IMG/VR virus record: IMGVR_UViG_3300020171_001274
Location: 1-26,094 of that record
Length of the DNA: 26,094 nucleotides
Reading direction: 5' to 3' (one strand)
From: a virus
Under the pieces are notes generated by a model. The model was not told the origin of the DNA and did no database searches. It saw only the letters and a list, made by a program, of their open reading frames with translations. The translations under genes and the position numbers were made by a program. Every line of letters starts with the position of its first letter. Within the stretch, counting starts at the first letter, position 1. This document shows positions 1-26,094 of this stretch, piece by piece.

Positions 1-1
1 A

Positions 2-298
2 GAAAAACAATTTGAAAAATATCTTAATGAAATTTTACCTGGTGAATATAAATTCGTTGGAGATTTTCAATTTATGTTGGGTAGTAAATGTCCAGATTTT
101 CTTAATGTCAATGGAAAGAAAAAATTAATTGAATTATATGGAGATTATTGGCACGAAGGAGAAAACCCACAAAATAGAATAGATTATTTTAAACAATATG
201 GTTTTGATTGTTTAGTAGTTTGGGAAAGAGAATTACAAAATTTAGATACAGTTAAAAATAAAGTATTGAAATTTAATAAATTAAAGAACTTTATCTAA
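2..298 (+). CDS. Vsr/DUF559-like endonuclease, 3' part
   Basis: The reading frame is open from the left edge of the window, so the gene is cut and its start is not visible; the first in-window ATG (74) is unlikely to be the true start. The 98 visible residues resemble the small PD-(D/E)xK-type nucleases of the very-short-patch/DUF559/EDxHD group: a G-x-K-x-P-D-F segment, then E-L-Y-G-D-Y-W-H followed by N-x-x-x-R-x-D-Y-F and a beta strand ending V-W-E-x-E-L. Proteins of this group in phages are often homing endonucleases. The gene is convergent with the next gene and their 3' ends overlap by 18 bases. The family call rests on motifs only. Confidence 0.6.
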   Translation, partial: EKQFEKYLNEILPGEYKFVGDFQFMLGSKCPDFLNVNGKKKLIELYGDYWHEGENPQNRIDYFKQYGFDCLVVWERELQNLDTVKNKVLKFNKLKNFI

Positions 299-925
299 CA
301 AAGGAAGAACTGGATGTTTACTAAAAAAATATTTTTCGTTTTGTTCATATCTTTGTTGTACTTCGGGAACACGATCACAGGTTGCTCGACTATAATGTTT
401 TACTTTTACCTTTGTTGTACATGTTAATTCATATCCCAAATTCTTCACCCTACAAAATATATCACTATCTTCAAAATTTGCTATTCCAAAATTTTCATCA
501 ATTTTTCCTACTTTATTGAATAACTCTTTTTTAATTGCCCAGAAAAAACCAGATAATCGTGCAAAATAGTCGTCGTCTTCCTTGTTTTTTGTAATTGGAA
601 ATACTATTCCGGTTTTTTTATTTTTAAAAACTTCTTCAAAATACTTAAACCAATTTGGTGTTAAAATTTCAATATCATTATCTGAAAATACTAAATATTC
701 TCCATTTGCTAATTTAGCTCCCTGGTTCCAGGCCGCTCCATTTCCATTATTTTTTTCATTTTTTATATAAATATCAGCATCTTTTTTCCATTGTTCTCCA
801 TTTTTATTATCAATTATAATAATTTCATAATCTTTAGTATATTTTTTAATACTCTTTAAACATCGGTTTGTTAAATCTACTATGTCTTTGTGGATATTAT
901 AAATTGGAATAACAATACTTAACAT
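281..925 (-). CDS. Glycosyltransferase family 2 (GT-A fold)
   Basis: A 214-residue protein beginning with the typical GT-A N-terminus (M-L-S-I-V-I-P-I-Y-N), followed by the nucleotide-sugar region ending I-I-I-I-D-N. A D-N-D at residues 82-84 sits where the metal-binding DXD motif is expected, and N-F-E-D-S-D near residue 150 fits the catalytic-base ED-type motif of GT2 enzymes. It should transfer a sugar from a nucleotide sugar in the cytoplasm; the acceptor is unknown. The start has a good SD (AAAGGAGAG) just upstream. It is one of several sugar-handling genes on this strand, which suggests glycosylation of virion or host-surface structures. Confidence 0.85.
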   Translation of the reverse strand: MLSIVIPIYNIHKDIVDLTNRCLKSIKKYTKDYEIIIIDNKNGEQWKKDADIYIKNEKNNGNGAAWNQGAKLANGEYLVFSDNDIEILTPNWFKYFEEVFKNKKTGIVFPITKNKEDDDYFARLSGFFWAIKKELFNKVGKIDENFGIANFEDSDIFCRVKNLGYELTCTTKVKVKHYSRATCDRVPEVQQRYEQNEKYFFSKHPVLPLLDKVL

Positions 926-990
926 TTATCTCTCCTTTTAATTCTTCTTAATTTGTGTCTTTTTTTATTTGACTTTTTCTTCTTTTTCAT
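919..990 (-). CDS. Possible 23-residue, very basic small ORF
   Basis: An ATG at 990 opens a 23-codon frame ending at 919 and overlapping the start of the glycosyltransferase by 7 bases. The product is almost entirely Lys/Arg with single His, Ser and Asn residues, including K-K-R-H-K-L-R-R. No SD precedes it. The overlap could allow translational coupling with the downstream gene, but a frame this short in A-rich DNA can arise by chance. Function not recognised. Confidence 0.25.
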   Translation of the reverse strand: MKKKKKSNKKRHKLRRIKRRDKC

Positions 991-1031
991 ACTATATACT
1001 AATTTTGATATTTTTAAAAAATAGTTAATTT

Positions 1032-1056
1032 GGGGAGATAATTTTTTTACCTCCCC
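1032..1056. other. Hairpin after the small-gene run
   Basis: GGGGAG (1032-1037) and CTCCCC (1051-1056) form a 6-bp GC-rich stem with a 13-base A/T loop, just past the stop of the last small gene at 1067. No clear U-tract follows on the minus strand, so it may be a weak or processing-type 3' end rather than a strong terminator. Confidence 0.4.
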
Positions 1057-1066
1057 TTATTAGTTA

Positions 1067-1243
1067 TTAAGCATAGAAGTTTCCTTTCTGACATTGACGG
1101 CATAATCCATTAACCTGATTTTCGTCTGTATAACGAATTGTGCAGAACGCACTATCGCTACAAGTTGAACAAGTTTCTGTTTTATTAGAAACCTCGTCTA
1201 TACAGGCAATGGTCTCTGAACATTTTTCACATACTATAATCAT
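1067..1243 (-). CDS. Small Cys-rich (zinc-ribbon-like) protein
   Basis: A 58-residue protein with eight cysteines. They include three CxxC pairs (C5/C8, C25/C28, C48/C51) plus C14 and C34, an arrangement that suggests one or two structural zinc sites. The start ATG has an excellent SD (GGAGAGGAGG) that lies inside the end of the upstream gene; the two genes overlap by 4 bases, so translation is probably coupled. Last gene of the minus-strand run of tiny genes. Function not recognised; small zinc ribbons in phages often bind nucleic acid or host proteins. Confidence 0.7.
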   Translation of the reverse strand: MIIVCEKCSETIACIDEVSNKTETCSTCSDSAFCTIRYTDENQVNGLCRQCQKGNFYA

Positions 1244-1404
1244 AATACCTCCTCTCCTATTTTTTTTAAAAGTTCAATCATCATTAATTGGTTCCCTATT
1301 TCACCCCAGAAGTAAAATGTATGGTTATCCAAGTCAAATCTAACTTGACAACCACAATCGTCAGCCAATCTTTGGATTAACATTACGAGAGTGTCTTCTT
1401 TCAT
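1240..1404 (-). CDS. Small hypothetical protein
   Basis: A 54-residue protein with an amphipathic start and a C-G-C at residues 18-20. The ATG at 1404 is preceded by GAGG at normal SD spacing. It overlaps the upstream gene by 44 bases and the downstream start by 4 bases, which marks it as part of a tightly packed, probably co-translated operon. No family recognised. Confidence 0.6.
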   Translation of the reverse strand: MKEDTLVMLIQRLADDCGCQVRFDLDNHTFYFWGEIGNQLMMIELLKKIGEEVL

Positions 1405-1549
1405 TTACTAACCTCACAATAAATTCATCGCAAAAGCGTCCTTCTCTAAATGGATATTCAATAATCTTGCCTGATACATTACAAACGAATGTTCCAAATA
1501 ATCTGACAAAATTATCACAAGATACGCATCTATGTTCGAAGTTTGGCAT
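1361..1549 (-). CDS. Small Cys-containing protein
   Basis: A 62-residue protein starting at an ATG with a strong SD (AAAGGAGGAG). It has a C-x-x-C pair at residues 8 and 11, further cysteines at 23 and 40, and many Arg residues towards the C-terminus. The cysteine spacing would fit a small zinc-binding fold. It lies between two other tiny genes, one base after the upstream gene and overlapping the downstream one. No family recognised. Confidence 0.6.
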   Translation of the reverse strand: MPNFEHRCVSCDNFVRLFGTFVCNVSGKIIEYPFREGRFCDEFIVRLVNERRHSRNVNPKIG

Positions 1550-1550
1550 A

Positions 1551-1724
1551 TCACTCCTCCTTTATTATCCAAATAGTAGTATGACATTCGTCTTTTTCTA
1601 TTTCGATATCAACTATTATCCGTTTTGGTCGTCTGCACTGCTTACAACAAACAAGAGCATTATGTATTTCTAATAGCGTCATCTTTCCATCATAAATATT
1701 TATCATACCCTTAATACTTTTCAT
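1551..1724 (-). CDS. Small hypothetical protein with CCxxC
   Basis: A 57-residue protein. The ATG at 1724 is preferred over an upstream in-frame start (1796) because a GGGAGG SD lies 5 bases before it, inside the last codons of the upstream gene. It has C-C-K-Q-C near residues 26-30 and another Cys at 48. Third gene of the tiny-gene operon. Function not recognised. Confidence 0.6.
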   Translation of the reverse strand: MKSIKGMINIYDGKMTLLEIHNALVCCKQCRRPKRIIVDIEIEKDECHTTIWIIKEE

Positions 1725-1726
1725 CT

Positions 1727-1945
1727 TTACCTCCCGCAGTTTTGACAAATTCGTTGATGTTTCGTTGTTTTGAGGCAAGACCCGAGGTAGCGGCAACTTT
1801 CACAAAATGCGTCCTGTCCTGAATAATCTAAGCAAAAATCCATATCGCAAACAGGGCAAGACGCTTTTAGGTTTTCATATTCGCTCGATTGTCGCTTAGT
1901 CATCTGCCTCGCGATAGCCCAGCAAGCGTCATTGACCTTGCTCAT
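1727..1945 (-). CDS. Zinc-ribbon-like small protein
   Basis: A 72-residue protein with repeated CxxC knuckles: C-P-V-C, then C about 6 residues on, C-E-S-C, a single Cys, and C-Q-N-C close to the C-terminus. Two zinc sites are plausible. The ATG at 1945 is preferred to the one at 1960 because GGAGG sits 6 bases upstream of it. Its 5' end overlaps the preceding gene by 17 bases, and its last codons carry the SD of the next gene. Function not recognised. Confidence 0.65.
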   Translation of the reverse strand: MSKVNDACWAIARQMTKRQSSEYENLKASCPVCDMDFCLDYSGQDAFCESCRYLGSCLKTTKHQRICQNCGR

Positions 1946-2102
1946 CTTCTTCCTCCACATTAAATAAGGTTAGGTTGATAGGTTGATAACCAACACAATT
2001 GCGATTGTTTTCTTTGTCCAAAGTACAACTAACGCAATCCCCCCAGCCGTTTACATAGAAACGCTGAGTTGGTCTGAATATCTGGTAAAAGCAGCGTTTC
2101 AT
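1929..2102 (-). CDS. Small Cys-containing protein, first gene of run
   Basis: A 57-residue protein beginning M-K-R-C-F-Y, with C-V-S-C at 23-26 and an acidic C-terminus. The start has a near-perfect SD (AAAGGAGG) 6 bases upstream. It is the first of six overlapping tiny genes on the minus strand and probably opens their operon: the space before it (2103-2161) contains a short palindrome and a boxA-like GTTCTTTGTTAAG. No family recognised. Confidence 0.6.
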   Translation of the reverse strand: MKRCFYQIFRPTQRFYVNGWGDCVSCTLDKENNRNCVGYQPINLTLFNVEEEDEQGQ

Positions 2103-2133
2103 GGCTTCCTCCTTTCTATGCTTATTTTGACCG

Positions 2134-2147
2134 GTTAAGGTCTTAAC
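2134..2147. promoter_or_regulatory. Short palindrome upstream of small-gene operon
   Basis: GTTAAG-GT-CTTAAC is a 6-bp inverted repeat with a 2-base centre, lying 32 bases before the first small gene of the run. It could be an operator for a dimeric regulator. On the minus strand it directly follows GTTCTTTG, which resembles a Gram-positive boxA core. No convincing -35/-10 pair was seen here. Confidence 0.35.
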
Positions 2148-2161
2148 AAAGAACTTCTAAT

Positions 2162-3076
2162 TTATTTAAATCCACAAATAGTTAATATATCTTGAATCCG
2201 GTTTCGGTAAATGTGATATCTCTTTGAATGTTCTAATCCTCTTATTCTTATAACTTCTCTTTTTTCTGGATATTTCAAATAATAATCTTTAAGTTTTAAA
2301 AATTCATCAACTGTATCATAATATATTTTGCCAATTTTATTTGGATATAATTCTTCACATCCTGGAAATCTCTTACATAAGCTAAATCCTCCACAATTTG
2401 CTATAACATAATATCTACTAGATGTATACTTTTCAACTTCCCAAGTATATGAAATATCTAAACATATTTTTGCTGAACCATATATTTTAGGCATTTCTCT
2501 ATATACTCTCATTCTCTCATCTATCTGTCTTTCGTTAATAATAGTAACTGGTGTTTTTTCTATTATTTGTTTTATTATAGATCCTCTTAAATTCTTTGGA
2601 TCGTCTGATACTAATCCTATGTAAACTATATCGTTATCGTATTTTTTATCAAATTGTATTTCAGTAACTGGTGTTCCTGCCATTGCTACAAAATAAGGTT
2701 CGACCCCTATTTTTTGTTTCCAATATTCTTTTTGAGAATCGTTAGAAACGAACATATAATCAATATAATCTTTCAAATCGATATTTAAGACATTGTCATT
2801 TCTATCATCTACATAATCTGCATACCAAAATGCAATTTTACCTTTCATAACTTCTCTTATTTCTTTATAATAATTTTGGTAAAAAACATCTGTTAACCCA
2901 TATATTAGTAAATCTGGTTGATAATTACGAACTTCATTAATTACCTGTTCTTTATTAAAATATCTTAAATCAATTTCATAATAATCAATGTCTAATTCTT
3001 CCATTGCTATTCTTATTCCTTTCCAATGTGTACAATCTGGTTCTGATCTTTGTGCTGCTAATAATGCTATTTTCAT
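2162..3076 (-). CDS. CgeB-like GT-B glycosyltransferase
   Basis: A 304-residue protein. The N-terminal half is a Rossmann-like domain (M-K-I-A-L-L, then Q-P-D-L-L-I-Y-G near residue 55). The C-terminal half has the pattern of CgeB/glycosyltransferase family 1-like domains: I-V-Y-I-G near 150, Y-G-S-A-K-I-C-L-D-I near 200, then Y-Y-V-I-A-N-C-G-G-F and a terminal region containing R-G-L-E-H-S-K-R-Y-H. CgeB-type enzymes are thought to glycosylate surface structures such as spore coats; the donor and acceptor here are unknown. Its start overlaps the stop of the methyltransferase gene by 4 bases (ATGA), so the two are probably translationally coupled. Confidence 0.75.
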   Translation of the reverse strand: MKIALLAAQRSEPDCTHWKGIRIAMEELDIDYYEIDLRYFNKEQVINEVRNYQPDLLIYGLTDVFYQNYYKEIREVMKGKIAFWYADYVDDRNDNVLNIDLKDYIDYMFVSNDSQKEYWKQKIGVEPYFVAMAGTPVTEIQFDKKYDNDIVYIGLVSDDPKNLRGSIIKQIIEKTPVTIINERQIDERMRVYREMPKIYGSAKICLDISYTWEVEKYTSSRYYVIANCGGFSLCKRFPGCEELYPNKIGKIYYDTVDEFLKLKDYYLKYPEKREVIRIRGLEHSKRYHIYRNRIQDILTICGFK

Positions 3077-3723
3077 TTTTTAATGTAATATAATTTACCT
3101 CCATTTACATTCCATTCTCCATCTTTAAATATAGTACCTAAAAATTTAAGATAATCAGATTCATCAACATAACTGGTTTGCCAAATATTTTCAATATCGT
3201 CAATTATAATTAAACCTCCTTTAATCAATCTATCTCTAAACCAATCAAATTCTTCCATAACTATATCTTCATAATGTTCTCCATCTAAAAATACTAATCC
3301 AAATTTATAATCCATTTTTTTCTCATCATACCAGAATTCTATTGATTCTATTTTATCCATGAAATCTTTACTAGTCATTCTCCAATGACAATGTAATAAA
3401 TCATTATTGAATGCAAATGTATTTAAAGTCATCATTCCATTTCTATAACATTGTTCATCATAATCAAAAAGTCTTCCTCTAGAATCCATATCTGTCGTTG
3501 CTCTATATGGTTTAGTTCCGTAAGGATCTACTGTAAATAACCATCTTTTCTTATTACTTTCTTTTATAGCATCTAATAGTTGTATACCAGAATTTCCTTC
3601 TCTAGTACCTATCTCACAAAAAATATAATCTTCATTTATATTTTTAGATATTTCTAATGCTCGTTCTCTAAAATATTCAAGACCTGGAATTTCATTACTA
3701 CTCTTGATATAATTTTTTTTCAT
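3073..3723 (-). CDS. Class I SAM-dependent methyltransferase (MT24-like)
   Basis: A 216-residue protein. C-E-I-G-T-R-E-G-N-S-G at residues 36-46 is the glycine-rich SAM-binding motif I; T-V-D-P-Y-G fits motif II; L-V-F-L-D-G-E-H-Y followed by G-G-L-I-I-I-D-D matches the Methyltransf_24 family, which often modifies sugars or other small acceptors. It lies between glycosyltransferases, overlapping the upstream one by 26 bases and the downstream one by 4, so methylation of a glycan is a reasonable guess. The exact substrate cannot be read from sequence. Confidence 0.8.
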   Translation of the reverse strand: MKKNYIKSSNEIPGLEYFRERALEISKNINEDYIFCEIGTREGNSGIQLLDAIKESNKKRWLFTVDPYGTKPYRATTDMDSRGRLFDYDEQCYRNGMMTLNTFAFNNDLLHCHWRMTSKDFMDKIESIEFWYDEKKMDYKFGLVFLDGEHYEDIVMEEFDWFRDRLIKGGLIIIDDIENIWQTSYVDESDYLKFLGTIFKDGEWNVNGGKLYYIKK

Positions 3724-4417
3724 AAAAAAGTGTTTTTAAAATAACATTTGTATCCCATTTATTAAAATGATCTCTTTCCCAATTTTCTGATTTTTTAAAA
3801 TATTCTGGAAATCCTATTTTTCTTATATCATGATCTATAAATAATTTCATTCCGTGTTTTAATGCCTTATATGCTAATATCCAACAATCACCACTATACC
3901 ACTTATCCATATCTTCTTCAAATTTTATTTCTTTTAATCTTTTAGAAGGAAACATTGCAAAATTAATTTCGTATCCATTCCAATTTATTTCTTCAAGTCC
4001 ACTTTTAAGATCTTCTTTTAAATCGAAAGGTTTTAAACAACCTTCTCGATATTCTTTAAATGTAGGTCTCTTACCGCTTGTTCCTCCTGTACAAACTGCT
4101 GCATCTTCTTTATAAATCCTATACCAATTCCACATTCTTTTAAATGAATCATCTGGAATCCAAATATAATCTTGTAAAAATACTGTTAACTTTCCAGATA
4201 CCATATCAATTGCTTCATTGTATGCAGAATTTAGATTCCATACACATCCTTCTCTTGGTGGTTTTGGTTTAAAGCATTTATATCCCATTATCTTTCTATC
4301 AAGTTCATCGCCAATAATAACTTCAAAATCTTGAAAAGTTTGTCGTTTAAGATTGTCTTTTAATATATCAATTCCATATTTATTTTTAGTTAGATATATT
4401 ACACTTATTTTCGACAT
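3698..4417 (-). CDS. Glycosyltransferase, GT2/GT-A type
   Basis: A 239-residue protein starting with a GT-A-type strand (I-S-V-I-Y-L-T-K-N) and R-Q-T-F-Q-D-F-E-V-I-I-G-D, the usual GT2 N-terminal pattern. L-T-V-F-L-Q-D-Y near residue 80 stands where the DXD motif is expected, but the aspartate pair is degenerate (Q-D-Y), so the metal site may be altered. W-Y-S-G-D-C-W lies near residue 170. It overlaps the aminotransferase gene by 13 bases and the methyltransferase gene by 26 bases. Probably part of one sugar-modification operon. Confidence 0.7.
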   Translation of the reverse strand: MSKISVIYLTKNKYGIDILKDNLKRQTFQDFEVIIGDELDRKIMGYKCFKPKPPREGCVWNLNSAYNEAIDMVSGKLTVFLQDYIWIPDDSFKRMWNWYRIYKEDAAVCTGGTSGKRPTFKEYREGCLKPFDLKEDLKSGLEEINWNGYEINFAMFPSKRLKEIKFEEDMDKWYSGDCWILAYKALKHGMKLFIDHDIRKIGFPEYFKKSENWERDHFNKWDTNVILKTLFYEKKLYQE

Positions 4418-5508
4418 ATTAGAGTATTAAGCTTTTTCACCACATACTTAGCATCTTCTAATGTCATTCTAATATTAATAGGAATATATAAATATTTAGA
4501 TTCGATCTTATCCATATTTGGGCAATTTGTTTTAAACTTTTTAAATATCGTAAATTCATCATTACGAATATGGGCCATATTCGTCTCAATTCCTGCTTCT
4601 TTTAATTCTTTAGCAATCCTATCTCTATCATCTACTAATATACCTGCTAACCAATACGATCCTCCAATAATAACTGGACATTTAAGATTATTTTTATAAT
4701 ATTCACCAATTTTTTTTCTATACTTTAACCATTTATCTGAATTTTTCAATCCACTTATTGCTATACTAGCAGCTACGTCATTCATTTGAAATTTATATCC
4801 AGCTTCTTCAATATCCATTGTCATTTCTCTCTGTTTATAAGGTTGCCAATCATTTCTCATTTTAGATTCTCTATCAATCCCAAACCATCTTAATCTTTTA
4901 GCTCTTTTATATTGTTTTTTATTTCGAAGAACTAACATTCCACCATCACCAGAAGTAAAATGTTTAATAGCTTGGAATGAATAACAAATATAATCTCCTT
5001 GTTTTTCGGGTACTCCTAAACTTTGAGCAGCATCTATTATTATTGGTATTCCAAATCTTTGACTAATTTTAAAAATTTCTTTATCAATTGGTAATCCTCC
5101 TAACGTTACTACTACAATAGCTTTTGTTTTTAATCGAATCTTTGCTTTAACACTATTAGGATCTATTGTTAAATCATTTTTTATATCTACAAAAACTGGT
5201 ATCACTCCTTTTCGTAATAGTGGTATATTAGTGGCTGTACATGTCAATACTGGAACAATCACTTCGTCACCTGGTTTTAATCCCAACAAATGATAAGCAA
5301 GTTCTAAAGCTGACGATCCTGAATTTGTAGATAAACAATATTCATAATTAAATTTTTTACCAAATTCTTTTTCTAATTCTTTAGTAACTGGACCTTCTCC
5401 AAGCCAACGATTACTCATATCTTCTGGAAAAAGTTCTTTAATTTTATCTTGAATATCTTTACCATCGTAACTTGGCCAGAATAGATTAATAATCTTTTTA
5501 TTCTTCAT
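4405..5508 (-). CDS. DegT/DnrJ/EryC1 family PLP aminotransferase
   Basis: A 367-residue protein from the ATG at 5508 (an earlier in-frame start at 5541 would overlap the upstream gene). It has the family layout: T-N-S-G-S-S-A-L for cofactor phosphate binding, V-P-V-L-T-C-T-A-T-N, I-I-I-D-A-A-Q-S containing the PLP-contacting Asp, and S-F-Q-A-I-K-H-F with the Schiff-base lysine (about residue 182), followed by S-G-D-G-G-M. Members make amino sugars from nucleotide-linked keto-sugars. Here it may supply an unusual amino sugar to the neighbouring glycosyltransferases. No SD is visible. The gene starts one base after the upstream stop. Confidence 0.88.
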   Translation of the reverse strand: MKNKKIINLFWPSYDGKDIQDKIKELFPEDMSNRWLGEGPVTKELEKEFGKKFNYEYCLSTNSGSSALELAYHLLGLKPGDEVIVPVLTCTATNIPLLRKGVIPVFVDIKNDLTIDPNSVKAKIRLKTKAIVVVTLGGLPIDKEIFKISQRFGIPIIIDAAQSLGVPEKQGDYICYSFQAIKHFTSGDGGMLVLRNKKQYKRAKRLRWFGIDRESKMRNDWQPYKQREMTMDIEEAGYKFQMNDVAASIAISGLKNSDKWLKYRKKIGEYYKNNLKCPVIIGGSYWLAGILVDDRDRIAKELKEAGIETNMAHIRNDEFTIFKKFKTNCPNMDKIESKYLYIPINIRMTLEDAKYVVKKLNTLICRK

Positions 5509-5509
5509 A

Positions 5510-6274
5510 TTATTTACGTCTGCAGATAAACGTTTGACCACCTTGATTATTCACTTCATCTCTAAAACTAGAACAATAATTTCGAATTAAGTTAATGAAC
5601 ATATCACTTGGATATCTATAAACGCCGAAAATATCTGAAAATTCATGAGACAATTGTCCTTTTAATTTAATATGAATTTCTTTTCCTGGATCTACTTGTT
5701 TAAAGATATTTGCTAATTTTTCTTCCCAACTATCTTTTGGTTCATTAAATTCAATTGCTAATTCATTTTTAAACATTACTTTTAATTGATCATTATTTGG
5801 AAATTCTGATGTTTCAGAAACTAAATCTACTTGTTCTTGGATAGGTTCAGCTTGTCTTTCTATAGCACCTTCCTTTACTTTAACAACTTCTGGGTCGTTC
5901 ATTACTTCTTTTAATGTTTCTTCAAGTTGTTCTTCGGTCGGTGTATCATCTTCTGGAATTGATCCGTCTAGTACTGTAGCAGTAATATCTTCTGAAATAG
6001 TTTCTTGCTCTTCTTGTTTTTCATCAATCGCATCTAATTTTTCTTGTACTAGTTGTACTTGTTCTTTTGTTACTTCAGCTTCTAGTGGTTTTTCAACAAA
6101 ATCAGAACCTTCTTCTATAGCTTCTTGTATTGGAATACTATTTTTTGCTATTGTATTTTTTTCTTCATCTGAAAGTTTTTCACCTCTTTCTAAAGCTTCT
6201 TTTTTAGCTTTACAAAATCTTTGATGAACTGCTACATTTTTATATTCACCTCCACAAAATTCACATATCGACAT
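5510..6274 (-). CDS. N-terminal zinc finger plus acidic linker protein
   Basis: A 254-residue protein of unknown function. Residues 4-21 form a compact C-x2-C-x9-H-x3-C zinc-finger pattern, like short phage zinc fingers that read host or phage proteins or DNA. Residues 35-165 are very rich in Glu with Val/Ile/Gln spacing, probably a flexible or coiled-coil linker. The last 85 residues look like a separate small folded domain (it includes L-K-G-Q-L-S-H-E-F-S-D-I-F-G and ends near C-R-R-K). No SD is seen. It is the first gene of the four-gene run 6274-3073, which continues with the aminotransferase. Not recognised. Confidence 0.6.
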   Translation of the reverse strand: MSICEFCGGEYKNVAVHQRFCKAKKEALERGEKLSDEEKNTIAKNSIPIQEAIEEGSDFVEKPLEAEVTKEQVQLVQEKLDAIDEKQEEQETISEDITATVLDGSIPEDDTPTEEQLEETLKEVMNDPEVVKVKEGAIERQAEPIQEQVDLVSETSEFPNNDQLKVMFKNELAIEFNEPKDSWEEKLANIFKQVDPGKEIHIKLKGQLSHEFSDIFGVYRYPSDMFINLIRNYCSSFRDEVNNQGGQTFICRRK

Positions 6275-6338
6275 ATATTTTAATTTTTAAAAGATTTGAA
6301 CTTTTATTTTGAATAAAAATCTAAATTCTTTTTAAAAT

Positions 6339-6968
6339 TTATTTTAAACTATAAGCACAGTAGATTAATTGTCGGGTTTGAAAATCTATAATACTTCCTC
6401 TTTTTTCAATTAATTTTTTCAATTCTTTTTCTTTATAAATTCTAAGATGTTCTTTTGCATCATCTCCAATATTATTAATTCCATACGGTCCACTCCATTC
6501 TGGTGTTGTTAAAAATATAGTTCCATTAAAATTCAAATGTTTTTCTGCTGTTTTCAAAACTTTTTCAGGATTTTCAACATGTTCTATAACTTCACAAAGA
6601 AAAATATTATCAAATTTTTCAGTACTTTTAATATCTTCTATTTTTCCTTGAAGATAAATCGAATTTGGTAAATGGTTTCTATTTAAAAAATTATTACAAA
6701 AATCAACTGCTTTTCTACTTAAATCTATCCCTACCACCCTTCTTCCCCAATATGCATATCCTAAAGATAAAATTCCATTATTACAACCAAGATCTAATAT
6801 ACTTCCAGATTTCAATAAAGAATGAATCCATTTCGATCTATATAGATATTCCTGTACATTTAATAAATCTCCATCGTTGGGTTTATCAATATCTAAATCT
6901 TCATAATGTTTTTCATCAAACCGTATTTTATTTATGGAAAATATGTTTCCAAATTTTATACCCATCAT
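6339..6968 (-). CDS. Class I SAM-dependent methyltransferase (MT11/23-like)
   Basis: A 209-residue protein. L-D-L-G-C-N-N-G at 58-65 is SAM motif I, V-V-G-I-D-L-S near 78-84 is motif II with the acidic ribose-binding residue, and L-C-E-V-I-E-H-V-E-N-P near 124-134 is the post-motif typical of UbiG/Methyltransf_11-23 enzymes. Small-molecule or sugar methylation is likely; the substrate is unknown. The start overlaps the end of the membrane peptidase gene by 41 bases; an ATG pair (M-M) opens the frame and no SD is evident. Confidence 0.8.
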   Translation of the reverse strand: MMGIKFGNIFSINKIRFDEKHYEDLDIDKPNDGDLLNVQEYLYRSKWIHSLLKSGSILDLGCNNGILSLGYAYWGRRVVGIDLSRKAVDFCNNFLNRNHLPNSIYLQGKIEDIKSTEKFDNIFLCEVIEHVENPEKVLKTAEKHLNFNGTIFLTTPEWSGPYGINNIGDDAKEHLRIYKEKELKKLIEKRGSIIDFQTRQLIYCAYSLK

Positions 6969-7326
6969 TTTTAAATTTAGAATTTGGAATGATATTAATG
7001 ATAGCTAAAATTAAATTAGTCCAAAATAATACTTTCAAAAAAGAAAATTCTTTTATATTAAATAACAATAGAACAAATAAAGCTAATAAAATATTAATAA
7101 TAATTCCAGAGGCGTTGACTATAATATAATCTCTATCTGTAGTTAATTGAATAGGAACTGATTTTGGTCCCGTTAATGTAAAATGTTTAAACGGGTTTAA
7201 ACTACTTCTACCTTGATTTTTTGCTGTATCATCACCCAAATAACTAGCTACTTCAGAATGTCCTATTTCGTGAACTATTACTGAAATTAGATAAGCAATT
7301 ATTATTTGAATGATTAAAATAAACAT
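6928..7326 (-). CDS. M50 (site-2 protease-like) membrane metallopeptidase
   Basis: A 132-residue, strongly hydrophobic protein. Residues 1-18 form a membrane segment running into H-E-I-G-H (19-23), the zinc-binding HExxH motif. G-R-S-S-L-N-P-F-K-H (39-48) matches the G-x-L-N-P-x-x-H motif of the M50 family. N-A-S-G-I-I-I-N starts a second membrane segment (about 70-90), and N-I-I-P-N-S-K-F-K-N-D-G (111-122) is the NxxPxxxxDG third zinc-ligand motif. All catalytic parts are present, so it is probably active. It would cleave a membrane or near-membrane substrate. It is a minimal form of the family, and its start shares one base with the upstream stop (TAATG). Confidence 0.85.
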   Translation of the reverse strand: MFILIIQIIIAYLISVIVHEIGHSEVASYLGDDTAKNQGRSSLNPFKHFTLTGPKSVPIQLTTDRDYIIVNASGIIINILLALFVLLLFNIKEFSFLKVLFWTNLILAIINIIPNSKFKNDGYKIWKHIFHK

Positions 7327-7679
7327 TATAATATTTTAATTAAAGTATCCATCAAATCAATAAAATCTTTGACTTTTTCTAGTTTAATAAATTTCTTATC
7401 AGATAATACTTTAATTAATTCAAAAGCTTGTTTTCCTTTATCCTTAGATTGCTCTTGGATATAAACTGGATAACTCTGACGAATTATTTCTGGATAATAA
7501 TATTCTGTCCAATATCCCCAACAAGTAGGATTGTTAGTTATGCTCTGACTAGCATTTATACCAACACTTACACTATTCGAGTTTGTGTCTTCATAATCGT
7601 AAGCGGTTTTACTAATAATATTTAAGGAACTAGAATCAATACTTCTATCAAGTATCGACATTATTTCTTTTTTCTTCAT
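7326..7679 (-). CDS. Hypothetical protein
   Basis: A 117-residue protein of unknown function. The first 30 residues are polar and helical, the middle is rich in Ser/Asn/Tyr/Trp (including W-G-Y-W-T-E-Y-Y-Y), and the last 40 residues are Lys/Leu/Ile-rich helices. Its stop and the membrane-peptidase start share one base (TAATG), so the two products are probably made together, and it could be a partner or substrate of the peptidase; this is only inferred from context. No SD is seen. Confidence 0.5.
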   Translation of the reverse strand: MKKKEIMSILDRSIDSSSLNIISKTAYDYEDTNSNSVSVGINASQSITNNPTCWGYWTEYYYPEIIRQSYPVYIQEQSKDKGKQAFELIKVLSDKKFIKLEKVKDFIDLMDTLIKIL

Positions 7680-7744
7680 TTTTTTTACTTATTATTTTCT
7701 AAATAAGGGAGTTAGACTACCTTACTGAGTTATAAATAAGTTGA

Positions 7745-8182
7745 TTATTTTTTATTAATTATTTCTGTCCAATAAGTATTATGTAAATCTAAAACATTTT
7801 TACACTGATTTTTTGATAATTGTATATAATCTAAAATGATAAATTTTGGTTTTATTTCTAACAATCGATGAACCCCATCTAAGATAAAAAAACAATCTTT
7901 AATTTTAATCGCTGGCAATCTAACTAAAGCTAAATTCTTACCTAATTTAATTTTTTGGGGTTTCTTAGATAAACAAGAAATCCAAAATGAACTTTTATTT
8001 TCACCGTATCTGGGTATGTACATTTTAGTGTCTTTTTCCGCTGAAAAAATTCCAGTTTCAATATTTTTAAATTTTTTTATGACCGCGATAAGTCTAATAT
8101 TATTTAAGTATTGTAATTTCCAATCCTCCCAATCTAATTTACTAAATTGTATAGAATTTAAAGAAATTAAAGTGTTATTCAT
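7745..8182 (-). CDS. ParB/sulfiredoxin-fold-like small protein
   Basis: A 145-residue protein. The segment F-F-I-L-D-G-V-H-R-L-L-E near residues 98-109 matches the D-G-x-H-R motif of ParB/Srx-like domains, with hydrophobic strands before and after it (L-A-L-V-R-L-P-A; F-I-I-L-D-Y-I). In ParB-like phage proteins this motif binds a nucleotide or acts as a nuclease core. No DNA-binding helix-turn-helix is visible. It follows the large glycosyltransferase gene by one base and has no SD. Assigned from a single motif. Confidence 0.45.
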   Translation of the reverse strand: MNNTLISLNSIQFSKLDWEDWKLQYLNNIRLIAVIKKFKNIETGIFSAEKDTKMYIPRYGENKSSFWISCLSKKPQKIKLGKNLALVRLPAIKIKDCFFILDGVHRLLEIKPKFIILDYIQLSKNQCKNVLDLHNTYWTEIINKK

Positions 8183-8183
8183 A

Positions 8184-10646
8184 TTACTTTTTTAAAAATT
8201 CTTGATGCCATTGTTGAGTGACCTGATCCCAATTAAACTTCTTCTTAGCCCAGGGAATCATTTCTTTTCTAATTCTTTCTTGTTTATGAGGATTTCTTAA
8301 TAAATCTACAACATAGTCTACTATTTCGTTTTGAGCAGCTTCATTACTATAAATATCATTACATTTAATTTTCTTACCAAACTGCACTGTTTCGTCTAAT
8401 GCTGCTATATTAGTAGTTGCTGGTATTGCTCCACCTGCTTGAGCTTTCATCATAGAAATACATGAGATTTCTGTAAACTGAGTAGGATAAAAATAAATAC
8501 TAGATTCTAAATATTTTTTAGCAACTTCTTCATGAGTTATTCTTCCTAAATCTTTAACACCATCTTGTTCTTGCATTTCTAATATCTTTTTTCTCCAAGT
8601 CATTTGTTGAAAATCTTCTTGATAAACACTCAACCAAGTTTGCCAACCATAACAAATATCAAGAGTTGCTTCTGGAACTTTCTCTTTAATTTTTGAAAAT
8701 AACTTTAAAACTAATTCTAATCCTCTATCTTGAGCTGCAGTATATAGTAATTTATAAGGATCTCGTTTAGTAATCTGGAATGATTCTTCTTCTCCATTTT
8801 TATAACCACATTTATCACAATAATATTTTTCATCCTTAATTTCAATATCTTCATTTTGACAATTTGGACATCTCCAATTGTTAAATTGTTCTGAATTGAT
8901 TCCATTAGCTGAAATCATAAATTTATCATCTGGAATATCTGGATATAATGTTCTATGCCATTTAGATAACGGAAATATTTTTGTAATATTTTTTAATCTT
9001 TGAGGAGTAAATTCATTTTGTAGAATAGTATCATGTAACCAAACATATTTTTGTTTAGCACTAACTTGATGATTATATAATATTGGAGTTCTCCATGATA
9101 CTATAACATCTCTTTCATCTCTATAATTAAATTCCCAATGTGGTTTCCATAAAACTTTTCCATGTTTTTTTGCTTCATGTCCACAAGAATTATAAACTGT
9201 TACATTCCATCCTAAATCAGCTAATCTTGGAGCAAGATTAAGAATCGCTTCTTCAGATCCTCCCATCCCTGTTGTTTTAGCAATTTCAGGATTCCAATTT
9301 TCTGAAGTTTCAAAACAATAAATATCTAAATCTTTACCTGAAGATTTAGTTTTAACAAAATGAATATTTCTTAAATAGCAAAGTTTAGGATGTGATTTTA
9401 ATTTATCTGGAACTGAATCAAGTAACTTCTTAATTTTTTCTTTAGTATTACATTTTTCTATTTTATTACAAATCTTATCAACAATATCTAATTCATTACA
9501 GATTTTCTTTATTTCGTTAGCATATTTTATTAATTCCTTATGCTTTGGAAACATTTCTATTAAACCTTTGTGAGATTTTGTTTTTCTAAAAAAGTTTGAT
9601 TTAGTACCTACTAAAATTCGTAATGCTTCGTGAGGTTGGTTTAATTGATAAAAAGTTTTTGCTAAAAGCATCAAAGGATTAAAATCATAATCTCTTGGAT
9701 TCCACACTACAGTTTGATTTTCTGGTGGTGTTTTTGTTAATCCTGTAGTTAAAAATTCTTTAGCATGTTTGAATTTTCTAGCATTAAAACAACTTTGAGC
9801 AAGCGAATAATAAGAATCAGGATACCAAGGTCTAATTCTAAGAGCTTCTAAAGCACATTCTATAGATCTTTCGTAGTCATTAATTTTAAAGAAAATATTA
9901 CTAATTCTATTCCAAGCTAAATATATTTCTTCTTCTGATCCTGATTTTTGAACAAATTCAAAAAATGTTTCTATAGATTCTTTAAAATTTCCAATCATAT
10001 AAGAAGAATTAGCATGGTTCCATAAAATTCTTGGATCTGATTTATTCTCTTTTAAATCCTTCTTAGTAATACGATAATTTCTTTGAATAGCAATATCTAC
10101 CCTTTGATGGTTCGTTAAATGACAAACTTGAATATCTTTACAGAAATAATTAACTACTTTTCTTTTTTCAATTAAGTCTTCGTGTAATTTTCCTTTCCAT
10201 TCGTAAGAATTATTATTTCTAATAATTCTTATTTTGTTATGTTTAACAGTACATTCTCCATGTTCGTTAAAATCATAAAGATAAGGAAGAATTATTCCAT
10301 CAACATTATCATCTGTCTTTTTTATTATATTTTCAATGTACTTTGAACCTTTAACAACATCATCACAATCTAACCACATTATAAAATCATAATCTTTAGG
10401 TACTTGAGAAAAATTAAAGTTTCGAGCAGCAGCAAAATCATCACACCATTCAAAATAAGAAATATTTGCTTTTGCTTGTTCTGCGACTAATTTAACTTTT
10501 TCTCCTTCAGGATCTCCTTCTTTACATGTAATTGTGATAAAAATATCATCTACTTTATTATGTAATCCTTCAGTACTTAATAATCTATAAAGTACATCAG
10601 ATTCTTTATCGCTTGATTTGGCTATAATACAAAGTGCTATTTTCAT
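8184..10646 (-). CDS. Two-headed glycosyltransferase: GT2 + TPR + GT-B with zinc ribbon
   Basis: An 820-residue protein. Residues 1-190 form a GT2-like GT-A domain with W-L-D-C-D-D (91-96) as the metal-binding site and W-K-G-K-L-H-E-D (150-157) as in related TPR-linked GT2 enzymes. Residues about 200-345 contain TPR-type helical repeats. Residues 440-820 form a GT-B domain (M-G-G-S-E-E-A at 461-467; T-E-I-S-C near 725-729). Between the two GT-B half-domains lies a zinc ribbon, C593/C596 and C610/C613, which is unusual. The gene has a good SD (AAGGAG). It probably adds two different sugars or builds an oligosaccharide, with the TPR region holding the acceptor. Confidence 0.85.
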   Translation of the reverse strand: MKIALCIIAKSSDKESDVLYRLLSTEGLHNKVDDIFITITCKEGDPEGEKVKLVAEQAKANISYFEWCDDFAAARNFNFSQVPKDYDFIMWLDCDDVVKGSKYIENIIKKTDDNVDGIILPYLYDFNEHGECTVKHNKIRIIRNNNSYEWKGKLHEDLIEKRKVVNYFCKDIQVCHLTNHQRVDIAIQRNYRITKKDLKENKSDPRILWNHANSSYMIGNFKESIETFFEFVQKSGSEEEIYLAWNRISNIFFKINDYERSIECALEALRIRPWYPDSYYSLAQSCFNARKFKHAKEFLTTGLTKTPPENQTVVWNPRDYDFNPLMLLAKTFYQLNQPHEALRILVGTKSNFFRKTKSHKGLIEMFPKHKELIKYANEIKKICNELDIVDKICNKIEKCNTKEKIKKLLDSVPDKLKSHPKLCYLRNIHFVKTKSSGKDLDIYCFETSENWNPEIAKTTGMGGSEEAILNLAPRLADLGWNVTVYNSCGHEAKKHGKVLWKPHWEFNYRDERDVIVSWRTPILYNHQVSAKQKYVWLHDTILQNEFTPQRLKNITKIFPLSKWHRTLYPDIPDDKFMISANGINSEQFNNWRCPNCQNEDIEIKDEKYYCDKCGYKNGEEESFQITKRDPYKLLYTAAQDRGLELVLKLFSKIKEKVPEATLDICYGWQTWLSVYQEDFQQMTWRKKILEMQEQDGVKDLGRITHEEVAKKYLESSIYFYPTQFTEISCISMMKAQAGGAIPATTNIAALDETVQFGKKIKCNDIYSNEAAQNEIVDYVVDLLRNPHKQERIRKEMIPWAKKKFNWDQVTQQWHQEFLKK

Positions 10647-10659
10647 AATGAACTCCTTT

Positions 10660-11010
10660 TTAATTTATTATGTTTTCTAATTTTCTAGTTAAACTTTCTT
10701 CTACTGTTCGCATTTCATCTCTTGTAGTAAATCTACTCCAACCTAATTCTGATAATTCTCCAAGTAAAATATGTATTATTTCATGTTTAGCAGTTGCTTT
10801 TATATCGACATTTATATCATCTGCTAAGTCACTATTTAAAGTTACACTAGCACTTTTAGCAGTCAGTGTAGTATTTACTTTTGCAATACAATTATTTGGT
10901 TCGTGTTTATTGTGAAAATAATCAATTTGCCAATCGTCTAATTTAAATCTATTAACCCAGTATTCACATTCTTTAACAAATAACTCAAAATCCTTTTTTG
11001 TTGTTTTCAT
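10660..11010 (-). CDS. HExxH putative metallopeptidase
   Basis: A 116-residue protein with A-K-H-E-I-I-H (74-80), an HExxH zinc-protease motif, followed 24 residues later by a conserved-looking E-E pair (104-105) that could supply the third ligand. The N-terminal half (D-D-W-Q-I-D-Y and a beta hairpin) resembles the small HExxH proteins common in phage structural neighbourhoods. A G-rich stretch (AAAAAGGG) precedes the ATG. It lies between the large glycosyltransferase and the capsid module. It could be a head-maturation or host-directed protease; neither is shown. Confidence 0.6.
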   Translation of the reverse strand: MKTTKKDFELFVKECEYWVNRFKLDDWQIDYFHNKHEPNNCIAKVNTTLTAKSASVTLNSDLADDINVDIKATAKHEIIHILLGELSELGWSRFTTRDEMRTVEESLTRKLENIIN

Positions 11011-11026
11011 ATGAACCCTTTTTTAA

Positions 11027-11176
11027 TTATTTACTTTTTTTTAATATTTTTTTTCTAAACTCTGGACTATGTTTAATAGCTCTTGCAACACGCTCAAAAT
11101 TATCTCTTGCTTCTTGAGATTTAAAGTGTCGTATTGTTCCATTTGACATTTTGAGAGATTTTTTTCCAATTTTCAT
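11027..11176 (-). CDS. Small basic hypothetical protein
   Basis: A 49-residue Lys/Arg-rich protein; its ATG overlaps the stop of the upstream gene by 4 bases (ATGA), which supports it as real. The composition (I-R-H-F-K-S, F-E-R-V-A-R-A-I-K-H) suggests a short helical, perhaps nucleic-acid-binding protein. No family recognised. Confidence 0.6.
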   Translation of the reverse strand: MKIGKKSLKMSNGTIRHFKSQEARDNFERVARAIKHSPEFRKKILKKSK

Positions 11177-11571
11177 ATTTTTTCTGCAGTACAAAATTCT
11201 TTATATCTTTTTGCGAACCAATGAGATTCTTTAGTGTCTGCTGGAAACTGAGGATTTAGAAATCTATTTAAATAGACATATAATCTGGTTGGTAATTTAA
11301 TAAGAAGTCTAAATCTTTCATCTTCATTAGTTCCGAATTTGTTAAGTTGTAGTGCTCTTAGTTTTTTAATGTATTTTAGATGTTCGAGATATTCTGCATT
11401 ATATGTAGCACGGTATACTACCATACTATTTTCAATAAACTTCTTTCTTCCTTTCATTGCAATTAATTTTTGAACTTCTTGTTTTTCAATGATTTTTTTT
11501 TGAGCAAGTTCTGTTAATTGTTCTGAAAGTTGCTTTGCTGCATCTTTTATGTCTTTAGATATGAATTTCAT
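11173..11571 (-). CDS. Hypothetical protein downstream of capsid gene
   Basis: A 132-residue, Lys/Gln/Leu-rich protein, mostly helical by composition, with a basic middle (K-G-R-K-K-F) and R-L-L-I-K-L-P-T-R-L-Y-V-Y-L-N-R-F towards the C-terminus. It follows the major capsid gene after a 107-base structured spacer. Its position would suit a head-completion or other virion-assembly protein, but no motif supports that. No SD is visible. Confidence 0.55.
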   Translation of the reverse strand: MKFISKDIKDAAKQLSEQLTELAQKKIIEKQEVQKLIAMKGRKKFIENSMVVYRATYNAEYLEHLKYIKKLRALQLNKFGTNEDERFRLLIKLPTRLYVYLNRFLNPQFPADTKESHWFAKRYKEFCTAEKI

Positions 11572-11585
11572 AATACTAAATTTTC

Positions 11586-11643
11586 GCTTACTGTCGTTCT
11601 ACATCCGAGAAACCAGAACGACTAGAATCTCGGACGAGTAAGC
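11586..11643 (-). ncRNA. Structured spacer RNA with crossing stems
   Basis: The spacer after the capsid gene holds three exact inverted repeats. GCTTACT (11586-11592) pairs with AGTAAGC (11637-11643) and encloses two stems that cross each other: GTCGTTCT (11593-11600) with AGAACGAC (11615-11622), and TCCGAGA (11604-11610) with TCTCGGA (11628-11634). The order is that of an H-type pseudoknot, or of two mutually exclusive hairpins. It is present on both strands, but the transcript here should be the minus strand. It may control mRNA stability or expression of the next gene. Confidence 0.6.
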
Positions 11644-11657
11644 AATTAAAAGCTTAA

Positions 11658-11671
11658 TGAGCACTCGCTCA
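11658..11671 (-). terminator. Weak hairpin after capsid gene
   Basis: TGAGC and GCTCA form a 5-bp stem with a 4-base loop 7 bases after the capsid stop on the minus strand, followed by ATTAAGCTTTT. It could be a partial terminator that lowers read-through from the highly expressed capsid gene. Confidence 0.4.
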
Positions 11672-11678
11672 GCAAATA

Positions 11679-12626
11679 CTATCCGATATTGAATCCGTCT
11701 TGATAGACGTGACCAAGTTGGTTTCTAACTTCAAGAGTTAATTTACCAACAACTGCTCTCTTATCGTAGTCACCGCTTCGTGCTAAACCTGAATCAATAA
11801 ACGGTCTTTGCAAATATGCAATTTTAAGTTTATCAGGTCTTAACAATAAAGCTCTACCAGTTGCGTCACCGCTTTGTCTTAGATATCTATGAGTGTGAAC
11901 GTTTACTGTACCAAAGCTAGTTTCATAAACTGAAGTAGCATTTCTAATTGTTTCTGGAGCAATAGCATATACAGTAGTTTGGTTTTTTGTAGTAAACGTA
12001 TCCATAACGTCTCTTAAGTATGAACCTAAGAACAAGTCAGTAGCAACATCACCATTACCGTCATCCCAAGAATCTTTCATCATAGCAGCAAGAATTGTAG
12101 CTGAGAAAGCTGTTCCAGAAGTCTGTGCTGAATAAGTTTCAGCTCTGGAAATAGCTTCTAGAATTCCACTTAATTTTGGAGTAGTACCAGAAGCACCTGA
12201 GGTGATAGTACTACGAACTAAGTCAAATTCAGCAGCGTTACCCCAATCCATAAGAGCTTTCGTAGTTTGACGAGCTAACTCGTTTTCACCAGTATGCTTC
12301 TTAATTTGCTGTTGAGATCTTGTAACTGCGAACGGAATAGCAATAATTTGAATAAGGTTTGTCAATCTTGAAGGAGTAGTTCTAGCTAACATTGTATAAT
12401 CCCCACCTTCTGCTACAGCAGCCGAAGCAGCTGTTCGAAGCGAATCAGTCAACGTCATATGAACCATATCAGACGAAGCTGTCTTTCCTAAATTATTAAG
12501 AAAGTAGTTTTCCTTTGCAGTAAGAATTTCAACTAAACCTAAAACATCTTCTTTTCGAGAAACATCACCATATGTTCGCACTTCTTCGTCAGTGGCAAGA
12601 ATAAACCAATTTAGAATTTTCAACAT
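11679..12626 (-). CDS. Major capsid protein, DUF5309/SU10-type (HK97 fold)
   Basis: A 315-residue protein that forms the shell of the head. It resembles the DUF5309/SU10 major head protein family: an N-terminal T-Y-G-D-V-S-R-K-E-D-V region, a central Q-Q-I-K-K-H-T-G-E-N-E-L-A-R-Q helix with D-W-G-N-A-A-E-F-D near residue 130, then Ser/Thr/Gly-rich strands, and a C-terminal L-T-L-E-V-R-N-Q segment. The length is normal for that family. It directly follows the scaffold gene, the usual order. GC content is visibly higher and codons more even than in its neighbours, as expected for a highly expressed gene. No SD precedes the ATG. Confidence 0.9.
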   Translation of the reverse strand: MLKILNWFILATDEEVRTYGDVSRKEDVLGLVEILTAKENYFLNNLGKTASSDMVHMTLTDSLRTAASAAVAEGGDYTMLARTTPSRLTNLIQIIAIPFAVTRSQQQIKKHTGENELARQTTKALMDWGNAAEFDLVRSTITSGASGTTPKLSGILEAISRAETYSAQTSGTAFSATILAAMMKDSWDDGNGDVATDLFLGSYLRDVMDTFTTKNQTTVYAIAPETIRNATSVYETSFGTVNVHTHRYLRQSGDATGRALLLRPDKLKIAYLQRPFIDSGLARSGDYDKRAVVGKLTLEVRNQLGHVYQDGFNIG

Positions 12627-12650
12627 TTTTGTGATATTGATTAACTCTAA

Positions 12651-13535
12651 TTAGAAAAGATCTTGTTGGTTTTCTAAACCTATTTTTAGTTTTTCTTCAA
12701 CCAATTTTTGTTTGATTTCGTCAACATCTCTTTTTTTACCGCCGCCTTCGGCGAGTTTTAGTTGTCTAACTAAATCATTAATCTTTTCACTTTTATTAAG
12801 AGTTAATCGTGCTTTACTTTGAACTCCTAAGTCTTTTTCTTTATCTTTAACGTCTTTTAGTGATTTACTATCTTCAATCAGTGATTCAAGTTCAGATCCT
12901 ACAAAAACTTCGCTTAACTCTTTATTTTCCTTAGCAGCAACTGCTCTAATTATATTAAGATAAGGTTCTGCATCAGGATAACTTTTTAAGAATTTAGCAT
13001 CCGAAAGTTCTTGTTTGATTTTACTGACTTCATCGTCAATAGAAGAAGTTTGTTTCTTAATTTCTTCCACTACATCAACATCGCCTTTTTCTTTCTTATC
13101 TGTTTTTTTATCCTTAGAAGAAAGTAATTCCTCGACTTCTTTAGCATCTTCAAGCATTTGATCATGAGCTTTAGCTTTTTCGCGTAATTCCTTGATTTCA
13201 TCACTAGGAACGCCTACTGCTGTAGCTAAATTTTTATAATGCTTGACAAAGTCCTCTTTATCTTTAAATGATCTACCAGATAAAGTATTGAGTTCTTCGA
13301 CGGTAAAATTAGACGCTAAATCATCGACTTCTTTCTTTTCTTCTTCTTTCTTTTCTTCCTTTACTTCTTTTTCTTCTTCTTTCAACTTGTCAATAGCTTC
13401 TTGGATCTCTTCCTCAACTGCTTGCTCCTCTTTTGTTTTAGGAGTAGTATCCACATTAGACGCAACATCTTTCCCTTCTTCAGAACTAACGTTCTGTTCT
13501 GAAGGGTCGGTTGAAGGTTTGTTTTCTTTGTCCAT
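12651..13535 (-). CDS. Scaffold (capsid assembly) protein
   Basis: A 294-residue, strongly charged protein rich in Glu and Lys with long predicted coiled-coil stretches (E-E-E-K-E-V-K-E-E-K-K near residue 55, further heptad-like runs at 100-190). Low hydrophobicity, no cysteine and a position just before the major capsid gene are typical of phage scaffolding proteins, which assemble inside the procapsid and leave before packaging. No protease motif was seen in it. The call rests on composition and position rather than on a sequence signature. Confidence 0.8.
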   Translation of the reverse strand: MDKENKPSTDPSEQNVSSEEGKDVASNVDTTPKTKEEQAVEEEIQEAIDKLKEEEKEVKEEKKEEEKKEVDDLASNFTVEELNTLSGRSFKDKEDFVKHYKNLATAVGVPSDEIKELREKAKAHDQMLEDAKEVEELLSSKDKKTDKKEKGDVDVVEEIKKQTSSIDDEVSKIKQELSDAKFLKSYPDAEPYLNIIRAVAAKENKELSEVFVGSELESLIEDSKSLKDVKDKEKDLGVQSKARLTLNKSEKINDLVRQLKLAEGGGKKRDVDEIKQKLVEEKLKIGLENQQDLF

Positions 13536-13610
13536 AATTTTATTATGTTCTAAAATACTTAGTTAATCATCTCCATATTCGACCTTTAAATTTAACATGA
13601 AGGTTTGATA

Positions 13611-13910
13611 TTATTTAAATCTTTTGATGATATCGTTCGTTTTTTCAATATTATTATCTATAAAGTCACTATAACTGGCAACCCCTAATATATCATCCAA
13701 CCATTGTTCAATAATTTCTATAGCCATTTTTTTAGCTAATTGCTCTATTGCAATACTATTATAATTTTTTTTATAATTTATATCTCTAACAGTATCTAAT
13801 TCTTTAATACGTAGAGCTAAACAACAAAGTAAATCTTTAAAATCATCTGATTTTATTAATTCTTTAACTCTTGCTGATTGTTCTACTTTTTTTGTTTCTT
13901 CTTGTTCCAT
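13611..13910 (-). CDS. Hypothetical protein between portal and scaffold
   Basis: A 99-residue helical protein with no recognised motif, containing paired cysteines (D-L-L-C-C-L-A-L) near residue 28. Its start lies two bases after the stop of the gene before it. Position between portal and scaffold suggests a minor head protein. It starts within AATTATG, without SD. Confidence 0.5.
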   Translation of the reverse strand: MEQEETKKVEQSARVKELIKSDDFKDLLCCLALRIKELDTVRDINYKKNYNSIAIEQLAKKMAIEIIEQWLDDILGVASYSDFIDNNIEKTNDIIKRFK

Positions 13911-13912
13911 AA

Positions 13913-14167
13913 TTATTCTTTTTTATCGGCATTATTTTTAACAGGCTTTACTTTAATAACTTTGAAACCAACATCTGAGCCATCTTCATCTTCTTGTATA
14001 GATGACATTCTTACACCAATTAATAATAAATAATTTTTACCCACTTCCCAACTTTTAGCTTCAGGTAAATCCTTAAGCTTCAAATGAAGATTTGGATAAT
14101 ATGGTTTAGATCTTGCTGTATCTAATCCAGATTTTTCTGGTGTAATTTTTTTCATTTTTTCTGCCAT
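13913..14167 (-). CDS. Hypothetical protein after portal
   Basis: An 84-residue protein with a basic N-terminus, a central strand-like segment (Y-L-L-L-I-G-V-R-M) and V-G-F-K-V-I-K-V-K-P-V-K near the end, which may form a small beta structure. A possible SD (AAGGGG) lies about 10 bases before the ATG. The position just downstream of the portal gene suggests a head-related role. Not recognised. Confidence 0.5.
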   Translation of the reverse strand: MAEKMKKITPEKSGLDTARSKPYYPNLHLKLKDLPEAKSWEVGKNYLLLIGVRMSSIQEDEDGSDVGFKVIKVKPVKNNADKKE

Positions 14168-14191
14168 AATTTTTTATCCCCTTATTATTAA

Positions 14192-16057
14192 TTATAATGT
14201 CGGTGCTAATGCTGCTCCTCTTCCTTCAGCAGTACCAAATTGTGCCATTTGTTCAGTTGCTGAGGTCGGTCCAGTTGGAATACGTCCTGGAGCACCTTTA
14301 GCCATAGCAGCAGCAGCTTGTTGTTGTGCTAATTCAGCTACTTGTTCAGGGCTTCGTAAAAATCTTTCAGAACTTAATCCCATTAAGTCAATAATTTCAG
14401 CTGTAATTTTATCAGTATCAATATTTATACCTGCAATATTACCATAGCTAACTAACAAATCATTAAGTTGTTTTGCTAATATTACTTTATTAAATGATTC
14501 AGATGTAACAAATATTTCTATAGAATCTAATAAATTTTCAGGACTAAATATCTTTTTCTTAACTTCTAGCCATCTATCTCTACCTTGTTTTCGATAAACA
14601 TTACCTTGTTTTTCTTTAAATTGATCTATTTCTTGACTAGTTGGATAATAACCATTTTTACTATGGAATTTAGCAACTTCATCAGCTACCATACTATCTA
14701 TAACAGCATTATCAATAATTCTTAATTCTTTTGGATCTCCTGTAATTCTTATAATTTCTTTATCTTTCAAAGTATCAAATAAAGCCGGTACAATTAATTC
14801 TTCCATAAACTGACTTATAGCAAATCCTAATTCTTCTTGTTGAAGAGAAAAACCACTCTTCATTCCTTTTTCTTGTAATACAGCTGTAGTAGCTGGCATT
14901 GAAGCGGGTAATGATTCTCCTCTTCCTATTTCCCAAGCTCCTGTCATTCTTTGAGCCCATATATAAGCTTGATCTTCATCTTTATATGAAGAAGGCTTCA
15001 TATCTGATGTTCTTAATTCTCTAATATCTTGATCAATACGAGAAACTTGAATACCATGACTTCCATGTAACTGACTTAACATCTGAGGAGTAATACCAGA
15101 ACCTTTTCTAATTTGGAATAAACCTAATTGTTTAATTCGGTTTGTATTTAATCTTATATTAAATACTTCGTTAATGTAAGATTGAATATCAAATAAATCT
15201 TCACCTATTCCTAATCCTACCCAACGACCATCATACATTTTAGTTCTAAATTCTTGATATGGTCTTTTACCACTTTCATTTTTAGCAATTAATTGAATAA
15301 ATGGTCCTCCATTGATATTTGAAACAATAATTACACCTTCTATAAGCTGACTATCTTTTCTATCTTTTGTTAAATAATATTCAGGCATTAATCCCCATCT
15401 TTCAGTAACCATAACATAAGGGATAGAAGTTGAAATTGGTAAATCAGGAATTCTTTCAATTGATGTTTCTCCGATTAATTTATCTAAATTATTCCATTCT
15501 TTATACGACTTAGCTTCATCTAGGGTTAAATAGTTATCTTCAATATTACCCGAAGATTCGGTTAAATAATTAACTGTTGGATCTGTATAAAAATTTAAAT
15601 TTTCAAGTAATTTAATTCCTACCTTACCATTTATTTTAGTCTTTTTAACTACAGCAACTCCTTCAACTCCAGCTTTTCTTATAATTCTATTTAAAATTTG
15701 ACCAAATCGCATTTTATCTAAAAATGCTCCTAAAATATAACGAGTTAATATAGCTAAATTATAACCTCCAGGTGTTTTAGCTCTTACTTGAATATCTTTT
15801 GTATCAAGATCAATATTCTTAACAGTAGTTTCAACCATATCTCTCGTTAAAGGAATAAATAACTTTTTACGATTAGTTACTGGATCATATTGATTATCAT
15901 AGATACTAAAATAATTCTTTCTAGCTCTTTTTATTATATTGCGACATTGAAAAGAAATCTTATCTGTAAGATAAACTTCCATTTCTGCCCATTCATTTCT
16001 TTCTCTTCGAACGAGCTCTATAGCTTCTTGATCAATTGTTATTTGTTCTATTTCCAT
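14192..16057 (-). CDS. Portal protein
   Basis: A 621-residue protein from the ATG at 16057, which has GAAGGGGAAG just upstream; an in-frame GTG at 16075 is less likely. Size and layout fit the large portals that accompany DUF5309-type capsids: an N-terminal helical clip region with K-K-L-F-I-P-L-T-R near residue 65, a long central stem/wing with a D-D-L/D-I-Q-S-Y-I-N-E-V-F-N segment near 325, and a disordered Ala/Gln/Gly/Thr-rich C-terminus. Portals form the 12-subunit ring at the head vertex through which DNA is packaged. Placed one base after the preceding gene and in the expected order after the terminase. Confidence 0.85.
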   Translation of the reverse strand: MEIEQITIDQEAIELVRRERNEWAEMEVYLTDKISFQCRNIIKRARKNYFSIYDNQYDPVTNRKKLFIPLTRDMVETTVKNIDLDTKDIQVRAKTPGGYNLAILTRYILGAFLDKMRFGQILNRIIRKAGVEGVAVVKKTKINGKVGIKLLENLNFYTDPTVNYLTESSGNIEDNYLTLDEAKSYKEWNNLDKLIGETSIERIPDLPISTSIPYVMVTERWGLMPEYYLTKDRKDSQLIEGVIIVSNINGGPFIQLIAKNESGKRPYQEFRTKMYDGRWVGLGIGEDLFDIQSYINEVFNIRLNTNRIKQLGLFQIRKGSGITPQMLSQLHGSHGIQVSRIDQDIRELRTSDMKPSSYKDEDQAYIWAQRMTGAWEIGRGESLPASMPATTAVLQEKGMKSGFSLQQEELGFAISQFMEELIVPALFDTLKDKEIIRITGDPKELRIIDNAVIDSMVADEVAKFHSKNGYYPTSQEIDQFKEKQGNVYRKQGRDRWLEVKKKIFSPENLLDSIEIFVTSESFNKVILAKQLNDLLVSYGNIAGINIDTDKITAEIIDLMGLSSERFLRSPEQVAELAQQQAAAAMAKGAPGRIPTGPTSATEQMAQFGTAEGRGAALAPTL

Positions 16058-16058
16058 T

Positions 16059-18305
16059 TTATTCTTCCCCTTCACCTAACATTATTAATGGCATTATACT
16101 AAATGCTTCTACTGGAAGTTTTTTATATTCCGGTTTTATTTTTATTTCCCACCATTTTACTCCTTGTGGATCTGTAATCTTTTGTATATCAGGATATATC
16201 TTTTTAAGATATTTTGGAATTAAATCTTCATTAAGTTTATACACAAAATTTTGAGTATCTACTTTACCTGAAATATCAAATGTTTCTGTAAATCCCATTC
16301 CAGATATTTGTTCTCCTAATGTAATACCAGTTCTACTTGTTTTTGCTTTTAAAAATTTACTGAAATCATCAACATTTTTAGTTTCTAAAAGATATGTTCG
16401 ATAAATTTCTTCTGAATACCAATTATGAAGTTTTTCTAGTGGTGCTGCTTTAAATTTACCATTTTCAAGAACATCAGTAATTATCCATTTTGCATGTTGT
16501 CCTCTACCATCAATATATCTATTATTTAATATTACTTTTCCAACTTTAAGATCAGTGGGAATTATATTAATATCTGTTGTAGGAGAAATTTCTAATTTAT
16601 TAATCTTTTCAAATCCTTTAGAATCAAACCATATAAATTTTTCACCTTCTTCTACTGCTAACCCCTCAATCTTCATCGCTGTTTCTCCTCTTGGAAATTG
16701 TAAAGCTTTTTTACCATCTTTAGCTGCTTCTCTAACTTCTTCTTGAACAATTCTCTTATACCAATCATTCTCGTAAGGTTCTAATTTTTTTAATTCTTCT
16801 AATCTTTCTGGATTAACATTACGCATATTTCCTAAAGGTCCCATTTCGGTTGTTTCTGTTGCTAATCTTCCTTTCTGAAATAAATCACTTTGAGTTTCTA
16901 ATATACGTCGAGTATCTCCTGGAATATCTTCAATTCTTGTGTGAGCGAAGTAATTAGGTGCATCTACTTTTTCAAAATGAATACTTCCACCTGAAGTTTC
17001 AATAGGACTTTCCCAAACACGTTCAAAATAATTATCTACTTTTCCTTTTAAATCTTTAGGTAAAGATGTACTTTTATATCTAAATTCTTTTTGTACTTCA
17101 GAAAGTGATTCATATGGAATACTTTCATTAACATCTCCTTTTCTAAATCCCATAGATTGTTTTTTCAAAGGCAATAACTTTGTCTTTACATTATCTGCAA
17201 ATTCTTTAATAGCAATTTTACCTTGATTTGGAAATTCTTTTAATGTTTCTAATAATAAATTACTTTCCGCTTTACTTAACCCTTTCTTCTTAGCGGTATA
17301 CTTCATTGTATCAAGAATAAATTGTTTAGAAGCTTCTGATCTACCAACTAATTTATTTAAAACTTTTGTACTTAAATCTGTAAAACCACCAAATACTTGT
17401 TTACTACTCTTTAATACTTGGTCAAAAGTTTGCTTTGATTTTTTTAAAATAAATTCCCATTCAGCAGGAAAATCTTCATCTCGTGAATATATTTTTTTCT
17501 TACTTAATTCTGTATAATTTAATTCTTTAAGATCTTTAACTACAGGATCTATTAATTCTTTATGATCATATATAGTAACTTTTCCTCCAGGCAATAAATT
17601 ATTATCTATATTTTGAACAACTTGTTTTAATTCTTTAATTGGAAGTTCAAACTTTTCACCAGGCATATATAAAAGACCACCTTCTTCAGCTAAATTTCCT
17701 AATTGTCTTAAAGTACTACCTATATTTATTTCTTTAGCCGGAGGTAATTGAAATGGTTTAGAAATATCTTGTTGTATATATTTATTAGTATTTTTAGGAA
17801 ACCATTTTTTAAATTGTTTTTCTAATACATTATCTATAACAGTCCAATCTCCTTTTAAGGGTCCTTCTGCTCCACCAAAATCATATTTAAATATTGTTTT
17901 TGCTTTCTGCGCTATCTTTGAAATAATTCCTGTTTCTTTAATTCCTTTAGCAATCAATGGTGCTGCAATTCCTAATGCTTTTATTTCAGGTAATGCGACA
18001 TCTAATTGAGTTTGAAGAAATCTTTCGCCTGTCATTGGCTCTTGTTGTTGTTTTATTAATCTTTCTTTTTCTTCAGAAGGAATATTTGCTCTTAAAATAG
18101 CAGCTGTAGAAAATCCTTTTTGTTCTTTTTGAAAACCTTGATATTGTTTTGTTAAAAAGCTACCAATGGGAGAAATTTTATCTCCTATAGCACCGCGAAT
18201 AGAAGCTGTAGCTCGTTGAATTAAAGATGGTCCTTGTATTATCTGAGGAGTAGTTTGTGCTGTTTGATCATTATTAAAAGTATTAAATTTAAATCCATTA
18301 CTCAT
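16059..18305 (-). CDS. Large virion-associated protein with polyvalent-protein-like region
   Basis: A 748-residue protein of unknown function. Residues about 450-545 resemble a region of large polyvalent proteins found in phages: R-I-L-E-T-Q-S-D-L-F-Q (467-477), then N-D-W-Y-K-R-I-V-Q-E-E (513-523), R-E-A-A-K-D-G-K-K-A-L (525-535) and F-P-R-G-E-T-A (537-543). The N-terminal 100 residues are Gln/Thr/Ile-rich and flexible. A hydrophobic stretch (about 104-130) could touch a membrane. It overlaps the transglycosylase gene by 8 bases. Placed between lytic enzyme and portal, it may be an ejected internal protein that enters the host with the DNA. Confidence 0.5.
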   Translation of the reverse strand: MSNGFKFNTFNNDQTAQTTPQIIQGPSLIQRATASIRGAIGDKISPIGSFLTKQYQGFQKEQKGFSTAAILRANIPSEEKERLIKQQQEPMTGERFLQTQLDVALPEIKALGIAAPLIAKGIKETGIISKIAQKAKTIFKYDFGGAEGPLKGDWTVIDNVLEKQFKKWFPKNTNKYIQQDISKPFQLPPAKEINIGSTLRQLGNLAEEGGLLYMPGEKFELPIKELKQVVQNIDNNLLPGGKVTIYDHKELIDPVVKDLKELNYTELSKKKIYSRDEDFPAEWEFILKKSKQTFDQVLKSSKQVFGGFTDLSTKVLNKLVGRSEASKQFILDTMKYTAKKKGLSKAESNLLLETLKEFPNQGKIAIKEFADNVKTKLLPLKKQSMGFRKGDVNESIPYESLSEVQKEFRYKSTSLPKDLKGKVDNYFERVWESPIETSGGSIHFEKVDAPNYFAHTRIEDIPGDTRRILETQSDLFQKGRLATETTEMGPLGNMRNVNPERLEELKKLEPYENDWYKRIVQEEVREAAKDGKKALQFPRGETAMKIEGLAVEEGEKFIWFDSKGFEKINKLEISPTTDINIIPTDLKVGKVILNNRYIDGRGQHAKWIITDVLENGKFKAAPLEKLHNWYSEEIYRTYLLETKNVDDFSKFLKAKTSRTGITLGEQISGMGFTETFDISGKVDTQNFVYKLNEDLIPKYLKKIYPDIQKITDPQGVKWWEIKIKPEYKKLPVEAFSIMPLIMLGEGEE

Positions 18306-19047
18306 AAAATTTTTGGATTTTAGTTATATAATCTAAAACTTGAGGAAATTTATTAACATCATAATCACCTTTTTTAAATGCTGTAGGTCCTACATTATAT
18401 GATCCTAATATATTTTTAATATTTACTGGCGCATTATTCTTTTTCAAAATATCTGGAATAACTTCAAATAAGTATTGAGTTCCATACATTCTATTAACTA
18501 CTGAATTCATCCAATTCTTATCATAATCATATACTCTTTGTTCTTTTGCTTTACGCCATTTACTAATTTCTTTCCAAGTATCTTCTTCAATTTGCATTTG
18601 ACCTTTTGAGGTTGCTTTTCCTTTAGGAGTAAATTCAGCTGCTGCTGCTCCTGAACTTTCTTTTTGAATTATAGCATCAATAAGTTTTTTTCTATCTTCT
18701 TTTACGTCTGGTAATAAAGCTTCCATTTTAGGAGACCACACTGGAAGAATATTAGGTTGTGTAAAAGCTGTTCCTTGCATTGTTGTTGCAAGTGGAGGAG
18801 CTGGTTGAACTGGAGGTTGTATTGTTGGAGGAGGAGTTGGTTGTGCAAAAGTTCTTTCAGGCATTTTTGTTGCAAGCGGAGTTGTCGTTGGTTGGGCTGT
18901 TGGAGCTTGAGGAGCTTTTAAAGCTGATACAACAGGACCTATTTTGTTTCTTTGAATAATACTTTGGGCTGCACCACCAGGCATCTCGACTGTTCGTGAG
19001 GTTTTACTCGTCAACCAATTCATTAATTTTTGTTTAAAATCTGCCAT
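18298..19047 (-). CDS. Lytic transglycosylase (SLT domain), virion-associated
   Basis: A 249-residue protein. Residues 45-105 are a Pro/Thr/Gln-rich linker. The C-terminal 140 residues are a soluble-lytic-transglycosylase-like domain: I-I-Q-K-E-S-S-G (126-133) with the catalytic Glu130, G-Q-M-Q-I-E-E-D-T-W (149-158) matching the G-L-M-Q-I motif, and S-Y-N-V-G-P (216-221) matching the A-Y-N-x-G motif. Such enzymes cut the peptidoglycan glycan strand. Lying among head genes rather than beside a holin, it is more likely carried in the virion to help DNA entry than used for lysis. No SD is visible. Confidence 0.85.
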   Translation of the reverse strand: MADFKQKLMNWLTSKTSRTVEMPGGAAQSIIQRNKIGPVVSALKAPQAPTAQPTTTPLATKMPERTFAQPTPPPTIQPPVQPAPPLATTMQGTAFTQPNILPVWSPKMEALLPDVKEDRKKLIDAIIQKESSGAAAAEFTPKGKATSKGQMQIEEDTWKEISKWRKAKEQRVYDYDKNWMNSVVNRMYGTQYLFEVIPDILKKNNAPVNIKNILGSYNVGPTAFKKGDYDVNKFPQVLDYITKIQKFYE

Positions 19048-19048
19048 A

Positions 19049-20326
19049 TTACCAATCTGTACCCCTTCGTTGAAAAATTGTTGGCTTTACATTACCAGGC
19101 ATTTCATTTGGTAAGTCCCATATAGCTAATGCTAATGACATTACACAGTCATCATGAAATCCTGATGGAGCGCTATATGTTATATTTCCTTTATCTGTTT
19201 TTGTATAAGCGTATGTTTCTAATTCATTAATTAAAACAGGAATATCTGGAAATGTTAATTTCTTCTGTTGTATAAAAATAACTAATTTATCAACTAAATG
19301 TCTTTTAGATTTATTTGTAAACTTATAGTCTTCAGCTGACAAATTCATATCAATCAAATCTTCAAAGATCGGATCCCCAACACCAGTTGAGTCAATAAAC
19401 ACTAAAGCGTCATTATAGTCTTCAGCTATAGCTTTAATACGTTTTTTTTGTAATCCCCAAGGAATTATTTTAAAACGATCTAATTTAACTAAGTGATGGT
19501 TTGCTCTATCAATTACACAAATGACTGTATAATCTTTATAACGACCTAAGTCAACGCCTATTGCGTACAAATGGTTCTTAATAGGTTTTTGTAATTCCCC
19601 CCAAATGCATTGTGCAATATCGCGGAAAACAGTAGTCGTTCCATCTTCGAAACTAGCTTCATACTCAGTCATGAAAATGGTATTAGCTAAAGATTCTTTA
19701 GCTTCTGCTATATCTTCAGCTAAATTGGGAATTGTTGGGTTATCTATCGTTTTAAACTGAAACGATATATAATTTTTATTTTTCTCATCATCAATTTGCC
19801 CACGACACCATAATCTATGAAACCAGTTTTTTCCAACTGGTGTTGAAATAAATATGGCTCTCCCATTACGATCAGTTAAACATGGTCGTAAGAATGATTG
19901 CCATATCTTCTCTTGAACCCGAGCGGCCTCATCTATTATTAAAAGATCTAAGCTTTCACCAATCAAGCTATCAGGGTTTTCAGCTGATTTACACATTACA
20001 AATGATCCTGTAGCTAAGCATCTAATTGTTAATTGTGAATAATTTACCTTAAATACTCCATCTGGAAAGCGGTTTATCACCCAAAATACTAAATAATCGA
20101 ATACTTTCTTCGATAACTCATAGTTAGGAGATACGATCCATATCTTCGTTTGAGCTCCAAACATCTCTCTAATCGCCGTATATGCGCATAATATAGTCTT
20201 TCCGAATCGTCTACCGGCACAGATTACTGTAAATCTACGTTGTTTTTTAAGAACTTCTTCTTGACCGGGATGTGGAGTAAACCCGATAAACTCCTTCAAT
20301 TGGTCAACATTTAACTGATATCTCAT
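19049..20326 (-). CDS. terL: Terminase large subunit
   Basis: A 425-residue packaging motor and nuclease. Walker A variant A-G-R-R-F-G-K-T lies at 37-44 and Walker B L-L-I-I-D-E-A at 128-134, followed by the coupling motif I-S-T-P (160-163). The C-terminal RNase H-like nuclease shows G-V-D-L-G (257-261), F-I-D-S-T-G (310-315) and H-D-D (391-393) as acidic metal ligands. Size matches Terminase_6-type large subunits. It starts the head module together with a small upstream gene, and its stop is next to the transglycosylase start. It starts within AATTATG, without SD. Confidence 0.95.
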   Translation of the reverse strand: MRYQLNVDQLKEFIGFTPHPGQEEVLKKQRRFTVICAGRRFGKTILCAYTAIREMFGAQTKIWIVSPNYELSKKVFDYLVFWVINRFPDGVFKVNYSQLTIRCLATGSFVMCKSAENPDSLIGESLDLLIIDEAARVQEKIWQSFLRPCLTDRNGRAIFISTPVGKNWFHRLWCRGQIDDEKNKNYISFQFKTIDNPTIPNLAEDIAEAKESLANTIFMTEYEASFEDGTTTVFRDIAQCIWGELQKPIKNHLYAIGVDLGRYKDYTVICVIDRANHHLVKLDRFKIIPWGLQKKRIKAIAEDYNDALVFIDSTGVGDPIFEDLIDMNLSAEDYKFTNKSKRHLVDKLVIFIQQKKLTFPDIPVLINELETYAYTKTDKGNITYSAPSGFHDDCVMSLALAIWDLPNEMPGNVKPTIFQRRGTDW

Positions 20327-20377
20327 AATTCTTGTTAAAAATTTTTTTTATATAAGTGAAGCCAAGAACTTCGTCTA

Positions 20378-20656
20378 TTATAATGGATCGCTTTCTTTTT
20401 CTTCAAGTTTCACAGAGTGTCCTTGCTTATCACCCCAATAAAAATATTGAAGTTTATTAATCTGCGTCCAAATTTCTTTTTTAACTAAGTCCTTAATCGC
20501 TTTATTCTGTTTTTCCTCTGATATCGAGGCGTCAATAATTGTCAGAACTCTACCTGATAACATTCTTAACATATCCTCAATGTAATAATAACTTACTTTT
20601 TTTTCCTCATAAATACTACCTTCGCCTAATTGACCAACACTTTTTTCTTTTGACAT
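20378..20656 (-). CDS. Hypothetical protein in small-terminase position
   Basis: A 92-residue protein, first gene of the minus-strand late operon, directly before the large terminase. The central part is helical (M-L-R-M-L-S-G-R-V-L-T-I-I-D-A) and the C-terminus is acidic. Position would suit a small terminase subunit, but no helix-turn-helix is visible, so this is only a possibility. A promoter lies 39-67 bases upstream; the 5' leader has no SD and the start is AAAATTATG. Confidence 0.55.
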   Translation of the reverse strand: MSKEKSVGQLGEGSIYEEKKVSYYYIEDMLRMLSGRVLTIIDASISEEKQNKAIKDLVKKEIWTQINKLQYFYWGDKQGHSVKLEEKESDPL

Positions 20657-20694
20657 AATTTTAACTTTGACTCGGACTTGACTTCACTTTTTTA

Positions 20695-20723
20695 AATATA
20701 CCACATATTTGGAATAGTGGCAA
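20695..20723 (-). promoter_or_regulatory. Late promoter (sigma70-like) for head module
   Basis: Read on the minus strand: TTGCCA (20723-20718), a 17-base spacer, then TATATT (20700-20695), the -35/-10 pattern of housekeeping promoters. It is placed correctly to drive the whole minus-strand head operon starting at 20656. Confidence 0.6.
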
Positions 20724-20781
20724 CGGGTCCCAACTGGATTTTTATAAAAATTTGTGGGAGGGGGATAATAGTAATAACGTA

Positions 20782-20803
20782 GGGGCAGGGGAGGGGTGGG
20801 GGG
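20782..20803 (+). other. Strong G-quadruplex motif
   Basis: Four runs of at least four G separated by 1-2 bases (GGGG-CA-GGGG-A-GGGG-T-GGGGGG), preceded nearby by GGGAGGGGG (about 20756-20764). It lies in the divergent control region between the late (minus) and early (plus) promoters of a genome that is otherwise AT-rich. Such short loops favour a very stable quadruplex in DNA or plus-strand RNA. Confidence 0.75.
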
Positions 20804-20855
20804 TGTCGTAGTATCTACATCTTGCGTTTCTTATTATTTCGCCTTATAATTTCCG

Positions 20856-20884
20856 TTGATTTTATTTTATTTTCTTATTATAAT
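20856..20884 (+). promoter_or_regulatory. Early promoter P0
   Basis: TTGATT (20856-20861), 17-base spacer, TATAAT (20879-20884). Lacks the AGTTATSC upstream box of the other early promoters. A GAGGGGGGTG stretch follows at 20895-20904 with no gene after it, so the transcript would run as a leader towards 21189. Confidence 0.6.
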
Positions 20885-20918
20885 ATATCTATGTGAGGGG
20901 GGTGCTTTTTTTAATAAT

Positions 20919-20993
20919 ATATTCTCTAAGATATTTTAACATTTGATTTTATTTTTTTATTGCCTTATAATATATTTTATTATTAGAGAATAT
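20919..20993 (+). repeat. Inverted repeat in early leader
   Basis: ATATTCTCTAA (20919-20929) and TTAGAGAATAT (20983-20993) are exact 11-base complements 53 bases apart, flanking promoter P0b. It could be a regulator-binding pair or an RNA stem in transcripts from P0. Confidence 0.5.
20943..20971 (+). promoter_or_regulatory. Early promoter P0b
   Basis: TTGATT (20943-20948), 17-base spacer, TATAAT (20966-20971), lying inside the inverted repeat. It also lacks the AGTTATSC box. Confidence 0.55.
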
Positions 20994-21062
20994 CTTTTAA
21001 TAATAATCAACTTGATTATATTATATTATATGCTCAAACTATTATTAAGATTCTTATAAAAA

Positions 21063-21110
21063 AGTTATGCGCAACCTTCCTATTGATTTAATTTGGGACT
21101 AATTTATAAT
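21063..21110 (+). promoter_or_regulatory. Early promoter of unit A with AGTTATGC box
   Basis: AGTTATGC (21063-21070), 12 bases, TTGATT (21083-21088), 16 bases, TATAAT (21105-21110). The box and its spacing recur at four other promoters on this strand, which points to a shared activator or repressor site just upstream of -35. Confidence 0.8.
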
Positions 21111-21122
21111 AAGAATAAGACG

Positions 21123-21143
21123 ATTATATTATGCTAATATAAT
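21123..21143 (+). other. Leader hairpin, unit A
   Basis: ATTATATTA (21123-21131) and TAATATAAT (21135-21143) form a 9-bp A/T stem with a TGC loop right after the promoter. It would sit near the 5' end of the mRNA and may protect it from decay. Confidence 0.5.
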
Positions 21144-21164
21144 ATAATTATAATAAAGAAAGTA

Positions 21165-21181
21165 GGATAGGTCTTTCAAAA
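21165..21181 (+). promoter_or_regulatory. Leader element A: core GGATAGG + boxA-like
   Basis: Core GGATAGG (21165-21171) directly followed by TCTTTCAAAA, 7 bases before the ATG. There is no SD at normal distance. The core is exactly complementary (7 bp) to CCTATCC in the loop of the hairpin that ends the same unit (21465-21471). Confidence 0.8.
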
Positions 21182-21188
21182 TAAAATA

Positions 21189-21443
21189 ATGACTAATAAT
21201 AAAAAAGTTTTTAATGCAAATCTTTCTGTCAAAGATTCTAAGTTAACTCCAAAAAGTTTTAACGATATCTTAGACATTGGGATTCGTCAGTTAAAGTTTC
21301 GCAACGGAATGACAATGAAAAGATTGTTATTCTGGACGATAGATATTCTTGATGAATTGGAAGAAAATAAGCAGATTGATGAAAAGAAAATGAAAGAATT
21401 CTATCAGACGAAAAAGACAGTTGAAGAATTATTAAGTAAATAA
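21189..21443 (+). CDS. Early hypothetical protein, unit A
   Basis: An 84-residue, Lys-rich helical protein of unknown function (R-Q-L-K-F-R-N-G-M-T-M-K near residues 33-44; the C-terminal half is charged coiled-coil-like). Sole gene of its unit: own promoter, leader hairpin, leader element and U-tailed hairpin. As the first plus-strand gene after the control region it should be among the earliest expressed. SD-less start. Confidence 0.75.
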   Translation: MTNNKKVFNANLSVKDSKLTPKSFNDILDIGIRQLKFRNGMTMKRLLFWTIDILDELEENKQIDEKKMKEFYQTKKTVEELLSK

Positions 21444-21451
21444 TTCTATAG

Positions 21452-21490
21452 AATACTTCTTATTCCTATCCGATAAGAAGTATTTTTTTT
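21452..21490 (+). terminator. Terminator A with loop complementary to leader A
   Basis: A perfect 12-bp stem, AATACTTCTTAT (21452-21463) with ATAAGAAGTATT (21473-21484), loop TCCTATCCG (21464-21472), then a run of eight T. This is a classical Rho-independent terminator. Loop bases 21465-21471 pair with the core GGATAGG of the unit's own leader. Confidence 0.9.
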
Positions 21491-21553
21491 CTACGCAACT
21501 CTCATTTAATTCGGCTAAATCAATGATTCAAATTATTGGGTCACTTCATTGAA

Positions 21554-21601
21554 AGTTATGCTCTATACTCTATTGACTTGTATTTTGGACCATATTATAA
21601 T
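21554..21601 (+). promoter_or_regulatory. Early promoter of unit B with AGTTATGC box
   Basis: AGTTATGC (21554-21561), 11 bases, TTGACT (21573-21578), 17 bases, TATAAT (21596-21601). The rest of the 268-base gap 21444-21711 holds terminator A, this promoter and the unit B leader; no gene is seen. Confidence 0.8.
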
Positions 21602-21621
21602 AAGTATATGAGTCAATATAA

Positions 21622-21653
21622 TATGTATATCTTAATCAAATCGCATATACATA
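21622..21653 (+). other. Leader hairpin, unit B
   Basis: TATGTATAT (21622-21630) pairs exactly with ATATACATA (21645-21653) across a 14-base loop, a short distance after the expected transcription start. It parallels the leader hairpins of units A and D. Confidence 0.5.
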
Positions 21654-21687
21654 GCATTTTACGCGAATTAAGCGCTAATCAAACGAA

Positions 21688-21706
21688 GGGTGAGTTCGTT
21701 TATAAT
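21688..21706 (+). promoter_or_regulatory. Leader element B: core GGGTGAG + boxA-like
   Basis: Core GGGTGAG (21688-21694) followed by TTCGTTTATAAT (21695-21706), 5 bases before the ATG. The core pairs with the 7-base loop CTCACTC of hairpin B: six Watson-Crick pairs and one G-U. Confidence 0.75.
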
Positions 21707-21711
21707 ATAAT

Positions 21712-21918
21712 ATGTCTAAAATATCTATTAAGTATCTTGTTTCTATTAAAATAACTAAGATATCAGCAACCATCCCAGAAGATATCCGTGAAGAAGAAGT
21801 GTTATTAGATGATTATTTATCTAATACAATCTGTGAAAAGGAAGTTTATAATAAAGTAATGTTCTTAGCAGATACCAAACAAGACGCCGAAGAATTGGCC
21901 TGTCAATTAGAAGAGTAA
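21712..21918 (+). CDS. Early hypothetical protein, unit B
   Basis: A 68-residue acidic protein (I-P-E-D-I-R-E-E-E near residue 22) of unknown function, the only gene of its unit. The base context around its terminator is nearly the same as around terminator A (TCTATAGAATACT before, T-run then C-n-ACGCAACT after), so units A and B appear to be duplicated frames around different genes. Confidence 0.65.
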   Translation: MSKISIKYLVSIKITKISATIPEDIREEEVLLDDYLSNTICEKEVYNKVMFLADTKQDAEELACQLEE

Positions 21919-21931
21919 TTCAAATCTATAG

Positions 21932-21970
21932 AATACTCCATATTCTCACTCAATGTGGAGTATTTTTTTT
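21932..21970 (+). terminator. Terminator B with loop complementary to leader B
   Basis: A 13-bp stem with one G-U pair, AATACTCCATATT (21932-21944) with AATGTGGAGTATT (21952-21964). The loop CTCACTC (21945-21951) consists of exactly the seven bases that pair with GGGTGAG of the unit's leader. A run of eight T ends at 21970. Confidence 0.9.
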
Positions 21971-22033
21971 CCACGCAACTTAGATTTCTGCTGACGAACC
22001 CAAGGTTTGAAATTACAACGGCAGGGCACGCAA

Positions 22034-22132
22034 CATTCCAAATCTATTCCAAATGCCTCCCCGAAGCAATTTCGCACCAGTTGATACTAATAATGAAGAT
22101 TCTGCTTCGGCCATTCCAAATCTATTCCAAAT
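22034..22132 (+). repeat. Iteron-like repeats flanking an inverted repeat
   Basis: A 21-base sequence occurs exactly twice (22034-22054 and 22112-22132). Each copy is itself a doubled ATTCCAAAT in an 11-base rhythm, so there are four copies in all. Between them CCGAAGCA (22061-22068) and TGCTTCGG (22103-22110) form an 8-bp inverted repeat. It sits in a 605-base stretch without a convincing gene (21919-22523). Such an arrangement is typical of replication origins or multi-site operators. Confidence 0.6.
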
Positions 22133-22195
22133 ACATAGAGATTTTAGACGAATTTGTAGGATTTTAAGGTTCTTGTGTGTGAAATTGACATTTCC

Positions 22196-22238
22196 TCCCG
22201 ACTAAATAGATAGATTTCCCGACTAAATAGATAGATTT
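22196..22238 (+). repeat. Tandem 21-base repeat, two copies
   Basis: Two consecutive copies of a 21-base unit (starting 22196 and 22217) built on TCCCGACTAAATAGATAGAT. GATA/TAGA words continue to about 22303. A TTGACA at 22185-22190 precedes it but has only a poor -10. Possible operator or origin component. Confidence 0.6.
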
Positions 22239-22421
22239 TTTGAATCAAACAAAGGAAGAGAGACAAATTTAGTAATGAAATGAATAGAAATAGAATAGAT
22301 AGGTGTATATTTGATATTATATGTATTGATATGGTGGTATTAACTTTAATGACCTGTCTAAAGGAATAGTTTTTCCCCCGCGCTAAATTCTAAGGATTCG
22401 CAACTAAGTTACTTATACAAT

Positions 22422-22468
22422 AGTTATCCGCATTGGCCTCTTGATTTATATTTGAGATAAAATATAAT
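22422..22468 (+). promoter_or_regulatory. Early promoter of unit C with AGTTATCC box
   Basis: AGTTATCC (22422-22429), 11 bases, TTGATT (22441-22446), 16 bases, TATAAT (22463-22468). Confidence 0.8.
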
Positions 22469-22476
22469 AATAGTAA

Positions 22477-22511
22477 TGTTCTTTCAAACGAACTAATTGT
22501 ATAGGGATAGG
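22477..22511 (+). promoter_or_regulatory. Leader element C: displaced boxA-like, core GGATAGG
   Basis: Core GGATAGG (22505-22511) lies 12 bases before the ATG at 22524. Unlike the other units, the boxA-like sequence (GTTCTTTCAAACGAAC, 22479-22494) lies upstream of the core, and it is inside a possible six-codon leader ORF (22477-22497). The core is complementary (7 bp) to the loop of hairpin C. Confidence 0.65.
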
Positions 22512-22523
22512 TATACTTATATT

Positions 22524-22805
22524 ATGAATTACTTAATTAAAAGACCTATGTTACATTCAAACTTTGAATTGCCTACGCGCGAAGAACTACTTGACTTGAA
22601 ACCTCGTAACTTTGTTAAACTAATCTTTACTGATAAGAAAGGTAATAATGGAGAACGAATGTGGGTTAAACTAACAAAGATTGACCTAAAAGAAGGTAGT
22701 CGCTATCAAGGGATATTAGACAATAATCCACTTGTATTAAGAATCAAGTTAGGAACAAAGATAACTTTTCATCCACTTGATATTATTGATTTCTTAACTA
22801 AGTAA
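22524..22805 (+). CDS. DUF2314-like protein, unit C
   Basis: A 93-residue protein from the ATG at 22524; an in-frame TTG at 22497 would cross the leader core and is rejected. The pattern F-V-K-L-I-F near residue 29, G-E-R-M-W-V-K-L (43-50), Y-Q-G-I-L-D-N-N-P (61-69) and G-T-K-I-T-F-H-P near 78-85 resembles DUF2314-type small domains, whose function is unknown. Single gene of unit C. Confidence 0.65.
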   Translation: MNYLIKRPMLHSNFELPTREELLDLKPRNFVKLIFTDKKGNNGERMWVKLTKIDLKEGSRYQGILDNNPLVLRIKLGTKITFHPLDIIDFLTK

Positions 22806-22858
22806 CTATTCTTTAGTTCATTATTATCCTATCCTAATAGTGAACTAAGATAATAGTT
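22804..22858 (+). terminator. Long hairpin C with loop complementary to leader C
   Basis: Inner stem 22812-22826 with 22835-22849 (15 bp including G-U pairs) and outer stem AACTATT (22804-22810) with AATAGTT (22852-22858), separated by a small internal loop. The apical loop TCCTATCC (22827-22834) contains CCTATCC, complementary to core GGATAGG of the unit. Only TTTC follows, so termination may be incomplete. Confidence 0.85.
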
Positions 22859-22869
22859 TCTTGCGCAAT

Positions 22870-22916
22870 AGTTATCCTGTGTGGCCCCTTGATTTCATTT
22901 CTTAGTATAATATAAT
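22870..22916 (+). promoter_or_regulatory. Early promoter of unit D with AGTTATCC box
   Basis: AGTTATCC (22870-22877), 11 bases, TTGATT (22889-22894), 16 bases, TATAAT (22911-22916). It starts 12 bases after hairpin C. Confidence 0.8.
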
Positions 22917-22931
22917 AATAATAAGTTCTTA

Positions 22932-23017
22932 TTATATTATGTTATGAGTTCTCAATCTTTAATAATAATGTCTACTTATATAGAGACAACCAATTGAGGA
23001 CTCATTAGATAATATAA
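22932..23017 (+). other. Long leader hairpin, unit D
   Basis: TTATATTAT (22932-22940) pairs with ATAATATAA (23009-23017), and 22944-22956 pairs with 22993-23005 (13 bp, one G-U). Together they form a stem of more than 20 bp right after the promoter, closing a 36-base loop. It is the largest leader structure in the early region and probably stabilises or regulates the mRNA. Confidence 0.7.
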
Positions 23018-23032
23018 TTAACACAGCGAATA

Positions 23033-23051
23033 GGACAGGTTCGTTAACAAT
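23033..23051 (+). promoter_or_regulatory. Leader element D: core GGACAGG + boxA-like
   Basis: Core GGACAGG (23033-23039) followed by TTCGTTAACAAT (23040-23051), two bases before the ATG. The core pairs with TCTGTCC in the loop of hairpin D (six Watson-Crick, one G-U). The boxA-like part matches the E. coli rrn boxA (TGCTCTTTAACAAT) except for small changes. Confidence 0.8.
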
Positions 23052-23053
23052 TT

Positions 23054-23257
23054 ATGATTGAAACTGATTTAACTAACAAGTCAAACGCGTATCTTAGTAA
23101 ATATCGTATAGCAGATTGGAGAGATATTCCTGGGTTACTTGAAGAAATTGATTCCGAATTAAAACAATTTAATTTAGAATTAGATTTAGGTAACTGCGCT
23201 GACGATAACTATTGGATTCGTATTGTTAAAAGGAAAGGAGGTGGTAAAAATGTTTGA
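23054..23257 (+). CDS. Early hypothetical protein, unit D gene 1
   Basis: A 67-residue protein with D-W-R-D-I-P-G-L near residue 21 and a basic tail; function unknown. It has no SD: the ATG directly follows the leader element. Its last codons contain the GGAGGTGG SD of the next gene, which overlaps it by 8 bases. Confidence 0.65.
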   Translation: MIETDLTNKSNAYLSKYRIADWRDIPGLLEEIDSELKQFNLELDLGNCADDNYWIRIVKRKGGGKNV

Positions 23258-23468
23258 TAGTTACGTTTTCGTTTTAGAGTTTATGGAGTTAGATGAGGAT
23301 TTAATTGAGGAGAAAATAGATAGAGCGATACAGTATGACTATGATAATGGAAATCTTTCGCCAGAAGATGAAGAAGGAGGAAAGACGCTTCAGGAATGGC
23401 AAGATGACGAAGATGAAAGGAAGAGATGTTATAACTACATTGCTTCTTACTTCCCAATTTATTTTTAA
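23250..23468 (+). CDS. Early acidic hypothetical protein, unit D gene 2
   Basis: A 72-residue, very acidic protein (E-E, D-D-E-D-E near residue 51). The ATG at 23250 has a strong SD (AAAGGAGGTGG); a TTG 9 codons earlier in frame is not needed. Acidic small proteins of early phage regions often act as DNA mimics or bind host enzymes, but nothing specific is visible here. Confidence 0.65.
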   Translation: MFDSYVFVLEFMELDEDLIEEKIDRAIQYDYDNGNLSPEDEEGGKTLQEWQDDEDERKRCYNYIASYFPIYF

Positions 23469-23479
23469 TTTTTCATAGA

Positions 23480-23512
23480 GTTTATTATTATATCTGTCCA
23501 ATAATAATAAAC
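23480..23512 (+). terminator. Hairpin D with loop complementary to leader D
   Basis: A perfect 12-bp stem, GTTTATTATTAT (23480-23491) with ATAATAATAAAC (23501-23512), and loop ATCTGTCCA (23492-23500). TCTGTCC (23493-23499) pairs with core GGACAGG of the unit. No U-tract follows and no promoter lies before unit E, so read-through to E is expected. Confidence 0.8.
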
Positions 23513-23545
23513 TTCATTGAGGAACTAAGTATTAACATAGCGAAA

Positions 23546-23563
23546 GGTTGGTTCGTTAACAAT
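23546..23563 (+). promoter_or_regulatory. Leader element E: core GGTTGG + boxA-like
   Basis: GGTTGG (23546-23551) followed by TTCGTTAACAAT (23552-23563), three bases before the ATG. It shares long flanks with leader D (ATTAACAyAGCGAA before, the same boxA-like part after), while the core differs. GGTTGGT is exactly complementary to ACCAACC in hairpin E. Confidence 0.85.
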
Positions 23564-23566
23564 ATA

Positions 23567-23782
23567 ATGATTAAAAAGATGAATAAAGTAACAATGCAAA
23601 TGATAATAAAGCAATCACAACTGGGCGAAAAGTTTATTAGCAAACTTGGTGAATTAGTCAAAGAAACTATAGAGGACGGAGTTCAAATGAAATTATCAGA
23701 ACAGCAAACAAAAGATGTAATCAAAACTACATTTGTTATTTTAAGTAGAAAATCAACGGAAGGAGGTGAGTTTAATGACTAA
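23567..23782 (+). CDS. Early hypothetical protein, unit E gene 1
   Basis: A 71-residue helical protein (M-Q-M-I-I-K-Q-S-Q-L-G-E near residue 10) of unknown function. SD-less start after the leader element; the SD of the next gene (GGAGGTG) lies in its last codons and the two overlap by 8 bases. Confidence 0.65.
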   Translation: MIKKMNKVTMQMIIKQSQLGEKFISKLGELVKETIEDGVQMKLSEQQTKDVIKTTFVILSRKSTEGGEFND

Positions 23783-23918
23783 ACAACAATGCGAGCAACT
23801 CCAGGATAGTATAATAACTTACTGTGATGGACTTCCTGAGGAACTTATAGATAACTTATGTGATGCAGTTGTCTCATACTATAACGCTCACAAAACAGAA
23901 GGAGGTGAAACGAAATGA
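23775..23918 (+). CDS. Early hypothetical protein, unit E gene 2
   Basis: A 47-residue acidic protein with three cysteines (6, 17, 29). Strong SD (AAGGAGGTGAG) 5 bases before the ATG; its stop overlaps the next start by 4 bases (ATGA), and its last codons carry the next SD. Unknown function. Confidence 0.65.
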   Translation: MTKQQCEQLQDSIITYCDGLPEELIDNLCDAVVSYYNAHKTEGGETK

Positions 23919-24067
23919 AAATAGATAGAATGAATTATAATGTAGCCATTGATAGAGGATTTATTATATGGGAAGGCAATGATGAAGGTATATGGTATGC
24001 AAGAAGTCAAGACAGGAATGACGAAGATTACGGAAAAGTATATCAAATCATAGGATACATTGATTAA
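23915..24067 (+). CDS. Early hypothetical protein, unit E gene 3
   Basis: A 50-residue protein rich in Tyr, Asp and Ile with two Trp residues, probably a small beta fold (I-I-W-E-G-N-D-E-G-I-W-Y-A-R). SD GAAGGAGGTGAAA. Last gene before hairpin E. Unknown function. Confidence 0.6.
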   Translation: MKIDRMNYNVAIDRGFIIWEGNDEGIWYARSQDRNDEDYGKVYQIIGYID

Positions 24068-24075
24068 CATATCTA

Positions 24076-24116
24076 AGGGTTTACTACAGATTACCAACCG
24101 ATTTGTAGTAAATCTT
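24076..24116 (+). terminator. Hairpin E with loop complementary to leader E
   Basis: The stem is 24076-24091 with 24101-24116 (16 bp including three G-U pairs; the centre TTTACTACA/TGTAGTAAA is exact). The loop TACCAACCG (24092-24100) contains ACCAACC, which pairs with GGTTGGT of leader E about 540 bases upstream, with three genes in between. Only a weak T-rich tail follows. Confidence 0.85.
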
Positions 24117-24138
24117 ATTGATACGTGAATCTATAATT

Positions 24139-24186
24139 AGTTATGCAGAGTGTGCCCTTGATTTTGGATTTTGAATATAATATAAT
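24139..24186 (+). promoter_or_regulatory. Early promoter of unit X with AGTTATGC box
   Basis: AGTTATGC (24139-24146), 11 bases, TTGATT (24158-24163), 17 bases, TATAAT (24181-24186; an alternative -10 lies at 24176-24181). The leader is very short, 24 bases from the -10 box to the ATG, and has a normal SD and no core. Confidence 0.8.
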
Positions 24187-24210
24187 GGAATAGAAGGGAG
24201 GTGAATAATA

Positions 24211-24390
24211 ATGAAAAAAGAATTAAAAAATCAAATTGACGAAGAATTAGATGACATTGTTCGTGAAATTAGGATAGTTGTTACTGACTATGTTGCTAAC
24301 AACTTAGACGCTTTTGACGTTGTTAAAGATTTTGACGAACAAAGCGAAGCAATGGACTATATTGTTCAAGAACTTAGGAAATGTTTGTAA
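24211..24390 (+). CDS. Early acidic hypothetical protein, unit X gene 1
   Basis: A 59-residue, Glu/Asp-rich helical protein (E-E-L-D-D-I-V-R-E-I near residue 11). Strong SD GGGAGGTG. It is the only first gene of a promoter-driven early unit with an SD instead of a boxA-like leader. Unknown function. Confidence 0.65.
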   Translation: MKKELKNQIDEELDDIVREIRIVVTDYVANNLDAFDVVKDFDEQSEAMDYIVQELRKCL

Positions 24391-24409
24391 AGAAAGGAGG
24401 TGATAATAG

Positions 24410-24616
24410 ATGACTGAAGTTAAAATAACTGAGGATAAGTTTGAACAATATCAATCAGTTCGCAATAGCGGAATGACAAATATGTTTGATGTCAAACAAG
24501 TTATTAACTTATCTGATGACTTAACTCGTGAAGAAGTTCTTAATATAATGAGTAACTATGCAACTTACGAAAAACAATATCAGAAAGGAGGTGAATCAAA
24601 TGAAGATAATAGTTAA
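24410..24616 (+). CDS. DUF5049-like protein, unit X gene 2
   Basis: A 68-residue protein. The segment V-R-N-S-G-M-T-N-M-F-D-V (17-28) followed by V-I-N-L is like the V-R-x-S-G-x-T-N-M-F-D signature of DUF5049-type phage proteins; the role is unknown. Strong SD (AAAGGAGGTGA). Its end overlaps the next gene by 17 bases. Confidence 0.65.
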   Translation: MTEVKITEDKFEQYQSVRNSGMTNMFDVKQVINLSDDLTREEVLNIMSNYATYEKQYQKGGESNEDNS

Positions 24617-24809
24617 CAAACCATTCGGTAGACAATCTGTCTTAATGAGTAAGAATTTAGTTAAAGTAACTGCTTTTTTACTTGAGCATAAGATTAAAAA
24701 ATGGATATTTGATACGACAATAGATATTTTCAAAACCGGCAGCCCGCAAGTAATCATTCGCCATACTTATAAAAAGGAAGGCGACCATATATCTTATCCT
24801 ATCAGGTAG
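24600..24809 (+). CDS. Early hypothetical protein, unit X gene 3
   Basis: A 69-residue basic protein starting at the ATG at 24600, chosen for its SD (AAAGGAGGTGAA); an in-frame start at 24558 would give 14 more residues but has no SD. Contains W-I-F-D-T-T-I-D-I-F near residue 36 and ends G-D-H-I-S-Y-P-I-R. Unknown function. Confidence 0.65.
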   Translation: MKIIVNKPFGRQSVLMSKNLVKVTAFLLEHKIKKWIFDTTIDIFKTGSPQVIIRHTYKKEGDHISYPIR

Positions 24810-24821
24810 TTTACTTCTTAA

Positions 24822-24845
24822 CTCTGCTCATTTATGTGAGTAGAG
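24822..24845 (+). terminator. Hairpin X without core-complementary loop
   Basis: CTCTGCTCA (24822-24830) with TGAGTAGAG (24837-24845), 9 bp with one G-U, loop TTTATG. No U-tract. The loop has no match to any leader core, consistent with unit X having no core. Confidence 0.6.
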
Positions 24846-24868
24846 ATTAGGAAATAATTAAAGGAGAA

Positions 24869-24886
24869 GGTCGGCTCTTTCAAAAC
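24869..24886 (+). promoter_or_regulatory. Leader element F: core GGTCGG + boxA-like
   Basis: GGTCGG (24869-24874) followed by CTCTTTCAAAAC (24875-24886), two bases before the ATG. Exactly complementary (6 bp) to CCGACC in hairpin F. No promoter in the 24 bases between hairpin X and this element. Confidence 0.8.
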
Positions 24887-24888
24887 CT

Positions 24889-25185
24889 ATGACAAGATTA
24901 GGAACTTATACAACTTTTGATTGCCCAACTAAACAAATAGATGAAACTTTAGATTGGCTACAAGAAGAGTTTGCGAAGATAGGAGGATATGTTCGTAAAG
25001 TATCTAATCCTCACGATTTCGGTTCGTATCCGTCTTTTGAAGTTGATTATCCATTAGATATTGAAGGAATTGATATGGATGACGATGAGACGCCTGATGA
25101 AGATTATACTAAGAAAGATGAATGGCATCAGAAAGCGGATAAGATATACGATGGATACTTCAAACTTTTTGAAAAATATCTTTAA
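24889..25185 (+). CDS. Early acidic hypothetical protein, unit F
   Basis: A 98-residue, strongly acidic protein (M-D-D-D-E-T-P-D-E-D near residue 68), probably a compact alpha/beta fold with an N-terminal T-R-L-G-T-Y-T-T-F. Single gene of unit F, SD-less. The acid-rich character recalls DNA-mimic or inhibitor proteins, but no family is recognised. Confidence 0.65.
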   Translation: MTRLGTYTTFDCPTKQIDETLDWLQEEFAKIGGYVRKVSNPHDFGSYPSFEVDYPLDIEGIDMDDDETPDEDYTKKDEWHQKADKIYDGYFKLFEKYL

Positions 25186-25195
25186 CTTATTATAC

Positions 25196-25230
25196 CTTGC
25201 TTATTAGCTACCGACCAGTTAGTAAGTAAG
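25196..25230 (+). terminator. Hairpin F with loop complementary to leader F
   Basis: 25196-25208 pairs with 25218-25230 (13 bp including three G-U). The loop TACCGACCA (25209-25217) contains CCGACC, complementary to GGTCGG. CGACCAG (25212-25218), which takes in the closing base of the stem, is also fully complementary to the core of the next leader. No U-tract. Confidence 0.8.
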
Positions 25231-25249
25231 AATAAGAAGTGAAGGACTT

Positions 25250-25268
25250 CTGGTCGTTCTTTCAAAAA
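25250..25268 (+). promoter_or_regulatory. Leader element G: core CTGGTCG + boxA-like
   Basis: CTGGTCG (25250-25256) followed by TTCTTTCAAAAA (25257-25268), one base before the ATG. It pairs with TGACCAG of hairpin G (six Watson-Crick, one G-U) and also with CGACCAG at hairpin F (seven Watson-Crick), 32 bases upstream. Confidence 0.75.
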
Positions 25269-25269
25269 T

Positions 25270-25821
25270 ATGACTAACACAATAAGTAAAATGAAGAAAC
25301 AAGAACTCATAGAAGCTATCCTTGAAGAATCTCAAATTCACCATAATATAAGGATTAGTTTCAGCCGAATAAACGAAACTGATGAAATTGACAATGAACT
25401 ACTTGACCAAATAATTTGGTCAACCTCTGAAATGTTAGCCGATGATTTCAAAATGAATTGGGAATCTGAACATTCTGAATTAGGGAAAGTATATTCTTGC
25501 GGTCGTAGCGGGGCAACTCTTTATTGGGATGAATACTGGGATGAATCTAAATTTAAGTATCCTGATTATTATTTAGAGGAAGATGATTGGGATAAGGAAT
25601 CATTACAGGAAATGTTAAAGAATATCCGTGAGTTCAATGAAGCAGTTAAAAATCTTATGGAAGATTTTTACTTGAATGTTAACGATAGAATAGATGAAGA
25701 AATTATAAACAAGAAGAATAATGATAAAGAAGATGAACTCTATAGCAAAACTCTAAAGATAATCAGAAAACACGATTTTACTAAACGTCTATTCCACGAT
25801 TTAATCTATAAAAAATTATAG
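25270..25821 (+). CDS. Early hypothetical protein, unit G
   Basis: A 183-residue acidic protein, the largest of the early region. An internal segment S-C-G-R-S-G-A-T-L-Y-W-D (near residues 77-88) looks like a conserved core seen in phage hypothetical proteins; long charged helices follow to the C-terminus. Single gene of unit G, SD-less, read from an upstream promoter. Function unknown. Confidence 0.7.
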   Translation: MTNTISKMKKQELIEAILEESQIHHNIRISFSRINETDEIDNELLDQIIWSTSEMLADDFKMNWESEHSELGKVYSCGRSGATLYWDEYWDESKFKYPDYYLEEDDWDKESLQEMLKNIREFNEAVKNLMEDFYLNVNDRIDEEIINKKNNDKEDELYSKTLKIIRKHDFTKRLFHDLIYKKL

Positions 25822-25833
25822 TTAAGTTGCTGA

Positions 25834-25867
25834 TTTTGCCTATTATTGACCAGAATAGTAGGCAAAA
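25834..25867 (+). terminator. Hairpin G with loop complementary to leader G
   Basis: TTTTGCCTATTA (25834-25845) pairs with TAGTAGGCAAAA (25856-25867), 12 bp with one G-U, extendable by two A-T pairs. The loop TTGACCAGAA contains TGACCAG (25847-25853), which pairs with CTGGTCG of leader G. No U-tract; leader H follows 23 bases on. Confidence 0.85.
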
Positions 25868-25890
25868 ATGAGAAACTTAATCAAGAGTTG

Positions 25891-25909
25891 TCGTTGGCTC
25901 TTTAACAAT
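25891..25909 (+). promoter_or_regulatory. Leader element H: core TCGTTGG + boxA
   Basis: TCGTTGG (25891-25897) followed by CTCTTTAACAAT (25898-25909), one base before the ATG. GCTCTTTAACAAT is identical to the core of the E. coli rrn boxA. The partner hairpin lies outside the window. Confidence 0.75.
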
Positions 25910-25910
25910 T

Positions 25911-26094
25911 ATGTCAACAAGGTGTCAAGTTGCGTTTTATGAAAATGCAAACGAAAAAGATTTGCGTAAATTTCATACTTTAATCTACCGTCATTCAGAT
26001 GGATATCCTGAAGAACCTGGAGTGTTAAACGACTTAAAAGAATTTTTCAAGAAATGGATACCTACAGGACGAATAGCAGATGTAGAATACACTT
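25911..26094 (+). CDS. Conserved phage hypothetical protein, 5' part, unit H
   Basis: The first 61 codons are visible; the gene continues past the window. It begins M-S-T-R-C-Q-V-A-F-Y and has I-Y-R-H-S-D-G-Y-P-E (25-34), a start and motif I associate with a widespread family of phage hypothetical proteins of unknown function. SD-less start after the leader element. Confidence 0.7.
   Translation, partial: MSTRCQVAFYENANEKDLRKFHTLIYRHSDGYPEEPGVLNDLKEFFKKWIPTGRIADVEYT

Follow-up and report, generated by a model that had tools for sequence, protein, structure and literature searches.

The window, that is, the whole 26,094-nucleotide stretch of DNA that was analysed, belongs to record IMGVR_UViG_3300020171_001274 of an uncultured phage, in which each early unit (A to G) carries a matched pair of leader and trailer hairpins. 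From A to G the units hold 1, 1, 1, 2, 3, 1, and 1 genes, in agreement with the one to three intervening genes of an earlier note on this DNA, and all unit features lie on the + strand. The leader core is the loop of a small hairpin ending 7-11 nt upstream of the start codon, and it matches the loop of a long trailer hairpin located 6-14 nt downstream of the last stop codon of the unit. Complementarity between the two loops spans 6-7 bp in every unit (7/7 matched), and the duplex confined to the loops measures 7 bp for units A-D but 6 bp for units E-G. Each unit has its own matched loop pair, except for the core that is common to A and C. The seven core/loop pairs of the earlier note were all found where it had placed them. 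The complementarity of its 7-nt leader cores held, but the core is not a bare 7-mer: it forms the loop of a leader hairpin, so that the two partners would meet loop to loop. For units E and G, the seventh pair given in that note needs a closing base of the stem, the in-loop duplex being 6 bp.

Unit A starts with the leader hairpin GAAAG taggataggt CTTTC (21158-21177; core GGATAGG), 11 nt before the ATG at 21189 of a gene of unknown function (84 aa, 21189-21443), and closes with a 14-bp trailer hairpin (21450-21486; fold z -4.8) followed by a T-tract, whose loop TCCTATCCG is complementary to leader A over 7 bp. In unit B, the leader hairpin AAACGAA gggtgag TTCGTTT (21681-21701) lies 10 nt before the ATG at 21712 of a 68-aa gene (21712-21918), and the trailer hairpin (21932-21964; z -6.0), also followed by a T-tract, has the loop CTCACTC, which matches leader B over 7 bp including one G-U. 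The leader hairpin of unit C, GTATA gggatagg TATAC (22499-22516), is found 7 nt before the ATG at 22524, and the MFE fold of this leader in isolation favours a shifted pairing over the listed hairpin. Its gene (93 aa, 22524-22805) gave a weak DUF2314-like match below the cut-off, and its trailer (22804-22858; z -6.8) comprises an outer helix that starts within the stop codon and an inner helix at 22813-22848 with the loop TCCTATCC, giving 7 bp with leader C. Unit D has the leader hairpin AGCGAA taggacagg TTCGTT (23025-23045), 8 nt before the ATG at 23054, and two genes of 67 and 72 aa (23054-23468), the second starting at 23250 with a strong Shine-Dalgarno (SD) sequence. Its trailer (23469-23524; z -3.7) has the outer helix UUUUUCA/UGAGGAA and an inner helix at 23479-23513, and the loop ATCTGTCCA pairs with leader D over 7 bp, one of them G-U.

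The leader hairpin of unit E, TAGCGAA aggttgg TTCGTTA (23538-23558), stands 8 nt before the ATG at 23567, the first of three genes (71, 47, and 50 aa; 23567-24067), of which the first is weakly similar to unit 7 of a distant phage described below (G001) and the second and third have strong SD sequences. The inner helix of its trailer (24080-24112; z -5.5), flanked by outer pairs, presents the loop TACCAACCG, with 6 bp to leader E. Unit F consists of the leader hairpin AAGGAG aaggtcgg CTCTTT (24861-24880), 8 nt before the ATG at 24889, a gene of 98 aa (24889-25185), and a trailer inner helix (25200-25226; z -5.1) with the loop GCTACCGACCAGT, which offers leader F 6 bp; the MFE fold of leader F in isolation favours another pairing. 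For unit G, the leader hairpin AAGGAC ttctggtc GTTCTT (25242-25261), for which the MFE fold in isolation is a hairpin with a 3-nt loop, precedes the ATG at 25270 by 8 nt, and the C-terminal part of the encoded 183-aa protein (25270-25821) resembles the unit 8 gene of G001. Its trailer (25822-25880; z -6.3) contains the outer helix UUAAGUU/AACUUAA, a CUGA/UGAG module, and an inner helix at 25834-25867, the loop of which (GACCAG) is complementary to leader G over 6 bp. The CUGA/UGAG module was inspected by eye as a possible kink-turn and rejected, the bulge length being unsuitable. An eighth leader hairpin (unit H), AAGAG ttgtcgttgg CTCTT (25883-25902), lies 8 nt before an ATG at 25911, and its partner would be past the end of the window. 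A built-in control is provided by the neighbouring three-gene operon (24211-24845, + strand; genes 24211-24809), which has a strong SD in place of a leader hairpin and ends in a 3' hairpin at 24822-24845; no leader complementary to the loop of that hairpin (TTTATG) was found.

Promoter-like sites, which are consensus matches only, were located before unit A (21083-21110, + strand) and at 21573-21601 (B), 22441-22468 (C), 22889-22916 (D), and 24158-24186 (control operon), the number of consensus matches being 41 against 30 expected. No consensus promoter was found directly upstream of the E, F, G, or H leader, these units being placed inside longer transcripts, and only the A and B trailers of the window are followed by a T-tract. 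Since units E-H lack consensus promoters of their own and T-tracts occur only in A and B, the contact marks translation units and not transcript ends. The leader/trailer contact proposed in the earlier note is thus retained, but as a boundary of translation units rather than a junction of the ends of whole mRNAs. The SD match of unit-first genes was not strong (mean -3.7 and -2.6 kcal/mol versus -12 for the internal genes of the window). The late genes of the phage are SD-less as well, which weakens the idea that leaders substitute for a missing SD: where starts without an SD are commonplace, a replacement of the SD by the leader cannot be claimed, and the suggested link to SD-less initiation loses its special character.

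Scoring of every leader against every loop, as proposed in the earlier note, placed the diagonal far above the off-diagonal values, with a mean pairing energy in the window of -9.9 kcal/mol for own pairs versus -4.0 kcal/mol off the diagonal. Of the 5040 exact permutations of the window units, 2 were as good as the true assignment; A and C share a core, and the identity and the A/C swap are therefore nearly equal. A unit scanner returned 17 (redundant) matches in the window versus 0 in 80 terminase-related loci (954 kb, both strands). Off-diagonal matches do exist (A with C; the E and G leaders with the F loop), and the pairs of the window are matched yet not perfectly orthogonal. Selection of the cores as mutually exclusive "addresses" of the mRNAs was not detected, cross-talk being no lower than with shuffled cores.

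The arrangement is present in the source phage and at least two others, the records being DNA phages with a large terminase. G001, a distant phage (TerL 47% identical), was found by a pattern built solely on the leader stem and linker, without use of the loop cores. It has ten tandem units with ten matched private pairs; the own trailer was the best partner for 10/10 leaders, and none of 200,000 permutations was as good (z -7.3). Units 5 and 8 of G001 were accepted under relaxed criteria: the kissing helix of unit 5 is 5 bp long, and the leader of unit 8, which has a stem of 4 bp, was identified only after its trailer had been seen. Units E-H of the window and most G001 units stand in tandem arrays, with neither a clear promoter nor a T-tract for each unit, and tandem units are divided by short spacers. 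A third, distant phage has three units of the same anatomy, and two further phages have one probable unit each. Only three phages carry more than one unit, and a chance match may be among the two phages with a single unit. A T-tract of the kind that marks Rho-independent terminators follows the hairpin in units A and B and in the G003 and G004 units, and is absent in C-G, the G001 trailers, and G002. The units are modular, and gene content differs widely between the phages that bear them.

The nearest contigs by terminase (L002-L005, 81-88%) stop short of the early region, and no units were found in the TerL relatives G006-G009, so kinship by terminase is no guide to the presence of the system. 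With early proteins as queries, scans returned no relatives or only G001 itself. The early region, unit genes, and neighbouring stretches that were tried gave no match in cultured phages, and the host is therefore unidentified; no related terminase was found among 380 genomes from the phylum to which a Roizmanbacteria MAG belongs, a search without a positive control. Leader look-alikes in L580, L582, L585, and L587 were rejected for want of a matching trailer. No Rfam family matched the window at the gathering threshold, and only tRNAs were matched in L164.

Covariation was assessed with 22 units from five phages. Although 21 distinct cores occur among these 22 units, 99.2% of loop-loop cells are canonically paired, and both-sided changes were observed at all six kissing positions. 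The leader stem, the kissing helix (5-9 bp across units, mostly 6-7), and the trailer stem all covary, and slid controls for the three helices were 33-46% paired. Canonical cells numbered 101/102 within own units versus 42/90 and 44/90 with the trailers of neighbouring units, with which leaders pair at chance level. Read on the coding strand, the pairs include many G-U and almost no A-C (25 to 1), a bias that assigns the structure to the mRNA. The folding stability of trailers far exceeds that of shuffled sequences (z -3.7 to -6.8), and in many of them a covarying outer helix starts at or near the stop codon. Leader hairpins on their own hardly surpass shuffled sequences in stability (z -1.6 to +0.5), and the isolated leaders C, F, and G adopt other folds. 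The conserved RNA contact between 5' leader and 3' hairpin put forward in the earlier note has thereby passed the computational tests named there, including compensatory change in other phages, for which the both-sided changes and the ten private pairs of G001 provide the evidence. The paired hairpins, their placement relative to start and stop codons, and their covariation in coding-strand RNA (22 units, five phages) are established at the level of sequence. In the absence of expression, probing, or genetic data, the leader/trailer RNA contact is nevertheless very probably real; that it forms in cells and acts on the translation of its unit is inferred.

Known systems were compared with the phage units. 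RNAI/RNAII-type RNAs (ColE1 and other antisense systems) form full-loop kissing helices of 6-7 bp between two hairpins; they act in trans and are encoded on the two strands of one DNA, whereas the two phage loops share a strand and are separated by hundreds of bases. In the 3' cap-independent translation enhancers (3'CITEs) of plant viruses, the loop of a 3' hairpin pairs with the loop of a 5' leader hairpin of the same RNA and acts on translation; they are single contacts in eukaryotic RNA viruses, and the 3' element recruits initiation factors. The phage units likewise have a 5' leader loop complementary to a 3' hairpin loop, but they comprise many private contacts, one per translation unit, in mRNAs of DNA phages and a bacterial setting, and do not belong to a positive-strand RNA virus with a 3' element that binds translation factors. 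The plant-virus 3'CITEs with 5'-3' kissing loops are reviewed in PMC5712577. The 3' UTR of the icaR mRNA of Staphylococcus aureus base-pairs with the 5' UTR of that mRNA, a UCCCCUG motif contacting the SD region and repressing this single gene (PMC3868564). The phage units share with icaR a 5'-3' contact, here a predicted one, inside one message of bacterial type, but their contact is loop-loop, they form arrays with freely varying, covarying cores, and the SD is not the target, no strong SD being present at unit-first genes. Repression of the icaR type further entails lowered translation and the creation of an RNase III substrate. The hbs mRNA of Bacillus subtilis has a 14-nt contact between 5' and 3' UTRs that protects this one gene from RNase Y, not described as two hairpin loops and without an array (PMC7821165). 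By covariation the phage units meet the same criterion of intramolecular 5'-3' UTR pairing, and differ in having two hairpin loops per contact and arrayed units. Thus icaR, hbs, and the plant-virus 3'CITEs share only the principle. A literature search limited to open-access sources found no described bacterial or phage system of array-wise start-stop kissing loops, in line with the earlier note, which knew of none, and the leader-trailer matching points to an undescribed RNA system that would loop each gene's message onto itself.

The favoured reading, which is inferred, is a closed loop acting on initiation or re-initiation, with repression and decay protection as alternatives. The two hairpins of a unit, a weak one before the first start codon and a long one whose base is close to or at the last gene's stop codon, would recognise each other through the loop-loop (kissing) helix and, in cis, close the translation unit by bringing the stop codon to the start codon. 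The leader hairpin lies where an SD helix would occupy the 30S platform; weak alone, it would gain stability from the trailer. Ribosomes terminating at the stop codon would open the outer trailer helix, which covers that codon or lies next to it, and the closed loop would couple termination to new initiation at the first AUG of the unit, with end protection as a by-product. As a whole, this start-stop explanation stands at even chances. The same balance applies to the main role of the contact being in translation at all, a positive (re-initiation) role being possible but doubtful and a repressive one unlikely; the sign of the effect is not readable from sequence.

Decay protection, for which only a rather tentative case can be made, would have the contact shield the unit from ribonucleases (5' entry, endonucleolytic cuts near the start, and 3' exonucleases), and tandem units, once cut from one another, may persist as individual closed mRNAs. 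The hbs contact that guards against RNase Y is a precedent (PMC7821165), the trailers are strong 3' hairpins, and the short spacers between tandem units could be processing sites. However, a 3' hairpin of such strength needs no private partner to protect, units internal to a polycistron would first have to be cut to gain free ends while processing sites are not known, and the tight distance of 7-11 nt to the start codon points to the ribosome. Negative feedback, judged unlikely, would have the transcribed trailer dock on the leader, stabilise its hairpin, and block initiation, so that early protein is limited to the first rounds of translation, with terminating ribosomes reopening the leader. 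Pairing of the icaR 3' UTR with its 5' UTR, which blocks initiation, is a precedent (PMC3868564), and a leader hairpin that is weak alone would gain stability from the contact, but the start codon and an A/U-rich linker lie outside the hairpin, no SD is sequestered, and some ten consecutive self-repressing early genes would be an odd design.

Action in trans is improbable: trailers or their fragments would serve as small RNAs on other copies of the mRNA, or like mRNAs would dimerise or cluster through their loops. Antisense RNAs such as RNAI/RNAII of ColE1 typically recognise their targets loop to loop, and private pairs would supply each mRNA with its own regulator; yet the partners are always in the same unit, the C-G trailers lack the terminator T-tracts that would yield discrete small RNAs, and cross-pairing among units is not minimised, A and C having a common core. 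That the hairpins are a DNA-level element (hairpin promoter, recombination site, or cruciform) is very improbable, for although they are located at unit borders and hairpin promoters exist in N4-type phages, the 25 to 1 asymmetry on the coding strand contradicts it, placement tracks start and stop codons, and the loops vary where a protein-read DNA hairpin would keep its loop. A functionless contact, its complementarity fortuitous or inherited with mobile cassettes, as the modular units of widely varying gene content might suggest, is scarcely credible, since inheritance alone would preserve one core, 21 cores in 22 units at such complementarity require selection on pairing, and the both-sided changes at every position already contradict it.

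Bacterial mRNAs are usually taken as linear, with icaR and hbs as isolated exceptions. It remains a doubtful prospect that the eukaryotic closed-loop mRNA has a bacterial counterpart in some uncultured DNA phages, with per-unit tethers recycling ribosomes or 30S subunits to the same start codon; if the closed-loop reading is true, recycled ribosomes would let phage messages outcompete those of the host. Arrays of private start-stop contacts in distant phages would show that translation of the bacterial type can be tuned by closed-loop mRNAs, would open ribosome recycling in cis or unit-wise control of polycistrons to testing with short reporters, and would yield a natural library of matched kissing loops together with a signature for further such phages.

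The window represents 26 kb from an uncultured phage, taken from a virus record. Its late genes were located on the minus strand, with a TerL relative at 19049-20326 and the other late genes below it; those at 281-5541 (minus strand) include glycosyltransferase-like genes and a DegT-type aminotransferase, which suggests sugar or glycan modification. The early region is divergent from the late genes, begins near 21.1 kb and consists of small genes whose functions are mostly unknown. Noncoding DNA that separates TerL from this region (20740-20900) contains G-rich tracts (ggggaggggtggggggtg, ggggggtgc), and in two related contigs, L004 and L005, C-rich stretches lie upstream of their own TerL. 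The G-rich tracts are perhaps a conserved noncoding element, e.g. a G-quadruplex or an origin.

Hairpins of the early region were recomputed without regard to any pairing. The earlier note had described seven consecutive gene units (A-G) in which a 7-nt leader core is complementary to the loop of the hairpin closing the same unit. All seven cores were found to be loop sequences of small leader hairpins, and each partner was located in the loop of a trailer hairpin 6-14 nt past the unit's last stop codon. The loops of all units A-G pair, in duplexes of 7, 7, 7, 7, 6, 6 and 6 bp. Leader hairpins are weak (-2.9 to -5.2 kcal/mol in 8 of 9 folded, z near zero in most), and those of C, F and G adopt a different fold when isolated. 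An A/U-rich linker, e.g. UUAACAAUUAUAUG or CUUUCAAAAUAUAUG, follows the leader stem, and the start codon lies 7-11 nt beyond the stem. Trailer hairpins, in contrast, fold strongly (z -3.7 to -6.8; 12-14 bp in A-G, with F at 7 bp by strict scan). Many units have a second, outer trailer helix, which covaries and starts at or near the stop codon; between it and the inner helix lies an internal module in which CUGA and UGAG are conserved. This outer helix and the spacing of leader and trailer to the codons indicate that the hairpins are positioned relative to start and stop codons rather than to the ends of transcripts. By consensus matches only, promoters were found upstream of A, B, C, D and the control operon (24211-24809, with a Shine-Dalgarno start in place of a leader hairpin), and none before units E-H, H being an eighth leader. 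A T-tract follows the trailer only in A and B. Short direct repeats of two kinds (CATTCCAAATCTATTCCAAATR; TTTCCCGACTAAATAGATAGATTT) lie in the long B-C gap (22030-22240).

When each leader was scored against every loop, own pairs in the window averaged -9.9 kcal/mol versus -4.0 for other pairs, and 2 of 5040 permutations were as good as the true assignment; A and C have an identical core. A scanner requiring only a hairpin before the ORF start, a hairpin after the stop and complementary loops recovered 7/7 window units, and gave zero matches when both strands of 80 terminase-related loci (954 kb) were scanned. A looser scanner applied to 9.26 Mb of two-strand sequence returned scattered chance singletons, and no locus with more than two hits besides the window and the phage record G001; the sole two-hit locus (L427) has leader stems of just 4-5 bp.

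G001 (IMGVR_UViG_3300035698_009625, 46.5 kb, TerL 47% identical) was one of 81 contigs returned by a pattern of leader stem and linker only (GCGAA..TTCGTTAACAA). Its organisation is that of the window, with the unit array divergent from TerL, and its ten units form ten matched leader/trailer pairs (core/loop, units 1-10): TCGTTGG/CCAACGA, TTCCGG/CCGGAA, ACGCTGG/CCAGCGT, TATCCTGG/CCAGGATG, CTCCG/CGGAG (a 5-bp duplex), TTCGGCG/CGCCGAA, GACTAG/CTAGTC, CTACTGGCC/GGCCAGTAG, TGCTCGG/CCGAGCA and CCGGCTG/TAGCCGG. The unit 8 leader, with a 4-bp stem, was identified only after its trailer was seen. For every leader, the trailer of the same unit was preferred to the other nine, and 0 of 200,000 random assignments were as good (z -7.3). 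No core is common to G001 and the window. Elsewhere in G001, a small operon (8740-10842 of locus L164, G001:31001-46494) contains a ThiF/E1-like gene (10162-10842; Pfam ThiF, 3e-19), a JAB-like gene (9623-10198) matching slightly under the Pfam cut-off, and a 76-aa neighbour (8740-8970) judged by eye to resemble a ubiquitin-like carrier, with no Pfam match; it is possibly a phage-borne ubiquitin-like conjugation set. Six tRNA genes are clustered at 13093-14893 of the same locus.

Three further phages came from a second pattern for the leader, AAGAG..CTCTTT. G002 (IMGVR_UViG_3300031952_000027), whose TerL is very distant, has three units adjoining TerL (TTCGCCAG/CTGGCGAG, TGCTGG/CCAGCA, TTAGCC/GGCTAA). 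G003 (IMGVR_UViG_3300013138_000614; GCGGGG/CCCCGC) and G004 (IMGVR_UViG_3300035183_000528; CCGTCTG/CAGACGG) have one unit each, with a T-tract at the trailer; these putative units, selected by complementarity, are probably genuine. In G001-G004, as in the window, the units are divergent from the terminase gene, which in G004 (L591:10001-11482) was assigned by eye without a family match. No units were found in the terminase relatives G006-G009.

Covariation was assessed in 22 units with the register set by hand (5 leader, 6 kissing and 6 trailer pairs). Standard pairs filled 99.1%, 99.2% and 100% of leader, kissing and trailer cells, respectively, and both-sided changes occurred at 17/17 pairs. 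The covariation score was 1.23 versus 0.27 in shuffles, and merely 33-46% of cells paired when the structures were slid by 1-3 columns. Because the core register was chosen by complementarity, which favours the pairing percentage, adjacent trailers served as the control: 101/102 cells were canonical with the own trailer, 42/90 with the previous unit's and 44/90 with the next unit's. Distinct cores numbered 20/21, or 21/22 counting the third G002 unit. On the coding strand, stems and core contain 25 G-U cells versus one A-C, which identifies the mRNA as the molecule under selection. In a 30-sequence comparison, the first gene of window unit E resembled G001 unit 7 (E about 3e-4) and window unit G the gene of G001 unit 8 (E about 7e-4); the members of each pair apparently have different cores, suggesting compensatory change, to the extent that such weak homologies allow. 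Judged from sequence, the loop-loop contact is almost certainly real in evolutionary terms.

In plant RNA viruses, 5'-3' kissing loops serve translation (PMC5712577), but no array of covarying unit-specific start-stop pairs was found there, and bacterial 5'-3' UTR pairing is represented by the single cases icaR and hbs, in contrast to the array in the phage units. The earlier note knew of no described system, and no unit-specific covarying start-stop kissing array was found in the open-access literature. The system is filed under no known family; the novelty is the system itself, whereas long-range 5'-3' pairing as a physical principle is already known.

As to function, it remains open whether the contact protects the mRNA from decay, for which hbs is a precedent (PMC7821165), or represses, as in icaR (PMC3868564). 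That unit-first genes lack an SD is no argument here, since late genes of the window phage are equally SD-less. Near-perfect Shine-Dalgarno sequences (about -12 kcal/mol) belong to the genes at 23250, 23775, 23915, 24211, 24410 and 24600, which lie inside units and in the control operon; they are absent from unit-first genes and from most late genes, and the window genome thus has two start modes. Selection of the private cores for exclusivity could not be demonstrated; proximity in cis may be enough.

The leader hairpin occupies the position of the SD duplex in a 30S complex. A docked trailer would stabilise the weak leader hairpin, and the arrival of ribosomes at the stop codon would open the base of the trailer. 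The favoured reading is a closed loop that influences how its own unit is initiated or re-initiated, an effect that is inferred.

Follow-up and report, generated by a model that had tools for sequence, protein, structure and literature searches.

Complementary hairpin loops are familiar from systems of the RNAI/RNAII type, where fully complementary 7-nt loops kiss in trans between two RNAs. Contact between the two ends of one message is also described. In the type I toxin mRNAs hok and aapA3, pairing of the 5' and 3' ends is established and represses translation, with the 3' end of aapA3 hiding the Shine-Dalgarno sequence (SD) (PMC6733600). In the icaR mRNA of Staphylococcus aureus, a 7-nt motif in the 3' UTR pairs with the SD near the start of its own message, which yields an RNase III site and is repressive (PMC3868564). 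The 3'-CITEs of plant RNA viruses work in the opposite direction: a loop of the structured 3' element kisses complementary sequence near the 5' end and promotes translation (PMC5712577). In bacteria, pairing in cis between the ends of an mRNA has so far been known from single cases.

We examined a window of 26,094 nt, which is an entire virus record, and found an array of such end-to-end pairs in its early region. In seven of the eight complete units, each of one to three small early genes, one hairpin stands just 5' of the ATG (H5) and a strong one directly behind the unit's last stop codon (H3), and their loops pair. The features are as follows, with unit I being the one that precedes unit H.

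21158-21177, plus strand: H5 of unit A, loop TAGGATAGGT
21448-21488, plus strand: H3 of unit A, loop TTCCTATCCGA, then a T-run
21681-21701, plus strand: H5 of unit B, AAACGAA-GGGTGAG-TTCGTTT
21930-21966, plus strand: H3 of unit B, loop CTCACTC, then a T-run
22499-22516, plus strand: H5 of unit C, GTATA-GGGATAGG-TATAC
22812-22849, plus strand: H3 of unit C, loop TCCTATCC
23025-23045, plus strand: H5 of unit D, AGCGAA-TAGGACAGG-TTCGTT
23475-23517, plus strand: H3 of unit D, loop ATCTGTCCA
23538-23558, plus strand: H5 of unit E, TAGCGAA-AGGTTGG-TTCGTTA
24076-24116, plus strand: H3 of unit E, loop TACCAACCG
24211-24809, plus strand: unit F, the exception to the rule, three genes with strong SDs and no H5
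24822-24845, plus strand: hairpin after unit F, loop TTTATG, without a partner in the unit F leader
24861-24880, plus strand: H5 of unit G, AAGGAG-AAGGTCGG-CTCTTT
25196-25230, plus strand: H3 of unit G, loop ACCGACC
25240-25264, plus strand: H5 of unit I, loop CTTCTGGTCGT
25834-25867, plus strand: H3 of unit I, loop TTGACCAGAA, outer helix TTAAGTT/AACTTAA
25883-25902, plus strand: H5 of unit H, AAGAG-TTGTCGTTGG-CTCTT, apical loop containing the core TCGTTGG (25891-25897)
25898-25910, plus strand: SD-less conserved start context CTCTTTAACAATT, preceding the ATG at 25911
25911-26094, plus strand: gene H (MSTRCQVAFY...), truncated at the record end

The H5 hairpins have stems of 4 to 7 bp and loops of 6 to 10 nt and are separated from the first ATG by a few to about 13 nt. 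Those at the other end are larger, with stems of about 11 to 15 bp and loops of 6 to 13 nt depending on where the stem closes. H3 starts within about 15 nt of the stop codon and usually stands on an outer helix that lies near that codon or contains it, with a small internal loop. The kissing codes (H5/H3) are GGATAGG/CCTATCC in units A and C, GGGTGAG/CTCACTC in B, GGACAGGT/ATCTGTCC in D, GGTTGGT/ACCAACC in E, GGTCGG/CCGACC in G, and TTCTGGTCG/TGACCAGAA in I; because A and C have the same code, the codes are not all unique. The T-run seen after the H3 of A and B is missing after the others, and a terminator scan gave no terminator-like site.

These units share complementary hairpin loops with RNAI/RNAII, but the partners here are the two ends of one unit, in cis, rather than two RNAs in trans. 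Like the hok and aapA mRNAs, each paired unit has a 3' end predicted from complementarity to pair with its own 5' region. Those toxin mRNAs, whose systems comprise a small toxic membrane peptide and an antisense RNA, are single messages, however, and are not described as an array of differing loop-loop codes in a phage early region; nor does the pairing here hide an SD, the paired first genes having none. The likeness to icaR lies in a 3' motif that pairs close to the message's own start, whereas in the phage the first genes are SD-less and both partners are hairpin loops. As in kissing-loop 3'-CITEs, the loop of a 5'-proximal hairpin has its complement in the loop of a structured 3' element; the viral elements, which bind translation factors or ribosomal subunits, are eukaryotic and cap-independent and belong to plant RNA viruses, while the phage has many pairs per DNA genome, with one private code per unit.

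Related viral contigs were collected by terminase and capsid searches, and five phages entered the count (the window, or G000, plus G001, G029, G002, and L335), with 30 units having both hairpins. The H5 and H3 loops pair over at least 6 bp in 27 of the 30 (helices of 6 to 10 bp; 26 different cores), compared with 38 of 870 non-cognate combinations (4.4%), and the mean pairing energy is -10.6 kcal/mol for cognate versus -3.4 kcal/mol for non-cognate loops. Thus, the hairpins, the complementarity of their loops, and its cognate specificity recur computationally in five phages with changed codes. The exceptions are unit F of the window, unit 4 of G029, and unit 2 of G002, and unit 5 of G001 pairs over only 5 bp.

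Since the cores are short and AT-rich hairpins are common, complementarity could in principle have arisen by chance and been selected by eye. With the loop boundaries set by hand, the summed energy was -317.7, and the best of 200,000 permutations reached -179.4. We repeated the comparison blind, taking positions -36 to -8 of each leader and 17 nt around the center of the strongest downstream hairpin, cut regardless of pairing; the observed value was -382.8 and the best of 200,000 permutations -283.4. In the blind windows, only 9 of 32 leaders ranked their own H3 first, most of the others ranking it second or third. Permutations thus never approach the observed value, relatives repeat the pairing with other codes, and chance, to which we assign next to no probability, is refuted; the pairing rule is real and lies far beyond chance. 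An automatic scan of the other fetched loci gave 0.56 to 0.77 chance hits per Mb below 45% GC, rising with GC, compared with 8 hits in 16 kb of L098 (part of G001) and 5 in 8.5 kb of L163 (part of G029). The match of a leader to the hairpin just upstream of it is rare (2 of 25 at 6 bp); the partner is therefore the hairpin of the same unit, and the pair brackets the gene unit.

Modular units, each bracketed by inverted structures, might also suggest a function at the level of DNA, as cruciforms, recombination sites, or cassette boundaries. Against this stand the G-U pairs, which occur in stems and in 9 of the 27 kissing helices, the fixed spacing to start and stop codons, and the different stems at the two ends, which are not inverted duplicates of each other. 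We consider a DNA-level role highly improbable; the G-U pairs and the codon spacing point to a contact that would be made in RNA.

The relatives differ in how many units they carry. In G001 (47% terminase large subunit [TerL] identity), nine of ten H5/H3 units pair over at least 6 bp; L335 (TerL, 48%) has three paired units, and G002 has one paired unit of two. Of the G029 units (TerL, 41%), seven kiss, one is unpaired, and two have extended 5'-3' duplexes. In these last two, the kissing hairpins are replaced by panhandles (L163:3997-4055 with 4604-4644 and L163:5667-5723 with 6289-6343; -63 and -57 kcal/mol), which also contain G-U pairs. Three window genes have homologues among the relatives. 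Gene I and unit 8 of G001 have similar codes with changes on both sides (CTTCTGGTCG/TTGACCAGAA versus CTACTGGCCG/TTATGGCCAGTAG). For gene E and the homologous unit 7 of G001, the codes differ, each being complementary (GGTTGGT/ACCAACC versus AGACTAG/CTAGTCT). The homologue of gene H, unit 8 of G029, had no kissing pair that we could find but folds into a panhandle of -57.0 kcal/mol (shuffles: mean, -27.7; sd, 4.2). What is conserved is the contact between the start and the end of a unit, and its sequence is not kept.

No units were found at L110 and L111, which match the leader pattern, and no paired-unit cluster was found in the stretches scanned of G006, G016, G020, G021, G024, G027, G028, G030, and G033. 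A major-capsid search of the genome contigs gave no match. Two different genes of L335 are followed by highly similar H3 elements (4270-4330 and 4670-4720, minus strand), the second gene having an SD-like leader and no H5. Another G029 leader hairpin (L163:7886-7905; AATCGTA-GTCGTCAA-TACGATT) belongs to a unit cut by the record end, and its partner would lie past the 25,030-base contig.

Unit H is likewise cut, its 3' end lying beyond the record. The sequence-only reading had placed the core TCGTTGG at a fixed position before CTCTTTAACAAT in this leader, and it is there, at 25891-25897, with CTCTTTAACAAT adjoining at 25898-25909 and the ATG next at 25911. This 12-nt element has a single exact match in the 26,094-nt window; looser versions occur in the remaining leaders (TTCGTTAACAAT, CTCTTTCAAAAC, GTTCTTTCAAAA, GTCTTTCAAAAT). 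The differences among leaders arise because the first half of the element forms the 3' arm of the hairpin and co-varies with the 5' arm. In the window leaders, the 3' arm of H5 is followed by a TTAACAA/TTCAAAA-like stretch and then the ATG. That reading proposed that a leader core and the loop of its own unit's end hairpin are complementary, a rule borne out in the window and in the relatives; the reading's description of the core as a leader element gives way to the apical loop of a hairpin, so a contact with the end hairpin would be loop to loop.

The same reading predicted CCAACG in the loop that ends unit H. Unit 1 of G001 has the same core (TCGTTGGT) and the H3 loop ACCAACGA, which is exactly the code predicted for unit H, and G002 has the pair GTCGTTGA/TCAACGGC. 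By the rule, we judge CCAACG in that loop to be very probable; the direct prediction is likely and not proven. We rate it no higher because the G029 homologue has a panhandle in place of a kissing hairpin. That homologue (L163:5723-6292; 46 to 54% identity over the part present) is the only close one of gene H and was found by reading the G029 early region and by alignment. Gene-H peptide patterns had found no relative in the viral contigs or the first thirteen relatives. Alignment A2 brought in more distant gene-H homologues, and of their records only that of G029 had a cluster of paired units.

Start signals separate the early genes of the window. At the first gene of a paired unit, the anti-SD energy is never stronger than -3.8 kcal/mol, whereas the six other early genes reach about -14 kcal/mol, with very strong SDs (GGAGGTGA; 23223-24809) in unit-internal genes and in unit F. 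Two of the G029 leaders score -4.8 and -7.1. A few starts were taken 1 to 2 bases off the ATG in this scoring (unit C of the window and two in relatives), which leaves the picture unchanged. It is important to note that an SD is missing from most late minus-strand genes of the window too, so its absence by itself does not prove that initiation is special; together with the strong-SD early genes, two or three start styles coexist in one phage. We abandoned the idea that the G-rich cores are SD-like, because the cores of G001 and G029 do not resemble an SD.

We consider it rather probable, from sequence and predicted folding, that the TCGTTGG hairpin forms the 5' member of an RNA pair acting in cis and that kissing loops close each early unit and act on translation and/or stability. 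Within the RNA, the H5 and H3 loops would kiss through a complementary code that is private to their unit, and such a complex would be expected to form in cells; kissing would close the unit into a ring that brings its stop codon next to its start codon. The closed loop may then influence how the SD-less first gene is initiated, how long the message lasts, or both. A more specific version is possible, if somewhat unlikely: SD-less closed-loop translation in a DNA phage family, with orthogonal kissing codes joining stop and start, so that ribosomes would be handed from end to start or only intact messages would be translated.

The contact could instead be repressive. Once H3 is made, the kissing complex would lock H5 beside the start codon and block ribosomes, and translation would occur only while the RNA is nascent or after 3' trimming, as in hok and aapA3. 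Pairing of 5' and 3' ends does block translation in aapA3, hok, and icaR, and H5 sits where the initiating ribosome would be. However, aapA3 and icaR sequester an SD, and why a phage would use private codes to shut off the majority of its early genes is not obvious. We regard repression as unlikely. The first genes of paired units carry no SD, which leaves nothing for repression to hide, and for this reason we lean toward a positive role of the closed loop, with processing or stability almost as likely.

In that last alternative, H3, with its internal loop and outer helix, would be an intergenic endonuclease site in a long transcript, and the kissing pair would protect the processed ends, affecting translation only indirectly. 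The gap from H3 to the next H5 is 9 to 23 nt at four places in the window, which is short for a separate promoter and means that several units are probably on one transcript. Promoter claims are weak, since promoter matches (42) are only mildly above shuffles (mean, 31.1; sd, 5.4). The recurring internal loops and outer helices, and the G029 panhandles, which look like processing stalks, fit the same explanation, but it accounts neither for the position of H5 always just before the ATG nor for the absence of SDs from exactly these early genes. On balance, we rate this explanation as less likely than not, though a real possibility.

A literature search gave no DNA-phage precedent for paired kissing hairpins, which, given narrow terms and partial coverage, is weak evidence of novelty. 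Here, a small family of uncultivated phages has many different loop-loop codes. Almost every early unit has one, the codes have drifted while their two sides still match, and they may control the translation or the keeping of early messages. A prokaryotic closed-loop mRNA is thereby directly testable with simple compensatory mutants, and natural kissing pairs are on offer for RNA engineering.

Searches of Rfam gave three matches, all below the gathering score, and a Pfam scan of nine early proteins gave no confident family. A G-rich stretch, ggggcaggggaggggtggggggtg, lies ahead of the early region (20720-20810), with a similar one in the close relative L005 (240-300, minus strand), and the gene-poor stretch 22030-22240 has short direct repeats (cattccaaatctattccaaat; cccgactaaatagatagattt). 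The window phage encodes a terminase large subunit, a phrog_1328 major head protein, and glycosyltransferase-like domains. Within the genome collection, the nearest terminase (46%) comes from a 7-kb contig in a Caldisericia bin, which hints weakly at the host. At 8184-10646 (minus strand), an 820-aa protein matches two glycosyltransferase families (phrog_13126 and phrog_2170).
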